From Aeromicrobium sp. (GTDB taxonomy: Bacteria; Actinomycetota; Actinomycetes; Propionibacteriales; Nocardioidaceae): a stretch of DNA of 64,000 bases. Below the pieces are notes generated by a model. It had not been told where the DNA came from. It saw only the letters and a program-made list of their open reading frames with translations, and made no database searches. Position 1 is the first letter of the stretch. Every line of letters starts with the position of its first letter. Shown here one piece after another: positions 1 through 64,000 of this stretch. The stretch is taken from positions 62,001 through 126,000 of the forward strand of contig NZ_JAGLCD010000002.1 in assembly GCF_023146395.1 (NCBI RefSeq). The letters run 5' to 3'. Made by a program: the position numbers and the translations under genes.

Positions 1-257
1 CGGGCGAACTCCTTGTTCTCGCCGACGTACGAAGCCACGACGCGTCGGAGCCGCCCGGCCGAGAGCAGCAGACCGAGCCCCCAGTCGTCGACCCCCGCAT
101 TGTTTGACACGACCTCGAGGTCGCGCGTGCCGGCGTCCAGGAGGGCCTGGATCAACGTGGAGGGGATGCCGCAGAGGCCGAATCCGCCCACCGTGAGCCT
201 CGCGCCGTCGGGCACGTCGGAGATCGCGTCGGCGGCCGAGCTGATGACCTTGTCCAT
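1..257 (-). CDS. 3-oxoacid / 3-oxoadipate CoA-transferase subunit A (N-terminal part; cut by window edge)
   Basis: Alpha subunit of a class I CoA transferase, which moves CoA from succinyl-CoA to a 3-oxo acid as an A/B heterotetramer. Reading leftwards from the ATG at 257, the protein begins MDKVISSAADAI and soon shows VGGFGLCGIPSTLI and then SNNAGVDDWGLGLLL, both hallmarks of SCOT-A/PcaI proteins. About 85 residues are visible before the window ends, and subunit B should follow outside it. The divergent IclR gene fits PcaI, because IclR proteins often control pca genes. ScoA of a ketone-body or leucine pathway is equally compatible with the motifs and with the neighbouring leucine-type operon. 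The family is clear, the substrate is not. Confidence 0.85.
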   Translation of the reverse strand, partial: MDKVISSAADAISDVPDGARLTVGGFGLCGIPSTLIQALLDAGTRDLEVVSNNAGVDDWGLGLLLSAGRLRRVVASYVGENKEFA

Positions 258-380
258 GCGGCGATCAAAGAGCGCGTCCGATCCGTGGTCAAGCCTGCTC
301 CTGCAAAACCTGCCAATTGCTCGTTCAGTGGAATCAGGGGATCAACGGCGTCCATTCAGCGGACGCCCTACGATGAGCGC

Positions 381-1151
381 GTGACCGAGTCCCCGAGTGT
401 CGTGCGGCGAGCGGGAGCCCTGCTGCGTGCCCTGGCGGCGCACGAGCCCTCGGGCGCCAGCACGACCGCGCTCGCCGACGCCGCAGAGGTGCCCCGCCCT
501 ACCGCGCACCGTCTCCTGATCGCGCTCAGCGCGGAGGACCTCGTCGAGCGCGACGTCGACAGCGGCGCGTGGCACCTGGGGTCGGAGTGCTTCCTCCTCG
601 GCGCGGCCGCGACGAACCGTCACGACGTCACGCCGCTGGCTCGCGCCACCGTGCGCAGGCTGGCGGCGGAGACGGGCGAGAGCGCGTTCTTCTCGGTGCG
701 CCGCGGTGACGAGACGGTCTGCGTCCTGCGCGAGGACGGCAGCTTCCCGATCCGCTCGCACGTGCTCCACGAGGGCATCCGCTTCCCGCTCGGTGTCGCA
801 TCGGCGAGCCTGGCGGTGCTGGCCCTGCTGCCCGACCGAGAACGCGAGACCTACCTGGCGTCGACCGACCTGGAGCGCGAGTTCGGGGTCGAGCACGGCG
901 TCGGGCCGCTGTCCGCACGCGTCGCGGCCACCCGCGACCGCGGGTACGCCGTCAACCCCGGGCTCATCGTCGAGGGGAGCTGGGGACTCGGTGCGGCGGT
1001 CCTCGACGGTCACGACACGCCGCGGTGGGCGGTGAGCCTGACCGGGATCGAGGCGCGGATCGCGCCGCGGCAGGCCGAGCTGGGCGAGCAGCTGCTGCGA
1101 GCCGCTCACGGTCTGTCGACCCAGGTCGCGCGGTCGGGTCGTCAGCGCTGA
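381..1151 (+). CDS. IclR-family transcriptional regulator
   Basis: DNA-binding regulator of about 256 residues. The N-terminal winged helix (residues 1-65, VVRRAGALLRALAAHE to a recognition helix with RPTAHRLLIAL) is followed by the GAF-like IclR effector domain (VRRGDETVCVLREDG, GVASASLAVLALLP, RGYAVNPG). I chose the GTG at 381 because the domain starts at once after it; an in-frame extension to 285 would run through the promoter of the divergent CoA-transferase gene. The 123 bp gap between the two genes holds a short inverted repeat, GCGTCC (348-353) and GGACGC (361-366). Local control of the CoA transferase is the simplest reading, as for PcaR/PcaU-type IclR proteins, but this is inferred from position. 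Confidence 0.88.
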   Translation: MTESPSVVRRAGALLRALAAHEPSGASTTALADAAEVPRPTAHRLLIALSAEDLVERDVDSGAWHLGSECFLLGAAATNRHDVTPLARATVRRLAAETGESAFFSVRRGDETVCVLREDGSFPIRSHVLHEGIRFPLGVASASLAVLALLPDRERETYLASTDLEREFGVEHGVGPLSARVAATRDRGYAVNPGLIVEGSWGLGAAVLDGHDTPRWAVSLTGIEARIAPRQAELGEQLLRAAHGLSTQVARSGRQR

Positions 1152-1167
1152 CCCGGTAACACCGACG

Positions 1168-1755
1168 TCACGGAGACAGGCCCGCCAGCGCCGAGATCGC
1201 CAGCTGCTCGAGCAGGGCCGCCATCTCGTGGCCCTCAAGTCGGGCGCTGTGCGGGGTGGAGTTGATCAGTCCGAAGACGGCGTGCGCGGCGGACCGCGAG
1301 TGGGCGTCGTCGGCGCCGGTCGTGGCGCGGACGACGCGGACCCACAGCTCGACGTACTGGCGCTGCAGGCGACGGACCGTGCGTCGATCGTCCTGGCCCA
1401 GGCTCTCCAGGTCACGGAACTGCACGCTGATCAGGGCCGGTCGGGTCAGCGCGAACTCGACGTGCCAGCGCACCAGGGCGAGCAGCTCGGCGCGAGGGCC
1501 ATCGGCCGCCGCGGCCTCGGCCCGGCGCAGGCCCTCGGCGAGCAGGAGCTCGGAGATGTCGACCAGCATCGTGCCGAGCAACGCCTCCTTGCTCGTGAAG
1601 TGCTTGTACAGCGCAGGCCCGGAGGTGCCGACGGCTCGGCCGATCTCGTGCATCGACACGCCGTGGAAGCCCTGGACGGCGAACAGGCCGGCCGCGACCT
1701 CGACGATCTGCTGGCGACGGCCAGCGGGTGGGGGTGCTGCAGCGTCGACGTCCAC
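1168..1755 (-). CDS. TetR/AcrR-family regulator, probable repressor of the acyl-CoA operon
   Basis: TetR-type protein of 195 residues. The N-terminal helix-turn-helix is at residues 15-60 (IVEVAAGLFAVQGFHGVSMH, then GTSGPALYKHFTSKEALL), followed by a helical ligand-binding domain. It is divergent from the acyl-CoA dehydrogenase/carboxylase operon, with 100 bp between start codons containing two palindromes that are good TetR operator candidates. In mycobacteria the TetR protein Rv2506 (BkaR) is encoded beside and represses the equivalent branched-chain keto-acid operon. Orthology is inferred from context. The ligand would then be an acyl-CoA intermediate, which the sequence alone cannot show. 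Confidence 0.88.
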   Translation of the reverse strand: MDVDAAAPPPAGRRQQIVEVAAGLFAVQGFHGVSMHEIGRAVGTSGPALYKHFTSKEALLGTMLVDISELLLAEGLRRAEAAAADGPRAELLALVRWHVEFALTRPALISVQFRDLESLGQDDRRTVRRLQRQYVELWVRVVRATTGADDAHSRSAAHAVFGLINSTPHSARLEGHEMAALLEQLAISALAGLSP

Positions 1756-1785
1756 CCCAGCATCGTAGACGGGTCTGGACGTCGA

Positions 1786-1828
1786 GGTTAATGATTGCTA
1801 ACCTGGCGCTGGTTAATGATCGTTAACC
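1786..1828. promoter_or_regulatory. Two tandem palindromic TetR operator candidates
   Basis: GGTTAATGATTGCTAACC (1786-1803) and GGTTAATGATCGTTAACC (1811-1828) are 18 bp palindromes whose starts lie 25 bp apart. They share a GGTTA...TAACC core, and the second has perfect GGTTAA/TTAACC arms. They lie between the TetR gene and the acyl-CoA dehydrogenase ATG at 1856. Their AT-rich core stands out in this GC-rich region and may also contain promoter elements. Likely the binding sites of the divergent TetR protein. Confidence 0.7.
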
Positions 1829-1855
1829 GACGCCGAGAAGGTAGGGGACCGCCGC

Positions 1856-3046
1856 ATGTTCGAGCTCAGCCGGGAGCACGAGGCCTTCCGCGGATCCGTG
1901 CGCGACTTCGCCGAGCGCGAGATCGCCCCGCACGTCGCCGCGTGGGACCGTGACCACCACTTCCCGGTGGACGTCGTCCGCCACATGGGCGACCTGGGCC
2001 TGATGGGTCTGACGGCGCCGGAGTCCCTCGGCGGCGCCGGCGAGGACGGCGACTTCACGTCGCTCTGCGTCGCGATCGAGGAGATCGGCCGCGTCGACCA
2101 GTCGATGGGGATCACCCTCGAGGCGGCGGTGGGCCTCGGCATCAACCCGATCCTCACCTACGGCACCGACGAGCAGAAGGAGCAGTGGCTGCCCGACCTC
2201 GTCGCGGGACGCGCGCTCGCCGGCTTCGGCCTGACCGAGCCGGGGGCAGGCTCGGACGCCGGCGCCACCCGGACCCGGGCCGAGATCGACGGCGACGAGT
2301 GGGTCGTCAATGGTGCCAAGCAGTTCATCACCAACTCGGGCTCGGAGATCACCTCGCTCGTGACCGTCACGGCCCGCACGGGACAGCGCGAGAACGGGTC
2401 CGCCGAGATCTCGGCGATCATCGTCCCGTCCGGCACGCCGGGCTTCGAGGTCGAGCCGTCCTACGACAAGCTCGGGTGGCACATCTCCGACACGCACCCG
2501 CTGGCCTTCACCGACTGCCGCGTCCCGGCCGGCAACGTGCTCGGCGAGCGCGGCCGTGGCTACGCCCAGTTCCTCGGCACGCTCGACGACGGCCGCGTGG
2601 CGATCGCCGCCCTCGCGGTGGGCCTGCTGCAGGCCTGCCTCGACCTGACCGTCACCTACGCGGGGGAGCGCCAGACCTTCGGCGGCCCCATCGGGCGCAA
2701 GCAGGGCGTCGCGTTCCAGATCGCCGACCTCGAGGTCATGCTGCAGGCCTCGCGTCTGCTGACCTACAAGGCGGCGGCGATGAAGGACGCGATGGACCGG
2801 GGCGCCTCGGGCGCTCCCTCCCGCGCCGAGTTCAAGCAGGCCGCCTCCGTCGCGAAGCTCTACGCCACCGAGTCCGCCGTGACGGCGACGCGCATCGCGA
2901 CGCAGGTCTTCGGCGGCTACGGCTTCATGGAGGAGTACCCCGTCGCCCGGTTCTACCGCGACGCCAAGATCCTCGAGATCGGCGAGGGCACGAGCGAGGT
3001 CCAGCGCATGCTGATCGCCCGCGGCCTCGGGCTCCCGGTCGAGTGA
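1856..3046 (+). CDS. Acyl-CoA dehydrogenase, probably branched-chain (isovaleryl-CoA type)
   Basis: FAD-dependent dehydrogenase of 396 residues, full length for the family. It should introduce the alpha,beta double bond into a short branched acyl-CoA, passing electrons to ETF. Landmarks: LTEPGAGSDAGATRT in the FAD/substrate region, GAKQFITNSG, RQTFGGPIGRKQGV, QVFGGYGFMEEYPVARFYRD and the C-terminal EIGEGTSEVQRML. The Glu in EGTSE sits at the usual catalytic position of short- and medium-chain enzymes, whereas classic isovaleryl-CoA dehydrogenase has GAGTSE with its base elsewhere. First gene of the operon, directly after the two TetR palindromes. Equivalent in place to mycobacterial FadE19 (Rv2500c). 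A leucine or isoleucine intermediate is likely; the exact acyl chain is not provable here. Confidence 0.88.
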   Translation: MFELSREHEAFRGSVRDFAEREIAPHVAAWDRDHHFPVDVVRHMGDLGLMGLTAPESLGGAGEDGDFTSLCVAIEEIGRVDQSMGITLEAAVGLGINPILTYGTDEQKEQWLPDLVAGRALAGFGLTEPGAGSDAGATRTRAEIDGDEWVVNGAKQFITNSGSEITSLVTVTARTGQRENGSAEISAIIVPSGTPGFEVEPSYDKLGWHISDTHPLAFTDCRVPAGNVLGERGRGYAQFLGTLDDGRVAIAALAVGLLQACLDLTVTYAGERQTFGGPIGRKQGVAFQIADLEVMLQASRLLTYKAAAMKDAMDRGASGAPSRAEFKQAASVAKLYATESAVTATRIATQVFGGYGFMEEYPVARFYRDAKILEIGEGTSEVQRMLIARGLGLPVE

Positions 3047-3051
3047 CCGGC

Positions 3052-3555
3052 ATGGCGACGGCACCCGCGACGGGCGACACCGTGAAGCGCATCCAGCAGC
3101 GCGGCCTCTGGTTCGAGGAGTTCGAGGTCGGCACGATCTACGCGCACCGGCCGGGCCGCACGGTCACCGAGACCGACAACGTGCTGTTCACGACCCTGAC
3201 GATGAACACCCAGCCGCTGCACCTCGACCAGGCCGCGAGCGAGCTGCTCGCCCCGTTCCACGACCGCCTGGTCAACTCGATGTTCACCCTGTCGACGCTG
3301 GTCGGCCTGTCGGTCACGCAGCTCACCCAGGGCACGATCGTCGCGAACCTCGGCTTCTCCGAGATCTCGTTCCCGGCGCCAGTCCGCCACGGCGACACGC
3401 TCTACGCCGAGACCCTCGTCGAGGACAAGCGACCCTCGGGCAGCCGGCCGGGCGAGGGCGTCGTCTCGATGCGGCACACGGCCCGGAACCAGGACGACGT
3501 CGTCGTGGCGGTCGCGGTCCGCAAGACCCTCGTGAGGATGGCGCCCGATGCGTGA
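3052..3555 (+). CDS. MaoC-like hydratase (Rv2499c / itaconyl-CoA hydratase type)
   Basis: Hotdog-fold hydratase of 167 residues. After a short N-terminal tail it shows GLWFEEFEVGTIYAHRPGRT, then TMNTQPLHLD, the (R)-specific hydratase loop in the form seen in mesaconyl/itaconyl-CoA hydratases, then PVRHGDTLYAETLVEDKRPS. In M. tuberculosis the neighbour of the CitE-like lyase, Rv2499c, hydrates itaconyl-CoA to citramalyl-CoA. The same partner gene follows here with an 8 bp overlap, which supports that role. Start taken at ATG 3052; an in-frame GTG at 3043 overlapping the previous stop is an alternative. The reaction is inferred from family and context. Confidence 0.78.
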   Translation: MATAPATGDTVKRIQQRGLWFEEFEVGTIYAHRPGRTVTETDNVLFTTLTMNTQPLHLDQAASELLAPFHDRLVNSMFTLSTLVGLSVTQLTQGTIVANLGFSEISFPAPVRHGDTLYAETLVEDKRPSGSRPGEGVVSMRHTARNQDDVVVAVAVRKTLVRMAPDA

Positions 3556-4380
3556 CGCGAGCCCCGGCCCGGCCTGGTTGTTCTGCCCCGCCGACCGCCC
3601 CGACCGGTACGGCAAGGCGCTTGCCGCGGCCGACGTCGTGATCCTCGACCTGGAGGACGCCGTGGCACCGGCTGCCAAGGCGTCGGCACGCGAGGCCCTG
3701 CGCGGCCTCGCGGCCGACGGGATCGTCGACTGGGCGCGCACGGTCGTGCGCGTCAACGGTGCCGACACGGTCGACCACGCTGCCGACCTCGCGCTGACGC
3801 AGGATATCGGCGTCCGCACCGTCATGCTGTCGAAGTCGGAGCGCGCGGACGACGTGCGCGCCGTGCCGCACGACGTCGTGCTGCTGCTCGAGACGCCCGC
3901 GGGCATCCGGGACGCCGACGAGCTCGCCTCCGTCGACAACGTGGTGGCCGTGATGTGGGGGGCCGATGACCTGGTGGCCGGCCTCGGCGGCACCTCCAGC
4001 CGCTTCCCCGACGGCCGGTACCGCGACCTGGCCCGGCACGCCCGGGCCCGCGCGCTGCTCGCGGCGAAGGCGGCCGGTCGGCTGGCCCTGGACGCGGTGC
4101 ACATGGACATCCCCGACACGGCCGGACTTGCTGCCGAGTGCGAGGACGCCGTGGCCTCGGGGTTCGACGCGACCGTGGCGATCCACCCGACGCAGGTCGC
4201 GGTGATCCGCCGGTCCTACGCGCCCGACGCCGAGCGCGTCGTGTGGGCCGAGCAGCTGCTGGCCCACGTCGGCGACGACCGCAGCGTCACGACCTTCCGG
4301 GGCCGGATGGTCGACGGCCCCATCTACGCCCAGGCCGAGCGAGTCCTCCGACTCGCCGCCGCGACCTCCGGAGGACGATG

Positions 4381-4381
<1 letters not shown>
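3548..4381 (+). CDS. HpcH/HpaI aldolase (CitE-like): probable citramalyl-/beta-hydroxyacyl-CoA lyase
   Basis: TIM-barrel C-C lyase of 277 residues. Motifs: [16 protein letters not shown], the Mg-binding region [27 protein letters not shown] with a metal-binding Glu, and [12 protein letters not shown]; near the end [13 protein letters not shown]. Lone CitE proteins outside citrate lyase operons act on malyl- or citramalyl-CoA, and Rv2498c in the equivalent mycobacterial operon is a beta-hydroxyacyl-CoA lyase serving leucine catabolism and itaconate breakdown. Overlaps the hydratase gene by 8 bp and the carboxylase gene by one base, so translation is probably coupled. Substrate assignment is by analogy. 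Confidence 0.82.
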
Positions 4382-5936
<1,555 letters not shown>

Positions 5937-5937
<1 letters not shown>

Positions 5938-7877
5938 TGACGATGTCGCAGCAGTCCAGGACCGTTTTGGTCGCCAACCGCGGCGAGATCGCACTGCGTG
6001 TCTTCCGTACTGCCGAGGCGATGGGCCTGCGTACGGTGGCAATCCACACGCAGGTCGACGCCGCCGCGCCGCACGTTCTCGCCGCCGACGTGGCTGTCGC
6101 GGTTCCCGACTATCTCGATGTCGAAGCCGTCGTGGCAGCGGCGCGCGAGGTCGGGGCCGACGTCGTGCACCCGGGGTACGGCTTCCTCTCCGAGCGGTCC
6201 GCGTTCGCCGCGGCACTGCGCGACGCGGGCGTGACCCTGGCGGGGCCGAGTCCGGAGGTCATGGAGCAGATGGGTCGCAAGGACCTCGCCCGTGAGGTCG
6301 CGGTCGCGGCCGGCGTGCCGGTCGTGCCCGCGTACGCGCTCGACGACGACCCGGCGACGTTCGCGTACCCCGTCCTGGTCAAGGCCGCCGCGGGCGGCGG
6401 CGGCAAGGGGATGCGGGTCGTGCGCTCGGCCGAGGACTTCGCCGAGGGCGCCGCCGCAGCCCGCCGAGAGGCCGAGAGCTCGTTCGGCGACGGGACGCTG
6501 CTGGTCGAGAAGTATGTCGAGTCGGGCCGCCACCTCGAGGTGCAGGTCATGGCCGACACCCACGGCACCGTGCTGCACCTGTGGGAGCGTGACTGCTCGA
6601 CGCAGCGTCGCCACCAGAAGGTGCTGGAGGAGGCCCCCGCGCCGACGATCGACGAGGACACGCGCCAGCGACTCGTCGCCTCCGCCGTCGACCTCGCCCG
6701 CGAGGTCGGCTACGTCGGCGCAGGCACGGTCGAGTTTCTGCTCGACAACGCGACCGGAGAGTTCTACTTCCTCGAGATGAACACCCGCCTCCAGGTCGAG
6801 CACCCCGTCACCGAGGCCATCACGGGCCTCGACCTGGTCGAGCTCCAGTTGCGTGTCGCTGCAGGCGAGCCTTTGCCGATCACCCAGGACGATGTGGGAC
6901 GCGACGGTTGGGCGATCGAGGCGCGGGTCTATGCCGAGGACGCGTTCGGCGGATTTCTGCCGCAGGCCGGTACAGCTAGCCACGTGGCCTGGCCGGAGGG
7001 TGTGCGGGTGGATCACGCGTTGTTCTCGGGGCAACGGGTCTCGACGAGCTACGACCCGATGCTCGGCAAGATCATTGCCTTCGGATCGGACCGCGAGGAG
7101 GCTCGCGCAGCCCTGGTCACCGCGCTCGACGAGACCGTCGTCCTGGGCCTGACGACCAACACCGGCTTCCTCCGCGCCCTCGCGGCTAGCGAGGAGTTTC
7201 GCGACCGCAGAATCGACACCGCGTGGCTCGATGTCCACGAGGTGGCGCCGCCGGCGATCGAGGACGCGCGGGCCCTGGCGGCCTGGGTGCAGGCATCGGC
7301 CGGACGGGCCAGCGAGGCCAGCCCGTTCACCGCGGACGGATTCCGCGTCGCTGGATCTCCAGCGCCGATGCAGGTCCGCCTCGATGAGGCCGTCGTGGTC
7401 GACAGGCAGGCGTCGACCGTCGGCGGTCGGCTGCTCCGGCGGCTCATCGTGGAGGATCGCGGCCGTTTCGTACGCGCTGAGGCGTGGCTCGGTGGCCGGC
7501 GCTTGGTCGGCCACGTCCGACTGCTGCACCCTGAAGGGGTCGAGGTCGTGCTCGCTGGCCAGCGCCACGTGCTGCGTCCGCTCGACCCGAGCGCCAGCGC
7601 CGTTGTGGGTCTCGACGACGGCCGGGTCGTCTCTCCGATGCCCGGAACTGTGCTGGACGTCCGCGTGGCGGAGGGCGACGCCGTAGCCGAGGGGGACCTC
7701 CTCTGCACCATCGAGGCCATGAAGATGGAACTTTCGCTGCGGGCGCCGCGAGCCGGTCAGGTTCTGGGGGTTCACGCTGTGATCGGCCGCCAAGTGGCGC
7801 TCGGCGCGGAGTTGTTCCAGGTGGGTGTCGAGGCGGCAGGGCAGGTGTCCGAGACTGCCTCGAGTCGAGGAGCCTGA
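5937..7877 (+). CDS. Acyl-CoA carboxylase alpha subunit: biotin carboxylase plus biotin carrier
   Basis: About 646 residues. N-terminal biotin carboxylase: VLVANRGEIALRVFRTAEAM, HPGYGFLSERSAF, ATP-grasp loop KAAAGGGGKGMRVV, RDCSTQRRHQKVLEEAPAP, FLEMNTRLQVEHPVTE. The C-terminal biotinyl domain carries CTIEAMKMELS, whose Lys is biotinylated. Length and order equal AccA1 (Rv2501c) and MCC-alpha. The start overlaps the beta-subunit stop as ATGA (5937), and a second in-frame ATG lies at 5943. Last gene of the TetR-controlled operon. Biotin loading needs BirA from elsewhere. Confidence 0.9.
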
Positions 7878-7882
7878 GACGC

Positions 7883-8134
7883 ATGGCATGGGTCGACGGC
7901 GCCTGGCACCCTACCGCTCCAGTAAGGGTCCTCGAGTTCCCTACGGACGGTCCGCCCAGGTGGCGTCTGGACGGATTGGTGCATGCGCGTCGGATTGGCA
8001 CGCTCGCGGCTGCGTGTGGTTCGTCGGCAGCCGAGTGGCCGATGCTGATGACCGAGCCGTTTGATCATCGTGCCCCGGAAGCGTGTGCAGTCTGCGTGGC
8101 GACGCTGTTGGGCACGGAGCGATTGGCTAGGTGA
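7883..8134 (+). CDS. Small hypothetical protein
   Basis: Possible 83-residue protein starting 5 bp after the carboxylase stop. It begins MAWVDGAWHPTAP and ends with EACAVCVATLLG, a CxxC pair in a short C-terminal helix. Third-position GC is high, which favours real coding, but I recognise no family. What follows is decayed, so this could also be the surviving front part of a larger lost gene. Confidence 0.35.
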   Translation: MAWVDGAWHPTAPVRVLEFPTDGPPRWRLDGLVHARRIGTLAAACGSSAAEWPMLMTEPFDHRAPEACAVCVATLLGTERLAR

Positions 8135-8880
8135 GCTCGCGATTGAGCTGCAAGCGGATGGCGCGCAGCGCCTCGCGCAGCACGTGACCTCGAGGCGCTC
8201 TTGTCGGCGGTGCGTCAGTTCATCGACGAGGAGCACGACCTCGCGTGGACGCCGACTATGCCGCGCTTGAGCAGATCGCGGGAGCCGGCCGGGGTGCCGA
8301 GGACCGGACTCGTGCGTTCGACGCAATACCGAAATGGTGTGAATGAGGCGGTCATCGCAGGCGCAGAGTCCCACGGCCTTCGACGCGTCGCGGACTTCAA
8401 CCGGGCGGGCGGTGGGTCGATCGCGCCCTTGATACGTGAGCGTGAGGTTCCGACCACGCGTCAGCCTTCTCAGCTCACGTATCCGGCAGCGCCGCGTGAT
8501 CGGCCATGGCGCTGCCGTGGCGGGCGGCCGAACGTATCGGAGCGGCCAGGTGCACGCACTCGCGGCGCTCGGCCTGACACGGGTGAAATCGGTGAGAGGT
8601 CAGTGACATCACCGGCACCGGCCGAACCTCAACCTTCCATCGTCATGTGGATGGCTGATCGAACGGTTCACAGGAGGTCGTCGGATGGACGTCGTGCTGA
8701 CCCGATCGTGTAGTACGTCTCAGATTCGTTGACCCGAGTCGCGGCTCCGTCGACGCTGGCACGGTTCACATTCGGGGACGGCACGTCCGTCCTCGCCGCC
8801 GTGTCAGCGAGGAGAACGGTCATGTCAGTTGGCTCCCGAGGGTTCGCCCGTATCAGTTTCACGCGCCGGAGTGCAGCAGC
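8135..8880 (+). other. About 0.75 kb without an intact gene; decayed coding remnants
   Basis: No ORF here looks intact. Short stretches in different plus frames read like protein: ELAIELQADGAQRLAQ (near 8133-8180), LEALLSAVRQFIDEEHDLAW (near 8190-8250), DADYAALEQIAGAGRGAEDR (near 8249-8310) and NEAVIAGAESHGLRRVADFN (near 8340-8400). The last weakly resembles the middle of GMC oxidoreductases. The frame changes suggest a pseudogene or several gene scraps. The promoter of the oxidoreductase gene at 8881 must also lie in this stretch. Confidence 0.3.
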
Positions 8881-11800
8881 GTGACTCAGGCTTTTGAGCG
8901 AGCCCCTGAGCTCGCAGGATCTGACTTCGAGTTGCGCGATCGCTACGAGCGCCACGAGGGACGAGTGCACCTGACCGGCATCCAGGCTCTTGCGCGGGTG
9001 CCGATCGACCAAGCGCGAGCGGATCGTGCCGAAGGTCGCCTGGTGGGCACCTACATCAGCGGCTACGAGGGTTCACCCCTCGCTGGATACGACCTGGAGC
9101 TGCTGCGTCAGACCGCTCTCTTGGACGAGCACGACATCACCTTCGAGCCGGGACTGAACGAGGAAGCCGCGACCATGGCGGTACAGGGCGCCCAACTCAT
9201 CGACGGCCTCGATCCTCGTGTCGAAGGCGTCGTGGGGTTCTGGTACGGGAAGGCCCCAGGTCTGGATCGGGCGACAGACGCCTTTCGTCACGCAAACCTC
9301 ATGGGAACGCACCCACGCGGCGGCGCAGTCGCGCTGGTGGGGGATGACCCGGCGGCCAAGTCCTCGAGCGTGCCGTGCACGTCAGAGCGAGCCCTTGCTG
9401 ATCTCGGGATGCCGGTGTTCTATCCGGCAGACCCTGCCGAGGTCCTTTTCGCGGGGCGTCATGCGGTTGCCTTGTCGCGCGCATCAGGCCTGTGGACCTC
9501 GATCAAGGTGGTGACTGCCGTAGCGGACGGGTCGGCTTCGATGGACCTTCTCGCCGATCCCGTAGCGCCTGTCCTACCTGAGGGGTCTGGACGCCACGTG
9601 CCCAGCTCCAAGCTGCTGCAACCGACCCTCGGTCCCATTGAGCGTGACTTCATGACGACGCGCATGCGCATCGTCATGGACTATCTGCGTCTGAACGAAT
9701 TGAACCGGATCACGGGAGCACCTGATGCACGTGTGGGGATCGTCGCCTCGGGCAAGACCTATCTTGACGTGCGGGAGGCTATGTCTCGCCTCGGTCTGAA
9801 CGGCGGGGGGAGCGACCATGGCGACCGCGTGAGGCTCCTGAAGCTCGACGTGGTCTGGCCGCTCGACCCCGAGCAGGTCAGGCGCTTCGCCTCGGGCCTC
9901 GACGAGATCATCGTCGTCGAGGAGAAACGAGCCTTCATCGAGACTCTGGTACGAGAGGCGCTGTACGGCTCGGACTCCACCCCGACCATCACGGGAAAGG
10001 CAGACCCTCAGGGCGGCGAGCTCTTCGCATCGTACGGCGAGCTGGACGCGGACTCGGTGACACTGGGACTCGCAAAGCGGCTCGATGGACGGGACGGCAT
10101 GCCGGGTGTCGGGGCATGGCTTGAGGAGCGGAACCGAACTTTCGCCCGCGAGCGACTTCATCTCCCGCTGATCCAGCGAGCGCCGTACTACTGCTCTGGC
10201 TGCCCCCACAACACCTCGACGCGCCCGAGCTCGGACTCGATCGTCGGCGCCGGAATTGGATGCCATGCGATGGTCCTGCTCATGGACCCCAAGCAGGTCG
10301 GGGACGTCGTCGGTCTGACCCAGATGGGCGGTGAAGGTACGCAGTGGCTCGGGATGGCGCCGTTCGTCAAGGCGCCACACTTCATCCAGAACCTTGGCGA
10401 CGGCACCTTTCACCACTCGGGAAGCTTGGCCATTCGTGCCGCGGTGGCATCCGGCCGCAACATCACCTACCGCATCCTCTACAACTCGACGGTCGCCATG
10501 ACGGGCGGCCAGGACGCGGTGGGACAGATGGACGTCCCGGCGATGGTGCGCAACCTCCTGTCCGAAGGGGTCGAACGCATCATCGTGACCACGACCGATG
10601 TGAAGGCTCTGCGAAAGGCAGGGCTGCCGCGGAGTGTCAGTGTCTGGCCCCGCGAGCGGATCGGTGATGCGCAAGAGGCCCTTGCCGCGACACAGGGCAC
10701 GACCGTCCTGATCCACGAGCAGGAGTGCGCGACAGAACTTCGTCGCAAGCGCAAGCGAGGGAAGGCAGCGCAGCCGAGCGAGGCCGTGATGATCAACGAA
10801 CGTTTGTGCGAGGGGTGCGGGGACTGTGGTGAGAAGTCAAACTGCCTGTCGGTCCACCCGGTCGCGACAGAGTTTGGGCGTAAGACCACGGTTCACCAGA
10901 GCTCGTGCAACTCCGACCTGACGTGTCTGTCCGGTGACTGCCCTGCCTTCATGACGATCACCAAGGGGTCGGGCCCGAGCAAGCGCGAGTCGGTCGCCCT
11001 CCTCTCGGCCGATGATCTACCCGCTCCGCCCGACCGACAGTTGTCAGGCGTGCACACTGTTCGGCTCATGGGCGTCGGCGGCACCGGAGTCGTGACGACG
11101 TCACAAGTCCTCGCCATCGCCGCAGTCCTGTCCGGCCATCACGTTCGCACCCTCGATCAGACGGGTCTCGCGCAGAAGGGTGGCGCCGTCGTCTCCGACG
11201 TGAAGATCTCGGGACGTCCGATCGAGGCCGGCAACAAGGTCGGTGACGGCGGTTGCGACCTCTACCTTGGCTACGACCTGTTGGTGGCCGTCGACCCCCG
11301 CAACTACGCAGTACTCGCCCGGGAAGGAACGGCGATCGTGTCGACGTCCGTCGTGCCCACAGGTGCGATGGTCAGCGACAAGTCGGTGCTGTTCCCGGAC
11401 GTGGACGAGGCCCTTGTGCCGATCCGTGAGCGATCCGATCCCGAACGCGTCCTGGCCTTCGACGCTCGTCGGTACGCGGAGGGCCTGTTCGGCGCCGAGC
11501 AGTTCGCGAACATGTTTCTCCTCGGTGTTGCCCTCCAGGCAGGGGCGCTGCCACTGTCGGCCGCTGCCGTCGAGGAGTCGATCACTCTGAACGGGGTCGC
11601 CGTCGAGAAGAACGTGCAGTCCTTCCGCCGTGGGCGGCAATGGATCAGTGACCGACGGAGCCTCGATGCGGCCCTCCCGACGCCGGACGTGGCCGACGAG
11701 GCCGCCCCGACCAGGTCGAGCCAGATGGTGAAAGCGTCACCCGGATCCGAGCTCGAACGGCTCGTCCGAGTTCGCGCCCATGAACTGGCCGCCTACCAGA

Positions 11801-12372
11801 ACGAGAAGTACGCGATGCGATACGCGGAACTCGTCGAACGCGCCCGCGCTGTCGAGGACCGCGTCATGGGGGCTCCCGGTCCGTTTGCAGAAGCTGTCGC
11901 TACCTACGCCTTCAAGTTGATGGCCTACAAGGACGAGTACGAGGTTGCTCGCTTGGCACTCGACACCAGCGTCCGCGACGAGGTCGCCCAGACGTTCGGA
12001 GCGGATGCTCGCATCGCGTGGCGGCTGCACCCGCCGACCCTCCGCGCACTCGGTATGAAAAGGAAGTTGTCGCTCGGGGCGTGGTTCCGCCCGGCACTGT
12101 CTGCCCTCTACCGCTTGCGTGGCCTCAGGGGGACGCCCTTCGATCCCTTCGGGCGAGCCGAGGTTCGTCGTGTGGAACGAGGCTTGGTCACGGAGTACGA
12201 GGAGACGATCTCGGCCTGCCTTGGTGTCATGAACGTGGCCACGATCGATCACGCTGTCCGCCTCGCGGGTCTCCCGGACATGGTGCGAGGTTACGAGGAC
12301 ATCAAGCTTCGTTCGGTCGCGGCATATGAGGAGGAGCGCGTCACACTTCTACGCTTGCTGAGCGAGGCGTGA
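8881..12372 (+). CDS. Indolepyruvate:ferredoxin oxidoreductase, fused three-domain form
   Basis: Thiamine-diphosphate enzyme of 1163 residues that oxidatively decarboxylates 2-oxo acids made from (mostly aromatic) amino acids to acyl-CoA, reducing ferredoxin. Order: alpha-type domain starting LTGIQALARVPIDQ; CSGCPHNTS (about residue 438) and the ThDP region MGGEGTQWLGMAPF (about 482); an iron-sulfur segment CEGCGDCGEKSNC (about 642) with a second Cys group SSCNSDLTCLSGDCPAF; and a gamma-type domain GVGGTGVVTTSQVLA (about 729) with a helical C-terminal extension. This is the long aerobic-bacterial fusion, not the archaeal IorAB pair. Start is GTG 8881, with GGAG about 10 nt upstream. It opens the cluster that also has an amino acid importer and acyl-CoA genes. 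Its real 2-oxo acid is unknown; branched-chain acids are possible. Confidence 0.9.
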   Translation: MTQAFERAPELAGSDFELRDRYERHEGRVHLTGIQALARVPIDQARADRAEGRLVGTYISGYEGSPLAGYDLELLRQTALLDEHDITFEPGLNEEAATMAVQGAQLIDGLDPRVEGVVGFWYGKAPGLDRATDAFRHANLMGTHPRGGAVALVGDDPAAKSSSVPCTSERALADLGMPVFYPADPAEVLFAGRHAVALSRASGLWTSIKVVTAVADGSASMDLLADPVAPVLPEGSGRHVPSSKLLQPTLGPIERDFMTTRMRIVMDYLRLNELNRITGAPDARVGIVASGKTYLDVREAMSRLGLNGGGSDHGDRVRLLKLDVVWPLDPEQVRRFASGLDEIIVVEEKRAFIETLVREALYGSDSTPTITGKADPQGGELFASYGELDADSVTLGLAKRLDGRDGMPGVGAWLEERNRTFARERLHLPLIQRAPYYCSGCPHNTSTRPSSDSIVGAGIGCHAMVLLMDPKQVGDVVGLTQMGGEGTQWLGMAPFVKAPHFIQNLGDGTFHHSGSLAIRAAVASGRNITYRILYNSTVAMTGGQDAVGQMDVPAMVRNLLSEGVERIIVTTTDVKALRKAGLPRSVSVWPRERIGDAQEALAATQGTTVLIHEQECATELRRKRKRGKAAQPSEAVMINERLCEGCGDCGEKSNCLSVHPVATEFGRKTTVHQSSCNSDLTCLSGDCPAFMTITKGSGPSKRESVALLSADDLPAPPDRQLSGVHTVRLMGVGGTGVVTTSQVLAIAAVLSGHHVRTLDQTGLAQKGGAVVSDVKISGRPIEAGNKVGDGGCDLYLGYDLLVAVDPRNYAVLAREGTAIVSTSVVPTGAMVSDKSVLFPDVDEALVPIRERSDPERVLAFDARRYAEGLFGAEQFANMFLLGVALQAGALPLSAAAVEESITLNGVAVEKNVQSFRRGRQWISDRRSLDAALPTPDVADEAAPTRSSQMVKASPGSELERLVRVRAHELAAYQNEKYAMRYAELVERARAVEDRVMGAPGPFAEAVATYAFKLMAYKDEYEVARLALDTSVRDEVAQTFGADARIAWRLHPPTLRALGMKRKLSLGAWFRPALSALYRLRGLRGTPFDPFGRAEVRRVERGLVTEYEETISACLGVMNVATIDHAVRLAGLPDMVRGYEDIKLRSVAAYEEERVTLLRLLSEA

Positions 12373-12445
12373 GTTCTTGACCGAGCCAGGTGTCGTGCGC
12401 CATTTCGGACGCATGATGCTCGAGTCAGGAGTCGGGGCGATGGAG

Positions 12446-12964
12446 TCAGATCGCCCCGACCCCGATGTCGGGTCGGGGGGTCGAGCGTCCCCAGCCACTG
12501 GCTCGCGTCTCCGCGTCGAGCAGTGGCTGCACGCGGTATGGCAGGGGCGTGCTGAGGCACAAGGTCGTGTTGGAGTGCGCCACTCCCGGGATCGCGACGA
12601 TCTGCTGAATCAGGATCTGGAGGGACGCATTGTCCTGTGCTGCCACGCGGATCAGGAGGTCCTCGCGCCCTGTCGTCGCATGTACCTCAAGGACGTGGGG
12701 GATCGTGCTCAGCGCACTGACCACCTGATCAAGCCTTCCTTGATGGAGCGCTAGGGCGGCGAAAGCTTCGACTCCGATACCCGCCTGGTGCAGGGCGATG
12801 CGGGGGGTGAATCCGTCGATGATCCCCGATTCCTCGAGGCGTCGTATCCGTGCTTGCACCGTGTTGCGGGTGACTCCCAAGGCCGCGGAGAGGTCGACCG
12901 GACCTCGCCGTGCATTCGCACTCAGCAAAGCGATGATCTGGGTGTCCAGGTGATCGATAGGCAC
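12446..12964 (-). CDS. Lrp/AsnC-family transcriptional regulator
   Basis: Protein of 172 residues from GTG 12964, preceded on its strand by a strong GGGGAGGG. The N-terminal winged HTH (DHLDTQIIALLSANARRGPV, LGVTRNTVQARIRRLEESGI) is followed by the RAM/ACT-like domain (VEAFAALALHQGRLDQVVSA, VLEVHATTGREDLLIRVAAQ). Lrp proteins usually sense amino acids, which suits a cluster with an amino acid importer and a 2-oxo acid oxidoreductase. Convergent with the oxidoreductase gene and divergent from the first HAD gene, so it may control the HAD/crotonase/ABC run, itself, or both. A longer upstream extension is possible but would run through the operator region. Confidence 0.87.
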   Translation of the reverse strand: MPIDHLDTQIIALLSANARRGPVDLSAALGVTRNTVQARIRRLEESGIIDGFTPRIALHQAGIGVEAFAALALHQGRLDQVVSALSTIPHVLEVHATTGREDLLIRVAAQDNASLQILIQQIVAIPGVAHSNTTLCLSTPLPYRVQPLLDAETRASGWGRSTPRPDIGVGAI

Positions 12965-13084
12965 GGGACCCTCCCCGGTTGATGTTTTCGCACGCGTCGT
13001 CCTTGGCGTTCCACCAACCCGGGGTCGCGCAGGCCCGCTCATCAGGGCGAGGGGTTGAACGCCACGCCGATCTTCGGAAGTCGC

Positions 13085-13121
13085 TTGACACGAGTCGTTT
13101 GAACATGGACATTGTATCAAT
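13085..13121. promoter_or_regulatory. Promoter with ATTGTATCAAT operator, candidate GntR site
   Basis: TTGACA at 13085-13090 and GACATT at 13108-13113 are 17 bp apart and could be the promoter of the first HAD gene. The palindrome ATTGTATCAAT (13111-13121) overlaps the -10 area, and TTGACACGAG (13085-13094) is a partial inverted copy of the same motif. The identical ATTGTATCAAT appears at 18980-18990 in the gntR/ligase promoter region. A shared regulator, most likely the GntR protein at 18274-18927, is inferred. Confidence 0.55.
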
Positions 13122-13178
13122 ACTTTGAGTGGCGCTGATCACGTTCTCGTGGCGTCCGCGTCGAGGAGAGGGCAGGTG

Positions 13179-13847
13179 ATGGCGATGTCAGAGCGTTGGG
13201 TGACGTTCGACTGCTACGGAACGATGATCGACTGGCGGGTCGGCATGGAGGCGGCACTGGATGCGGTGGCGCCCGGACGGGCCGACGACCTCATCGCCGC
13301 GTACCACGAGTTCGAGCCGCAGGTCGAGGCGGAGACGCCGTATCGCGTGTACCGAGAGATCCAGCGAGAGGCCTTGACCCGCGCGGCGCATCGACTCGAC
13401 ATCACTCTTGATGCGGATGCCGGCGGTGTGCTGGGCGAATCGCTTCCGACGTGGCCAGCCTTTCCTGACAGCATCGCTGCGTTGGACGGGCTGCGTTCGG
13501 CCGGCTTCCGACTGGGCATTCTGACCAATGCCGACGTCGACATGATTCAAGGGACGCTGGCCGGGCCCCTCCCCGTCGAGTTCGACACCGTGATCACGGC
13601 CGAGGAGGTGCGCAGCTACAAGCCCGGCCCCGGGCAGTTCGATGCCTTCATCAGTCGACATGCGCCTGGTCGTGCGGACTGGATCCACGTCGGAAACAGT
13701 GTGTGGCACGACTGTGAGCCGGCTCATGAGCGCGGATTCCGGTCCGTGTACGTCCACCGGAGGAACGAGTCGCGTGACGGAGGCTGCGCCACCGCAGTCG
13801 TCCCAGACTTGGCGTCCTTGCAAGCCGCGTTGGAGTCGCTCACGTGA
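13179..13847 (+). CDS. HAD-superfamily hydrolase, 'haloacid dehalogenase type II'-like, copy 1
   Basis: Hydrolase of 222 residues with the Rossmann-like HAD core. Motif I is VTFDCYGTMIDW with the nucleophile Asp, motif II ILTNADVD, motif III Lys in EVRSYKPGPGQFD, and motif IV HVGNSVWHDCEPAHERG. The FDCYGT..DW opening is typical of proteins annotated as type II dehalogenase. However, the halide-binding Arg of true L-2-haloacid dehalogenases is not evident, and the usual Tyr after KP is Phe, so a phosphatase or another hydrolase role is at least as likely. Start at ATG 13179 follows GAGGAGAGGG; ATG 13185 is an alternative. Overlaps the crotonase start as GTGA. A close paralogue is encoded at 21580-22281. 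Confidence 0.8.
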   Translation: MAMSERWVTFDCYGTMIDWRVGMEAALDAVAPGRADDLIAAYHEFEPQVEAETPYRVYREIQREALTRAAHRLDITLDADAGGVLGESLPTWPAFPDSIAALDGLRSAGFRLGILTNADVDMIQGTLAGPLPVEFDTVITAEEVRSYKPGPGQFDAFISRHAPGRADWIHVGNSVWHDCEPAHERGFRSVYVHRRNESRDGGCATAVVPDLASLQAALESLT

Positions 13848-14710
13848 GCGTCGTCGCCTCCCGACAAGGCGGTGTCGAGGTTCTTGATCTCGATCGGCCC
13901 CACCGCCTCAATGCGCTCGACGTCGACACTGTGGAGAACCTGCACGCGCGCCTCGAGGATGCGGAACGAAGCGGAGCACGTGCGGTCCTCCTTCGTGGTC
14001 GAGGTCGGGCCTTCTGCTCAGGCTTCGACCTGAAGCAGGAACTCTCCCGAAGTGCCGAGGAGGGCCAGCTGGCTCGCTTGCAAGCACTCACGGCTCGGCT
14101 GCGGCAGATGGATGTTCCCAGCGTGTGTGCGGTCCAGGGCGTCGCCGTGGGTGCAGGAGCGGAGCTGGCGCTCGCATGCGACATCGTCGTCGTTGCGACT
14201 GACGCTCGGCTGTCCTTCCCAGACGTTCGCGCCGGCTTCGCGGCCGGTGGCGGTGTCACCTCGGTACTTCCTCGGCTCATCGGCGTTGCACGCGCACGAA
14301 TGCTCCTCCTGACAGGAGGCGAAGTGAGTGGGGCGCAGGCACATGCGATCGGCATGGTCGCTGCGTCCTGTGCGGAGATGGACCTCGAGGACGAAGCCAC
14401 GACGATCAGCAGGCGCCTGGCCGATCTCGCGCCGGAAGCGGTCGCGCGAGTGCGGGCATCGATCGATGCAGGCAGCTTCGGCCAGCTCGATGACGCACTG
14501 GCTCGCGAGCTCGACGACATGCTCGCGACGAAGTACGCACCGGCCGGAGCGGCAACCGTCCGCAACTTTCGCGCGCACGGTACCTACACCGAACCGGACG
14601 CGGGGGATAGTCGCGCGCTAACCGACCCGGCTCGGCCCCTGCGGCCACCGTCCGCCGCGTCGGGCGTGTCATCCGCGCCCGCCCATCCCATCGTCAACGA
14701 CGTCACCTGA
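13844..14710 (+). CDS. Enoyl-CoA hydratase/isomerase (crotonase) family protein
   Basis: Crotonase of 288 residues. Motifs: [26 protein letters not shown] (the first oxyanion-hole strand), [20 protein letters not shown] (second oxyanion-hole glycines) and [20 protein letters not shown]. The usual hydratase Glu pair is not clearly conserved: the region reads [12 protein letters not shown] and then VRAGFAAGG, so isomerase or hydrolase activity is possible. The C-terminal 40 residues are an extra low-complexity Pro/Ala tail. The start GTG at 13844 overlaps the HAD stop by four bases (GTGA), which implies coupled translation. The ABC importer genes begin 11 bp after its stop, so one transcript probably covers all of them. 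Confidence 0.85.
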
Positions 14711-14721
14711 ATGCGAGTGTC

Positions 14722-15495
14722 ATGACCACTTCACCAGCCCTCCCGCACGACGCCATCGTGCTGCAGAACGTCGAGAAGCAGTTTGGGGACCACGTTGTCC
14801 TCAACAACGTCTCGATGTCAGTCAGCTCCGGAGAGGTTGTCGCGCTCATCGGGCCGAGCGGTGCCGGCAAGAGCACCCTCTTGCGGTGCATCAATCTGCT
14901 TGAGCGCCCGACGTCGGGGTCAATTACCGTCGAAGGAGTCACGATCCAGGTCGACCATTCGATCAAGGCCAAGGAGCTGGCTGCACTCAGGTCACGCGTG
15001 GGTATGGTCTTTCAGTCGTTCAACCTGTTCCCGCATCTGACCGTCCTGCGCAACATCTCGCTTCCGCAGCAGCGGGTGCTCGGGCGGAGCCAGGCAGAAG
15101 CTGAGGAGCGGGCGATGACCCTCCTCGAGCGGGTCGGGCTGGCCGATAAGGCGAAGCAGTATCCGGGAAGGTGTTCAGGCGGGCAGCAGCAGCGGATTGC
15201 GATCGCGCGAGCTCTGGCGCTGGATCCCAAGGTCATGCTCTTCGACGAGCCGACGTCAGCGCTCGACCCTGAGCTGGGACTCGAGGTTCTGGCCGTCATG
15301 CGAGAGCTGGCCGACGAGGGAATGACGATGGTGGTCGTCACGCACGAGATGCAGTTCGCGCGCGACGTGAGTGACCATGTCGTGGTCATGAGCGATGGCG
15401 CGATCCTGGAGGAGGGCAAGCCCCACGAGATCTTCGCTTCGCCGAGTCAGCCGCGCACTCGCGCGTTCCTGCGAGCCGTCCTGGACCGACAGTGA
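14722..15495 (+). CDS. Polar amino acid ABC transporter, ATP-binding protein (GlnQ type)
   Basis: ATPase of 257 residues for an amino acid importer. Walker [11 protein letters not shown]-loop [13 protein letters not shown], signature [15 protein letters not shown] (Cys replaces the usual Leu), Walker [15 protein letters not shown], switch His in [10 protein letters not shown]. This matches the HisP/GlnQ/ArtP subfamily. Its stop overlaps the first permease start by four bases. With two permeases and a lipoprotein it forms a complete importer, which makes amino acid uptake a core function of the cluster. The substrate cannot be read from the ATPase. Confidence 0.93.
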
Positions 15496-16142
15496 CCGTC
15501 GACACGTGGCAGATCGTCGCTCAGGGCATACTCGGGACACTCCAATTGACGGCCGTCGGATTCGCCTTGGGCGCGCTACTCGGGCTGCCGCTCCTGGTAC
15601 TGCGCATCTCGGCAGCCTGGCCATTGCGTGCCCTGGCCCGGACCTACATCGAGGTCACTCGAGGTGTCCCGCTGATCATCTGGTTATTCCTGATCTACAA
15701 CGGGCCCACGCAGATCGACCCGGCACTCGGCTCGGTCTTCACCTCGTGGCGTTCGGCGGTCCTCGCGATCGCGCTGGTCTCGGCGGCCTACATGGCTGAG
15801 ATCTATCGCGGTGCCCTGCGCGCCGTGAAGCAGGGACAGTTCGAGGCCAGCCGAGCGCTCGGCATGTCGCGGCTGGACACGGCAACTCGAGTGATCGGGC
15901 CCCAGATGGTCCGGGTCGCCATTCCATCGTCCGCCTCGTACGCCATCGGCCTGCTGAAGGACTCATCGCTGGCGTCGACGATCGGCGTCTTCGAGATCAC
16001 GTACTACGCGAGCGTCGCCTCAAGCAACACCGCCTCGGTGACGCCCTTCTTCGTGGCGGGCATCTACTACGTCGCCCTGACCTTTCCCTCCGCTTGGGCG
16101 GCGCGCAGCCTCGAGGGCTACCTGATGAAGAGGACTGCGTGA
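15492..16142 (+). CDS. Amino acid ABC transporter permease 1 (HisM/GlnP type)
   Basis: Inner-membrane permease of 216 residues with about five hydrophobic segments. [14 protein letters not shown] follows the second segment, and the cytoplasmic EAA loop reads [20 protein letters not shown], which docks onto the ATPase. The polar amino acid transporter (HEQRo) permease profile is clear. Start is GTG 15492 overlapping the ATPase stop (GTGA), and its stop shares one base with the next permease start. It probably forms a heterodimer with that second permease. Confidence 0.92.
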
Positions 16143-16789
16143 TGACGGAGATCTGGAACGACTGGCTCACCCATCACGATCAGCTGCTCGGTGGACTCTG
16201 GGTCAGCCTGCGCCTTGCTTTCATGGCCCTCCTCTTGGGTCTGCCGGCGGGTCTTGTTCTCGCGGTCGGGGCGTCGTCGAGGCGCCGCGTGCTCCGTGGA
16301 TTCATCGTGGTCGTGATCGAGATCGGGCGCGGCACGCCCGCTCTGGTCATGCTCCAGGTCGTCTACAACGGAATTCCGGTGACTCTCACGGGATTCGTAT
16401 GTGCCTACATCGCCCTTGCTCTGACGACGGCTGCCTACACCAGCGAGATCATCCGGGGTGGTCTCCAGTCGGTCCCGGGTGGGGAGATCGAAGCCGGCCG
16501 AGCCCTGGGCATGAGCTCATTCGACGTCCTCCGCGACATCGTGATCCCTCAGGGCCTCCGCATCGCGATCCCTCCGCTCATGGGCTTCTGCATCCTCATG
16601 TTCCAGGCGACGTCGCTGGCCTTCATCATCGCTGTCCCCGAGCTGACCTCGCAGGCTCGCTCCATCGCGAACAACACCTTCCACTACCTCAACCTCTTCG
16701 TGATCGCTGGCGTGCTCTACGCCATCGTCACCGTCTCCGCAAGCCTCGTGACCGAGCAGGTCGAGAAGAAGCTTCAACGGCACGTCTAA
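16142..16789 (+). CDS. Amino acid ABC transporter permease 2
   Basis: Second membrane subunit, 215 residues. It has IGRGTPALVMLQVVYNGIP in the N-terminal half and the EAA loop GGEIEAGRALGMSSFDVLRD, then FQATSLAFIIAVPELTSQ near the C-terminus. ATG 16142 shares one base with the preceding stop. Same family as permease 1 but clearly diverged, so a heterodimeric channel is expected. The binding-protein gene follows after 27 bp. Confidence 0.92.
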   Translation: MTEIWNDWLTHHDQLLGGLWVSLRLAFMALLLGLPAGLVLAVGASSRRRVLRGFIVVVIEIGRGTPALVMLQVVYNGIPVTLTGFVCAYIALALTTAAYTSEIIRGGLQSVPGGEIEAGRALGMSSFDVLRDIVIPQGLRIAIPPLMGFCILMFQATSLAFIIAVPELTSQARSIANNTFHYLNLFVIAGVLYAIVTVSASLVTEQVEKKLQRHV

Positions 16790-16816
16790 GAGTTCAACCC
16801 CGAAGAAAGAGGCACT

Positions 16817-17659
16817 ATGCGCAAGATCGTCACCACGACAGCGGGATGCGTCCTCGCTTTGTCTGCCCTCACGGCATGCGGATCCGGCTCGGATGGCCCG
16901 GACTCGGACTGCGAGCCTGCTCACCCAGATCTGAAGACCGTGACGAACGGAGCCCTGACGGTCTCGACCTACAACTTCCCGCCTTTCGTGATGCTCGATG
17001 GCACCGAGATGTCGGGTGTCGAGGGCGACATCCTCAACGAGATCGCGGAGATGGAGTGCCTGAACCTCACGGTGCAGCCACTCGACACGGGATCGGTCAT
17101 TCCGGCCGCGCAGAACCGGCGAACCGATCTGGCCGCTGGGGATTGGTACTGCACCAAGGATCGTTCCGAGGTCCTGACCTTGGCGGGCCCTGTCTACGGT
17201 GACCAGATCGCCATCATCTCCGACGACGGCGCGTCGACGTTCGAGGCGCTGCAGGGCAGGACGGTGGGCACCGTTGAGGGCTACCTCTGGAACGACGAGC
17301 TTCAGGTGATCTACGGCTCCAACCTGAAGGTGTATCCGACTCCTGCGGCCGAGTACGCCGACCTGCAGTCGGGTCGTCTGGATGCCGCCATTGACTCCTT
17401 CGGGTCGGCTTCCTACGCGAACGAACAGAACGGAGGGTCGTGGAAGATCGAGCTGGCCGAAGCGGACCCTCGGGTGGGTTCGAGCAACGACCCGGGTCAA
17501 GTCTGTTTCCCCATGGCGAACGGGAATGAGTCGTTGCTGACAGCCATCAACGAGAACATCATCTCGCTCCGCGAGAGCGGGCGGCTGGCGGAGATCATGG
17601 AGGAGAACGGTCTCGACCCCTCGGCCGCGGATCCGGGCCCGCTCAACCTGATCGGCTAG
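16817..17659 (+). CDS. Amino acid ABC transporter substrate-binding lipoprotein
   Basis: Secreted binding protein of 280 residues. The signal peptide MRKIVTTTAGCVLALSALTAC ends in a lipobox (LTAC) with Cys at about residue 21, so it is anchored on the outer face of the membrane. The rest is a cluster 3 (SBP_bac_3) fold: LTVSTYNFPPFVMLDG, SGVEGDILNEIAEMECLNL, RRTDLAAGDWYCTKDR, GRTVGTVEGYLWND and DAAIDSFGSASYANEQ. Reads MRKIV from ATG 16817. Followed by a strong hairpin terminator, so it ends the HAD-crotonase-ABC transcript. Confidence 0.92.
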   Translation: MRKIVTTTAGCVLALSALTACGSGSDGPDSDCEPAHPDLKTVTNGALTVSTYNFPPFVMLDGTEMSGVEGDILNEIAEMECLNLTVQPLDTGSVIPAAQNRRTDLAAGDWYCTKDRSEVLTLAGPVYGDQIAIISDDGASTFEALQGRTVGTVEGYLWNDELQVIYGSNLKVYPTPAAEYADLQSGRLDAAIDSFGSASYANEQNGGSWKIELAEADPRVGSSNDPGQVCFPMANGNESLLTAINENIISLRESGRLAEIMEENGLDPSAADPGPLNLIG

Positions 17660-17668
17660 TTCGTGCGG

Positions 17669-17700
17669 CGCCGGGGCGGAGGATGATGCCCGCCCCGGCG
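17669..17700 (+). terminator. Hairpin terminator after the ABC importer
   Basis: Perfect 11 bp stem CGCCGGGGCGG (17669-17679) and CCGCCCCGGCG (17690-17700) with a 10 nt loop, 9 bp after the lipoprotein stop. The trailing sequence TCTCGCTAT has only a weak T-tract, as is common in actinobacteria. Confidence 0.7.
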
Positions 17701-17775
17701 TCTCGCTATGGCATCCAGCGGCGACCTGCGGACCTCACATCGTTGATCCCAGACTTCAAACGAAGGAATCCCACC

Positions 17776-18144
17776 ATGAATCCCGAGAACTCCGTCAGTC
17801 GGACGGTTGAGCCCCGTGACACGGCAGCGGCGTGGGGGCCTGAGTTCCCACCGGCAGCATCGACACCTTTCATTCTGAGCCTGGCCGAACTGGCATGCCA
17901 CGGCGTGCTCGCGCCTGACTTGGCCGACGATGAACTTACCGTCGGGGCCGGCGTCGAGCTCAGTCACGATCGCCCGAGCCCGGTAGGTGCACATCTGACG
18001 GCCACGGCCGTACTTGTCGAGCGAAACGGCACGAAGGCGCGGTTCGAGGTCGAGGTGACCGATGGCAGCGTCGTCGTCGCCCGCGTCCAGCATCGACGAG
18101 CTGTGCTGAAACGAGCCGTGATCGAGGGCGCGCTTCAAGCATGA
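17776..18144 (+). CDS. Hotdog thioesterase of the fluoroacetyl-CoA thioesterase (FlK) family
   Basis: Acyl-CoA thioesterase of 122 residues. After a 25-residue leader the FlK-like fold appears: STPFILSLAELACHGVL, then GAGVELSHDRPSPVGAHLTA, VERNGTKARFEVEVTDG and VARVQHRRAVL. The FlK catalytic residues are Thr42, Glu50 and His76. Here Thr30, Glu38 and His64 keep exactly the same spacing (8 and 26 residues), so the active site looks complete. Start ATG 17776 follows GAAGGA. It lies alone between two terminators, after the importer and facing the GntR gene. It may remove a dead-end or toxic acyl-CoA made by the cluster. Specificity for fluoroacetyl-CoA is not implied, since residues outside the triad set it. 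Confidence 0.8.
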   Translation: MNPENSVSRTVEPRDTAAAWGPEFPPAASTPFILSLAELACHGVLAPDLADDELTVGAGVELSHDRPSPVGAHLTATAVLVERNGTKARFEVEVTDGSVVVARVQHRRAVLKRAVIEGALQA

Positions 18145-18239
18145 GGTGAGAGCGACCGGGACCGGCCTGCCCACGCATGTCGGCGAGATCGCTGCTCAGT
18201 GGGCCTGGCAGTCGGTCTGGTTCAGGCCAGAGGTGCCGG

Positions 18240-18271
18240 ATGGTGCCCTCGGCCTCTGCCGAGGGCACCAT
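18240..18271. terminator. Bidirectional hairpin terminator between thioesterase and gntR
   Basis: Perfect 14 bp stem ATGGTGCCCTCGGC (18240-18253) and GCCGAGGGCACCAT (18258-18271) with a 4 nt loop. It ends 2 bp from the gntR stop, in the gap between two convergent genes, and so can serve both. Confidence 0.8.
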
Positions 18272-18273
18272 TG

Positions 18274-18927
18274 TCAGGTGGCGGGGTCGAAGAGGTCGAA
18301 CAGCTCCTGGGATGCCACTTCGAGGTGATAGCGGAGGGCAGCCTCGGCGGCTTGAGAATCTCCGCTCTTGAGAGCCTCGAGAATCTCCCGGTGTTCGCGC
18401 CCGATCCGCTGCGGATCAATGTAGAGCTCTTGGCTTCGCGCGAGCGCGAACTGCAGCTCGGACGACATTGCTGTGAAGGCCCGGAGGAGTCGCATGCTTC
18501 CTGCCGCCCGAACCACCTCCCGGTGGAATCCAAGGTCCGCAGTCGTTGCCTCCGCCCACGGAACGTCGAGTTCCATCGACTCCAGGCGTCCCACCATCGC
18601 CTCGGCTGCGGCGAGCGAGGCGTTGCTCTGCACGGCGAGGCGGGCGGCCTCCACCTCGAGGGCCGCACGAAAACGGAAGAGGTCCTCGACATCTTCTCGG
18701 GCCAGTGAAGGCACGAATACGCCGCGGTTCTGCTCATATCGCAGGAGTCCCTCGTCGGTCAGGATGCGGAGGGCGCCGCGAAGAGAGTAGCGGCCGACGC
18801 CATAACTCTCGGACAGCGGAACTTCCTGCAGTTTGGAGCCGGCCGGAAAGGCGCCGGACAGGATCCTCTGCCGCAGTGACGTGACCAGTGCATCGACTGT
18901 CGTCACTCGGCCCAGCTCTTCAGTCAC
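18274..18927 (-). CDS. GntR-family regulator (FadR/FCD subfamily)
   Basis: Protein of 217 residues. Winged HTH: VDALVTSLRQRILSGAFPAG, KLQEVPLSESYGVGRYSLRG, LLRYEQNRGVFV. The helical FCD effector domain includes LFRFRAALEVEAARLAV, LGFHREVVRAAG and REHREILEALKSGDSQAAEA; its His/Asp residues normally bind a metal and a carboxylate ligand. Start at GTG 18927 behind GAAGGA, about 9 nt away. A longer form from 19068 would read through the operators. Divergent from the acyl-CoA ligase gene, with four copies of one palindromic motif between or around them. Likely the local repressor, induced by an organic acid intermediate; this is inferred. Confidence 0.88.
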   Translation of the reverse strand: MTEELGRVTTVDALVTSLRQRILSGAFPAGSKLQEVPLSESYGVGRYSLRGALRILTDEGLLRYEQNRGVFVPSLAREDVEDLFRFRAALEVEAARLAVQSNASLAAAEAMVGRLESMELDVPWAEATTADLGFHREVVRAAGSMRLLRAFTAMSSELQFALARSQELYIDPQRIGREHREILEALKSGDSQAAEAALRYHLEVASQELFDLFDPAT

Positions 18928-18979
18928 AAAGCGAATCCTTCGAATTCTCCCCGGACCAGCTCGCCCGGGGTGCCTTGGG

Positions 18980-19069
18980 ATTGTATCAATCTTCGCGCGA
19001 AGCGAGTGGCATTGGAGTGAATGTTGACACAATGCCTTGCCCATGCAACATTGATATTGTGTCAACATT
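18980..19069. promoter_or_regulatory. GntR operator region: palindrome plus 14 bp inverted repeat over the ligase promoter
   Basis: ATTGTATCAAT lies at 18980-18990. AATGTTGACACAAT (19020-19033) and ATTGTGTCAACATT (19056-19069) are a perfect 14 bp inverted repeat with a 22 bp spacer. All fit ATTGTRTCAAY. TTGACA (19024-19029) with AACATT (19048-19053) could be -35 and -10 boxes 18 bp apart, so the two arms would cover the -35 box and the transcription start. The first copy is nearer gntR and may serve its autoregulation. Confidence 0.65.
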
Positions 19070-20657
19070 ATCGTTCTCCGATCTCCCGCTGATCTCCGAC
19101 TACGTCAAGTACTGGGCTCAGCACCAGCCTGATGAGGAGATGCTGACGCACGTCGAGACGAGGCTGACGGCGCGGCAGGTTGAAGAGCAGTCGGCGGCGC
19201 TCGCTCGGGCGTTGATGGCTGCAGGCGTCCGTCACGGTGACCGTGTTGCTGTGCTCGGGGATCCGCGTCCGGAGTTCTACGTCTCGTTCATCGCCGCCGT
19301 CAGGATTGGCGCGACCTGGCAAGGGCTGAATCCGAAGTACACCGACGGTGAGCTCGACCACGTGACCTCCGACTCGCGGCCGAGCGTCTTGCTGGGCCTG
19401 TCGGCAGAGGACCGACCGAAGCTTGCGGCACTTGCGTCCCGGGTCGGGCTGTCCGGGCCGATCGTGGTGGCCGGTGCAGAGTGGGACGAATTCGTCCGCA
19501 CAGGGGAGAGCGTCACCGACGTCGAGCTCCAGCGAGCGGAGCGCTCGGTGCTCCCCAGCGACCCTGCCGTGCTCGTCTACACATCCGGAACCTCGGGACG
19601 TCCCAAGGGAGCGTTGCTTCCGCACCGAGGACTGGTCCGATGCTCGGCGATTCAGGCAGAGCGTTGGTACGAGGCGCGACCTCGCATGCTGTGCGACCTG
19701 CCGATCAACCATGTCGGAAGCCTCGGCGACATCAGCTCCTCAGTCGTGATCGCTGGCGGGACGGTTCATTACATGGAGCGATTCGACCGCGTGGGGGTTC
19801 TCGAGGTCATCGCGTCCGAGCGAATCGAGTACTGGCTCGCCATCCCGACGATGTTCCTCCTGGCGTCCCGCACCCCAGAGTGGGCCGGTGCGGACCTCTC
19901 GAGCATGAAGCGGGCGATCTGGGGTGGAGCGGCACCACCGCGAGATCTGGTGCTGGAGCTCCAGCGACGGATCCCGATCGTCTGCACCAGCTACGGCATG
20001 ACCGAGACGGTCGGATCCGTGACGTACACCGACGATGATGACGACCTCGAGTCGCTTCTGGAGACCGTCGGTCGCCCCGATCCGCGGTACGAGCTCCGGA
20101 TCGCTTCACCAGACGGAGCTGTCTGTGGCGTCGGGGAGGCGGGGGAGATCCAACTCAGGGGCGACTACATCATGCTCGGATACCTCAATCGTCCGGACGC
20201 CACTCGTGAAGCCATCGACGATGATGGGTGGCTCCACACGGGCGACGTGGGTTCATGGGATGACGAGGGCCGCGTGCGGCTCGGTGGACGTCTCACCGAC
20301 ATGTTCAAGTCGGGGGGCTACAACGTCTACCCCCGCGAGATCGAGTTGGCGCTTGAGGAACACCCCCAGGTTGCCGCTGCATCCGTCGTGAGCATCCCGG
20401 ATGAGCTCTACTGGGAAGTGGGGGCAGGGTTCGTCGTGGCTCAGGGTGATCCCCCCACGGAGGAGCAGTTGCGCGCCTTTCTCCGCACCAAGCTGGCGAA
20501 CTACAAGATTCCCAAGGGTCTCTTCATCAGAGCTGAGCTCCCGCGACTGCCCATCGGCAAGGTCGACAAGCGTGCGCTCCGGGCCATCGCCGAAGAAGCC
20601 GTTGCCACCAGTAGTCCAGCAACGGCCACGAATGCTGCGGAGCGAGCCGATGCCTGA
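19059..20657 (+). CDS. Acyl-CoA synthetase / AMP-dependent ligase
   Basis: Class I adenylate-forming enzyme of about 532 residues that activates a carboxylic acid to acyl-CoA through an acyl-AMP. Core motifs: VYTSGTSGRPKGALLPHRG (A3), SYGMTETVGSV (A5), LHTGDVGSWDDEGRVRLGGR (A7/A8) and FKSGGYNVYPREIE, with the catalytic Lys in NYKIPKG near the C-terminus. I prefer GTG 19059 because ATG 19032 lies inside the promoter and operator. If AACATT is the -10, the mRNA would be nearly leaderless. It overlaps the following crotonase gene by 8 bp. The substrate is unknown; the pocket does not point to a specific acid by eye. Confidence 0.88.
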   Translation: MSTLSFSDLPLISDYVKYWAQHQPDEEMLTHVETRLTARQVEEQSAALARALMAAGVRHGDRVAVLGDPRPEFYVSFIAAVRIGATWQGLNPKYTDGELDHVTSDSRPSVLLGLSAEDRPKLAALASRVGLSGPIVVAGAEWDEFVRTGESVTDVELQRAERSVLPSDPAVLVYTSGTSGRPKGALLPHRGLVRCSAIQAERWYEARPRMLCDLPINHVGSLGDISSSVVIAGGTVHYMERFDRVGVLEVIASERIEYWLAIPTMFLLASRTPEWAGADLSSMKRAIWGGAAPPRDLVLELQRRIPIVCTSYGMTETVGSVTYTDDDDDLESLLETVGRPDPRYELRIASPDGAVCGVGEAGEIQLRGDYIMLGYLNRPDATREAIDDDGWLHTGDVGSWDDEGRVRLGGRLTDMFKSGGYNVYPREIELALEEHPQVAAASVVSIPDELYWEVGAGFVVAQGDPPTEEQLRAFLRTKLANYKIPKGLFIRAELPRLPIGKVDKRALRAIAEEAVATSSPATATNAAERADA

Positions 20658-21432
20658 GATCGCGAGAGCGGCGTCCGACGAGGAGCTCGTCATTACGGCG
20701 GACGACGACCACGGCATCGTCACGATGCGCCTCAACCGTCCGCAGCGGCTCAACGCTCTCAGCGAGTCGCTCGTCGGAGCGCTCGAGGAAGCCTTGGCCG
20801 GGGCGGTCGCTGAAAGGCGTCGGGCCGTGATCCTGACAGGGACGGGCCGAGCATTCTCTGCGGGCTTCGACCTTCGAGAGGAACGCGATGACGACGGCGT
20901 CCGACAGATCGACGCGCAACAACGCCTGGGCGAGACCCTCGCCACGATGCCGGTGCCGGTGATTGCCGCCGTAAATGGTTTGGCGATCGGTGGCGGCTGC
21001 GAGATCGCGTTGGCGTGCGACGTCGTCTTGTCGGCCTCGGACGCGGTCTTCGGACTTCCTGAGGTTCGCGTCGGCACGGCGATGGGGGGCGGGACGTCAT
21101 TCCTTCTGGCGCGCGCGGTGGGTCGTCTGCGCGCTTCCTACTTCGTGCTGCTCGGCGAGCCGATCGGCGCGGTCGAGGCTCATTCCTTCGGCATGGTGAG
21201 TGAAGTGGTCGACGGCGCCGAGCTCCCTTCTGCTGCGTTTAGCCTGGCCACCAAGTTTGCTTCGCGTCCCCCCTATGCCATTGCCGCGGTCAAGGCCGCA
21301 ATGCGTCGCGGTCTCGACCAACCCTTCGCCGAGGCTCTCCGCGCCGAGCGGGAGGAGATTCACGCGACGCAGTTTCACCCGGAGTCGGCAGCTCTCATCG
21401 ACCGCTTTCGTGCCGACTCCACGTACGACTAG
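20650..21432 (+). CDS. Enoyl-CoA hydratase/isomerase (crotonase) family protein
   Basis: Crotonase of 260 residues. Motifs: LNRPQRLNALSESL, GTGRAFSAGFDLRE, VIAAVNGLAIGGGCEIALAC and LPEVRVGTAMGGGTSFL. The acidic residue in GGGCEIAL is in the first catalytic-Glu region; LPEVRVG carries a Glu one turn before the second position. Start ATG 20650 lies 8 nt after GGAG and overlaps the ligase stop, so the pair is translationally coupled. It resembles the crotonase at 13844-14710 in overall type but lacks the C-terminal tail, and so probably acts on a related acyl-CoA at another step. Confidence 0.87.
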   Translation: MPEIARAASDEELVITADDDHGIVTMRLNRPQRLNALSESLVGALEEALAGAVAERRRAVILTGTGRAFSAGFDLREERDDDGVRQIDAQQRLGETLATMPVPVIAAVNGLAIGGGCEIALACDVVLSASDAVFGLPEVRVGTAMGGGTSFLLARAVGRLRASYFVLLGEPIGAVEAHSFGMVSEVVDGAELPSAAFSLATKFASRPPYAIAAVKAAMRRGLDQPFAEALRAEREEIHATQFHPESAALIDRFRADSTYD

Positions 21433-21458
21433 GCGCCTTCGGCGTCGGCTCGCATACG

Positions 21459-21479
21459 CCGGCACCGCCACGGTGCCGG
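21459..21479 (+). terminator. Possible intrinsic hairpin between crotonase and HAD copy 2
   Basis: CCGGCACCG (21459-21467) and CGGTGCCGG (21471-21479) form a 9 bp perfect stem with a 3 nt loop, 27 bp after the crotonase stop. No T-tract follows, so it may be an mRNA-processing or partial termination structure. Confidence 0.35.
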
Positions 21480-21511
21480 CCGCGATCCCTCTGGAGAGAC
21501 GAAATCCCACC

Positions 21512-21580
21512 ATGTGCTGGTTACCCACGATGCGACACTGGAGATGGTGCGCCAGCCGAACACGAGATAGGTGTAATTGA
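21512..21580 (+). CDS. Putative 22-residue leader peptide coupled to HAD copy 2
   Basis: ATG 21512 opens a 23-codon frame rich in Trp and Cys (MCWLPTMRHWRWC...; three of each) whose TGA at 21578-21580 overlaps the ATG of the HAD gene as TGATG. The sequence before it (GAAATCCCACCATG) resembles the one before the thioesterase ATG (GGAATCCCACCATG), which suggests a real initiation site. It could be a regulatory leader peptide or the scar of a deleted gene. No homologue recognised. Confidence 0.35.
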   Translation: MCWLPTMRHWRWCASRTRDRCN

Positions 21581-22281
21581 TGGCAGATCGTTGGGTCACG
21601 TTCGATTGCTACGGCACGATCATCGATTGGCGTACCGGTATGACCGAGGCGCTGGAATCGGTGGCCCCTGGCCGGGCAGTCGAACTCATGGAGACCTACT
21701 ACCGGCACGAGCCGGCAGTGGAGGCAGAGTCGCCTTTCCGCAACTATCGAGACGTTCTCGAGGAGGGACTTCGTCGGGCGGCCGGTGAGCTCAAGATCCC
21801 TCTCGCGGGTCAGGAGTTGCGGGTCCTATCCACCACGCTGCCCTCGTGGCCCTCGTTCGGCGACAGCGTCGAGGCGTTGCAGGAGTTGCAGCGAGACGGC
21901 TATCGGCTGGGGATTCTGACGAACACCGATGCTGATCTCATGAGGGGCACGCTGGCCGGCCCTTTGCCGGTCGAATTCGATGAGGTGATCACGGCCGAAG
22001 AGGTTGAGAGCTACAAGCCGGGGGACGGCATGTTCGACGAGTTCGTCGCCCGGCACCGTCCGTCGCCCCAGGACTGGATTCACGTAGGAAACAGCGTCTG
22101 GCATGACTGCGAGCCGGCTCACCAGCGAGGCTTCAGAACCGTGTTCGTCCACCGCTCGGACAACCCTGAGAACAACGAGTGGATCCATATCGGAGGCACC
22201 GACGAGATCTGTGCCGACCTGGTGCTGCCGGACCTCGCCGGGCTCCCCCAGGGTCTCCGCGACCTGACCAAGGACGACTGA
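21580..22281 (+). CDS. HAD-superfamily hydrolase, 'haloacid dehalogenase type II'-like, copy 2
   Basis: Hydrolase of 233 residues, paralogue of the protein encoded at 13179-13847. Shared blocks include RWVTFDCYGT, GTLAGPLPVEFD, VITAEEV.SYKPG and DWIHVGNSVWHDCEPAH. It has a longer C-terminus (NNEWIHIGGTDEICADLVLP) absent from copy 1. The same caution applies: the nucleophile Asp, Lys and acidic motif IV are present, but the halide-binding Arg typical of 2-haloacid dehalogenases is not evident. Start ATG 21580 overlaps the stop of a 22-residue frame. A strong terminator follows, which closes the cluster. Confidence 0.8.
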   Translation: MADRWVTFDCYGTIIDWRTGMTEALESVAPGRAVELMETYYRHEPAVEAESPFRNYRDVLEEGLRRAAGELKIPLAGQELRVLSTTLPSWPSFGDSVEALQELQRDGYRLGILTNTDADLMRGTLAGPLPVEFDEVITAEEVESYKPGDGMFDEFVARHRPSPQDWIHVGNSVWHDCEPAHQRGFRTVFVHRSDNPENNEWIHIGGTDEICADLVLPDLAGLPQGLRDLTKDD

Positions 22282-22301
22282 CGCGACGCGGCGAATAGGA
22301 G

Positions 22302-22340
22302 ACCCCCGATCTTCGCTGGATGTTCAGCGCGATCGGGGGT
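22302..22340 (+). terminator. Rho-independent-like terminator closing the catabolic cluster
   Basis: Outer stem ACCCCCGATC (22302-22311) with GATCGGGGGT (22331-22340), inner stem GCTG (22315-22318) with CAGC (22325-22328), followed by TTTCTGTT. It begins 20 bp after the HAD stop. Confidence 0.85.
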
Positions 22341-22725
22341 TTCTGTTGGCTGGAGGCGCTGCTCTCGCCATGCAAGCAAGGGCTCTCGTCATCCAGTGAA
22401 GGTCAGGTTGCCGACCTGCTCGTTGAGGACCCGATCGCTTCGGCGCGCCGGATTCAGCTAGAAGTTGAACACGACCAGTCTAGGGACCCTCAACCACCTC
22501 TGAGACCTTGTCTAGAGAGGCCTCCGGGGAGAAGCGCGTCCGTGCCGAGGAGGGCGGGTGTTAGGTCTGCCCCGGTCCGCTCGTGGCGCGTCAGCGTTCT
22601 AGGTCACGGTCACATCCTCAACGCTAGGGCTGCTGTTGAGTTCGTGTCTCGCCTGCGCATGATCCGGAGACCAAAGGCCAGTGGCCCAACTTGACCGTGG
22701 CGTCTCGAGGATTCCCTCGGACCCT
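22341..22725. other. Non-coding stretch, no gene seen
   Basis: No convincing coding sequence, repeat or promoter on either strand. Short frames here have poor codon structure. It leads into a tRNA-Ser 3'-end remnant at 22726, so it may be the edge of an integrated or deleted element. Confidence 0.5.
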
Positions 22726-22761
22726 TCAAACCCACCGTGGGTTCAAATCCCACCGCCACCG
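22726..22761 (+). repeat. tRNA-Ser 3'-end remnant (candidate attachment site), copy 1
   Basis: Holds part of a tRNA-Ser variable arm (TCAAACCCACC), an intact T-arm GTGGGTTCAAATCCCAC (22737-22753), the acceptor strand CGCCACC (22754-22760) and discriminator G. The 5' two-thirds of the tRNA, which should begin GGTGGCG, are missing upstream. Its first 30 bases recur with two mismatches at 27095-27124. A tRNA 3' end with its own terminator but no 5' half is the usual footprint of integration at a tRNA gene. Confidence 0.6.
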
Positions 22762-22767
22762 CAGTTG

Positions 22768-22814
22768 CGAAGCCCCCGTTTCCGCCGGAATTCCAGCGCG
22801 GAGCGGGGGCTTCG
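22768..22814 (+). terminator. Terminator hairpin downstream of the tRNA-Ser remnant
   Basis: CGAAGCCCCCG (22768-22778) and CGGGGGCTTCG (22804-22814), a perfect 11 bp stem with a 25 nt loop, 7 nt after the tRNA remnant. Position and form fit the native terminator of the original tRNA-Ser gene. Confidence 0.65.
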
Positions 22815-23386
22815 TCGTTCCAGTGGGCGCGGGGTGGGCACGGTCGTGTGCCTGCGGAGCCTGCCCTTGATCGATCCGAGCAAATTGCAACCGGCCTTCT
22901 TGTGCCTGCTCTCACCAGCGGATGGTCGAACTTCGGGCCGCAGTCGTTGCGACGCCTAGCCGGATTCGGGAGAGCGCGATGCATTCCGCGGAGTAGGACA
23001 AGATGACTTTTAGCCAGACTTCGTGACGGTGCAGAGGACTTTGGTGCGAATGTTCGTGGGGTCTGCGGACGATGGTTGGCCGCGGATCCACCTGGCGTCC
23101 GCCCGTGGGCCTGCGCTCCACTCCAGTCCCATGCGCTGAAGTCGTCGCACGAGACCTCCGAGAATCTTGCCTAGCGCCGTCGGATAGAGGTGTCGCTAAC
23201 TGCCACCCGGGCGGAGATTACGGAGAGACGGTTCCCCGGCTCTTGGCTCCAAATCTCGAAGCTCATGGGCCCGACCTCGCGTCGAACGATGTTGGTGGGT
23301 CCCATGGTGGTTCGAACGACCCGCCAGCCGAGCGGAGGCTTCCCACGCATCTGTCGCAACTCGACGGAAACTGGAACGATCGGCAG
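22815..23386. other. About 570 bp without a recognisable gene
   Basis: The reading frame of the next gene stays open upstream to 23072, but the residues before 23387 look unlike protein and have no helix or strand pattern, so I treat them as non-coding. No RNA gene or clear promoter seen. Confidence 0.4.
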
Positions 23387-24082
23387 ATGAAGATCTGGGA
23401 ACACACCGCACAGGAACTTCTCGAACTGCCTCTGCCAGATCTATCCCTTTTGGTGCTCGCTGACTTCAAAGAAGGTGGCGGTTGGAACCAGTGGAACTGG
23501 TTGAACAGTGCGGACCAGATGCACCGTGACCAAACCGCGACCTCCGGGGTCATGGAGCGCCTGGCCGAAGCATGGTCCTGGCTGGACAGCCGTACGTTCG
23601 TGTCTCGGCTTCCCGGTCAGAACTCTCCAGACTCGCGGCGCGTCAGCTCTGAAGGCGAACGGGCTCTAGCGATGGGATTAGGTCGCCTGCACGCGGCCGA
23701 GCGACTCGAGGGCGAACTTCTTCCAGATCTCGGGAAAGCGAAACGGCAGTTCTTGCAGGGCGACTATGAGGAGGCGGTCTTCGCGGCGTTCAGGAAGGTC
23801 GAGGAAGTGGTTCGAGAACGATCTGGGATGGCTGCAGGAGACCTTGGCGTGAGCCTGATGCGGAAAGCGTTCAAGCCTGATGGGGGTCCGCTGGCAGATC
23901 AGAATGCCGAAGCCGGAGAGAAGGAAGCGCTAAGCGGGCTCTTCGCCGGAGCACTGGGCACGTTCAAGAATCCGTCGAGTCATCGAACCGTCACTTATGA
24001 CGACCCGATGGTGGCCGCTGAGGCAGTTCTGTTAGCAGACCTCCTCCTGCGCCTGCTCAATAGGCGATCTGTCAGTCCTTAG
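23387..24082 (+). CDS. Ymh-domain protein (TIGR02391 / Hypoth_Ymh family)
   Basis: Protein of 231 residues from ATG 23387. The C-terminal 130 residues match the Ymh family pattern: KRQFLQGDYEEAVFAAFRKV, then GVSLMRKAFKPDGGPLAD, LSGLFAGALGTFKNPSSHR and a closing AVLLADLLLRLL. The N-terminal 100 residues (MKIWEHTAQELLELPLPD, WNWLNSADQM) are not recognised. Family members are small proteins of unknown function, often found in plasmids, phages and islands; the NPSSHR motif resembles the HEPN-like RxxxxH/RNase-type ends of some defence proteins, but that is only a hint. Alone between a tRNA remnant and an IS fragment, which supports an accessory origin. Confidence 0.65.
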   Translation: MKIWEHTAQELLELPLPDLSLLVLADFKEGGGWNQWNWLNSADQMHRDQTATSGVMERLAEAWSWLDSRTFVSRLPGQNSPDSRRVSSEGERALAMGLGRLHAAERLEGELLPDLGKAKRQFLQGDYEEAVFAAFRKVEEVVRERSGMAAGDLGVSLMRKAFKPDGGPLADQNAEAGEKEALSGLFAGALGTFKNPSSHRTVTYDDPMVAAEAVLLADLLLRLLNRRSVSP

Positions 24083-24319
24083 ATGCGCCTCCCCAGGCCA
24101 GCTCTGTGGTGGAGTGCGCGTTGCGGTGTCGGAGGTCGATGGTGCGCGGAGCTGCCGTTGGTCGGAAGTGAGCGTCGATCCGTCTCTGCGGCCAGATCTC
24201 AGCAACCCATTCTGGGTCCGGACCCCGTCGCGCCTCCGCCAGGGTTCAGGGAGCAGCTCGTCGTCAAACTGAGTTCCCGATACGTTGTCGGGATCAATGT
24301 CGACAAGTTGCGTGGGTAG

Positions 24320-24585
24320 GTCAAGCAAGCGCAGACCTCGATCCGCTACCCCGAGTTCCTCGCCGAAGCCGGTGTCAGCCCCTCGATGGGGTCGGTCGAC
24401 GAACTCCTACGACAACGCTATGGCCGAATCGGTCATCGGCCTGTTCAAGACGTCGAGATCGCGACCCTGGAGTGGGTCGACTGGTTCAACAACAGGCGCC
24501 TCTTCGAGGCCATCGGCAACGTCCCACCAGCCGAGTTCGAAGCCACCCACAACCACCGCCATCAGCAGGTCAGAACACGCCCGCC
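24320..24585 (+). pseudogene. IS3-family transposase (OrfB, DDE) C-terminal fragment, frameshifted
   Basis: Three pieces of an IS3-type integrase core in shifted frames: SIRYPEFLAEAGVSPSMGSV (from about 24332), SYDNAMAESVIGLFKT (with the catalytic Glu of the DDE triad, about 24405-24450) and VEIATLEWVDWFNNRRLFEA followed by NVPPAEFEA (about 24455-24545). One extra base near 24400 and a deletion near 24450 break the frame. No N-terminal part, OrfA or terminal repeat is visible. A dead remnant. Confidence 0.8.
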
Positions 24586-24620
24586 ACTGAACCCGGGGCG
24601 ATTCACAACCCGCGTGGGGC

Positions 24621-25052
24621 CTACTCGGTCGTGCGTTCGAACAGGACCGCGGAGACCCACTGGTTCATGCGTTGCTCGTACCCCTCGGCCGGGAATGATC
24701 CGTCGACGCTGAGGTGCTCGATCGTTAAGTGAGATGGGCGTGTTCGGGCGGGCGCTGGCGTTGCGTCATCCGCGTCGAACAGGTTGAGCCTGTTCCGGGC
24801 AACACGGTGTCTCTCGATCTGATTCGCCGATTCCAGCCCGCCAGCTCGGTACGCCTCGACAAGAGACCACTGCCCGCTGGCGGTGTTGGGTGGCGCCGTC
24901 GATGGATGCTGGAGGTAGTAGCAGGCGACATTCAGGCCATGATGAGGTCCCCAGGGAGCGAGCCGCTGATGGTCCAATGCCAGCAGCATGTGAAAGAGGT
25001 CTTCGCAGCTCCCAAACCGACCGCTCGCACCGCAGTCCTCACACACTGGCAT
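24621..25052 (-). CDS. DUF5946 family protein
   Basis: Protein of 143 residues starting MPVCEDCGASGRFGSCEDLF. It has a Cys pair near the N-terminus (CxxC, then a third Cys) and the family signature LLALDHQRLAPWGPHHGLNV followed by CYYLQHPS. The C-terminus (LTIEHLSVDGSFPAEGYEQR) ends 35 bp past the IS3 remnant. Function unknown; the Cys cluster suggests metal binding. A longer start at 25106 is possible, but residues before the CxxC look unstructured. Confidence 0.6.
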   Translation of the reverse strand: MPVCEDCGASGRFGSCEDLFHMLLALDHQRLAPWGPHHGLNVACYYLQHPSTAPPNTASGQWSLVEAYRAGGLESANQIERHRVARNRLNLFDADDATPAPARTRPSHLTIEHLSVDGSFPAEGYEQRMNQWVSAVLFERTTE

Positions 25053-25385
25053 GCGCCCAAGTTTACGAACTCGGGTCATCGCGGGGCTGGTCGCTCGGAA
25101 ACGCACTCAACGCTGGTTCTGCCTTGACGGTGACGTGCAGATGGTCGAAGTGTCCGCCAATACAAGCGGGTCGCTGCCCGAACTCACTGAACAGCACCGT
25201 ACCCAGTGTCGGAAGAAGGGACCACGTGCCCGCCGCCGAGGATGGGAATGGTTGCCCTGGCATTGGCGGCGTGCTGATGGTGGCGGCATCATGTTCGCCC
25301 GGTGCCAGGACCCGGTGCGGAAAGAGTCCGTGGAGGGTTCCGTCGGGTCGCGATTCTCAGACCGCTGCGAACCTGCGGGCGTTGG
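25053..25385. other. Intergenic, no gene seen
   Basis: About 330 bp with no convincing ORF on either strand and no recognisable RNA or repeat. It separates the DUF5946 gene from the HxlR gene, both on the minus strand. Confidence 0.45.
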
Positions 25386-25799
25386 TCAGGTCTGCAGGTG
25401 CAAGGCGCGGAGCTCGTCCTGGTAGGCGGCGATCTTGGCGGTGTCGCCGTACCAGCCGTCGAACCGGGGCTCGGTGCTGAAGGTGGTGGGGTCGAGCTGG
25501 TGGCCGATGGCCGCCAGCTCGAAGAGCAGCGGCACCAGGCTGATGCCGGCCTCGGTCAGCACGTAGCGTCCCGACTTGCCCCGCGGTGCGGGCTCATGGG
25601 TCAGGAATCCCATCTCGACCAGGGCCCGCAAGTGGCGCGAGAGAGTCGGGGCGCTGATGTTCTCGCGGGAGTGGGTGAGCAGGTCACGGAACCCGGTGCG
25701 ACCCGAGAACAGGATGTCCCGCATGACCACCAGGCTCCACCGGTCGCCGAGCAGCTCGACGCCCCGGTTGATGGGGCAGTCCGATCGTCCTGTCGGCAT
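25386..25799 (-). CDS. HxlR-family transcriptional regulator
   Basis: Winged-helix regulator of 137 residues. It begins with the conserved Cys region GRSDCPINRGVELLGDRWSL, then VVMRDILFSGRTGFRDLL, ISAPTLSRHLRALVEMGFL and GRYVLTEAGISLVPLLFELA. The N-terminal Cys is the redox- or electrophile-sensing position in several HxlR proteins. Divergent from the GyrI-like gene with 89 bp between starts, so that operon is the probable target. Confidence 0.88.
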   Translation of the reverse strand: MPTGRSDCPINRGVELLGDRWSLVVMRDILFSGRTGFRDLLTHSRENISAPTLSRHLRALVEMGFLTHEPAPRGKSGRYVLTEAGISLVPLLFELAAIGHQLDPTTFSTEPRFDGWYGDTAKIAAYQDELRALHLQT

Positions 25800-25888
25800 G
25801 GGCGCCTCCCGGAAAAAGTAGTTGCGGATCCGTACCGCTCACGATAGCGTCCTGAGTAGTACGCAAATGTTACCACTGAGGAGCTTCG

Positions 25889-26374
25889 ATGAGCGAGCTG
25901 AGGCACGAACCGACCGACACCCCCACGCTCTCTCTGCGCCGCCGAGTGCCGATCGGCGAGCTGATGGCCTTCCAGGGCGAGGCGCTCGCCGCGGTCTGGG
26001 CCGAGCTCGAGAAGGTCGCCGGCGAGCAGAGCGGCCATCCGTACGTGCGGTACTGGGACATGGGTGCGGACGAGGTCGACGTCGAGGTCGGGATCCCGCT
26101 CGCCGCACCGACGGCCCACCCGTCCGACCTGGCGGGGTCGCTGCCTGGCGGGACGCACGTCGTGGTCCGCCACGACGGCGCGCACGACGCCCTCGGCGCG
26201 GCCTACGCGCGGCTCGCCGAGGCGACCGGCGCGCACGAGCCGGCTGGGCCGCCGTGGGAGGTGTACGAGTGGATCCCGCTCCACGTCGAGCCGAACCCCG
26301 CGACGTGGGCCCCTCCCGCACAGTGGAGCACCCTCCTGGTGCAGCCCGTCACTGCGGCCGCCGTCGATCGATGA
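25889..26374 (+). CDS. GyrI-like small-molecule-binding domain protein
   Basis: Protein of 161 residues with the SOUL/GyrI-like (AraC effector-binding) fold and no DNA-binding domain. Signs: a first strand TLSLRRRVPIGELMAFQGEA, the middle region YVRYWDMGADEVDVEVGIPL, GTHVVVRHDGAHDALGAAYA and the closing WEVYEWIPLHVEPNPATWA. Such lone domains bind or hydrolyse small molecules. Its stop overlaps the start of the AlkD-like gene (ATGA), and it is divergent from an HxlR regulator, so the three form one stress-response unit. Confidence 0.7.
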   Translation: MSELRHEPTDTPTLSLRRRVPIGELMAFQGEALAAVWAELEKVAGEQSGHPYVRYWDMGADEVDVEVGIPLAAPTAHPSDLAGSLPGGTHVVVRHDGAHDALGAAYARLAEATGAHEPAGPPWEVYEWIPLHVEPNPATWAPPAQWSTLLVQPVTAAAVDR

Positions 26375-27036
26375 CCTCCGTCGACGCCATCGAGGCGCGT
26401 CTGCGCGCGATGGCCAGCCCGGACCAGGTCGACGCGATCGCCAAGCGCGTCCCCCGCGAGCAGGTCATCGGCGTGCGCATGAAGCACACCTTCGACCTCG
26501 CCCGTGAGCACCAGCACCTCGACCTGGCCGTCGTGCGGTCGCTGCTCGACGCGCCCTGGTACGAGCTCCGCATGGTCGCCGTCAGCATCCTCGACGCCCG
26601 GGCCCGCCGCCACGACCCCACGACGCCGGAGCGCACCGCTCTATACGAGACCTACCTCGACGGCCACGCCGGGATCGACACCTGGGACCTCGTCGACCGC
26701 GCCGCACCCCGGGTCGTCGGCGCGTACCTGCTCGACCGGCCCCGCGAACCGCTCCACCGGCTCGCCCGGTCGGCCAACCTCTGGGAGCGACGCACCGCCG
26801 CGGTCGCCAGCTACTGGACCATCCGCCACGGCGAACCCGGCGACCCGGTCGCCATCCTGTCCACCCTCGTCGACGACCCCGAACAGTTCGTCCAGACCGC
26901 TGTCGGCACTGCGGTCCGCGAGCTCCGCCGCGCCCACCCCGAGGCCGCGGAGGCCTTCGAGGCCACGCACGACCTCCGACCGCACGCGCGCCGCGCGGCC
27001 TCCGTCGGCACCAGCGCGAAGCGCCGATCGCACTGA
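26371..27036 (+). CDS. DNA alkylation repair (AlkD-like) protein
   Basis: Helical HEAT-like repeat protein of 221 residues. It carries VRSLLDAPWYELRMVAVSIL, then the family signature DTWDLVDRAAPRVVGAYLL with the Asp that AlkD enzymes use, and LWERRTAAVASYWTI. AlkD glycosylases excise bulky or positively charged alkylated bases without flipping them out. Coupled to the GyrI-like gene by ATGA at 26371. Shorter than typical AlkD at the C-terminus, which ends in a basic tail. Confidence 0.72.
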   Translation: MTSVDAIEARLRAMASPDQVDAIAKRVPREQVIGVRMKHTFDLAREHQHLDLAVVRSLLDAPWYELRMVAVSILDARARRHDPTTPERTALYETYLDGHAGIDTWDLVDRAAPRVVGAYLLDRPREPLHRLARSANLWERRTAAVASYWTIRHGEPGDPVAILSTLVDDPEQFVQTAVGTAVRELRRAHPEAAEAFEATHDLRPHARRAASVGTSAKRRSH

Positions 27037-27094
27037 CACCTCCAGCCTGCGACGACGGGTCCGCGCTCGGTCGGTGGGGCGACGCAATGTGGGG

Positions 27095-27124
27095 TCAAAC
27101 CCACCGTGGGTTCACATCTCACCG
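27095..27124 (+). repeat. tRNA-Ser 3'-end remnant, copy 2 (degenerate)
   Basis: Thirty bases matching 22726-22755 with two substitutions in the T-arm (CACATCTCACCG for CAAATCCCACCG), preceded by TGTGGGG (27088-27094), which completes the other side of a tRNA-Ser variable arm. No acceptor strand follows. A decayed second attachment-site copy is the best reading; the two copies bracket 4.4 kb of accessory genes. Confidence 0.5.
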
Positions 27125-27174
27125 TAGAACCGTTGGCGCAGAGCAGCCGCCTGGTTGATCCGTCGGGCCGCGTG

Positions 27175-27879
27175 TCACGGCGCTGCGTGGACGCCAACCT
27201 GAGTTCTGCGGTAAGCGGGCGTCTCGATCTCGTCGAGCACGGCGACGGCCAGGTCGGCGTAGGAGAGCTGCAGGTGAGCGAGGTCGGACGCGAGGGTCCC
27301 GTCCGTCAGGACGTAGCGGCCCGTGCGGGGTGCGTCGGGCGACAGGCCCGGCGGAGGGGTGGCGACGAGCCAGTCGACGTCGCGGTGGTGGTCCCAGCGA
27401 TCTAACCCACGCACCCGTGCCTGCCCGAACGGTCGGAAGAAGGGTGGGAACGCCTCGGGATCGTCGACGACCCGCCCCGTGTCGGTGCGGAGGGTCGCGA
27501 ACAGTCCGATCTCCACGACACGGGCGCCCGTCGGCCTGCTCAGGTCCGCGAGCGTGTCGACCAGCGACACGAAGTGGTCGTCGTCGAAGTCCTCGAACGA
27601 CTCAGGCGGAGCGGTGAACGGGGTGACGGCGTTGACCAGCACGGCGGCGCGACCTTCGGACTCCGACAGCGCCGCTGCGGTGGCTGTCCGGTCGGTGAGG
27701 TCGGCGGCGATGACGCGAAACGCGCCGTCGGAGTTGGCGCTCAGGTCGGGGTGCCGGTGCGGGTCGCGCACCACGCCGATGACGCGGTGTCCTCGAGCGC
27801 GGGCCTCGTGCACCAGCGCCCGGCCCGCCCGTCCGCCGGCGCCGAACACCACGATCTCGCCTGTTGATCCCGTCGTCAT
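27175..27879 (-). CDS. NAD(P)-binding oxidoreductase (atypical SDR, NmrA/YwnB-like)
   Basis: Rossmann-fold protein of 234 residues. GEIVVFGAGGRAGRALVHEA is the dinucleotide loop, followed by HRVIGVVRDPHRHPDL, DLTDRTATAAALSESEGRA, VLVNAVTPFTAPPESF and a C-terminal half with DWLVATPPPGLSPDAP. These proteins reduce quinones or other small electrophiles. Divergent from an HxlR regulator with 55 bp between starts, an arrangement typical of quinone- or aldehyde-responsive pairs. Confidence 0.8.
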   Translation of the reverse strand: MTTGSTGEIVVFGAGGRAGRALVHEARARGHRVIGVVRDPHRHPDLSANSDGAFRVIAADLTDRTATAAALSESEGRAAVLVNAVTPFTAPPESFEDFDDDHFVSLVDTLADLSRPTGARVVEIGLFATLRTDTGRVVDDPEAFPPFFRPFGQARVRGLDRWDHHRDVDWLVATPPPGLSPDAPRTGRYVLTDGTLASDLAHLQLSYADLAVAVLDEIETPAYRRTQVGVHAAP

Positions 27880-27934
27880 GGCCGCGACGGTATCGACGAG
27901 GATCGGCTTACTTCAACGAAAGCGGAGACGAGCG

Positions 27935-28315
27935 ATGACTCCTGCACTCCCGATCGGGCCGCCCGCGAGACGTGGGCCGATCGACGACGCCTGCCCCATG
28001 GCCGCCTTCCCGTTCCAGGTCGGCGGCAAGTGGACCGGCCTGGTCGTCGTCTCCCTGGTCGACGGGCCCCGACGGTTCTCGCAGCTGCAGGATGCCCTGG
28101 CGCCTGTCACGCCCAAGGTGCTGACCGAGACGCTCCGCGACCTGCTGCGAGACGGACTCGTCGGACGTCACGACCTCGGCGGGAATCCGCCGCGCGTCCA
28201 GTACGAGCTGACCGACCTCGGGCGCAGCCTGCTGCCCGTGATCGACACGATGCGCGCCTGGAGCGACGCCCACCTGGCTGAGCTTCTCGAGCACCGGGAG
28301 CGCCACCGGGTCTGA
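27935..28315 (+). CDS. HxlR-family transcriptional regulator
   Basis: Winged-helix protein of 126 residues, with the conserved Cys in DDACPMAAFPFQVGGKWTGL, then VSLVDGPRRFSQLQDAL, VTPKVLTETLRDLLRDGL and PPRVQYELTDLGRSLLPV. Start ATG 27935 follows GCGGAGACG. Divergent from the NAD(P)-binding oxidoreductase gene, its likely target. It is diverged from the HxlR protein encoded at 25386-25799 and so is not a recent duplicate. Confidence 0.88.
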   Translation: MTPALPIGPPARRGPIDDACPMAAFPFQVGGKWTGLVVVSLVDGPRRFSQLQDALAPVTPKVLTETLRDLLRDGLVGRHDLGGNPPRVQYELTDLGRSLLPVIDTMRAWSDAHLAELLEHRERHRV

Positions 28316-28378
28316 CCGACACCCGAGCGGCGACCGGCATCCGGATAATGGCTGGACGACGTCGGGCCTGCCATAGAA

Positions 28379-29212
28379 ATGTCTCATATCATGAGCGAAA
28401 ATGTCTCGAATAGCGAACGGCCGCGGTACACGCACGGACATGAACGAGCGGCCCTCGCGTCTCACGGCGCCCGGACGGCGGCGAGCTCCGCGGCCTACCT
28501 CCTCCCGGAGCTGCGTCGCGGCATGGACGTGCTCGACCTCGGCTGCGGCCCGGGCACGATCACGCTCGACCTCGCCGAGATCGTGGCGCCAGGGGTCGCG
28601 GTTGGCGTCGAGAACGTCGAGGCCCCCTTGGTGGCGGCGCGTGAGGAGGCGGCTCGTCGCGATGACACGCGCACGCGCTTCGAGATCGGCGACGCGACGG
28701 CGCTCCCGTTCGACGACGACACGTTCGACGTGGTCCACGCTCACCAGGTGTTGCAGCACCTGGTGGACCCGGTCGCCGCCCTGCGGGAGATGATCCGGGT
28801 GTGCCGTCCGGGCGAGTGGGTGGCGGCGCGGGACGCCGACTACGCGGCGATGACCTGGTATCCCGAGCTGCCGGGGCTCGACGAGTGGCGACGCGTCTAC
28901 CGCGCGGCCGCCCGCGCGAACGGTGCGGAGCCGGACGCGGCGCGACGACTGAGGTCCTGGGCGCAGGCCGCCGGGCTGCAGGGCGTGCGGTACACGGCCA
29001 GCGTCTGGAACTACGCCGATGAGGAGACATGTCGCTGGTGGGGTGACGGACAGGCCGACCGATGCCTCGGCGCGAGCTTCACAAACCAGGCGGCGGCCCT
29101 CGGTGCTGGGTCGGACGCCGTCGCGACGATCGCCGACGCCTGGCGTGCCTGGGGCGCCGCGTCGGACGCATGGTTCGCGATCCTGCATGGTGAGATACTC
29201 GCGCACGTCTGA
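28379..29212 (+). CDS. SAM-dependent class I methyltransferase (UbiE/COQ5-like)
   Basis: Protein of 277 residues. Motif I is VLDLGCGPGTITLDLA, the acidic residue ending strand 2 is in GVENVEAPL, motif II/III DATALPFDDDTFDVVHAHQV and REMIRVCRPGEWVAARD. The C-terminal third (YTASVWNYADEETCRWWGDG) is a lid of unknown specificity. The start is uncertain between ATG 28379 and ATG 28391. The palindrome CTCATATCATGAG (28383-28395) overlaps both, and AAATGTCTC occurs twice here, so an operator may sit at the start codon. Substrate unknown. Confidence 0.78.
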   Translation: MSHIMSENVSNSERPRYTHGHERAALASHGARTAASSAAYLLPELRRGMDVLDLGCGPGTITLDLAEIVAPGVAVGVENVEAPLVAAREEAARRDDTRTRFEIGDATALPFDDDTFDVVHAHQVLQHLVDPVAALREMIRVCRPGEWVAARDADYAAMTWYPELPGLDEWRRVYRAAARANGAEPDAARRLRSWAQAAGLQGVRYTASVWNYADEETCRWWGDGQADRCLGASFTNQAAALGAGSDAVATIADAWRAWGAASDAWFAILHGEILAHV

Positions 29213-29301
29213 CGGCCCGCCGTGATCAGCGGTGAGCGAGGCGATCGCCGATCGCTGCAGCTGGATCAGCCGCGGGGACCTGAGCGCGAGCTGGTCAGGG
29301 A

Positions 29302-29660
29302 CTAGGCAGGCGCGAGCGTCTGCTGGTAGAACACAAGCTCGACGTCGTCGACCCGTTGTCGGTAGACCGATGACATCAGGGCCTCAAACGGCTTCTCGCC
29401 CTGGCGGGTCGCCACAGCGCGATAGGCCAGCGCGGCAACGTCCACGCTGGCCGGCACGCGGCGCAGATCACTCAGGTCGAACGAGTCCCAGGCCGGGGCC
29501 TGGTCGAGCGAATCGACCACGGCATCCCGATCGAGCACAGCACCATGACCCCGGCCTCGGCCATGATGTCGCCGTAGAAGGCGGCACCATCGCCTCGGCA
29601 TAGCGACTCCCACCCGCGGCGCTCCAGGGCGGACAGAGTGGCGAGATCAAGCGATGCCAT
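29302..29660 (-). pseudogene. Nuclear-transport-factor-2-like (DUF4440-type) protein, frameshifted
   Basis: From ATG 29660 the minus strand reads MASLDLATLSALERRGWESL and GAAFYGDIMAEAGVMVL, an NTF2-like start. Near 29520 the sensible sequence moves to another frame: VVDSLDQAPAWDSFDLSDLR, then YRAVATRQGEKPFEALMSSV and ELVFYQQTLAPA to the stop at 29302. Joined, the two parts make a normal small fold of about 118 residues. One indel explains the break. A sequencing error cannot be excluded. Confidence 0.6.
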
Positions 29661-30371
29661 GTCCCCGAATCCAGTCAGTACGTCGGCCGTGCGCTCGCCG
29701 CGAGCGACGGCGACCCACGGGGGCTGGGGGCACGGCAATCCAGGTACTCGCCATCGAGGTGGCTGGCGCCCAGCGACGCCGGGCGAAGGCGAGGGCTGAC
29801 ACCGTGTTGATCCGCCGTGGACCGTGGACAGCGGTCCTCGTCGACTGACGCCGAGCTCGCGCCGCTTCCGGAAGTTGTGCTTGGCGGTGGGCGCTCGTGG
29901 TCTTGGGGCAGGTGATTTGGGCCGTCACCGTGACGCACGGGGTCGTTGATGGGCGGCGTGGACTACGTGGCTTCGCTGAGAAAGCCGCGGAGCAGAGCCC
30001 GGGCGGTCTCGGGTGGGTCTCGCCTCGACCTGCAAGTCATGCTCCTGGATGTTGGGCCCAGCTCGTTCGAGGTGGTCTGCGGTCCTTCCGAGCGGGACTT
30101 CGACATCACCCAGATCGCCCCGGTGATCTCAAACATTCGTCGGGCTTGTGACCTGATGCCCGTCTCCTCGTCGGGGTGATCACCTAGGGAGGGCGGCGAT
30201 GCCTTGTAGTACAACCGCTGGTCGGACATACGCGGCTAGCTGCGGCCCGGTGGAAGGACAATCAGATGCTGATCGGCAAGATTCCCGAGGACACGTGCAA
30301 GATCCCACTTCCCGCGGCGGAGCCGACTTCCGGCCCGAGTGTCGAGCCACCTTCGCGGGAGGTGGCGCACC
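29661..30371. other. About 0.7 kb with no firm gene
   Basis: Frames exist on both strands, for example an 88-residue minus frame at 29963-30229 containing RRMFEITGAIWVMSKSRSE, but none has clear family features or a good start. It may hold small element genes or decayed sequence from the integrated element whose integrase lies downstream. Confidence 0.35.
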
Positions 30372-30566
30372 GTGACTGACCCGCGCCCCGTGGACTACGT
30401 CACCCTGCTCCAAGCAGCGGAACTGATGTCCGTCTCGGTGAAGACTGTACGTCGACGAATCGCGGACGGGACACTTCCCGCTTATCGCTGCGGTCGTCGA
30501 GTCATCCGAGTTCGCATCGCTGATCTCGATAGTGCCTTTCGTCGGATTCCCTCCGCGAGATGGTGA
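30372..30566 (+). CDS. Excisionase-type helix-turn-helix protein
   Basis: Small MerR-like HTH protein of about 64 residues from GTG 30372. VTLLQAAELMSVSVKTVRRR and IADGTLPAYRCGRRVIRVRI show the excisionase/DUF helix-turn-helix pattern with the wing RCGRRVIRV. Such proteins act as Xis or as replication/transfer regulators of integrative elements. It lies 115 bp from the end of the integrase gene on the opposite strand, which supports the Xis reading. Confidence 0.7.
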   Translation: MTDPRPVDYVTLLQAAELMSVSVKTVRRRIADGTLPAYRCGRRVIRVRIADLDSAFRRIPSARW

Positions 30567-30681
30567 CGGAGGTCCCCGATGCTGAGGGTCTCCGAGACTG
30601 AGTGCGGCGTCGATAGGGAGGGCGCCGGGTCGACCAGTGGTCCGCGCCGGAGTCGCCGGGTGATTCGCCAGTAGCTCTGAA

Positions 30682-31863
30682 CTACTTCTCGTTCTGGGAC
30701 CTGCTCCACCGCTCGTAGGTCTCACCGATCGCTTCAGCGAGCTTCAAGTCACGGTCGGCTGTCGCGTGCTGGTAGATCGCCATAGCCGTCTGCGAAGCGT
30801 GACCAGCCCGGGCTTGCAGCTCAGCTGCAGTTGCACCGTGTTGGCCGGCAAGGGTCAGCGCTGTGTGGCGGAGGTCGTGGATCGTGAGGTCCGGCCGGCC
30901 AGCGGCCTCGCGTGCCGACCGGTACTGGTCGGTGAGGTATCGGACGCTCATATGATCGGTCCGCTCGCCCGGGAAGAGGAGTCCATCGATTCCTGGTGCG
31001 GCGTGTTCGAGAAGGTGGCGCTGCAGCATTGGCAGGAATGGCGGCGGGACGTGGACCGTCCGGATGCCCTTGGCCGTTTTCGGTGTGGAGATCGAACGAC
31101 CGCAATTCGGGCACGCGCCCGGTGCCCCGGCGATGACGTCCTTGTCGATCTTCCGCCGAATGTCAACGCGGCCGATCAGGCCGTCGATGTCGGATCGGCG
31201 GAGCTCGAGCAGTTCCCCTTCGCGGAGGCCGACGAACGCCGCGAGGATGACAAACAGTCGCAGTCGGACCGGCATACCTTCGACGATGACCGCGAGCTCA
31301 TCGAAGGTGGCGGGTGTGGTGACCTTCTTGACCCGAGCCGTTCCGGCCCCGCGGATCTTCGGGGGTGCGCGGTCGATCAGCTCCTCCTCCTCGGCCGAGG
31401 TCAGGATCGAGCGGAGTAGACGGTAGGCGGCGGCATTCGTTGACTCCGTCTCCGGACCGAGTGCCGCACGCCAGGTTTTGATGTCGCCGAGCGTCACCGC
31501 GCTAAGCGGCATCACTGCGAAGTACGGAAGGATCCGCGTGTCGAGTAGGTGGCGGTAGTGCCGTCCGGTGTTCGGCCTGAGCCCGCGCTCGGTCAGGTAC
31601 CGCTCAGCGAAGCCGCCGAAGGTGTTCGACGATGCCTCGGCCTTCCGCTTCTCCTCAGCCGCAATGCGCGCGCGAGGTGGGGTCCATTCATCCCGGTCGA
31701 CGAGAGTGCGTTCGGCGACCAGCCACGCTTCTGCGTCCATCGCCGTGCTGAGGGTGCGCGAGTACCTGGTCCCGTCCGGCATCGCGTACCGCGCACGGTA
31801 GGTGACCTCGCCCCGCGCACTCTTGCGTCGTTCGACCTCTCCGAATCCTCGACGTCGAGCCAT
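30682..31863 (-). CDS. Tyrosine recombinase / phage-type integrase
   Basis: Integrase of 393 residues. N-terminal arm-binding part (GEVTYRARYAMPDGTRYSRT), SAM-like core-binding domain (FAERYLTERGLRPNTGRHYR) and catalytic domain with Arg in FVGLREGELLELRRSDID, HDLRHTALTLAGQHG for the His/Arg box, GHASQTAMAIYQHA with the nucleophile Tyr. Between the catalytic Arg and the His box it carries a CPNCG segment. This matches actinobacterial integrases of ICEs and temperate phages that insert at tRNA genes. A tRNA-Ala 3'-end remnant lies 150 bp upstream of its start, the expected attachment site. Confidence 0.93.
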   Translation of the reverse strand: MARRRGFGEVERRKSARGEVTYRARYAMPDGTRYSRTLSTAMDAEAWLVAERTLVDRDEWTPPRARIAAEEKRKAEASSNTFGGFAERYLTERGLRPNTGRHYRHLLDTRILPYFAVMPLSAVTLGDIKTWRAALGPETESTNAAAYRLLRSILTSAEEEELIDRAPPKIRGAGTARVKKVTTPATFDELAVIVEGMPVRLRLFVILAAFVGLREGELLELRRSDIDGLIGRVDIRRKIDKDVIAGAPGACPNCGRSISTPKTAKGIRTVHVPPPFLPMLQRHLLEHAAPGIDGLLFPGERTDHMSVRYLTDQYRSAREAAGRPDLTIHDLRHTALTLAGQHGATAAELQARAGHASQTAMAIYQHATADRDLKLAEAIGETYERWSRSQNEK

Positions 31864-32013
31864 CTTCCAACTCCTAACCCCTTACTGCTTTAGCAGTGGG
31901 AGTGGTCCCTGGGGGACCAGTGGGGGAAGGAGTGTCCACTTTTGGTCACTCCTGACTCGCTAGGTCCTTGCCGTTCCAGGGCCGAGCGTTCTGCCCTGTG
32001 TGATCAGGCTCGG

Positions 32014-32058
32014 TTTGCAAGCAGGGGGTTAGGGGTTCGAGTCCCCTAGGCTCCACCA
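32014..32058 (+). repeat. tRNA-Ala(TGC) 3'-half remnant: attachment site (attR-like)
   Basis: TTTGCAAGCAGG is the anticodon loop (TGC) and 3' anticodon stem of tRNA-Ala. It is followed by the variable loop, the T-arm GGGGTTCGAGTCCCC and the acceptor end AGGCTCCACCA. The 5' half is absent: the sequence before 32014 does not pair. The fragment is on the plus strand with the integrase to its left, so the element lies to the left and the intact tRNA-Ala should be at its other end. No second copy is seen in the window. Confidence 0.8.
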
Positions 32059-32102
32059 CCAGTTCCATCCCGCATGACTGCGGCTCGAGAACCCGGGTCC
32101 TG

Positions 32103-32849
32103 TCAGTGGATGGCGAAGACGCGGGCCGGGAAGCCCGAGCCGCCCCGGGGCTTGCCCCATGACGCGACGAGGAGCGCGCCGGCCTCCGGCACCTGGTCCA
32201 GGTTCGCCATCAGCTCGATCTGCCACTTGTCGTGCTGCAGGAGCAGCAGCTCGAGCCCGTAGTCTCCGGCCGAGGTCGACGATCCGGCGTCCGTGTCGGT
32301 GGTCTCGTGACCGATGGCGGTGACGCCGACCCGCTCCACGAGATCGACGACCACTTCGCGTGACCAGCCCGGAACATGGCTGACGCCGGCGTCGTCGTGG
32401 TTGGCCATCGCGCCGGTGTCGGGCCACCGCTGGTGCCAGTCGGTGCGCAGCGCGACGAAGCAGCCCGCGGGCATTGGGCCGTTGCGGCGTTCCCATGCGG
32501 CCACGTCGTCCAGCGTCGGGACGGCATCGGGGTCGGCACGGACGCGGTCGGAGATGTCGAGGACGACCAGCGGCAGGATCATCTGCTGCACCGGGATGTC
32601 GTCGATCGTGCGGGCCCCGTCGACAAAGTGTGACGGCGGGTCGCAGTGGGTGCCCCACTGGCCCACCAGCTCGTAGCGGTGCACCGCGAAGCCGTCCGGG
32701 TCGACCTGGAAGGTCTGGGTGCGGACCTCGTCGGGGAAGGCCGGGAAGTGCGGCATCCCCGGGAAGAAGGCGTGGGTCAGATCGGTGAACGTGCGGGACT
32801 GCAGCTGCTGGTGGAGCTGCCACAGCGGTCGGTCGCTCGGTGCGGTCAC
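32103..32849 (-). CDS. Cyclase-family protein (kynurenine formamidase-like hydrolase)
   Basis: Metal-dependent hydrolase of 248 residues. TFTDLTHAFFPGMPHFPAFP opens the fold, and QWGTHCDPPSHFVDGART is the family metal site (HxGTHxDxPxHF with Gln in the first position). Later ALRTDWHQRW and GHETTDTDAG complete it. KynB-type enzymes hydrolyse N-formylkynurenine; other members act on lactones or isatin. Start GTG 32849, with the longer frame to 32996 rejected because it is low-complexity Arg. It is the first chromosomal-type gene right of the attachment site. Confidence 0.82.
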   Translation of the reverse strand: MTAPSDRPLWQLHQQLQSRTFTDLTHAFFPGMPHFPAFPDEVRTQTFQVDPDGFAVHRYELVGQWGTHCDPPSHFVDGARTIDDIPVQQMILPLVVLDISDRVRADPDAVPTLDDVAAWERRNGPMPAGCFVALRTDWHQRWPDTGAMANHDDAGVSHVPGWSREVVVDLVERVGVTAIGHETTDTDAGSSTSAGDYGLELLLLQHDKWQIELMANLDQVPEAGALLVASWGKPRGGSGFPARVFAIH

Positions 32850-32976
32850 GTCGTACCCCCTCGGGTCGCGACCAGAATTGCACAGTGTCTGCTCGAGAGC
32901 ACGACCACGCCGGGCTGCGGTGCTTCGGCGCGTGCGGGAGTTCGGGCCCCCGTCCGAGACCGCCTCCCACCACAAG

Positions 32977-33021
32977 TTCTCCCCAGCTGTGCACACACCT
33001 GTGGAGAACTACATCGATGTA
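32977..33021. repeat. Intergenic repeat element with palindromes, copy 1
   Basis: TTCTCCCCAG (32977-32986) and CTGTGGAGAA (32999-33008) form an imperfect inverted repeat, directly followed by the perfect palindrome TACATCGATGTA (33010-33021). The pattern CTGTG-AGAA-TACA-ATGTAA recurs at 42540-42565. It lies in a 320 bp gap with no gene (32850-33169), in front of the cyclase gene. Confidence 0.5.
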
Positions 33022-33169
33022 ACTCGGGTCGTCCCGCACGCGATCAGAAGCACCACGGGATCGCGAAGCACCGCCTCCACCGTGGCCCGTCAGCGCCCCC
33101 GGAGGCGGGTCTGTGCGGGGTCGAGAGAGCGCAGGTGCCACGCGTGGTCGTGTCCCCGTCGAGGGAGGA

Positions 33170-34569
33170 TCAGGACAGGTATTGCCGCAGTGCGGCGTCG
33201 GCGTCGCGGGGCACGAAGCCCGTGGCGCGGATCTTGGCCAGGTCCAGGCCGCTGTGGGTGGGTCGAGGTGAGATCGGGCCCTCGGCCGCGGCGTAGTAGG
33301 TCGCGGTCGAGACCGGCGTGACCCGGGCGGGGTCGTGGCCGGTCAGCTCATAGACGCGCTTGGCGATGTCGGCCCAGGAGACGATGGCGCCGTCGTTGGA
33401 GAGGTTGTACGTGCCGTAGGCGGGCCGCTCCCGCAGCAGATGGGTGATGCCGGCGGCGAGGTCCTCGGTGAAGGTGAGTCGCCCGTGCTGGTCATCGACG
33501 ACGGTGGGGTCGATACCGCGCTCGGCGAGCGAGGCCATGGTGCGCACGAAGTTGTTGCCGTCGCCGATGACCCAGCTCGTGCGCAGCACGTAGTGCCGGG
33601 GAACGGTGGCCGCGACGACGTCGCCGGCGGCCTTGGTCTGGCCGTAGACGCCGAGTGGGGTCAGGGGTTCGTCCTCGGTGTGCAGCTCCTGGGTGCCGTC
33701 GAAGACGTAGTCGGTCGAGACGTGCACGAGCGTGAGGTCGTTCTCGGTCGCGACCCGGGCGAGATTGGCGACGGCCTGGACGTTGACCTTCCAGGCCGCT
33801 GCGCGGCCCTGGGGTGACTCGGCCAGGTCGACTGCGGTGTAGGCGGCGGCGTTGATGATCGTGTCGTACTCGCGCCAGTGCCGAGCGGTGCTGAGGTCGA
33901 GGGTGAGGTCGAGGGTGTCCACGTCGGTGAAATCGACGTGGTCCTGTCCGGCGAACGCGGTGCGCAGGGCCTGACCCAGCTGCCCATCGGCGCCGGAGAC
34001 CAGCGTGCGTCGCGGGCCGAACGGCACGACGTCGGCCAACCGCGGATGAGTGCGGTCCTTGTCGGACAGCTCGCATCGGTCGAGCGGGATGGGCCAGTCG
34101 ATCGCGACGGTCTCGTCCGCCAGGTTCAGGAACGTGTACGTCGCCTCCGGCGACCAGTGGTCGTTGACGAGGTAGGTGTACGACGTGTCGGGCTCGAGCG
34201 ACTGGTACGAGTTGCCGATGCCGCGGGGCACGTAGATCGCGACGTCCCCGGTGATCTCGGTCGTGAAGACCATGCCGAACGAGTCACCCTCGCGCAGGTC
34301 GACCCAGGCGCCGAACACGCGGCCGGTCGCGACGGAGATGAACTTGTCCCACGGTTCGGCGTGGATGCCGCGAGTCGTGCCCACGGCGTCGTTGAACGAG
34401 ATGTTGTTCTGCACCGGACCGAGGTCCGGCACGCCCAGGGCGGTGAGCTTCTCGCGCTGCCAGTTCTCCTTGAACCACCCGCGGTCGTCGCCGTGCACCG
34501 GAAGGTCGATCACGAGCAGACCAGGGATCGGCGTCTCGTGCACCGCGAGCTCGCGGCCGTACGTCGTCA

Positions 34570-34570
<1 letters not shown>
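33170..34570 (-). CDS. rmlCD: Fused dTDP-4-keto-6-deoxyglucose 3,5-epimerase / dTDP-4-ketorhamnose reductase (RmlC-RmlD)
   Basis: Bifunctional protein of about 466 residues doing the last two steps of dTDP-L-rhamnose synthesis. N-terminal cupin (RmlC): LLVIDLPVHGDDRGWFKENW, FNDAVGTTRGIHAEPWDKF with the catalytic His, and GIGNSYQSLEPDTSYTYLV. C-terminal RmlD: VSGADGQLGQAL (NADPH loop), HVSTDYVFDGTQ, YGQTKAAGD (YxxxK) and VLRTSWVIGDGNNFVR. Start GTG 34570 shares one base with the rmlB stop. Two separate genes in most bacteria, but a fusion in several Actinobacteria. L-Rhamnose links arabinogalactan to peptidoglycan in Mycobacteriales; in this lineage it probably goes to other wall glycans. Confidence 0.92.
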
Positions 34571-35571
<1,001 letters not shown>

Positions 35572-36441
35572 TCACTTTCCCCGTTCGAGGATCGTCAGGA
35601 GGTACGCGCCGTACCCGGACTTCACGAGCTTCTCGGCCCTGACCCGCAGCTCGGCGTCGGACAGGAACCCGCGCCGCCAGGCGACCTCCTCCGGAACTCC
35701 GATGCGCAGACCGGTGCGGCGCTCGATCGTGCGCACGTAGTCGGCCGCATCGGTCATCTGGTCGAACGTGCCGGTGTCGAGCCACGCCGTGCCCCGCGGA
35801 AGCACCTCGACCGAGAGCCGACCCCGCTCGAGGTAGGCGCGGTTGATGTCCGTGATCTCGTACTCGCCACGGGCCGAGGGCTGCAGGTTGCGCGCGATCT
35901 CGACGACGTCGTTGTCGTAGAAGTACAGGCCGGGCACGGCGTAGTTGCTCTTCGGGTCGGCCGGCTTCTCCTCCAGGGAGACGGCCTTGCCCGCGTCGTC
36001 GAACTCGACGACGCCGTACGCGCTGGGCTCGCTGACCCAGTACGCGAACACCGCGCCGCCGTCGAGGTCGGCGTACCGCTGCAGCTGGCTGCCGAGGCCC
36101 GGGCCGTAGAGCAGGTTGTCGCCGAGCGCGAGGGCGACCTTGTCGTCGCCGATGAAGTCGGCACCGATCGTGAAGGCCTGGGCGAGCCCGTCGGGCGACG
36201 GCTGCTCGGCGTACGTCAGCGAGATGCCGAACTGCGAACCGTCGCCCAGGAGCCGGTGGAACCCGGGAGCGTCGTGTGGGGTCGTGATGACCAGGATCTC
36301 GTCGATCCCGGCCAGCATCAGGGTCGACAGCGGGTAGTAGACCATCGGCTTGTCGTAGACCGGCACGAGCTGCTTGGACACACCCAGGGTGATCGGGTGC
36401 AGTCGCGTCCCTGAGCCGCCAGCGAGAATGATGCCTTTCAC
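35572..36441 (-). CDS. rmlA: Glucose-1-phosphate thymidylyltransferase
   Basis: Nucleotidyltransferase of 289 residues that makes dTDP-glucose, the committed step. [20 protein letters not shown] is the nucleotide-binding signature, with [48 protein letters not shown] and [19 protein letters not shown]. The C-terminal helix [10 protein letters not shown] is the allosteric region. First gene of the rml operon; it reads left from 36441, and the operon promoter must lie in the 36442-36762 gap. Confidence 0.95.
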
Positions 36442-36762
36442 GGAACCTCATCCTGCCACGGCGCGGCCGGGCGCCTGAACACTCGTCGTCGGTGAGAACA
36501 GCAGAGGCCCCCGCCGAGGCGGGGGCCCGTGGGAGTCGGCGTGGGAGGAGCGCCGGACGCCCCGTCCCGGCCGGGCGTGGGAGGACGCGCGGGGCGGGAC
36601 GTGTGCTGCGTCGACACCGTGGGGTGTCGTCCCTCCATCGTGCCACCGGCCACCCAGCTGGCACCGCGGCCGGAAGTCGTGGAGTTTCTGTGACCAAGGT
36701 CCTGGGCCGTCCTTCATCAGATTGACCTGCGATTGACCCCGGGACCCGTCACCATGTGGCCT
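36442..36762. other. 320 bp divergent intergenic region (rmlA / response regulator)
   Basis: No gene seen. It contains a GC-rich palindrome, GGCCCCCGCC and GGCGGGGGCC (36506-36527), without a T-tract, upstream of both divergent genes. It could be a transcript-end structure or a 5'-leader element of rmlA. Promoters for both genes are expected here but cannot be fixed by eye. Confidence 0.4.
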
Positions 36763-37401
36763 ATGGACACACCATCGGTGCGGGTCTTCCTGCTCGACGA
36801 CCACGAGGTCGTGCGTCACGGGCTGCGCGGACTGCTCGAGGGTGCCGGGCTCGACGTCGTCGGCGACGTCGGCACCACGACCGAGGCCGTGCCCGAGATT
36901 CTGCGCCTGAAGCCGGACGTGGCGGTGCTCGACGCCCGGCTCCCCGACGGCTCCGGCATCGACGTCTGCCGCGAGGTCCGGTCGGCCGACCCGTCGGTGA
37001 AGGTCCTGATCCTGACGTCGTACGACGACGACGACGCGCTGTTCGCCGCGATCATGGCTGGTGCGGCGGGCTACGTCCTGAAGCAGGTGCGCGGCAACGA
37101 GCTGGTGGAGGCCGTCCGCCGGGTCTCGGACGGGCAGTCGCTGCTCGACCCGGCCATCACGATGCAGGTGCTCGAGCGCATCCGCAACGGCCACGGTGAC
37201 GACCCGATCTCCCGCCTGACCTCGCAGGAGCGTCGCATCCTCGACCTCATCGGCGAGGGCATGACCAACCGCCAGATCGCCGAGGCCATGAGCCTCGCGG
37301 AGAAGACCGTCAAGAACTACGTGTCCCAGCTCCTGGCCAAGCTCGGTCTGGAGCGGCGCACGCAGGCCGCGGTCCTCGCGGCCACGCACAAGCGCCCCTG
37401 A
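36763..37401 (+). CDS. NarL/FixJ-family response regulator (DevR/DosR-like)
   Basis: Protein of 212 residues. Receiver domain: VFLLDDHEVVRHGLRGLLEG with the acidic pair, VAVLDARLPDGSGIDVC with the phosphorylated Asp, LILTSYDDDDALFAAIMAGA and GYVLKQVRGNELV with the conserved Lys. LuxR-type HTH: LTSQERRILDLIGEGMTNRQ, then AEAMSLAEKTVKNYVSQLL. Domain order and linker fit DevR/DosR. No histidine kinase gene is adjacent, so it is an orphan here. Start at ATG 36763; ATG 36754 is an alternative. Confidence 0.9.
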   Translation: MDTPSVRVFLLDDHEVVRHGLRGLLEGAGLDVVGDVGTTTEAVPEILRLKPDVAVLDARLPDGSGIDVCREVRSADPSVKVLILTSYDDDDALFAAIMAGAAGYVLKQVRGNELVEAVRRVSDGQSLLDPAITMQVLERIRNGHGDDPISRLTSQERRILDLIGEGMTNRQIAEAMSLAEKTVKNYVSQLLAKLGLERRTQAAVLAATHKRP

Positions 37402-37473
37402 GCCCACGCCCCTGAGCCCACCGTCCTGCTGGCCCGGTCCACCACCTGTTCACGGGCCGATATCCTTCTCGGC

Positions 37474-38742
37474 ATGGACCACAACGCCCGTCTGGCCGAG
37501 GCCGACCCCCAGATCGCCGCACTGCTCGACGCGGAGCTGCGCCGTCAGCAGACGACGCTCGAGATGATCGCCTCGGAGAACTTCGCCCCCGTCGCCGCGA
37601 TCGAGGCCCAGGGCAGCGTCCTGACCAACAAGTACGCCGAGGGCTACCCCGGCGCCCGGTACTACGGCGGCTGCGAGGTCGTCGACGAGGTCGAGCAGAT
37701 CGCGATCGACCGGCTCAAGCAGATCTTCGGTGCCGAGTACGCCAACGTGCAGCCGCACTCCGGCGCGACCGCCAACGCCGCGGTGCTTCACGCGATCGCC
37801 CGCCACGGTGACACGATCCTCGGCCTGGACCTGGCCAACGGCGGTCACCTGACCCACGGCATGAAGATCAACTTCTCCGGTCGCCTCTACGACGTCGCGG
37901 CCTACCACGTCGACGAGAACGGCCTGGTCGACATGGAGGAGGTGCGTCAGCTCGCGCTGGAGCGTCGCCCGAAGGTCGTCATCGCCGGCTGGTCGGCCTA
38001 CCCGCGCCAGCTCGACTTCGCCAAGTTCCGCGAGATCGCCGACGAGGTCGGGGCCTACCTGTGGGTCGACATGGCGCACTTCGCCGGTCTGGTGGCCGCC
38101 GGACTGCACCCGAGTCCGCTGCCGCACGCGCACGTCGTGTCGACCACGACCCACAAGACGCTCGGCGGCCCGCGCGGTGGCGCGATCCTCTCGAACGACC
38201 TCGACGTGGCCAAGAAGCTGCAGTCGGCGGTGTTCCCGGGCCAGCAGGGCGGCCCGCTCGAGCACGTCATCGCCGCGAAGGCGGTCGCGTTCAAGATGGC
38301 GCTCGAGCCGGGCTTCGCCGAGCGTCAGCAGCGCACGATCGAGGGTGCTCGGCTGATCGCCGACCGTCTCCTGCAGTCCGACGTCAGCGCGGCTGGCGTG
38401 TCGGTCCTGTCCGGCGGCACCGACGTCCACCTCGTGCTGGTCGACCTGCGCCACTCCGAGCTCGACGGCCAGCAGGCCGAGGACCTCCTCCACGAGGTCG
38501 GCATCACGGTCAACCGCAACGCGGTGCCCAACGACCCGCGTCCGCCGAAGGTCACCTCCGGCCTGCGCATCGGCACCCCGGCCCTCGCGACCCGCGGCTT
38601 CGCGGCCGAGGAGTTCGCCGAGGTCGCCGACGTGATCGCCGAGGCCCTCAAGCCGGGCGCCGACCTCGACTCGCTGCGCAAGCGCACCGCCGCCCTCGCC
38701 GAGCGCTTCCCGCTGTACCCCGACGTCGCGCCGTACGCCTGA
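37474..38742 (+). CDS. glyA: Serine hydroxymethyltransferase
   Basis: PLP enzyme of 422 residues that interconverts serine and glycine and loads tetrahydrofolate with a C1 unit. [15 protein letters not shown] and [17 protein letters not shown] are the N-terminal signatures; [20 protein letters not shown] holds the Asp and His of the cofactor site, and [16 protein letters not shown] the Schiff-base Lys. [20 protein letters not shown] closes the active site. Full length. The SURF1-like gene follows after only 3 bp, so they may be co-transcribed. Confidence 0.97.
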
Positions 38743-38745
38743 CTC

Positions 38746-39546
38746 GTGGGTCGCGACGGCACGCTGCGCCTGTGGTTGCGGCTCCCCATGTGGGGTCTGC
38801 ACGCCCTGGCCGTGGTGGCCGTGACGATCTGCTTCGTCGGTGGCGCCTGGCAGCTTGGCACCTACGACCAGCGTCAGGAGAACGAGCGCGCCGACCGCCA
38901 GGAGGTGCCCACGGTCCCGATCGACGAGGTCTGGTCACCCGACCAGCCGTTCCTCGACACGATGAACCACCGGCCGGTCACGGTCACGGGCACGTTCGGT
39001 CCGGCGCAGGAGCAGCACTGGGTCTCCGGGCGCACCCAGGGCGGTCTCGACGGGTACTGGCTGCTCACCCCGCTCGAGCTCGCCGACGACCCGGGCACCG
39101 CGATCCTGGTGGTGCGCGGCTTCAGCCCCGAGCTCGGCGAGCTCCCGACGCCGCCGGCGAGCGAGCAGACCTTCCGCGTCGTCCTGGAACCGGGTGAGCC
39201 GGTCGACCCGGCGGACGTCTCCGCGAGCGCTGAGGCCGAGGTCATGGCCTCGATCCGCGTCCCCGCCCTGGTCAACGAGCTGCCGTACGCCTTGTTCCCC
39301 GGGTTCGGCATCAGCACGTCCACCGACGTCGCCGGTGGGCTCGCCCTCGCCGAGGTGCCGGAGCCCGAGGTCTCCTGGACGGTCGGGCTGCGCAATCTCG
39401 CGTACTCGTTGCAGTGGTGGGTCTTCGGTCTGTTCGCCCTGTTCATGTGGTGGCGCATGGGTCTGGAGCTCGTCTCGTCCGAGCGGGCTCGCCGCGCGGC
39501 TCCCGACCCCGACCGCTCGGAGCGAGTCGATAGCCTGACGCCGTGA
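38746..39546 (+). CDS. SURF1-family cytochrome c oxidase assembly protein
   Basis: Membrane protein of 266 residues with the SURF1 layout: one TM near the N-terminus (about residues 16-35, GLHALAVVAVTICFVGGAWQ), a large external loop with GTFGPAQEQHWVSGRTQGG and WLLTPLELADDPGTAILVVR, and a second TM near the C-terminus (about 220-240, WWVFGLFALFMWWRMGLEL). SURF1 helps insert haem a into cytochrome oxidase. Start GTG 38746; its end overlaps the DUF3817 gene start by four bases. Confidence 0.85.
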   Translation: MGRDGTLRLWLRLPMWGLHALAVVAVTICFVGGAWQLGTYDQRQENERADRQEVPTVPIDEVWSPDQPFLDTMNHRPVTVTGTFGPAQEQHWVSGRTQGGLDGYWLLTPLELADDPGTAILVVRGFSPELGELPTPPASEQTFRVVLEPGEPVDPADVSASAEAEVMASIRVPALVNELPYALFPGFGISTSTDVAGGLALAEVPEPEVSWTVGLRNLAYSLQWWVFGLFALFMWWRMGLELVSSERARRAAPDPDRSERVDSLTP

Positions 39547-39917
39547 GTGACTCCTCCCCCACCCCACCGGCGCCGTCCGCGGCGTCCCCCACCCCGGGCA
39601 TCCTGCGGGCCTACCAGGTCGTCGCGACGGTCGTCGGGCTCAACCTGATCTTCGTCATCACGGCGGCCGTGGCCCAGCGCGTCACCGATCCCACGTCGTG
39701 GTGGAACCTCAACGAGGACCTCATCTTCACGATCGACCAGGTGCACGGTGTCCTGTTCATGGTGCTGCTGGTCATCATCGCGATCATCGCCAGCCGCTTC
39801 CGCTGGCGCCCGAGCATGACGATCACGACGATGCTGCTCGCGACGATCCCGGTCGTCAGCTTCTGGGCCGAGCGCCGCACGACCCGTGCCGTGCACGCCG
39901 GGCACCCCGCCGCCTGA
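39543..39917 (+). CDS. DUF3817 integral membrane protein
   Basis: Small membrane protein of 124 residues with three TM segments (about 22-44 GILRAYQVVATVVGLNLIFV, 68-86 HGVLFMVLLVIIAIIASRF and 93-108). YQVVATVVG and DQVHGVLFM are family landmarks; DUF3817 usually shows a conserved HG.LF motif here. Function unknown. Commonly next to SURF1-like genes in Actinobacteria, and here joined by GTGA, so a role in the membrane or respiratory chain is plausible but unproven. Confidence 0.85.
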   Translation: MSDSSPTPPAPSAASPTPGILRAYQVVATVVGLNLIFVITAAVAQRVTDPTSWWNLNEDLIFTIDQVHGVLFMVLLVIIAIIASRFRWRPSMTITTMLLATIPVVSFWAERRTTRAVHAGHPAA

Positions 39918-39958
39918 CCCGGCCGGCGGGCCTCGTCTGGTGGTCGTCCTGAGCGACC

Positions 39959-40035
39959 GAATCTGAGGGGTTGAGGGTGCTCCGGCCCCCTCACCCCCTC
40001 AGATCTGCCGGCGCAGCAACCACAAACCCTCAGAT
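39959..40035. repeat. Inverted-repeat cluster built on CCCTCAGATT
   Basis: ATCTGAGGGG (39961-39970) pairs with CCCCTCAGAT (39995-40004), and TGAGGG (39972-39977) pairs with CCCTCA (39988-39993), giving a long hairpin. A third arm, AAACCCTCAGATT, lies at 40023-40035 and could pair alternatively with the first. Lies between convergent genes, so it can act as a terminator, but no T-tract follows. Confidence 0.5.
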
Positions 40036-40058
40036 TGCGTCCACCCGGGCGGGAGACG

Positions 40059-40832
40059 TCAGCGTCCGTGGAAGGTGGCCTGGCCCGGTCCGTCGGTCAG
40101 GAACGAGACCATGCCGTCCTGCAGGTCCTGGGTGTCGAACAGCTCCGCGGCGATCGCGGTCGTGTGGGTGTTGGCCTCGGCGACACCGCCGCTCTCGAAG
40201 TGCCGCAGGATCTGCTTGGCGGCGCCGAAGGCCTTCGTGGGCCCCACGGCCAGGTGTTCGGCGAACCGCAGCACCGCGGCATCGAAGTCGTCGTCCTCGA
40301 TCACGCGGTTCACGACGTTCCACCGCTCGAGCGTCGCCGCGTCGTAGAGGTCGCCCGTGAAGACAAACTCCTTGGCGCGGGCCACCCCGGCGCGGGAGGC
40401 GAAACGCTGCGTGCCGCCCATCGTGGGCGTGAGGCCGATGACCCGTTCGACGAGCCCGAACTTCGCCTTCGGCGTCGCGAGCAGGACGTCGCAGGCGAGC
40501 GCGACCTCGAGCGCCCACGTGAGCGTCAAGGCGTGCGCGGCGAAGATCGTGGGCACGTCGAGCGCGGCGAACCGGTCGGGCAGCTCGAGCATGCGGTCGT
40601 ACAGCGCCTGGGTGTCGGCCTTGGTCGTGCGGGCGTGGAACTGGGCGACGTCGACACCGCCGGAGACGAGCTTGCCCTCGGCGCGCACCACGAGCGCCCG
40701 GGGCAGGTCGGCCTCGAGCGCGTCGAGCGCGGTGTCGAACTCCGCGTGCAGATCGAGGGAGTACAGGTTGACGCCGCCGTCGGTGAACGTCAGGACGGCC
40801 ACGTCACCGTGCCGCGTCACCTCGACCGTCAT
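40059..40832 (-). CDS. Enoyl-CoA hydratase/isomerase family protein
   Basis: Crotonase-fold protein of 257 residues. TFTDGGVNLYSLDLHAEF, VVRAEGKLVSGGVDVAQF (oxyanion-hole strand), IFAAHALTLTWALEVALACD and FGLVERVIGLTPTMGGTQRF. The normally glycine-rich GxAxGGG turn is replaced by ALTLTWALE, so it is an unusual member, perhaps not a hydratase. Preceded on the same strand by two tiny frames joined by ATGA overlaps (27 codons and then 40 codons). No metabolic neighbour suggests a substrate. Confidence 0.82.
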   Translation of the reverse strand: MTVEVTRHGDVAVLTFTDGGVNLYSLDLHAEFDTALDALEADLPRALVVRAEGKLVSGGVDVAQFHARTTKADTQALYDRMLELPDRFAALDVPTIFAAHALTLTWALEVALACDVLLATPKAKFGLVERVIGLTPTMGGTQRFASRAGVARAKEFVFTGDLYDAATLERWNVVNRVIEDDDFDAAVLRFAEHLAVGPTKAFGAAKQILRHFESGGVAEANTHTTAIAAELFDTQDLQDGMVSFLTDGPGQATFHGR

Positions 40833-40908
40833 GACGCCACCGCCACAGGAGAAGCAACGATAGGCGGCACCGTCATGACCATCTGGTGGTTCGCTCGCTG
40901 GCGCTCGC

Positions 40909-41031
40909 TCATGACGCCACCGCCGGGTCGTAGACCCCGCCGGTGTCAGCCGTGGCCAGGCGGAGGACCACCGCGGCGAGCGCGATGCCGAGCAGGAGCA
41001 CCAGGGTGCGACGTGGACGAAGAGACCTCAT
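40909..41031 (-). CDS. Putative 40-residue single-pass membrane peptide
   Basis: From ATG 41031: Arg-rich start MRSLRPRRTL, then a hydrophobic stretch VLLLGIALAAVVLRLA (about residues 11-26) and a short tail DTGGVYDPAVAS. Positive-inside charge and one TM segment look like a real small membrane protein. Its TGA overlaps the ATG of a 27-codon frame (40911-40830) whose TGA in turn overlaps the crotonase start, and both junctions carry GGCGGTGGCGTCATGA. Divergent from the cyclophilin gene. Confidence 0.4.
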   Translation of the reverse strand: MRSLRPRRTLVLLLGIALAAVVLRLATADTGGVYDPAVAS

Positions 41032-41124
41032 GCAGCCAACCTATCGGCCATCGGCCCGGCGGCGCGTCAGTGATTGGAGTGACGTGGGAGAATAGCGGCG
41101 TACTTCCCCCCCGAAAGGACACAC

Positions 41125-41649
41125 GTGGCCGCCCAGCTGATCGCGACCCTGCACACCAACCTCGGCGACGTCCCCGTCGAGCTCTTCGCGAACCACGCTC
41201 CGGCGACGGTCGAGAACTTCGTGGGTCTTGCCGAAGGCACCAAGGAGTGGGTCGATCCCAACTCCGGCTCGGTCAGCACCGAGCCGTTCTACGACGGCCT
41301 CGCGTTCCACCGCATCATCGCCGGCTTCATGATCCAGGGCGGCTGCCCGCTCGGCACCGGCACGGGTGGTCCGGGGTACACCTTCGGCGACGAGTTCCAC
41401 CCGGAGAAGCAGTTCGACCGCCCGTACCTGCTGGCCATGGCCAACGCCGGACCGGGCACCAATGGGTCGCAGTTCTTCATCACGGTCGGACCGGCTCCGT
41501 GGCTCAACCGCAAGCACACGATCTTCGGCGAGGTCACCGATCCCGAGGGCCGGGCGATCGTCGACGCGATCGCGGCGGTCAGCACCGACGGGTTCGACCG
41601 CCCGCTCGAGGCCGTCACGATCGACAAGGTCAGCATCACCCGCGCGTGA
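41125..41649 (+). CDS. ppiA: Peptidyl-prolyl cis-trans isomerase, cyclophilin type
   Basis: Cytoplasmic cyclophilin of 174 residues that speeds proline isomerisation during folding. LHTNLGDVPVELFANHAPAT, FHRIIAGFMIQGGCPLGTGT (catalytic Arg), MANAGPGTNGSQFFITVGPA and WLNRKHTIFGEV are all classic. No signal peptide. Start GTG 41125 follows GAAAGGA. The rhomboid gene begins 12 bp after its stop, and ppiA-rhomboid-crgA is the standard actinobacterial order beside the pknB operon. Confidence 0.95.
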   Translation: MAAQLIATLHTNLGDVPVELFANHAPATVENFVGLAEGTKEWVDPNSGSVSTEPFYDGLAFHRIIAGFMIQGGCPLGTGTGGPGYTFGDEFHPEKQFDRPYLLAMANAGPGTNGSQFFITVGPAPWLNRKHTIFGEVTDPEGRAIVDAIAAVSTDGFDRPLEAVTIDKVSITRA

Positions 41650-41661
41650 TCGAGACGCGTC

Positions 41662-42516
41662 GTGAGCGCTGAGTCCGTCTGCTACCGGCATCCGGACCGG
41701 GAGGCCTACATCTCGTGCCAGCGGTGCGAGCGGCCGATCTGCCCCGAGTGCATGCGCGACGCCTCTGTCGGCTTCCAGTGCCCCGCGTGCATCGCGCGCG
41801 GGGCCAAGGCGGTCCGGCAGCCCCGCACCGCCGCGGGCGGTGCCATCCCGCGCAACGCGGGGGCGGCCACCTGGGTCCTGATCGGTCTCAACGTGGCCGT
41901 CTACGTCGTGTCGGTGCTGCTGCAGGAGCTGGGTCGCACCGGGCTCGACGTGTGGGGAGCCATCGTGGGCCACGCGGTCGTCTACGACGGCCAGCTCGTG
42001 GAGGGCGTGGCCGGTGGCGAGTACTGGCGACTCCTGACGTCGGCGTTCCTGCACGTAGGGGCCATGCACCTGCTGTTCAACATGTTCGGGCTGTACATCT
42101 TCGGCCAGTTCCTGGAGGAGCGGCTCGGCACGGCGCGTTTCGTGGCCTTCTACCTGGCGTCCGCGGTGTTCTCGGGGGCCGTGGTCTTCTGGCTGACCGG
42201 GCCCAACGTCCCCACGGTCGGGGCGTCCGGTGCGGTCTTCGCCCTGTTCGGCCTGGCGCTCGTGCTGCTGCTGAAGTCGGGCCAGGACGTCCGCACCCTC
42301 GTGGTGCTGCTGGGCATCAACGCACTGCTGAGCCTGCGCGACGGCATCAGCTGGCAGGGCCATCTCGGCGGGTTCGTCGCCGGTGTGCTGTTCGGTCTCG
42401 CGATCGTGGTGGCACCGCGGGGTCGCGGTGCGCTGGCCCAGACGATCGGGGTCGCGGTGCTGATCGTGCTCACGGTGGTCATCACGGCCCTGCGCTCCCT
42501 CGCCCTGAACGGCTAG
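41662..42516 (+). CDS. Rhomboid-family intramembrane serine protease with N-terminal zinc finger
   Basis: Protein of 284 residues. The first 45 residues carry Cys/His pairs (CYRHPDREAYISCQRCE, CPECM, CPACI), a B-box-like zinc site. Then six TM segments with the rhomboid motifs YWRLLTSAFLHVGAMHLLFN, the catalytic Ser in GASGAVFALFG and the catalytic His in GHLGGFVAGVLFG. A complete active site. GTG 41662 is the start. It cleaves TM substrates within the bilayer; the target is unknown. Confidence 0.92.
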   Translation: MSAESVCYRHPDREAYISCQRCERPICPECMRDASVGFQCPACIARGAKAVRQPRTAAGGAIPRNAGAATWVLIGLNVAVYVVSVLLQELGRTGLDVWGAIVGHAVVYDGQLVEGVAGGEYWRLLTSAFLHVGAMHLLFNMFGLYIFGQFLEERLGTARFVAFYLASAVFSGAVVFWLTGPNVPTVGASGAVFALFGLALVLLLKSGQDVRTLVVLLGINALLSLRDGISWQGHLGGFVAGVLFGLAIVVAPRGRGALAQTIGVAVLIVLTVVITALRSLALNG

Positions 42517-42565
42517 TTATCCACAGCCTTGTCCCCACCCTGTGCAGAATTACACCCATGTAAGT
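42517..42565. repeat. Intergenic repeat element, copy 2, with a DnaA-box-like 9-mer
   Basis: TTATCCACA (42517-42525), then CCCTGTGCAGAATTACACCC (42538-42557) and ATGTAAGTC (42558-42566). This aligns with CTGTGGAGAACTACATCGATG at 32999-33019 over about 29 bp with six differences. It follows the rhomboid stop at once. Confidence 0.5.
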
Positions 42566-42626
42566 CCGCCGAGCGGAGCGGCGACAGCGTCACCAGGCAC
42601 TGGCAGCAGCGCCCGCATCAACCACG

Positions 42627-42763
42627 GGCCGAGGCGAAGCCGAGGCTAGAGTTCCGGACGAAGTCCGGCCTACGTGGTGACCACAGGCCGAGGCGAAGCC
42701 GAGGCAGGCCCACGGGGAAGCCCGTCAACGGCGAGGAACGAGCCGTTGGAGCGGCGAAGCCGC
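42627..42763. repeat. Cluster of short GAA-loop hairpins
   Basis: GGCCGAGGCGAAGCCGAGGC occurs exactly twice (42627-42646 and 42686-42705). Between and after lie CCGGACGAAGTCCGG (42654-42668), ACGGGGAAGCCCGT (42712-42725), a stem CAACGGC...GCCGTTG (42726-42748) and GCGGCGAAGCCGC (42751-42763). Each is a short GC stem capped by GAA or GA-rich loops. In the gap between convergent rhomboid and crgA genes. Confidence 0.6.
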
Positions 42764-42768
42764 GCGCC

Positions 42769-43215
42769 CTACTCCCACTTGGTCGCGAACCCGAAGGCCG
42801 CGACGATGAAGCCCATGCCGATGACGAGGTTCCAGTTGCCGAGGTCGGTGATGACCGGGATCTCGACCTCGGTGTTGGAGATCGTGTAGAACGTCACGAT
42901 CCAGAGCAGGCCGATCAGTGCGCTTCCGACCATGAGCTGCGGTGCGTAGCGCCAGCCCAGCGACGCACCGGGCTCGGGCTCGGGGGCCGTGCTCGAGGCG
43001 ATCAGCGAGGCGGCGACCACGAGGACGCCGGCGATGGCCCAGTTCCAGTTGCCGAGATCGGTCACGAAGGACGGCGTCTCGGGACCGGGGAGGTTGGTGT
43101 CGATCGAGTAGAACAGCCACGTCACGAACCAGCCGAGGCCGAGGATGCCGAGGACGATCGCGGCCGGATGCCACCAGCCGCCGCGGATTCGGGACTTGGG
43201 GGTGGACTTGCTCAC
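42769..43215 (-). CDS. crgA: CrgA-like cell division protein with internal duplication
   Basis: Membrane protein of 148 residues with four TM segments instead of CrgA's usual two in about 90 residues. The two halves are alike: first half GWWHPAAIVLGILGLGWFVT then TDLGNWNWAIAGVLVVAASL; second half APQLMVGSALIGLLWIVTFY then TDLGNWNLVIGMGFIVAAFG, ending ATKWE. CrgA interacts with FtsZ, FtsQ and PBPs at the septum. Place in the crgA slot beside pknB supports the call. The repeat of the TDLGNWN block shows tandem duplication of the whole fold within one gene. Confidence 0.8.
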   Translation of the reverse strand: MSKSTPKSRIRGGWWHPAAIVLGILGLGWFVTWLFYSIDTNLPGPETPSFVTDLGNWNWAIAGVLVVAASLIASSTAPEPEPGASLGWRYAPQLMVGSALIGLLWIVTFYTISNTEVEIPVITDLGNWNLVIGMGFIVAAFGFATKWE

Positions 43216-43330
43216 GGGTCACCTCGGTGTTGGGGGACGATCGACGAGTGGCGACCGGGCTGCGGTGCCTCCGCTAGCGTAGTCATGAAGGTGCACACCC
43301 CGCGGGAGGGGCACGGGAGGAGGCGAGACG

Positions 43331-44059
43331 ATGGCCGCATCGACGCGTTCACGCGCGTGGCGCATCGGCGCCCTGTGCGTCAGCGTCGTGGCCGGGTACG
43401 CCTTCGTGTCGAGTGCCGTGACCTCGCGCGGATCCGATCTGCGCCCCGCGGGAGGCGACATCGCCCCGCTGCTGCAGGACCGTGCCCGGGAGGTCGAGCT
43501 CAAGCGCGCGTCCGCGACCTCGCTCGAGGATCAGATCGCCGGGCTGTCGGCAGCGGTCGGTGCGCCAGGGCTCGACCAGCTGATCAGTGCCGGCGACATC
43601 GCCGCTCGTGACGCTGGGATCGTCGAGCTGTCCGGTTCCGGCCTGCGGATCACCCTCACGGATGCGCCACGCTCGGCCGACGAGGCAGCCACGGACCCGA
43701 ACCAGCTCGTCGTGCACCAGCAGGACATCCAGGGATTCGTCAACGCGATGTGGGCCGGCGGCGCCCGTGCGGTGACGCTCCAGGGTCAGCGCCTCATCTC
43801 GACGTCCGGCATCAAGTGCGTGGGCAGCACCGTCGTGATCGACGGCGTGCCCTACTCGCCGCCGTACGTGATCGAGGCGATCGGCACGACCTCGCGTCTG
43901 CTGAACGCCCTTGACCGATCGTCCCAGGTCGAGGTCTACCGCGAGTACGTGCGCCGGTACAGCCTGGGACTGCAGACCGAGATCGACAGCACCATCACCG
44001 CGCCGGCCTACACCGGCCGGGTCGACCTGCGGCACGCCGAGGTGCCGACCGACGGCTGA
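43331..44059 (+). CDS. DUF881 family protein
   Basis: Protein of 242 residues with an N-terminal TM (IGALCVSVVAGYAFVSSAV) and an external domain. A short coiled-coil region (REVELKRASATSLEDQI) precedes the DUF881 core: LSGSGLRITLTDAP, NQLVVHQQDIQGFVNAMWAG, GARAVTLQGQRLISTS and VPYSPPYVIEAIG. The family is found across Actinobacteria next to crgA and pknB and is related to YlxW/YlxX division proteins of Firmicutes. Function unknown, probably septal or wall related. Confidence 0.88.
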   Translation: MAASTRSRAWRIGALCVSVVAGYAFVSSAVTSRGSDLRPAGGDIAPLLQDRAREVELKRASATSLEDQIAGLSAAVGAPGLDQLISAGDIAARDAGIVELSGSGLRITLTDAPRSADEAATDPNQLVVHQQDIQGFVNAMWAGGARAVTLQGQRLISTSGIKCVGSTVVIDGVPYSPPYVIEAIGTTSRLLNALDRSSQVEVYREYVRRYSLGLQTEIDSTITAPAYTGRVDLRHAEVPTDG

Positions 44060-44073
44060 CCCGCGAGCCGGGG

Positions 44074-45813
44074 TCAGCCGCCGTTGCCGCCACCGCCACC
44101 GCCACCGCCACCGCCGCCCCCACCATCGGTGGGTGCCGCCGCCACGGTCAGGGCGATCGTGGAGTCCGGCGAGACGCGGCTGCCGGCATCGAGCGACTGC
44201 TCGAGCACGGTGCCGGCGGTCTCGTCCGGCTCGGTACGGCTCTGCTGGGCGATCTTCGCCGGATCGAACCCGGCCTGCGTGAGGGCCGCGATCGCCGCGT
44301 TGACGTCCATGCCCGTGACGTCCGGCACCTGGATCTGTCCCTTGGAGACGATCAGCGTGACGCTCTGGCCGGGATCGAGCATCGTGCCGGCGGGCGGGTT
44401 GGACTGGATCACGGTGTCGGCCTGCTGGTCGGAGTCGCGATCCTCGCGGGTCACCTGCAGGCCGAGCTGCTGCAGGGTCTGAGCTGCCTGCTCGTACGTG
44501 AGGTCACGGACGTCCGGCACCTCGACCGGCTCCGGCCCGCTGCTGACGATCAGGGTGATCTCGGTGCCTTCGTCGACCGTCGTGCCGACGTCGGGATCGG
44601 TGCCGATGACACTGCCGTCGGGCACCTCGGCGTCGGCGCGGGTCTCCTGCTGGGCGGCGACCGTGAGCCCGGCCTCGGTGAGCCGTCCGGTGGCGGCGTC
44701 GACGGTCTGCCCCGCCACGTCCGGGACCTCGACGGTGGGCGTGGGCGGCGGATCGGGCTCGGTGAGCTTCCAGATGCCGAAACCGGCCGCGATCAGCAGC
44801 AGGACGACGAGGGCGCCGATGGCCCACCACTTGCCCGTGCCGGAGGACTCGTCCTCGTCGACGGCGCGACGCGCACCCGGCTCGCGCGGCGGCATGGCGA
44901 CCGCCGGCGCGACCTGGGTCGCGGCCGTGGCGGGGACTGTGCTGGTGGGAGCGTCGACCCGGTGTCCGGCGACGGCCCGCTCGATGTCGCGGCGCATGTC
45001 GCCCGCGGACTGGTACCGGTCGTCGACGCGCTTCGCGAGCGCCTTGGCCACGATGTGGTCGATCGACATCGAGACGTCGGGGTTGAGCTGGGACGGCGGC
45101 CGGGCCTCCTCGCGCACGTGCTGGTACGCGACCGAGACCGGGCTGTCGCCGACGAACGGGGGACGTCCCGTGAGCAGCTCGTACAGCAGGCAGCCCGTGG
45201 AGTAGATGTCGCTGCGGGCGTCAACGGTCTCGCCGCGGGCCTGCTCCGGCGAGAGGTACTGGGCCGTGCCGATGACGGCCGCGGTCTGCGTCATGGCCGA
45301 CGAGGCGTCCGCGATCGCCCGGGCGATGCCGAAGTCCATGACCTTGACCTGCCCGGAAGGCGTCAGCATGACGTTGGCGGGCTTGATGTCGCGGTGGATG
45401 ATGCCGGAGCGGTGGCTGTAGTCGAGCGCGCTGAGGATGTCGGCGGTGATCGTCAGGGCGCGCTCGGGAAGGATCTTGCGGCCGTCGCGCAGGACTTCGC
45501 GCAGGGTCTGACCCTCGACGAGCTCCATCACGATGTAGGGGATCGAGGTTCCCTGCTCGTTGGGGGCCTCGCCGGTGTCGTAGACCGCGACGATCGACGG
45601 GTGGTTCAGCGCGGCCGAGGACTGGGCCTCACGGCGGAAGCGCTCCTGGAACGTGGGGTCGGACGCCAGGTCGGGACGGAGCTGCTTGATCGCGACCGTG
45701 CGCCCCAGACGGCGGTCGCTGGCCAGGCGGACGTCCGCCATGCCGCCACGGCCCAGGATCTCGCCGAGCTCGTAGCGGCCACCGAGGAGGGCGGAGCTGT
45801 GGGGTTCCGTCAT
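44074..45813 (-). CDS. pknB: Serine/threonine protein kinase with PASTA repeats
   Basis: Transmembrane kinase of 579 residues. Kinase domain (about 10-270): LGRGGMADVRLASDRRLGRT, IIHRDIKPANVMLT, DFGIARA and the activation loop TQTAAVIGTAQYLSPEQARG. A TM at about 335-355 (WWAIGALVVLLLIAAGFGIW) leads to three external PASTA domains (VEVPDVAGQTV, VEVPDVRDLTY, IQVPDVTGMDV) that bind muropeptides. It ends in a run of about thirteen glycines and NGG, encoded by a GGN trinucleotide tract near 44074-44130. Mycobacterial PknB has four PASTA units; three here. Controls wall synthesis and division with PstP. Confidence 0.95.
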   Translation of the reverse strand: MTEPHSSALLGGRYELGEILGRGGMADVRLASDRRLGRTVAIKQLRPDLASDPTFQERFRREAQSSAALNHPSIVAVYDTGEAPNEQGTSIPYIVMELVEGQTLREVLRDGRKILPERALTITADILSALDYSHRSGIIHRDIKPANVMLTPSGQVKVMDFGIARAIADASSAMTQTAAVIGTAQYLSPEQARGETVDARSDIYSTGCLLYELLTGRPPFVGDSPVSVAYQHVREEARPPSQLNPDVSMSIDHIVAKALAKRVDDRYQSAGDMRRDIERAVAGHRVDAPTSTVPATAATQVAPAVAMPPREPGARRAVDEDESSGTGKWWAIGALVVLLLIAAGFGIWKLTEPDPPPTPTVEVPDVAGQTVDAATGRLTEAGLTVAAQQETRADAEVPDGSVIGTDPDVGTTVDEGTEITLIVSSGPEPVEVPDVRDLTYEQAAQTLQQLGLQVTREDRDSDQQADTVIQSNPPAGTMLDPGQSVTLIVSKGQIQVPDVTGMDVNAAIAALTQAGFDPAKIAQQSRTEPDETAGTVLEQSLDAGSRVSPDSTIALTVAAAPTDGGGGGGGGGGGGGNGG

Positions 45814-45877
45814 GAGGACACTCTCCCAAAGTCGAGGTCGATCCCGGGCGAACCGGGGAAATGAAGTCGTGACGTGG

Positions 45878-47347
45878 TCATGAGGAGAGCAGCGCCTCCA
45901 TGACCGCCTTGGCGATCGGACCTGCGAGCCGCCCCCCGGAGATGTCGTCGGTGGCCGTGGCCGACTCGACGACGACCGCGACCGCGACCTGGTTCTCGCC
46001 GGAGCCGGCGAACGAGGCGAACCAGGCGAGGTTCGGCAGGTCGCCGCCCCGCTGCGCCGTGCCGGTCTTGCCGCCGACGGTCTGGCCGGGGATGCGGGCC
46101 GAGCTGGCCGTGCCGCCCTCGACGGTGCTGATCATCATCTGCTGCATCATCGCGGCGTGCTCGGGCGAGAGCGCCCGGCCGTACTCCTCGCCGTCGCCGG
46201 CGTCATCCAGGATCCGCAGGCTCGGGTCACGGACGGTCTGGACGAGGTGCGGCTTCATGACGACCCCGTCGTTGGCGATGCCTGCGGCGACCATAGCCAT
46301 CTGCAGCGGGGTGGCGGCGACCTCGAACTGGCCGATGCCGGACTGGGCCAGCTGGGGCGCCTCGAGCTCGGTGCCCTCGGTCGTGAACCGGCTCGCGTTG
46401 GACGCGATGCCCTCGATGAGCTTGTCGCCGAAACCGAACTTCGCGGCCTGCTCCTCGAGCGCACCCTGGCCGACCTGCGTGGCGAGCGACCCGAAGGAGA
46501 CGTTGCACGAGACGTTGAGCGCCTGCTCGAGCGAGATCTGGTCGCCCCCGCAGTTGCCGCCGCCAGCGTTGGGCAGCGTGTACTCGATGCCGGGGAAGCT
46601 GAGCTCCGATCCGCCCTGGACGACCGAGGCGGGCGTGAGGTTGAGCTGCTCGAGCGCGGCCGAGGCCGTGACGAGCTTGAAGGTCGAGCCGGGCGGCAGG
46701 ATCTCCTGCGTCGAGCGGTTCAGCAGGGGCTTGGCGGGGTCGTCGTTGAGCGCGGTCCACGCCTGCGTGACGGCGCCGAAGTCGTGCGACGCCAGCGCGT
46801 TCGGGTCGTACGAGGGCTGCGACACCATCGCGAGGATCTCGCCGGTCTGCGGGTCGAGGGCCACGACGGACCCCTTCGTGCCGCTCGGCAGAGCGGCGAG
46901 GGCCGCGGCCGCCGTGGTCTGCGCGGACCGGTCGATCGTGAGCTCCACGCTGCCGCCCTTGGGCTGCTTGTTGGCCACGAGGTCGACGACCCGGTTGACG
47001 AACAGCCGGTTGTCGCTGCCGGAGAGGATCGGGTTCTCGCTGTTCTCGACCGCCGAACGACCGTAGGTGTACGAGAAGTAGCCGGTCAGGTGCGCGAAGA
47101 GTGCGCCCTCCGGATAGGTGCGCAGGAACTCGAACTGGTCGTCGGACCGGACGCTGTGAGCGACCGGCTCGCCGTCGACCAGGATCGCGCCGCGCTCCCG
47201 GGAGTACTCGTCGTCGATGACCCGCTTGTTGTTGGGCTCGGCGTTGAGGTTGTCGGCGTCGATGAACTGCACGTACGTGGCATTGCCCATCAGCGCCAGG
47301 AACAGCACCAGGCAGGCGACCGCGAGTCGTCGGATGGGGGTGTTCAC
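45878..47347 (-). CDS. pbpA: Penicillin-binding protein A (transpeptidase)
   Basis: Class B PBP of 489 residues. N-terminal TM (LAVACLVLFLALMGNATYVQ), a dimerisation part with RGAILVDGEPVAHSV, and the transpeptidase domain with SxxK in PPGSTFKLVTA, SxN in NVSCNVSFGS and KTG in VGGKTGTAQRGG, all intact. It cross-links septal peptidoglycan and is a PknB target in mycobacteria. Its start overlaps the rodA stop by four bases. The pknB gene follows after 64 bp. Confidence 0.95.
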   Translation of the reverse strand: MNTPIRRLAVACLVLFLALMGNATYVQFIDADNLNAEPNNKRVIDDEYSRERGAILVDGEPVAHSVRSDDQFEFLRTYPEGALFAHLTGYFSYTYGRSAVENSENPILSGSDNRLFVNRVVDLVANKQPKGGSVELTIDRSAQTTAAAALAALPSGTKGSVVALDPQTGEILAMVSQPSYDPNALASHDFGAVTQAWTALNDDPAKPLLNRSTQEILPPGSTFKLVTASAALEQLNLTPASVVQGGSELSFPGIEYTLPNAGGGNCGGDQISLEQALNVSCNVSFGSLATQVGQGALEEQAAKFGFGDKLIEGIASNASRFTTEGTELEAPQLAQSGIGQFEVAATPLQMAMVAAGIANDGVVMKPHLVQTVRDPSLRILDDAGDGEEYGRALSPEHAAMMQQMMISTVEGGTASSARIPGQTVGGKTGTAQRGGDLPNLAWFASFAGSGENQVAVAVVVESATATDDISGGRLAGPIAKAVMEALLSS

Positions 47348-48723
47348 AGCTTGACCACCTGGGTCGCCTCGTCCTCGCTGACGGGCTGCACCGGCGGGGC
47401 CGGGCGCCGCGTCTGGTCGCTGATGCGCAGCAGGATCGCGATGATCGCCCAGTTCATGACGATCGACGACCCGCCTTGGGACAGGAAGGGTGTCGTGAGA
47501 CCCGTCAGCGGGATCAGGTGCGTGACGCCGCCGACCACGACGAAGACCTGGATGGCCATCGAGATCGCCAGACCGGCGGCCAGCAGCTTGCCGAACGCGT
47601 CACGACAGGTCAGGGCGATGCGCAGACCGCGCTCGACGATGAGCCCGTAGATCAGGAGGATCGCCATGAGGCCGGTGAGGCCCAGCTCCTCGCCCAACGA
47701 GGTGGCGATGAAGTCGGAGTAGCCGATCGGGGTCAGCTCGGGGCTGCCCTGTCCCCAGCCGCGACCCAGCAGACCACCGTGGGCGAGTCCGTAGAGCGCG
47801 TTGATGATCTGGCCGTTCTGGTCAGGATCGCCGAAGGGGTCCTGCCAGGCCTCGAAGCGTCGCCGGACGTGGCTGAACTGCAGGTACCCGAACCACGTGC
47901 CCAGGGCGAACAGCCCGCCGCCCACGACGATCCAGCCGGCGCGCTCGGTCGCGATGAACAGCAGCACGACGAACAGGCCGAAGAACAGCAGCGAGGACCC
48001 GAGGTCGCGCTGCAGCACGAGGATGCCGATGCTGACGAGCCAGCCGATCATGATCGGGCCGAGGTCACGGGCGCGCGGCAGGTCGACGCCGAGCACGCGG
48101 CGTCCGGCCAGCGCCAGCGCCTCGCGCTTCTCGGCGAGGTAGCCGGCGAAGAAGATCGCGAGACAGATCTTCGCGGCCTCGCCCGGCTGGAAGCTGAAGG
48201 GGCCGAGGTTGATCCAGATGCGGGCGCCGCGGATGTTCTGGCCGATGCCCGGCAGCAGCGGCAGGATCAGCAGCACCACGGCGGCGAGGCCGAACGAGTA
48301 GGTGAGCGTCTGCAGGCGCCGGTGGTCGCGCACCACGAGCAGCACGGTCGCGAAGGCGGCGACCCCGATGCCGGTCCACATGAGCTGGTTGGGGGCCAGC
48401 GACGTCCAGCTGTCGCGCCGGGCCTCCATGCCCAGGTCGATCCGGTAGATCATCGCGAGCCCGAGGCCGTTGAGGCACAGCACGAGCGGCAGGAGCACGG
48501 GATCGGCGTACGGCGCGAAGCGGCGGATCAGCAGATTCGCGGCGACCGCGACCACGACCAACGTGACGGCCAGGCCCACCGCGCCGGCGGGCACGCGTCC
48601 CTCGGCACCCAGGCCCACGGCGCAGTAGGCGAAGATCGCCAGCCCGACGGCCATGACGGTCAGGACCAGCTCGGCGCCGCGGCGCTTGCGGGGCACCCAG
48701 GTGGTCTCTCCGGTGCCGCTCAC
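47344..48723 (-). CDS. rodA: RodA/FtsW/SpoVE-family peptidoglycan glycosyltransferase
   Basis: Polytopic SEDS protein of 459 residues with about twelve TM segments. SEDS marks: GARIWINLGPFSFQPGEAAK, VLQRDLGSSLLFFGLFVVLL, DPFGDPDQNGQIINALYGLA and the catalytic-region FIATSLGEELGLTGLMAILL, with TTPFLSQGGSSIVMNWAII near the end. It polymerises lipid II glycan chains with its partner PbpA, encoded next and overlapping. Its own start overlaps the pstP stop (48720-48723). Confidence 0.95.
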   Translation of the reverse strand: MSGTGETTWVPRKRRGAELVLTVMAVGLAIFAYCAVGLGAEGRVPAGAVGLAVTLVVVAVAANLLIRRFAPYADPVLLPLVLCLNGLGLAMIYRIDLGMEARRDSWTSLAPNQLMWTGIGVAAFATVLLVVRDHRRLQTLTYSFGLAAVVLLILPLLPGIGQNIRGARIWINLGPFSFQPGEAAKICLAIFFAGYLAEKREALALAGRRVLGVDLPRARDLGPIMIGWLVSIGILVLQRDLGSSLLFFGLFVVLLFIATERAGWIVVGGGLFALGTWFGYLQFSHVRRRFEAWQDPFGDPDQNGQIINALYGLAHGGLLGRGWGQGSPELTPIGYSDFIATSLGEELGLTGLMAILLIYGLIVERGLRIALTCRDAFGKLLAAGLAISMAIQVFVVVGGVTHLIPLTGLTTPFLSQGGSSIVMNWAIIAILLRISDQTRRPAPPVQPVSEDEATQVVKL

Positions 48724-50030
48724 GGAACCACCGTCTCCGTCGGAGCGGGCATCGTCGGAGCGACCGGGGTGGTCGGCGTGGTCGGGGTGGGCGCCGGCAT
48801 CGCGTCGTCGCGCAGGTCGCGCACGATCTGCTCGGCATCGGCCAGGTCGGTGGCCTCGATGCCGTCACGGACCTGGCTCTGCTGGAACGAGGAGAGGTCG
48901 TCGACCTGGATGTCGGTCTCGGTCTCGAGGTGCTTGAGGGTCACGAAGGGCAGGTCGGCGTCGACGCCGCGGTAGATCGCGACGGTGCCGTCGGAGTCGC
49001 TGACGAAGTACTGGTCCTGCGTCCACTGGTACGCATACCAGGCGGCCGCCCCGATGACCGCGAGCAGCACGACGACCGCGGCGATCCACCGGGCCCACCG
49101 CCACCGAGAGGGCTCGCGGGGCGCGTAGCGCAGCTCCTCGGGGTCGACCGCGAACCGCGCCGTCGAGTCGTGGACGTCGACCGCGGCACCGCGGCGCGGC
49201 TGCGGGGACTCGGCGGCCGCACCGACGAGCTGGGGCCGACCGTCGGCGCACGCGAGATCGGACTCCTCGTCGATCGACGAGGCCTCGACCATCTCACCGA
49301 TCACGACCGTGACGTTGTCGGCGCCGCCGCCCTCGAGCGCGAGTCGGACGAGCTCGGTGGCAGCGACGTCGATCGACTCCGCACCGAGTGCCCGGGCGAT
49401 CGCGTCGTCCTCGACCATGTCGGAGAGGCCGTCGCTGCACAGCAGGTAGCGGTCGCCGAGCTGTGGCTGCAGCCACGAGTAGTCGGCCTCGAAGTCGTCG
49501 CGGCCGAGCATGGCGCGCAGCAGGAGCGACCGGTGCGGGTGGTGCCGTGCCTCCTCCGGCGTGATGCGGCCCTCGTCGACCAGGCTCTGCACGAACGTGT
49601 GGTCGGCGCTGAGCTGCGTGAGGCGCTGGCCGCGCAGGCGGTAGGCGCGCGAGTCGCCCAGGTGGGCCACGGCGAACTTCTCGCCGTCCCACAGCATCGC
49701 CTCGACGGTGGTGCCCATGCCCTCGACCGCGGGATCGGCCTCGATCAGGTCGCCGAGTCGCTGGTTGGCGGCGTTCACGACGTCGGTCAGGTGCTCGAGG
49801 GCGTCGCCCTCTCCCGGGTCGTCGGTGGTGGTGTCGTCGACCGACCGGATGATCGTGACGGCCTCGGAAGAGGCGAGGTCACCCGCCGCGGCGCCGCCCA
49901 TGCCGTCGGCCAGCAGCAGCAGGTGGGGACTGGCGTACCCGGAGTCCTGGTTGTTCGACCGGCGCAGGCCGACGTCGGTGAGCGCGGTGTAGCGCAGCGC
50001 GAGCGGGGTCTCGGACACGGGCGTCGTCAC
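48720..50030 (-). CDS. pstP: PP2C-family Ser/Thr phosphatase
   Basis: Membrane phosphatase of 436 residues that reverses PknA/PknB phosphorylation. Catalytic domain (1-240): ALTDVGLRRSNNQDSGYA, LLLLADGMGGAAAGDLAS, GMGTTVEAMLW, VAHLGDSRAYRLRGQRLTQL, LLCSDGLSDMVEDD and GGGADNVTVVIG, with the metal-binding Asp residues. A TM (WIAAVVVLLAVIGAAAWYAY, about 305-325) and an external domain with YFVSDSDGTVAIYRGV follow, then a Pro/Thr tail. GTG 50030 overlaps the fhaB stop (GTGA). Confidence 0.95.
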   Translation of the reverse strand: MTTPVSETPLALRYTALTDVGLRRSNNQDSGYASPHLLLLADGMGGAAAGDLASSEAVTIIRSVDDTTTDDPGEGDALEHLTDVVNAANQRLGDLIEADPAVEGMGTTVEAMLWDGEKFAVAHLGDSRAYRLRGQRLTQLSADHTFVQSLVDEGRITPEEARHHPHRSLLLRAMLGRDDFEADYSWLQPQLGDRYLLCSDGLSDMVEDDAIARALGAESIDVAATELVRLALEGGGADNVTVVIGEMVEASSIDEESDLACADGRPQLVGAAAESPQPRRGAAVDVHDSTARFAVDPEELRYAPREPSRWRWARWIAAVVVLLAVIGAAAWYAYQWTQDQYFVSDSDGTVAIYRGVDADLPFVTLKHLETETDIQVDDLSSFQQSQVRDGIEATDLADAEQIVRDLRDDAMPAPTPTTPTTPVAPTMPAPTETVVP

Positions 50031-50521
50031 TTCCGCAGCTCGACGATGGTCTTGCCGAGGCGGACCTGCACCCCGAGCGCGATCGGCACGGGCGTCGTGA
50101 CCCGCTGGCTGCCGATGAAGGTGCCGTTGGTGGAGCCGACGTCCTCGACGAACCACTCGGCGCCGTTGCTCGCGAAGCGGGCGTGCCGGGTGGAGACGTA
50201 GTCGTCGTCGAGCCGGATCGCCGCGTCGGTGCCACGCCCGAGCAGGATGGGCTGGTCGCCGAGCGGGACGCTCTGGCCGGCGTTGGGCCCGTCGGTGACG
50301 TACAGGAGCTTGGGCGTGCCGCGCTGGGGGCGGCGCGGCTTGGTGACCTTGGCCTTGGGGGCCGGCTTGGGCGTGCGCGCGGCGACGCCGGGCCCGGCCG
50401 GGGTCTCGGTGACCTTGGTGCCGAAGATGTCGGTGCGGATGACCGAGACCGCCGAGAGGACGAAGATCCACAGCACGGCCAGGAAGCCGAGCTTGATGAG
50501 CGTCAAGGTGAGCTCGGACAT
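50027..50521 (-). CDS. fhaB: FHA-domain protein FhaB/FipA
   Basis: Protein of 164 residues: an N-terminal TM (LIKLGFLAVLWIFVLSAVSV), a basic Pro-rich linker (KPAPKAKVTKPRRPQRG) and a C-terminal FHA domain with ILLGRGTDAAIRLDDDYVST, RHARFASNGAEWFVEDVGST and NGTFIGSQRV. The FHA Arg, Ser and Asn that bind phospho-Thr are present. In mycobacteria FhaB (FipA) links PknA/PknB signalling to FtsZ and FtsQ. ATGA overlap with fhaA. Confidence 0.95.
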   Translation of the reverse strand: MSELTLTLIKLGFLAVLWIFVLSAVSVIRTDIFGTKVTETPAGPGVAARTPKPAPKAKVTKPRRPQRGTPKLLYVTDGPNAGQSVPLGDQPILLGRGTDAAIRLDDDYVSTRHARFASNGAEWFVEDVGSTNGTFIGSQRVTTPVPIALGVQVRLGKTIVELRK

Positions 50522-51243
50522 CAGGCCTCCCGTGCCGTGAGTCGGACGACGACGGTCGTGTTGCCCAGGCGCATCTCGGACCCGTCGGGCACGGCGGCCG
50601 ACGAGACGCGGTGGCCGTTGAGCACGACGCCGTTGGTGGATCCGAGGTCGGTGACCGTGATCTGGACGGTCTCGCCGGTGTCGTGGATCGTGAGCTCGCA
50701 GTGGCGCCGCGAGATACCCGGGTCGTCGATGCGCAGGTCGGACTCCGAGCCGCGACCGATCACGAGGCCGGGCGGGGTCAGGGGGTGGCGTTGGCCACCG
50801 ATCTCGAGGTACGCCTCGGCACGGCGGGCGGCGGAGTCGGTCATGCGTGCGCCAGCGGCCGGGCGCACGGCGGCGTTGGTGCGGCTGCGCACCCGGAAGC
50901 GGCCGGTGCCGAGCTCGGGGGCCTCGACGAACTCGATCGCGAGCCCGCCGGCGAGCGTGTAGCGCTGCTCGTGGACGTGCTCGCGCACGAGCGTGCTGAG
51001 CTCGCCGGTGAGGGTCTCGCCGAAGGGGACGAGCCGCGCGTGGTCCTCGGGCGAGAGCTCGACGGTGAAGTCGTTCGGGACGAGCCGGCGGTCGCGGGAC
51101 AGGACCTGGGCGGAGTTGTCGATCTCGCGCTGCAGGGCCGCGGCGATCTCGACGGGCTGCACGGCGCTGCGGAAGGCTCGGGCGAAAGCGCTCGTGACCA
51201 CCCCTTCGAGCCGTTGCTCGAAGCGCTGGAGAACTCCAGCCAT
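50521..51243 (-). CDS. fhaA: FHA-domain protein FhaA (DUF3662 plus FHA)
   Basis: Protein of 240 residues. N-terminal DUF3662 domain (MAGVLQRFEQRLEGVVTSAF, VQPVEIAAALQREID, RRLVPNDFTVELSPEDH) and C-terminal FHA domain (LVIGRGSESDLRIDDPGISR, RHCELTIHD, DLGSTNGVVLNGHRV). FhaA binds phosphorylated MviN and PknB and affects peptidoglycan synthesis. Shorter than mycobacterial FhaA (about 520 residues), lacking the long Gly/Gln-rich middle; many Actinobacteria have this short form. First gene of the envelope operon, divergent from tRNA-Leu. Confidence 0.95.
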   Translation of the reverse strand: MAGVLQRFEQRLEGVVTSAFARAFRSAVQPVEIAAALQREIDNSAQVLSRDRRLVPNDFTVELSPEDHARLVPFGETLTGELSTLVREHVHEQRYTLAGGLAIEFVEAPELGTGRFRVRSRTNAAVRPAAGARMTDSAARRAEAYLEIGGQRHPLTPPGLVIGRGSESDLRIDDPGISRRHCELTIHDTGETVQITVTDLGSTNGVVLNGHRVSSAAVPDGSEMRLGNTTVVVRLTAREA

Positions 51244-51361
51244 GACGCCCCCTTCGCTCGCATCGGTCGTGCACCTTCGTCGATCGTATCGACACCGGGT
51301 CTGGAGCGCGTCCCTCCGGTGCTAGACTCGGTCGTCGTTCGGCTCAGGCCGGATGATTGTC

Positions 51362-51444
51362 GCGCGAGTGGCGGAATGGTAGACGCGCTGGCTTCAGGTG
51401 CCAGTGTCCGCAAGGGCGTGGGGGTTCAAATCCCCCCTCGCGCA
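51362..51444 (+). tRNA. tRNA-Leu (CAG anticodon)
   Basis: Acceptor strands GCGCGAG (51362-51368) and CTCGCGC (51437-51443) pair, discriminator A at 51444, no encoded CCA. The D-arm has GGCGGAATGGTAGACGC. Anticodon stem CTGGC / GCCAG encloses TTCAGGT, giving CAG. A long variable arm (TGTCCGCAAGGGCGT) and the T-arm GGGGGTTCAAATCCCCC confirm a class II leucine tRNA. Confidence 0.96.
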
Positions 51445-51448
51445 CGCT

Positions 51449-51494
51449 ATGAATCAGCCGGGCCCCCGTTCTTTTGGGGGCCCGGCTGATTCAT
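51449..51494 (+). terminator. Strong terminator after tRNA-Leu
   Basis: A 19 bp perfect stem: ATGAATCAGCCGGGCCCCC (51449-51467) with GGGGGCCCGGCTGATTCAT (51476-51494), loop GTTCTTTT, then TTCAT. It begins 5 nt after the tRNA. Confidence 0.9.
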
Positions 51495-51660
51495 TTCATG
51501 GACTTGGGGATTTGAGGAGAAGCAAGGAACGAGCGACGGGGTCCCCCTCGCGCACGCCCGCAGGTGCGCCGGGCCGCACCCCGCACCACCCGCCGCGGTG
51601 CAACCGCGGCGAAAGCCGCGCCCCGCCGGGCGTGACGCGAGCCCCCCACCCCGCGCCCCC

Positions 51661-51900
51661 TCACGCCCCCCGCACCCAGTCGATCAACGCCAGGGCCAGC
51701 ACGAGCGAGGCGGCCGCGACCGGGAGGGCCGCCCAGCGGATCGAGATCTCGTCGTCGCCGACCAGGCCGATCACGACGCAGGCGATGCCGGCAGGCAGTG
51801 CGACCAGGACCGGCGCGGCGAGCCAGCGCCGAGCGAGTCCGAGCAGTGCCCCGAGGCCCAGGAGTCCGCCGCCCCAGATGAGCAGCCCGACGGGGTCCAT
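51661..51900 (-). CDS. Small hypothetical membrane protein
   Basis: From ATG 51900, 79 residues starting MDPVGLLIWGGGLLGLGALL with three hydrophobic stretches (about 5-22, 30-48 and 58-74: VLVALPAGIACVVIGLV, LPVAAASLVLALALIDW). No family recognised. High third-position GC supports coding. Divergent from the MerR-type gene; no functional clue. Confidence 0.5.
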   Translation of the reverse strand: MDPVGLLIWGGGLLGLGALLGLARRWLAAPVLVALPAGIACVVIGLVGDDEISIRWAALPVAAASLVLALALIDWVRGA

Positions 51901-51985
51901 GCAGCCGAGGCTAGCTCCTGGGGGTGGTCGGGGCCCGATCTCGGCGTGCGGATCGCCCGCCACCCCCTACGCTCGTGCTGAGATC

Positions 51986-52978
51986 ATGGTCGACCACGAG
52001 AGCCCGAGCCTGGAGCCCACCGGGTCGGCAGAGCCCGAGGTCAGCGCACTGGCGTGGAGCGTCGGCGCGGTGGCCCGGCGTCTGCACGTCTCCCCGTCGA
52101 CGTTGCGCACGTGGGAGCGTCGCTACGGTCTCGGGCCCACCGAGCGCACCAAGGGTGGACACCGCCGGTACTCCGAGCTCGACATCTCCCGGGTGGAGCT
52201 GTTGCACGGCCTGATCGGTCGCGGGGTCGCGCCACGTACGGCGGCGCGGCTGGCGGCGACCCAGGGCGTGACCCCCGTGGCCCACACGGGGGAGACGGCC
52301 GACGTGGCCGATGCCCTGGAGGCTCCCGAGCTGTTCGCGGCCGACGTGCTGACCGCGGCCGCACGGTTCGACGGTGGCCGGCTGAGCCGGCTCCTGGCCG
52401 TCGTGGTGGTCGAGCACGGGGTCATCGACGCCTGGGACACCTACCTGCAGCCGGCCCTGCGCCACGTGGGCGACTCGGTGGCCGACGGGATCATTGGCGT
52501 CGACGCCGGGCACCTCGTGAGCGACACGCTCGCCACGGAGCTGCGGGCCTACGTGCGCGCCTGGCCCGATCTGGACCGCCGGCACGCCGGGGTGCTCCTG
52601 GCGACCGTCGAGGACGATCCGCACTCGCTGCCGGTCGTGGCGTTGCAGGCCGCGCTCGCGGGCCGCGGGGTCGCCAGCCACTCCTTCGGTGCCCGGCTCC
52701 CGGCCGGCGCGCTCGCCAACGTGATCGCGACGGTGCACCCCGCCGTGGTCTTCCTGTGGTCGAGCGCCGAGATGTCGCCCGACGACCACGTGTGGCAGGT
52801 GTCCTCGGCCGCACGCGCCGATGCGCTCGTCGTGCTCGCCGGCCCTGGGTGGCCGGCGCGGATGCACCACGAGGAGCCGAGTCGGGTCGCGCGACCCACG
52901 AGCCTGACCGACACCGTCGACGTCGTGCTGGCGCGCCTGGCCGATCTGTCCGAGAAGCCCCTCCGTACCGACCAGTAG
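51986..52978 (+). CDS. MerR-family regulator with B12-binding-like C-terminal domain
   Basis: Protein of 330 residues. MerR HTH at about 20-90: WSVGAVARRLHVSPSTLRTW, ERRYGLGPTERTKGGHRRYS. A helical middle (VADALEAPELFAADVLTAAA) and a cobalamin-type fold follow: HAGVLLATVEDDPHSLPVVA, LAGRGVASHSFGARLPAGAL, HPAVVFLWSSAEMSPD. The layout equals CarH/LitR light- or B12-dependent repressors. The CarH axial-His region reads EDDPHSLPV, so a His is there, but the helical domain's second His and the usual ExxxxH spacing are not certain. Start ATG 51986. No carotenoid genes nearby; targets unknown. Confidence 0.82.
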   Translation: MVDHESPSLEPTGSAEPEVSALAWSVGAVARRLHVSPSTLRTWERRYGLGPTERTKGGHRRYSELDISRVELLHGLIGRGVAPRTAARLAATQGVTPVAHTGETADVADALEAPELFAADVLTAAARFDGGRLSRLLAVVVVEHGVIDAWDTYLQPALRHVGDSVADGIIGVDAGHLVSDTLATELRAYVRAWPDLDRRHAGVLLATVEDDPHSLPVVALQAALAGRGVASHSFGARLPAGALANVIATVHPAVVFLWSSAEMSPDDHVWQVSSAARADALVVLAGPGWPARMHHEEPSRVARPTSLTDTVDVVLARLADLSEKPLRTDQ

Positions 52979-52987
52979 CATCGGCCC

Positions 52988-53791
52988 ATGACCGAACCCC
53001 GGGTGATCACCGAGATCGACGGGCCCGTGGCCCACGTGCGTCTGAACCGGCCCGAGAAGCTCAACGCGGTCGACCTTCCGCTGCTCGACGGGCTGCTCGC
53101 CAGCGCGTCCGAGATCGCGGGACGCCGCGACGTCCGGGTCGTGCTGCTCTCGGGCGAGGGCAAGTCCTTCTGCTCCGGTCTCGACTTCCCGTCGGTCAAC
53201 CGGACCCCGCGCAAGGTCGTCGCCCACTTCATCGCGAATCCGCTGCGCGGCACCAACCGGTTCCAGCAGGCGCTCTGGGCCTGGCGCCGTCTGCCCGTGC
53301 CGGTCATCGCGGTCACGCGGGGGCACGTGTTCGGGGCCGGCGTCCAGCTCGCGCTGGCGGCCGACTTCCGCTTCACGACGCCCGAGGCGAAGTGGTCGAT
53401 CCTCGAGGCCAAGTGGGGGCTCGTGCCCGACATGAGCGGCACCGTCCCGCTCGTCGAGCAGATCCCGCTCGACCTGGCCAAGCGCCTCACGATGACCGGC
53501 GAGGTCTTCTCCGGCGAGCAGGCCGCCGCGTGGGGCCTCGCGACCGGCAGCGACGTCGATCCCGACAAGCTGGCCCGCGAGCTCGCCGATCAGCTGATCG
53601 AGCGCTCACCCGACTCGGTCAGTGCCAGCAAGACGCTCCTCAACGAGGCCGCGCGTCGGGGCCTGCGTGCTCAGCTGCGGCTCGAGCGCCGACTCCAGCT
53701 CGCGATGTTCCGTTCACCCAACACGAAGATCGCGCGATCGGCGGGCACGAAGGGCGAGACACCGGTCTTCGGTCCGCGCACGTTCGACTGA
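52988..53791 (+). CDS. Enoyl-CoA hydratase/isomerase (crotonase) family protein
   Basis: Crotonase of 267 residues. LNRPEKLNAVDLPLLDGLL, SGEGKSFCSGLDFPSVNR, VIAVTRGHVFGAGVQLALAA and WSILEAKWGLVPDMSG. The sequence after the oxyanion hole (GAGVQLAL, LEAKWGLVPDMSG) lacks one of the hydratase Glu residues and has Asp near the dienoyl-CoA isomerase position (PDMSG), so an isomerase is plausible. The last 78 bp overlap the end of the convergent glycerophosphodiesterase gene. Confidence 0.87.
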   Translation: MTEPRVITEIDGPVAHVRLNRPEKLNAVDLPLLDGLLASASEIAGRRDVRVVLLSGEGKSFCSGLDFPSVNRTPRKVVAHFIANPLRGTNRFQQALWAWRRLPVPVIAVTRGHVFGAGVQLALAADFRFTTPEAKWSILEAKWGLVPDMSGTVPLVEQIPLDLAKRLTMTGEVFSGEQAAAWGLATGSDVDPDKLARELADQLIERSPDSVSASKTLLNEAARRGLRAQLRLERRLQLAMFRSPNTKIARSAGTKGETPVFGPRTFD

Positions 53792-54712
53792 GGCGAGCGC
53801 CAGGTCAGGCTGGTCGGCGAAGATGCCGTCGACCCCGGCCGCGACCAGGGCGTCGAGCTCGCGGTCGACGTCGACGTTGCTCGGGAGGAACTGGGGCTCG
53901 GCCCGCACGGTGTAGACCACGACCTTGAGCCCCGCCGCGTGCGCGTCGGCCACGAGGCTGCTGGGCGCGCCGATCGCATTCGCGGCGTCCCGCGGGAGCA
54001 CCTGGTTCTTCTCCGGGCCGAGCCACGTCGCGTAGGTCGAGACCTCGCGCAGGCCGGCGGGGGTCAACAGCGGTGCGTGGTCCGCTGACGCCCCGGTGAG
54101 CTGCACGAGCGGCACGTCGACCAGGCGGCGCAGCTCCCGCAGGTTCCCGGGCTCGAAGGACTGGACGGCCACCGGTGCGTCCGGCCCGGTCCACCCGACC
54201 CGAGCCAGGCTGACGAGCAACGGGGGCGTGAGGTCGAGCCCGAGTGCGGCGAAGTAGCTGGGGTGCTTGGTCTCGGGGGCCACGGCGATGACGCGGCCGC
54301 GTCGCACCGCCTCGATCCGGGCCAGGTCGAGGATCTCGTCGAACGTGGGCACGGGGTAGAGCCCGTCGTAGAGGGTGTTGCCCGGGCGCACGGCGGGCAG
54401 CCGCTCGCGCGCGTGCAGGGTGCGCAGCTCGGCCAGGGTCAGGTCCTCGGTGAACCACCCCGTCACGGTGACCCCGTCGACGACCTTGGTCGTGCGCCGG
54501 TCGGCCAGCTCGGGGTGGTCGGCGACGTCGGTCGTGCCGCTGATCTCGTTCTCGTGGCGGGCGACGAGCACCCCGTCGCGGGTGCTGACGAGATCGGGCT
54601 CGATGACGTCGGCGCCCATCTCGATCGCGAGTCGGTAGGCCTCGATCGTGTGCTCCGGGCGGTACCCGGACGCTCCGCGGTGGGCGAAGACGGTGACCGG
54701 ACGTGGGTCCAT
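53714..54712 (-). CDS. Glycerophosphodiester phosphodiesterase
   Basis: GDPD TIM-barrel enzyme of 332 residues that splits glycerophosphodiesters to glycerol-3-phosphate and an alcohol. The catalytic HRG is in VFAHRGASGYRPEHT, the metal site in GADVIEPDLVSTRDGVLVAR followed by HENEISGTT, and the C-terminal VVVYTVRAEPQFLP and GVDGIFADQPDLAL close the barrel. Two-histidine GDPD architecture is intact. No signal peptide, so likely cytosolic. Its 3' end overlaps the crotonase gene tail-to-tail by 78 bp; if the family core ends near FADQPDLAL, the overlapping last 28 residues are an added tail. Confidence 0.92.
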   Translation of the reverse strand: MDPRPVTVFAHRGASGYRPEHTIEAYRLAIEMGADVIEPDLVSTRDGVLVARHENEISGTTDVADHPELADRRTTKVVDGVTVTGWFTEDLTLAELRTLHARERLPAVRPGNTLYDGLYPVPTFDEILDLARIEAVRRGRVIAVAPETKHPSYFAALGLDLTPPLLVSLARVGWTGPDAPVAVQSFEPGNLRELRRLVDVPLVQLTGASADHAPLLTPAGLREVSTYATWLGPEKNQVLPRDAANAIGAPSSLVADAHAAGLKVVVYTVRAEPQFLPSNVDVDRELDALVAAGVDGIFADQPDLALASVERARTEDRCLALRARRSRDLRVG

Positions 54713-54774
54713 GTCTCGACTGCACGCCCTGAACGTGTCCGGCAGGTGACATCCACGCGCCGGGTGGACGAATC

Positions 54775-55305
54775 TCAGAGCACGTCGAGGCGCTTCAGCA
54801 CCGCGCGCACGTGCGCGAGCGCGTGCGGGTCGCGAAGTCCGGTGGAGTCGTCGAAGTAGAGCCCGTCACCGATCAGCTGAATGGTGCGGGCCAGTGCCTC
54901 GTCGCCCAGGTGCTCGGCCAGCACCTGGAACCAGGCCTCGCGGACGCGGGCCATGGCCTCGGCCGCGCGCGGGTCGCTCTCCTGGGCGATGCGGGTCGCC
55001 GCGATGAGCGCACGGTCGAAGTCGCTCCCGGAGTCGACCGAGGTCTCGAGGTAGAAGTCGACGGGCCCGGCCGGGGCCGTGCGCATCCGGGCGACATCGG
55101 CGTCGGCCTGGTCGTAGAGGCGCTCGAGCATGCCCTCGACGAGCTCGTCCTTGCTGTGGAAGTGGTAGAGCAGCCCGCCCTTCGAGACCCCGGCTGCGGC
55201 GGCGACCGCGTCGAGCGTCGCGGCGCGGCCACCGCCCTCGACGAGCTGGTGCTCGAACGCGTCGAGGAGTCGGTCGCGCGTGCTGCGGTCGTCGCTCGAG
55301 GCCAT
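54775..55305 (-). CDS. TetR-family repressor of the adjacent MFS pump
   Basis: Protein of 176 residues from ATG 55305. HTH: STRDRLLDAFEHQLVEGGGR, ATLDAVAAAAGVSKGGLLYH, FHSKDELVEGMLERLYDQAD. The ligand domain (FYLETSVDSGSDFDRALIAA) is of the QacR/AcrR sort. Divergent from the MFS transporter gene, with a 24 bp palindrome between the starts. A longer frame to 55377 would run through that operator, so the internal start is preferred. Confidence 0.9.
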   Translation of the reverse strand: MASSDDRSTRDRLLDAFEHQLVEGGGRAATLDAVAAAAGVSKGGLLYHFHSKDELVEGMLERLYDQADADVARMRTAPAGPVDFYLETSVDSGSDFDRALIAATRIAQESDPRAAEAMARVREAWFQVLAEHLGDEALARTIQLIGDGLYFDDSTGLRDPHALAHVRAVLKRLDVL

Positions 55306-55344
55306 GGCGGGAGTGTAGGACGAGTCACCCTCGCCACGTTTGGG

Positions 55345-55368
55345 ACTGTACCGTCCAGACGGTACAGT
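55345..55368. promoter_or_regulatory. Perfect 24 bp TetR operator
   Basis: ACTGTACCGTC and GACGGTACAGT, 11 bp arms around CA. It lies 8 bp before the MFS ATG at 55376 and 40 bp before the tetR ATG, so one dimer site can repress both. Confidence 0.85.
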
Positions 55369-55375
55369 TGCGGGC

Positions 55376-56866
55376 ATGACCTACGACGTCCTCTCCGCGC
55401 GCGCCACGCGCCGCGAGTGGGCCGCTCTTGCCGCCCTCATGCTTCCCGTCCTGCTCGTCTCGGTGGACAACACCGTGCTGAGCTTTGCCCTGCCGAGCCT
55501 CAGCTCGGCCCTGGCGCCGACCGGCAGCCAGCTGCTGTGGATCGTCGACATCTACGCGCTGATGCTCGCCGGCCTGCTCATCGCGATGGGCAGCCTGGGC
55601 GACCGTCTCGGCCGGCGCCGACTCCTCGTGACGGGCTCGATCGGCTTCGGGATCGTGTCGCTGGCCGCGGCGTTCAGCCCGAGCCCCGAGGCGCTCATCG
55701 CGATGCGCGCGGCGCAGGGCTTCTTCGGCGCGATGCTGATGCCCTCGACCCTGTCGCTGATCCGCAACATCTTCACCGACGCGCGGGACCGCCGGATCGC
55801 GATCGCCACCTGGGCGGCGATGTTCTCCGGCGGCGCGGCCCTCGGCCCGATCCTCGGCGGCTGGCTGCTGCAGCACTACTGGTGGGGCTCGGTGTTCCTG
55901 ATCAACGCCCCGGTCGTGGCGATCCTCGTCCCTCTGGCGCTGTGGCTCGTGCCCGAGTCGCGCGACCCCCGCCCCGGCCCGGTCGATCCTGCCTCGATCG
56001 CCCTGTCGCTGGCGGCGATGCTGCCGGCGGTCTACGCGATCAAGCACGCGGCCCACGCCGGGGTCGACGACGTCACGGTCGCCTGCCTCGCCCTGGCCAT
56101 CGCCTCGGGCATCGCCTTCGTGCGACGTCAGCGGCGCAGCGTGACGCCGATGCTCGACGTCGACCTGTTCCGCAACCGCGTGTTCTCCGGGGCGGTCCTG
56201 GCGAACCTGCTGAGCCTGATGGCGCTCACCGGGTTCCTGTTCTTCGCGGCCCAGCTGCTGCAGCTCGTGCTCGGCCTCGAGCCGATGATCGCCGCGCTCG
56301 TGCTGCTCCCGGGCCTGCTCGTGACGGTGGCCGCCGGATTCGTCGCCGTCGCGCTGGTGCGCGTCGTGCCGGCGCGGGTCCTCGTGGCGGGCAGCTTCGT
56401 GGCGTCGGCCGGCGGATACGCGATCGCGGCCTTCACAGGTCATCCGACCGTGGCAAGCGTCATGATCGCGTTCACCGTCATGGGCCTGGGCATCGGCATG
56501 GCCGAGACGCTCACGAACGACATGGTGCTCAGCCATGCGCCGCCGCACCGCGCGGGCGCCGCGTCCGCGATCTCGGAGACGGCGTACGAGGTCGGAGCGG
56601 TCCTCGGCACGGCGGTCCTCGGCAGCGTCCTGACGGCGACCTACCGCTCGCACCTCGTGGTGCCGGCCGACGCCGTGGGCGGCGGCTCGCACGAGACCCT
56701 CGGCGCGACCCTGGACCACGCGGTGACGCTGCCGACCGGGCTCGGCACCGCGCTGTCGGACTCCGCCGTCGCGGCCTTCGACCTCGGGGTCCAGCACGCG
56801 TCCGGCGCCGCGATCCTGGTCGCGCTCCTGGCCGCCGCCATCAGCTGGCGCACCCTCCCGAGGTAG
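55376..56866 (+). CDS. MFS drug-efflux transporter, DHA2 (14-TMS) family
   Basis: Membrane protein of 496 residues, fourteen predicted TM helices, proton-driven export of toxic or cationic compounds (QacA/SmvA/LfrA type). LLVSVDNTVLSFALPSLSSA is the DHA2 TM1 motif with Asp, WIVDIYALMLAGLLIAMGSL motif B start, GDRLGRRRLLVTGSIGFGI motif A and GAALGPILGGWLLQHYWWG motif C. Start ATG 55376 is 8 bp after the operator, so the mRNA has a very short leader. Confidence 0.92.
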   Translation: MTYDVLSARATRREWAALAALMLPVLLVSVDNTVLSFALPSLSSALAPTGSQLLWIVDIYALMLAGLLIAMGSLGDRLGRRRLLVTGSIGFGIVSLAAAFSPSPEALIAMRAAQGFFGAMLMPSTLSLIRNIFTDARDRRIAIATWAAMFSGGAALGPILGGWLLQHYWWGSVFLINAPVVAILVPLALWLVPESRDPRPGPVDPASIALSLAAMLPAVYAIKHAAHAGVDDVTVACLALAIASGIAFVRRQRRSVTPMLDVDLFRNRVFSGAVLANLLSLMALTGFLFFAAQLLQLVLGLEPMIAALVLLPGLLVTVAAGFVAVALVRVVPARVLVAGSFVASAGGYAIAAFTGHPTVASVMIAFTVMGLGIGMAETLTNDMVLSHAPPHRAGAASAISETAYEVGAVLGTAVLGSVLTATYRSHLVVPADAVGGGSHETLGATLDHAVTLPTGLGTALSDSAVAAFDLGVQHASGAAILVALLAAAISWRTLPR

Positions 56867-56887
56867 TCATGCGGAGCGCCTGCACTA

Positions 56888-56940
56888 TGTGGACACTTCC
56901 GCACGGAAATCGGTCTCGAAAGCGTGCGGAAGTGTCCACA
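56888..56940. repeat. 18 bp perfect inverted repeat between convergent genes
   Basis: TGTGGACACTTCCGCACG (56888-56905) and CGTGCGGAAGTGTCCACA (56923-56940) with a 17 nt loop. No T-tract on either side. Works as a structured 3' end for the MFS and hydrolase transcripts, or could be the ends of a small inserted element. Confidence 0.7.
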
Positions 56941-56974
56941 TCTGGTGGGTCTGCGCGGAACCAACGGCTGCCCC

Positions 56975-57793
56975 TTACGCCGCTGTGGCGGTCCGGGCCT
57001 GGTCGGCGCGGGCCACGGTGGTGTCGATGACGCGCGTGACGAGCTGCGGGTCGTCGATCATCGGGACGTGTCCGCAGCCGGGCAGGTCGACGTGCTCGGC
57101 CTGGGGAAGTCGCGACCGGGCGGTGCGTGACTGCGAGTAGGGCAGGATCAGGTCCTTCGTGCCCCACGCGACGGTCGTGGTGACCGGCACCTGGTGGGCG
57201 AAGAAGTACCCGAGTGCCTGGATCGCGGTGCGCTCGAAGGCCGTGCAGTACTTGAGGCCGCGCGCGTCCCGCAGCGCCGCGTCCTGGGGGATGCGCTCCG
57301 GGTGGGCGTAGAGCAGCTGCCCGGACAGGCGCAGGCCGAGCTGCGTGCGGGTGAGCCGCTTGACCAGGAACTCGGGCGAGATCACCGCGAAGATGCGCAG
57401 CACGAACAGCGCGGCGAGGGCCTGGAACTTGCTGAGCGGACCGAAGAAGCCCGCCGGGCTCAGGGCCGTGACCGAGGAGACGAGGCCGCGCGCGCCGAGC
57501 TCGAGCGCGATCGCGCCGCCGAGGGAGTTGCCGACGACGTGCGGCTTGGTGACGCCCCAGCGCTCGAACTGCGTCGCGAGATGGTCGACCGCGTTCGGCA
57601 TCGTGTAGGGCACGCCACCGGCGAAGGCCGGGGACTCGCCGAATCCCGACAGGTCCGGCGCGATGACGTCGTACCGCGTCGCGAGCTCGTCGATGATGGG
57701 GTCCCACGCGCCCTTGTTGTGGCCGATGCCGTGCAGGAGGACCAGCGCGGGTCCGGAGCCCTTGCGGACGTAGGTGAGGTCGGGGAGCAGCAT
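56975..57793 (-). CDS. Alpha/beta-fold hydrolase
   Basis: Hydrolase of 272 residues. VLLHGIGHNKGAWDPII is the oxyanion-hole loop, VVGNSLGGAIALELGARG the nucleophile elbow with Ser, the catalytic acid is near LPYSQSR/WGTKDLILPY (Asp in GTKDLI) and His in GCGHVPMIDDP. The lid region FLVKRLTRTQLGLRLSGQLL is amphipathic. Esterase or meta-cleavage-type C-C hydrolase. Divergent from the CaiB-type gene across a TGACA-N7-TGTCA dyad, so it probably belongs to the same lipid or acyl-CoA regulon. Confidence 0.85.
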   Translation of the reverse strand: MLLPDLTYVRKGSGPALVLLHGIGHNKGAWDPIIDELATRYDVIAPDLSGFGESPAFAGGVPYTMPNAVDHLATQFERWGVTKPHVVGNSLGGAIALELGARGLVSSVTALSPAGFFGPLSKFQALAALFVLRIFAVISPEFLVKRLTRTQLGLRLSGQLLYAHPERIPQDAALRDARGLKYCTAFERTAIQALGYFFAHQVPVTTTVAWGTKDLILPYSQSRTARSRLPQAEHVDLPGCGHVPMIDDPQLVTRVIDTTVARADQARTATAA

Positions 57794-57905
57794 CGGGGAC
57801 TCTTCTCTCTGTTCCGGGCCGTGCGGTGTTCCGGGCCGTACGGGGATGCGCCATTGATGATGGCACGTTCCGGCCGGCAGCGTACCGCGAGTATGTTGAC
57901 AACCG

Positions 57906-57922
57906 TGACACCACTACTGTCA
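57906..57922. promoter_or_regulatory. TGACA-N7-TGTCA dyad upstream of the CaiB gene
   Basis: TGACACCACTACTGTCA at 57906-57922, 10 bp before the GTG at 57933, with TTGACA at 57896-57901 just upstream. Read on the minus strand, it differs from the dyad at 63378-63394 at only two of 17 positions. Likely bound by the MerR protein encoded at 62520-63260. Confidence 0.6.
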
Positions 57923-57932
57923 CAATGATGCT

Positions 57933-59099
57933 GTGAGCGTAGACAATCCTGTCCGAGGCCCCCTGGCCGGTGTCCGTGTCGTCGAGCTGGCCGGCATCGG
58001 TCCTGGCCCCTTCGCCGCGATGATGCTCGCCGATCTCGGCGCCGACGTGATCCGGGTCGACCGGCCCGGCGGCGGCGGTCTGACCCTCGGGCCCGCCGAG
58101 CGCGACATCCTGGGTCGCGGTCGGCCCAGCGTGGCCATCGACCTGAAGGCTGACGGCGGCATCGACCTCGTGCTCGACCTTGTCGAGAAGGCCGACATCC
58201 TGCTCGAGGGCTACCGCCCCGGTGTCACCGAGCGCCTGGGCCTCGGCCCCGCCGAGTGCCACGCGCGCAATCCCCGCCTCGTGTACGGGCGCATGACCGG
58301 ATGGGGTCAGGACGGCCCGCTCGCGCAGAGCGCAGGCCACGACATCAACTACATCTCCGTAGCGGGCGGCCTCGATCCGCTGGGGCGCCGCGGTGGCGCG
58401 CCGGCATTCCCGCAGAACCTGCTCGGCGACTTCGGTGGCGGCTCGCTGTACCTCGTCGCGGGCGTGCTCGCGGCACTCACGCACGCCCGCGCCACGGGTG
58501 AGGGCCAGGTCGTCGACGCCGCCATCACCGACGGCGTCGCGCACCTGATGTCGATGGCTGTGACGATGCAGCAGAACCAGGTGTGGGACGGCCAGCGGGG
58601 CACGAGCCTGCTCGGCGGCGGCTCCCCGTTCTACGACGTCTACGAGACCTCGGACGGTCGGTGGATGTCGGTCGGTGGCCTCGAGCCACAGTTCTGGGCG
58701 GCGACCGAGAAGCTGCTCGCCGAGGCCGGGTTCGCCGACCTCCCCGACCGCAACGACCCCCGGAACTGGCGTGACCTCCGGGCCCGCCTGACCGAGGCCT
58801 TCGCCTCGCGGACGCAGGCCGAGTGGGCCGAGGTCTTCGAGGGCACTGACGCGTGCATCGCCCCGGTCGTGCCGCTGACGGAGGCCTACGAGCACCCGCA
58901 CAACGTCGCCCGTGGCACGTACGTCGAGCGCGACGGGCTCGTGCAGCCCGCTCCAGCACCGCGCTTCTCGGCCACCCCGGCGACTCTCGGAACCCCGCCC
59001 TCGCGCACCGGTGCCGACACCCGAACGGCGCTGGCCGCGTGGGGGATCGACGACATCGACTCCCTCGTCGAGCGCGGCGTCGCCGTCCAGAACGACTGA
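57933..59099 (+). CDS. CaiB/BaiF family III CoA-transferase, alpha-methylacyl-CoA racemase-like
   Basis: Protein of 388 residues. GVRVVELAGIGPGPFAAMML and DLGADVIRVDRPGGG open the fold. The mycobacterial MCR racemase residues have matches: His in SAGHDINYISVAGG, Asp in LLGDFGGGSLYL, Glu in GGLEPQFW. This set points to alpha-methylacyl-CoA racemase, which inverts C2 of branched fatty or sterol side-chain acyl-CoAs, rather than CoA transfer. Start GTG 57933 is 10 bp after a palindromic operator. The acyl-CoA dehydrogenase gene follows after 39 bp. Confidence 0.85.
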   Translation: MSVDNPVRGPLAGVRVVELAGIGPGPFAAMMLADLGADVIRVDRPGGGGLTLGPAERDILGRGRPSVAIDLKADGGIDLVLDLVEKADILLEGYRPGVTERLGLGPAECHARNPRLVYGRMTGWGQDGPLAQSAGHDINYISVAGGLDPLGRRGGAPAFPQNLLGDFGGGSLYLVAGVLAALTHARATGEGQVVDAAITDGVAHLMSMAVTMQQNQVWDGQRGTSLLGGGSPFYDVYETSDGRWMSVGGLEPQFWAATEKLLAEAGFADLPDRNDPRNWRDLRARLTEAFASRTQAEWAEVFEGTDACIAPVVPLTEAYEHPHNVARGTYVERDGLVQPAPAPRFSATPATLGTPPSRTGADTRTALAAWGIDDIDSLVERGVAVQND

Positions 59100-59138
59100 C
59101 CACCACCCGCAGCCTGATCCAACCCGAGGAGCACCCCC

Positions 59139-60281
59139 ATGAAGCGCACCATCTTCGACGCCGACCACGACGCGTTCCGCGACACCGTCCGCGCCTTCTG
59201 CGAGAAGGAGATCGCCCCCCACCACGACGAGTGGGAGAAGGCCAGCATCGTCCCCCGCGACCTCTGGCTGAAGGCCGGCGAGATGGGCCTGCTCGGCTTC
59301 ATGATGCCGGAGTCGCACGGTGGCGGCGGTGTCGACGACTTCCGCTACAACGCGATCCTGACCGAGGAGATCACCCGCATCGGCGCCTCCGGCGTGGGCT
59401 TCGTGATCCAGACCGATCTCGTCTCGGGCTACCTCCTGTCGCACGCGACCGAGGAGCAGAAGGATCGGTGGTTCCCCGGCTTCTGCTCGGGCGAGATCAT
59501 CACGGCGATCGCCATGACCGAGCCCGGCACCGGGTCGGACCTGCAAGGCATCAAGACCACGGCAGTGCGCGACGGCGACGAGTACGTCATCAACGGCTCC
59601 AAGACGTTCATCACGAACGGCATCAACGCCGACCTCGTGCTCGTGGTCTGCCAGACCGACCCGTCCGCCGGCGCGATGGGCTTCTCGCTGATCGCCGTCG
59701 AGCGCGGCGCGGAAGGATTCGAGCGGGGTCGCAACCTCGACAAGATCGGCCTCAAGGCCCAGGACACCGCCGAGCTGTTCTTCGACGACGTGCGCGTGCC
59801 GGTGACCAACCTGATCGGCGAGGAGGGCAAGGGCTTCATCTACCTGATGGAGAAGCTGCCGCAGGAGCGCCTGTCGATCTCCGTCGTCGCCGCCGCGGCC
59901 ACGCGCCGCATCGTCGACATGACGCTCGAGTACGTCAAGGAGCGCAAGGCCTTCGGCCGGCCGATCGGCAACTTCCAGAACACGCGCTTCACGCTCGCCG
60001 AGCTGCACACCGAGGCCTCGATCGCCCAGGTGTTCGTGGACGAGTCGATCGTGCGCCACAACGCCAAGGAGCTCACGGTCGAGGACGCCGCGATGGGCAA
60101 GTGGTGGACGACCGAGCTGCAGAAGCGCGCGGCCGACGAGTGCCTCCAGCTGCACGGCGGTTACGGGTACATGACCGAGTACCCGATCTCGAAGGCCTAC
60201 CTCGACACCCGCATCCAGACGATCTACGGCGGCACGACCGAGATCATGAAGGAGATCGTGGGCCGCGGCCTCGGCATCTGA
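59139..60281 (+). CDS. Acyl-CoA dehydrogenase (long-chain type)
   Basis: FAD enzyme of 380 residues, full length. AMTEPGTGSDLQGIKTTAVR, GSKTFITNGINADLVLVVC, GRPIGNFQNTRFTLAEL, LHGGYGYMTEYPISKAYLDT and IQTIYGGTTEIMKEIVGRGL. The usual YEGT Glu is Gly (YGGT), while Glu is present in KLPQERLSISVV, the place of the catalytic base in long-chain and isovaleryl enzymes. So it is a different subtype from the dehydrogenase at 1856-3046. RBS GAGGAG (59127-59132). Works after the racemase in beta-oxidation of branched chains. Confidence 0.9.
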   Translation: MKRTIFDADHDAFRDTVRAFCEKEIAPHHDEWEKASIVPRDLWLKAGEMGLLGFMMPESHGGGGVDDFRYNAILTEEITRIGASGVGFVIQTDLVSGYLLSHATEEQKDRWFPGFCSGEIITAIAMTEPGTGSDLQGIKTTAVRDGDEYVINGSKTFITNGINADLVLVVCQTDPSAGAMGFSLIAVERGAEGFERGRNLDKIGLKAQDTAELFFDDVRVPVTNLIGEEGKGFIYLMEKLPQERLSISVVAAAATRRIVDMTLEYVKERKAFGRPIGNFQNTRFTLAELHTEASIAQVFVDESIVRHNAKELTVEDAAMGKWWTTELQKRAADECLQLHGGYGYMTEYPISKAYLDTRIQTIYGGTTEIMKEIVGRGLGI

Positions 60282-60326
60282 GTCCGATCCCCGAGGCGGG
60301 CCCCTGAGTCCGCTAGCGTCGCGAGC

Positions 60327-61394
60327 GTGAGCGATCGCCCCGGACTCGACGACGCGGACCTCGAGGCTCTTCTCGGCCCCGGCGCCCACGGCTACTTCGC
60401 CGGGGGCGCCGGGGACGAGCTCACGCTGCGCGACAACCTCGATGCCTGGCGGCGCATCGCCCTGACCCCGCGGGTGCTGGTCGACGTGTCCGAGCGCGAT
60501 CTCGGCACGACGCTGCTCGGCCGCCGCCGGCCGCACCCGATCGTGGTGGCCCCGATGGCGTACCAGAAGCATGCCCACGCCTCGGGTGAGCTGGGCACCG
60601 CCGCAGCGGCCGCGGCGACCGAGTCGCTGTACGTGCTCTCGTCACAGACCACCACGAGCCCCTCGGCGGTGGCCGAGGCGCTCGGGCCCTCCGACCGGTG
60701 GTTCCAGCTCTACGTCTTCACCGACCGCTCGGTCTCGCACGACCTCGTGGCCGAGGCGCGCGAGAGCGGGTACGAGGCCCTCGTCATCACGGTCGACTTC
60801 CCGGTCGCGGGCTGGCGCGAGCGGGACAAGCGCACGGGGTTCCGGGTCGAGCACCCCATCGCGCTCAACCCGTCGGGACCGCCGCTCACGATCGAGCAGC
60901 TGTTCGCGATGCACGATGCGAGCCTGACCTGGGACGACCTCGCCGAGTTCGCCGAGGCGGCCGGGATGCCCGTCGTGCTCAAGGGCGTCCTGCGGGCCGA
61001 CGACGCCGAACGGGCCGTCGAGGCCGGTGCGGCGGGGATCATCGTGTCCAACCACGGCGGCCGCCAGCTCGACACGACGCTGGCCGGCATCGACGCGCTG
61101 CCCCCGATCGTCGACGCCGTCGCCGGCCGGGCCGACCTGCTCGTCGACGGCGGCGTCACCCGCGGGTGGGACGTCGCCAAGGCGTTGGCGCTCGGGGCCG
61201 ACGCCGTGCTGGTGGGACGCCACGTCCTGTGGGGCCTGGCTCGCGGTGGTGCCGCGGGCGCCGAGGAGGTGCTGCAGCAGCTGCTCGCCGAGCTCGACTC
61301 GACGCTGGCCCTCCTCGGCTGCCCGCGCGCCGCAGACCTGGACGCGTCATACGTCGGTCCGCGCCGCGCGGGCGAGGCATCGTCCTGGCCCTAG
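60327..61394 (+). CDS. FMN-dependent alpha-hydroxy-acid dehydrogenase/oxidase
   Basis: TIM-barrel flavoprotein of 355 residues oxidising L-lactate, mandelate or related 2-hydroxy acids. YFAGGAGDELTLRDN is the N-terminal signature, then PIVVAPMAYQKHAH, LYVLSSQTTTSP, the Lys in VVLKGVLRADDA, the catalytic IIVSNHGGRQLDTTLA with His and Arg, and LVDGGVTRGWDVAKALALGA binding the phosphate. Start GTG 60327. Its end overlaps terC tail-to-tail by four bases. Its 2-hydroxy acid is not evident from context. Confidence 0.9.
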   Translation: MSDRPGLDDADLEALLGPGAHGYFAGGAGDELTLRDNLDAWRRIALTPRVLVDVSERDLGTTLLGRRRPHPIVVAPMAYQKHAHASGELGTAAAAAATESLYVLSSQTTTSPSAVAEALGPSDRWFQLYVFTDRSVSHDLVAEARESGYEALVITVDFPVAGWRERDKRTGFRVEHPIALNPSGPPLTIEQLFAMHDASLTWDDLAEFAEAAGMPVVLKGVLRADDAERAVEAGAAGIIVSNHGGRQLDTTLAGIDALPPIVDAVAGRADLLVDGGVTRGWDVAKALALGADAVLVGRHVLWGLARGGAAGAEEVLQQLLAELDSTLALLGCPRAADLDASYVGPRRAGEASSWP

Positions 61395-62353
61395 GCGTCG
61401 GTGCGCGCCTCGTCGTCCTCCACCTCGTCGTCGGTCGCCGTGCCGTCCTCCTTGAGTCCCGGCAGCGATGCGAGGACGCCGGCGCCGAGGATCAGCAGGA
61501 CGCCGCCCAGGGACCACTCCGGTCCGACCTTGCCGAAGATCTCGCCGTAGACCATCTTCGCCGCGATGAAGACCAGCAGGGCCGCGAGCGCGGCCTTGAG
61601 GTGGCGCAGGCGCGCGACGAGCTCAGCCACGAGGAAGAACAGCGGGCGCAGGCCGAGCAGGGCGAACGCGTTGGCGGCGAACACGACGAACGTGTCGGTC
61701 GTGATGCCCAGGATCGCCGGGACCGAGTCGACGGCGAAGATGATGTCGACGATCGCGATCGCCACGAGTGCCGCACCGCCCGTGGTCAGCATGCGCTTGC
61801 CGTCGATCTTGGTCGTGAGCTTGTCGCCGTGGTCGCCCTCGGCGATCGTCATCCGCTTGCGCACGCCCGCGATGAGCTTCTCGTCGCCGTCGTGGTCGTG
61901 GCGGTGACGCCACAGGCGCAGGCCGGTCCAGCCCAGCAGGGCGGCGAACGGGTACGTGAGCCACGAGGCGGCGTCGAGCGCTGCAGCCCCGACCAGGATG
62001 AAGATCAGCCGCAGGACGAGAGCCAGGACGATGCCGTAGGTCAGGAGCCGCACGCGCCGGGGCGTGGGCACCGCGAAGGCGCCCAGGACCACGAGAAAGA
62101 CGAAGACGTTGTCGAGCGACAGCGACTTCTCCACGAGGTAGCCGGCAAGGTAGGTCGTCGACTGCTCGGTCGTGCCCCAGAGATACAGGACACCACCGAA
62201 CGCGATGGCGATGGCGATCCAGACGACGCTCCAGACCGCGGCGACGCGTGGTGTCATCTCCCCTCGACCCCGCACGAGGATCAGGTCGATGACGAGCAGG
62301 ACGACGAGGGCAGCGACGAGCAGCGCCCAGTCGGTGGGTGAGCCCAGGGGCAT
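61391..62353 (-). CDS. TerC/Alx-family integral membrane protein (probable Mn exporter)
   Basis: Membrane protein of 320 residues from ATG 62353, nine or so TM helices. The family landmarks LVEKSLSLDNVFVFLVVLGA and VAIAIVDIIFAVDSVPAILG each carry the paired acidic residues in the membrane that bind metal. TerC/Alx proteins export Mn2+ and are often behind a yybP-ykoY riboswitch; the leader here is structured (see 62354-62490). The C-terminus ends in an acidic tail (ATDDEVEDDEARTDA). Confidence 0.92.
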   Translation of the reverse strand: MPLGSPTDWALLVAALVVLLVIDLILVRGRGEMTPRVAAVWSVVWIAIAIAFGGVLYLWGTTEQSTTYLAGYLVEKSLSLDNVFVFLVVLGAFAVPTPRRVRLLTYGIVLALVLRLIFILVGAAALDAASWLTYPFAALLGWTGLRLWRHRHDHDGDEKLIAGVRKRMTIAEGDHGDKLTTKIDGKRMLTTGGAALVAIAIVDIIFAVDSVPAILGITTDTFVVFAANAFALLGLRPLFFLVAELVARLRHLKAALAALLVFIAAKMVYGEIFGKVGPEWSLGGVLLILGAGVLASLPGLKEDGTATDDEVEDDEARTDA

Positions 62354-62490
62354 GAAGAAGGGTCCTTCCTTCGCGGTGGTGGGTCGCGAAGGTTTTTCCG
62401 ACCCGGTGACCGGGCCCATCCGGTGCGGGTCCTCAAGCGCGGACCGTGCTGACGCAGCCGGATCGTCGGGATACTTCCCTTCAGCATCGA
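62354..62490 (-). promoter_or_regulatory. Structured terC leader, candidate yybP-ykoY-like Mn riboswitch
   Basis: On the minus strand the 5' region reads GAAGGGAAGTATCCC (62482-62468), then CGTCAGCACG, both like the conserved core of actinobacterial yybP-ykoY aptamers. It is followed by a CCCGGT/ACCGGG hairpin with GGAAAAACC and an 8 bp hairpin CCTTCGCG...CGCGAAGG that ends at the ribosome site GGAAGGA. A switch acting on termination or translation of terC is plausible, by eye only. Confidence 0.5.
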
Positions 62491-62519
62491 TCCTACCGGG
62501 CGCAGCGCGGGACCGCTCG

Positions 62520-63260
62520 TCAGTCGTGCTGGCCGGTCTGGCGGATCACGGTGCGCCGCTTGAGCTCGTCGACGGCGTCCTCGTAGGCGGACACCAGGGC
62601 CTGCACCGTGAGGGGCTTGAAGCGTTCGACCATCGCGGTGATCGCCTCGGGAGGCTGGCCGGACGCCTTCAGGTGGGGCCAGACCTCCTGGCGGAAGAGC
62701 TCGGTCAGCTGGTCGGCGAGCTGGGTGCCGTGCTCGAGCACGATGCGGCGCGAGGCGCGGGCGGCCTCGACGGGCAGCCCGGCGTCGAGGAAGCCGATGC
62801 CGACCGCGAGATGCGCCGGGGCCACGCGGAAGACGTCCTCGGTGGGAGTCGGCTCCACGACCCCGATCGCCACGAGCACGTCGAGGTCGTCGTCGCTCAG
62901 CGGGCGTCCGGACCGCGTCTGGAGCGCCTCGCGGTCCATCTGCTCGGGCAGGTCGGGGCTCCACGGCGCCAGCAGGGTGCGGTGCAGCGCGACCTGCTCA
63001 GGCGTCGCGTCGGCCGGGATCCGCTCCAGGTAGCCCTCGATCGCCGACAGCGTCAGACCGTGTGCCTGGAGCTCGCGCACGAGCTCGAGCCGGGCGAGGT
63101 GGTCCGGACCGTAGAAGCCGTTGCGGCCCTCGCGCCGCGGCGGGGGGATCAGGCCGCGGCCGGCGTAGAAGCGGACGGTGCGGACGGTCATGCCGACGCG
63201 GGCCGCCAGCTGCTCGACGCTCAGCGACGCGGAGGCGGTCGATCCCTCGGTGGCACTCAC
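62520..63260 (-). CDS. MerR-family transcriptional regulator
   Basis: Protein of 246 residues. HTH at about 13-80: LSVEQLAARVGMTVRTVRFY, AGRGLIPPPRREGRNGFYGP, then ARLELVRELQAHGLTLSAIE. The C-terminal domain (LDVLVAIGVVEPTPTEDVFR, FLDAGLPVEAARASRRIVLE) is a helical acyl-CoA-type sensor seen in MerR regulators of fatty-acid and short-chain acyl-CoA degradation. GTG 63260 is the start. Divergent from the thiolase gene with a TGACA-N7-TGTCA dyad between them, and the same dyad occurs before the CaiB gene, so it probably controls both. Confidence 0.88.
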   Translation of the reverse strand: MSATEGSTASASLSVEQLAARVGMTVRTVRFYAGRGLIPPPRREGRNGFYGPDHLARLELVRELQAHGLTLSAIEGYLERIPADATPEQVALHRTLLAPWSPDLPEQMDREALQTRSGRPLSDDDLDVLVAIGVVEPTPTEDVFRVAPAHLAVGIGFLDAGLPVEAARASRRIVLEHGTQLADQLTELFRQEVWPHLKASGQPPEAITAMVERFKPLTVQALVSAYEDAVDELKRRTVIRQTGQHD

Positions 63261-63377
63261 ACGCCGAGGATAGTGGCAGTTCCGGTGTCACGGTCCGGTC
63301 CTCGTCCGCCAGGGCGTACAGTCTGCGCTGACTGTTCATCGTGCGGCCCTACCGCCGTGCGCATGACCGGAGTATCC

Positions 63378-63394
63378 TGACAGTTGTAGTGTCA
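63378..63394. promoter_or_regulatory. TGACA-N7-TGTCA dyad upstream of thiolase
   Basis: TGACAGTTGTAGTGTCA at 63378-63394, midway between the MerR and thiolase starts. Same architecture as 57906-57922; both are followed by CAATG. Confidence 0.6.
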
Positions 63395-63504
63395 CAATGG
63401 CTCGGCCCGGTGGAGACACCGAGTCGCCTCCGTGCTGGCCCCCGGTCGGCACAGTGCTGACACCACGTCGGCCGACCTGCCCACCCGTCTGCGAGGACCC
63501 CCCC

Positions 63505-64000
63505 ATGACCGAAGCTTTCGTCTACGACGCCATCCGCACGCCCCGTGGGCGCGGCAAGAAGACCGGTTCGCTCCACGAGGTCAAGCCGATCGACCTGGTG
63601 ACGGGTCTGATCGACGAGATCCAGAAGCGCAACCCGTCGCTCGACCCGAGCACGATCGACGACCTCGTCCTGGGCGTCGTCTCGCCCGTCGGTGACCAGG
63701 GCGGCGACATCGCCAAGACCGCGGCCATCGCCGCCGGTCTGCCCGACACCGTCGCCGGCGTGCAGCTCAACCGCTTCTGCGCCTCGGGTCTCGAGGCCGT
63801 CAACCAGGCCTCCGGTCGCGTCCGCTCCGGCTGGGAGGACTTCATCCTCGCCGGCGGCGTCGAGTCGATGAGCCGCGTGCCGATGGGCAGCGACGGCGGC
63901 GCCTGGGCCATGGACCCGCGCACCAACCTCGACACCTCCTTCGTCCCGCAGGGCATCGGTGCCGACCTGATCGCCACGATCGAGGGCTACAGCCGCGAGG
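63505..64000 (+). CDS. Acetyl-CoA acetyltransferase (thiolase), N-terminal part; cut by window edge
   Basis: First 165 residues of a thiolase that cleaves 3-ketoacyl-CoA in beta-oxidation. [40 protein letters not shown], the nucleophile Cys in [16 protein letters not shown] and [20 protein letters not shown]. The opening [13 protein letters not shown] is typical of FadA-type degradative thiolases. The 244 bp leader from the MerR gene carries a shared dyad. Probably followed by a FadB-type gene outside the window. Confidence 0.93.

Follow-up and report, generated by a model that had tools for sequence, protein, structure and literature searches.

A candidate horizontally acquired and locally repressed regulon for catabolism of an unusual alpha-amino acid in Aeromicrobium sp.

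In the fluoroacetate clusters of Delftia pUO1 and Caballeronia sp. S22, the gene of an FlK-family thioesterase lies beside that of a hydrolytic dehalogenase (PMC11812338). Hydrolases of L-azetidine-2-carboxylate are described, in the accessible part of one report, from Pseudomonas and Aspergillus (PMC8016842), while EdcC, a fused indolepyruvate ferredoxin oxidoreductase (IOR) of estrogen degradation, is proposed in the portion available of another to convert a 2-oxo acid to an acyl-CoA, on which beta-oxidation-type enzymes then act (PMC7793797).

Gene calling and profile searches of the window (the whole 64,000-nucleotide stretch of Aeromicrobium sp. DNA that was analysed) delineated 13 intact genes at 8881-22281, encoding an IOR, an Lrp regulator, two HADs, two crotonases, a four-gene importer, an FlK thioesterase, a GntR/FCD regulator and an acyl-CoA ligase (Table 1). 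Like the fluoroacetate clusters, this block has an FlK-family thioesterase near a predicted hydrolytic dehalogenase on apparently mobile DNA, and pUO1 also carries a type II HAD. In contrast to the 13 genes, however, the fluoroacetate clusters include an alpha/beta-hydrolase neighbour, a methyltransferase and CrcB, and on pUO1 nothing within 10 kb matches the IOR, the ligase or a crotonase. Among the 13 genes we found no 2-hydroxyacid dehydrogenase, oxygenase, fluoride exporter or alpha/beta-hydrolase dehalogenase, the last two absences setting the block apart from the fluoroacetate resistance clusters; profile searches also found no aminotransferase, as the preliminary description had noted. 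An RNA-family search that took in the window and six related loci, and left out L066 and L096, detected no fluoride riboswitch.

Two Rhodococcus plasmids (NZ_CP096567 and NZ_CP130956) share IOR, acyl-CoA ligase, crotonase, type II HAD, FlK and FCD regulator with the block, but have MFS carriers in place of the ABC importer and a ligase just 26% identical. In Caballeronia (NZ_CP084288, NZ_AP024327 and NC_021289), FlK, ligase, crotonase and HAD form one gene run, with a PaaK-like ligase, different regulators and binding protein, and no IOR match. The PaaK-like ligase, the EdcC precedent (PMC7793797, in its accessible part), the CoA-transferase and thiolase genes downstream of a related block in Mycolicibacterium komossense and the CoA-transferase genes upstream in R. 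opacus would suit degradation of an aromatic acid or steroid, in which the IOR, like EdcC, would have a ring-cleavage 2-oxo acid as its substrate. We consider this most improbable, as the 13 genes include no oxygenase and the importer is of the amino-acid type. The EdcC substrate is a steroid ring-cleavage product, and neither FlK nor a HAD nor an importer of amino acids is named in the part of that report available. Our literature search found no description of the gene set or pathway, in agreement with the earlier statement that no described pathway is known to have this exact set.

Gene content and catalytic motifs

Every gene named in the preliminary description was found intact and in its place, the listed starts of HAD1, FlK, GntR, ligase and ECH2 being too early and corrected here. 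The closing terminator reported there was supported by folding of 22290-22350 (-38.5 kcal/mol; z -6.95; 0 of 200 shuffles as stable). Ahead of the cluster, where decayed DNA had been described, 7.9-8.88 kb is free of confident genes. To the right, most of 22.3-25.4 kb also lacks confident genes, with the exception of a Hypoth_Ymh gene at 23387-24082. A relic of an IS3-type transposase was read by eye near 24.4 kb; Pfam gave no match there in two frames.

Table 1. Positions of genes and sites in and next to the 13-gene block
Feature	Position	Strand	Remark
Fused 2-oxoacid:ferredoxin oxidoreductase (IOR; indolepyruvate ferredoxin oxidoreductase family, PRK13030)	8881..12372	+	profile, tree
Lrp/AsnC-family regulator	12446..12964	-	start estimated
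Palindromic operator-like site ATTGTATCAAT, promoter of HAD1-to-FlK operon	13111..13121	+	
HAD1, type II dehalogenase / azetidine-hydrolase-like HAD	13185..13847	+	
ECH1, crotonase	13844..14710	+	
Polar amino acid ABC importer ATPase	14722..15495	+	
ABC importer permease 1	15492..16142	+	
ABC importer permease 2	16142..16789	+	
Solute-binding protein family 3, lipoprotein-like	16817..17659	+	
FlK-type (fluoroacetyl-CoA thioesterase family) hotdog thioesterase	17776..18144	+	
Perfect inverted repeat separating the convergent FlK and GntR genes, probably a terminator for both	18240..18270		limits approximate
GntR/FCD-family regulator, probable repressor	18274..18927	-	
Palindromic operator-like site ATTGTATCAAT, GntR/ligase divergent promoter	18980..18990	+	
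Weaker operator-like site ATTGTGTCAAC near ligase start	19056..19066	+	
Acyl-CoA ligase (AMP-binding)	19032..20657	+	start uncertain, possibly ~19062
ECH2, crotonase	20650..21432	+	
HAD2, type II dehalogenase / azetidine-hydrolase-like HAD	21580..22281	+	
Terminator-type hairpin at cluster end	22302..22340	+	
37-bp exact copy of own-genome tRNA-Ser(CGA) 3' end, att-type scar	22726..22762	+	
Imperfect second copy of tRNA-Ser 3' end	27095..27124	+	

The importer is complete, its ATPase, two HEQRo-type permeases and SBP_bac_3 protein placing it in the PAAT family (permeases 77.2 and 70.3 against TIGR01726, cut-off 42.2; binding protein 65.6, cut-off 26.4). Together with an Arg and an Asp of the binding protein, both aligned with their counterparts in glutamine-binding chains, this argues for the amino acid import proposed earlier. 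A structure model of the binding protein (pLDDT 31.5) was set aside.

The IOR scores 1371.9 bits against PRK13030, well above the curated 816, with domain scores of 94.2 for POR and 200 for DUF6537, whereas it falls short of the canonical two-subunit IOR models TIGR03336 (143.4 vs 650.9) and TIGR03334 (83.7 vs 205.8). At family level, these scores favour its previous reading as the enzyme that would take a 2-oxo acid to an acyl-CoA. The FlK protein passes the gathering cut-off of PF22636 (75.5 bits vs 27) and keeps the Thr/Glu/His residues that we take to be the FlK catalytic triad, all three of which occur in 9 of 10 family rows, L068 being without the Thr; a safeguarding role for the thioesterase, as first suggested, is a reasonable reading. 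The family is common: of 14 well-known control genomes 5 have a match, and a second copy lies elsewhere in the own genome, so that membership alone is no pointer to halogens. ECH2 retains both positions of what is presumably the crotonase catalytic Glu. The "ring or chain processing" once ascribed to the block is not supported.

The preliminary description correctly listed two HAD hydrolases but overlooked what they say about chemistry, to which they are the main clue. HAD1 exceeds the haloacid dehalogenase type II model TIGR01428 by one bit (126.4; cut-off 125.4) and HAD2 lies below it (121.0). Both carry an FDCYGT motif, that is, the nucleophilic Asp without the phosphatase DxD, on which ground a phosphatase reading was rejected, and in the alignment the Tyr/Phe at +2 and the YKP lysine are present in 15 of 15 rows. 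By these sequence marks the two HADs are of the dehalogenase/azetidine-hydrolase type and not phosphatase-like. They depart from L-DEX-type dehalogenases, of which a Ser-Asn...Asp motif IV and an Arg are, we assume, the marks: motif IV reads N-S-V-W-H-D compared with S-S-N-P-W-D in the pUO1 enzyme, and the Arg is shifted by one in HAD2 and missing in HAD1.

Of the solved relatives, L-azetidine-2-carboxylate hydrolase comes closest by sequence and fold, followed by (S)-2-haloacid dehalogenase. The azetidine hydrolase structures (3smv, 8ywo and 8yvw), which share the nucleophilic Asp without DxD, rank first by sequence and 3, 5 and 6 by fold, behind 8hp5 and 8hp7; 8hp5-8hp7 are likewise among the closest solved HADs, one of which was trapped with 4-amino-2-hydroxybutanoate. 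The locus could thus serve use or detoxification of L-azetidine-2-carboxylate, or of a similar strained-ring imino acid, through the importer and ring opening by the HADs, the CoA genes having a separate purpose; the amino-acid type of the importer and the bacterial and fungal precedents (PMC8016842, as far as accessible) would fit. We find this improbable: structural alignments give only 28-30% identity, the surroundings of motif IV are not those of 3smv, and the known route, in the part of that report available, leads into GABA-type metabolism without calling for a ligase, a crotonase, FlK or an IOR (PMC8016842).

Recurrence and genomic context

The block looks like a horizontally acquired, low-GC island, judging from its sequence. 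A native leucine-type acyl-CoA dehydrogenase/carboxylase operon adjoins it upstream, from which a GC break and the tRNA-derived scar on its right set it apart. This left flank is present in relatives without the island; of the 41 genomes in the genus sample, only the own one has the right-flank gene tested, and comparison of the two flanks showed no clean empty site.

The same neighbourhood, which the preliminary description had suggested looking for in relatives, found no support in a class sample of 394 genomes, where HAD2 was matched best, its own genome aside, in G579 (47% identity) and G628 (40%), a same-family match occurring otherwise only in G112 (35%). No FlK or IOR was found in the 20 kb around G579, G628 and G590. 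HADs 40-44% identical occur in eight genomes with one common neighbourhood, in which neither FlK nor IOR lies within 20 kb, so that a HAD of this type need not belong to an FlK/IOR pathway. HAD2-like proteins above 60% were confined to the own genome in the 394-genome sample and to M. komossense in samples of 351 and 397 genomes, totals that are not additive as the samples may partly overlap.

In M. komossense, a single 11.6-kb stretch holds counterparts of 11 of the 13 genes, which indicates more than a chance string; the refuting outcome named in the preliminary description, genes that never occur together elsewhere, thus does not hold. There the GntR-ligase-crotonase-HAD-importer-FlK block (62-83% identity: GntR 74%, ligase 70%, ECH2 67%, HAD2 69%, ATPase 83%, permeases 79% and 79%, binding protein 62%, FlK 73%) also lies beside an IOR and an Lrp gene. 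FlK and type II HAD occur together on plasmids of Rhodococcus, Caballeronia and Delftia as well; a type II HAD lies within 10 kb in 6 of 11 FlK-bearing plasmid records and in none of the other 5, against a rough chance expectation of ~0.002 per 20 kb (685 places in 7.3 Gb).

In the IOR tree, the window protein groups with the G161, G177 and G031 homologues (support 100/99), and the M. komossense IOR falls in a different clade, indicating that an IOR joined the block more than once or was exchanged. This separation, the IOR-Lrp pairs without the block elsewhere and an IOR promoter without an operator-like site would also suit two mere neighbours, an IOR-Lrp amino acid module beside an unrelated GntR-regulated carboxylate or amino acid module. 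Such an arrangement seems to us improbable, given that IOR and FlK genes lie less than 10 kb apart in the window, in M. komossense, on the two Rhodococcus plasmids and in the same-genus G181, although in the order sample of 293 genomes a full-length IOR is confined to 32, its own genome among them.

A serious rival, which we still judge unlikely, is ordinary branched-chain or aromatic catabolism, in which importer, Lrp and IOR would turn Leu/Val/Phe-type 2-oxo acids into acyl-CoA, the ligase, crotonases and thioesterase would handle side products, and the HADs would be incidental. A Glu/Leu/Phe/Val dehydrogenase gene directly adjoins the IOR in the close relatives G177 and G031, which fits a 2-oxo acid derived from an amino acid; the closest relative, G161, has Lrp, OsmC-like and amidohydrolase neighbours and no adjoining amino acid dehydrogenase. 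Ordinary catabolism would also suit (i) the Peripla_BP_6 binding protein and ABC ATPase genes kilobases away from the same-genus IOR L061, (ii) the Lrp-IOR pairing seen elsewhere, as in L002, where a 60% identical Lrp adjoins a 64% identical IOR, and (iii) the leucine-type operon upstream. Against it, the GC break and scar set the block apart from that operon, a HAD sits in each operon behind an operator-like site, and other IOR neighbourhoods of the order contain a type II HAD in 0 of 29 cases and FlK in 1 of 29 (29 of 32 full-length IOR places besides the own one, with G069, G275 and G081 left out), so that an IOR alone does not bring such genes. A phenylacetate pathway partner was rejected, with no PaaA or PaaC over cut-off in the own genome, an argument that is weak because the draft is 83% complete.

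Operator-like sites and a tentative pathway

The 11-bp palindrome ATTGTATCAAT occurs at both internal divergent promoters and, in the 2.82-Mb draft genome, at these 2 exact sites only, with 0 others at up to one mismatch and 0 for the reversed control, which points to one local regulon. The HAD1-to-FlK and ligase operons each follow such a site. In M. komossense two operator-like sites precede the ligase, one matching ATTGTATCAAT with one mismatch and the other identical to ATTGTGTCAAC. None was found at the IOR promoter, and the Lrp protein probably controls the IOR. A first operator guess, TTGTCTGACAA, showed no excess (31 sites vs 62.5 expected). Papers retrieved with the operator word were, by title and abstract, all unrelated.

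Overall, gene content, catalytic motifs, conservation, operator-like sites and mobile context lead us to propose, tentatively and at slightly less than an even chance, a catabolic regulon, acquired horizontally and kept under local repression, that serves an unusual alpha-amino acid, the substrate probably being halogenated or strained-ring. The PAAT importer would take up an amino acid bearing a leaving group or strained ring, and an aminotransferase or dehydrogenase encoded elsewhere would convert it to the 2-oxo acid, from which the IOR would produce, by oxidative decarboxylation, an acyl-CoA with a reactive alpha-substituent. FlK would hydrolyse this dangerous thioester, the nucleophilic Asp of HAD1 and HAD2 would displace the substituent to leave a 2-hydroxy acid, and the ligase and crotonases would re-activate the skeleton and process it further. 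Through ATTGTATCAAT, the GntR/FCD protein may keep both operons repressed until an inducer is present.

That each block enzyme performs one consecutive step of a complete route by which a beta-halogenated amino acid, perhaps a fluorinated or chlorinated one, is broken down is a doubtful extension. Import and transamination would give a beta-halo 2-oxo acid and the IOR an alpha-haloacyl-CoA, the class of compound that FlK destroys; the free 2-haloacid so released would be dehalogenated by HAD1/HAD2 to a 2-hydroxy acid, which ligase and crotonase would pass to central metabolism. No beta-halogenated amino acid pathway of this kind was found in our literature search.

The comparisons bring to light a recurring FlK-ligase-crotonase-HAD set across actinobacteria and betaproteobacteria. 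If the proposal is true, the island would give bacteria a pathway dedicated to an amino acid that is halogenated or has a strained ring, in which an IOR is combined with type II HAD hydrolases and a safeguard of the FlK type, and its GntR regulator-operator pair could be put to use as a biosensor.

Gene content and putative regulation

The stretch, positions 62001-126000 of contig C12 in the source genome (a 2.82 Mb draft in 21 contigs, 83% complete), contains intact all the genes named in the preliminary description; that gene set stands, while several starts had to be revised (see table). The cluster opens with a fused 2-oxoacid:ferredoxin oxidoreductase (IOR, +) and an Lrp/AsnC-family regulator (Lrp, -), followed by a forward run of a type II dehalogenase-like HAD (HAD1), a crotonase (ECH1), the ATPase, two permeases and solute-binding protein (SBP) of an amino acid importer, and a fluoroacetyl-CoA thioesterase-family protein (FlK); then come a GntR/FCD-family regulator (GntR, -) and a second forward run of acyl-CoA ligase, ECH2 and HAD2, with a strong terminator-type hairpin at the 3' end. 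HAD1 and HAD2 are 59% identical, ECH1 and ECH2 38%.

Revised gene starts and tRNA-derived repeats in and beside the cluster
Feature	Position	Strand	Remark
Lrp start	~12964	-	
HAD1 start	~13185	+	
FlK start	~17776	+	
GntR start	~18927	-	
Ligase start	~19032-19062	+	
ECH2 start	~20650	+	
tRNA-Ser(CGA) 3'-end copy, exact, 37 bp	22726-22762		right of cluster; source tRNA on contig C10, same genome
tRNA-Ser(CGA) 3'-end copy, imperfect	27095-27124		~4.4 kb from exact copy

Each of the two operons is driven by a divergent promoter that contains an exact copy of the 11-bp palindrome ATTGTATCAAT (13111-13121 and 18980-18990). With up to one mismatch allowed, the draft genome has no further site, and the reversed control gave 0. 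Upstream of the Mycolicibacterium komossense ligase gene lie ATTGTATCAAC and ATTGTGTCAAC, both with counterparts in the window, the site count there being by itself within chance for the locus (reached in 15 of 100 shuffles). By-eye alignment of three promoters gives TTGACA/T, 17 bases and ACATTG with the palindromic site immediately after, a position that would fit repression by the FCD regulator. A sigma-70 consensus scan of the region returned no promoter-like site, and the IOR promoter has no operator-like site.

Conservation of the cluster and of its parts

Scanning genome contigs with HAD2 gave 91 pattern matches, which reduced to three loci. In M. komossense, the matching genes all lie inside one 11.6-kb stretch (identities: IOR 43, Lrp 35, GntR 74, ligase 70, ECH 67, HAD 69, ATPase 83, permeases 79 and 79, SBP 62 and FlK 73%), relative to which the window has an additional HAD-ECH pair and its two halves in a different order; the remaining two loci, both from Nonomuraea, match in HAD and ABC ATPase only. 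A HAD more than 60% identical was found in the own genome only among 394 genomes of the class, and in M. komossense only among 351 and 397 genomes of its family and order; judged from these samples, the cluster is rare. Among the genomes of the sampled M. komossense family, eight have a HAD 40-44% identical in another neighbourhood common to them all; in L097, two acyl-CoA dehydrogenase genes and an MFS gene belong to it. In genome G628, a related HAD (39%) has a GntR (37%) and a gene of the proline-racemase family as neighbours, a set suggestive of imino acid metabolism.

Full-length IOR is present at 33 places in 32 of the 293 genomes of the order, own genome counted. The IOR tree groups the window protein with those of G161, G177 and G031 (support 100/99) and places M. 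komossense in the other large clade, both proteins being among those flagged by the program's long-branch warning. A Glu/Leu/Phe/Val dehydrogenase gene adjoins IOR in G177 and G031, and none does so in G161, the closest. Among 29 of the 32 other places, read over ~20 kb each, no neighbourhood has a type II HAD and one has FlK; IOR thus usually occurs without these genes. It stands beside a FlK-HAD block in the window, in M. komossense and on two Rhodococcus plasmids (NZ_CP096567, NZ_CP130956; IOR 44, HAD 44-47, FlK 51-55% identical), which also carry a distant ligase and crotonase, an FCD regulator and MFS carriers. In genome G851, FlK and HAD lie ~5 kb apart with an IS21-type element between, and there is no IOR within 20 kb. 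A congener (G181) combines CoA-transferase III, FlK, TctCBA, crotonase, IOR and IclR.

A type II HAD lies within 10 kb of the FlK match in 6 of 11 plasmid records (about three lineages) and in none of the other 5, against an expected ~0.002 per 20 kb (685 HAD2 places in 7.3 Gb; approximate, as query and cut-off differ); 5 of the 6 also have ligase and crotonase. What counts against a tight FlK-HAD link is that the FlK family has matches in 5 of the 14 control genomes, and that the own genome holds a second member outside the cluster (contig C2, 157863-158168). Caballeronia plasmids carry FlK, a PaaK-like ligase, a crotonase and a type II HAD, but no IOR match; this cassette is conserved in that order at three loci, and no description of it was found in the literature searched. 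At one of them (L069, pNK83), a DMSP lyase gene is close to the cassette, and a Guanidine-I riboswitch (19074-19182) lies upstream of a gene annotated as a putative urea ABC transporter. On the Delftia plasmid pUO1, FlK adjoins an alpha/beta hydrolase with crcB nearby, and a type II HAD is 6 kb off; PMC11812338 describes a cluster like that of pUO1 for fluoroacetate use and resistance. Two Streptomyces rimosus plasmids and one of Rhodococcus sp. NBC_00294 hold a FlK-like gene in a different common set (ketoacyl-ACP synthase III, class III aminotransferase, acyl-CoA dehydrogenase, CGNR zinc finger, MFS), which looks like a small biosynthetic cluster.

Flanking DNA

GC content per kilobase is 0.61-0.66 at 8-26 kb versus 0.70-0.73 over the preceding 8 kb, with a further dip (~0.65) at 30-32 kb. 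To the left lies a TetR-regulated acyl-CoA dehydrogenase/carboxylase operon, 73-89% identical in a relative (G091) that lacks the cluster behind it in the stretch read. The two tRNA-Ser(CGA) copies look like integration scars; none of ten flank genes tested is an integrase. Between cluster and native DNA is an orphan gene of low GC content, a member of the Hypoth_Ymh family (PF09509; 23387-24082).

Predicted chemistry and pathway

Phosphatase HADs require an Asp two residues past the nucleophile; in alignment, HAD1 and HAD2 have the nucleophile Asp, Tyr at +2 and the YKP lysine. The nearest solved chain to both is L-azetidine-2-carboxylate hydrolase (118 and 114 bits, respectively), followed by 8hp5-8hp7 and then classical dehalogenases. 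The HAD2 model (pLDDT 81.9) matches 8hp5, 8hp7 (trapped with 4-amino-2-hydroxybutanoate), 8yvw, 8ywo and 3smv first, and later dehalogenases, some defluorinating, and cis-epoxysuccinate hydrolases. Such enzymes act at a carbon close to a carboxylate, where either a leaving group is displaced or a strained ring is opened. FlK retains Thr, Glu and His in alignment, as well as the Gly and Arg that belong to the FlK site; family membership is no proof of fluoroacetyl specificity. The SBP keeps the Arg and Asp aligned with glutamine-binding chains, on either side of an unusual GDWYCT stretch common to the M. komossense SBP.

The analysis shows which genes are present, that sites are shared, how far the cluster is conserved and what class of HAD it encodes; the step order and the substrate are inferred. 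The main weakness of the proposed pathway is that the cluster has no halogen-specific gene and that one HAD falls below the curated dehalogenase cut-off, the other being barely above it. The substrate would be imported and converted to its 2-oxo acid, from which IOR would form a reactive alpha-substituted acyl-CoA; FlK would act on the latter, a HAD would yield a hydroxy acid, and this would be taken up by the ligase and then by a crotonase. Read in this way, from import to crotonase, the pathway would give a step to every enzyme.
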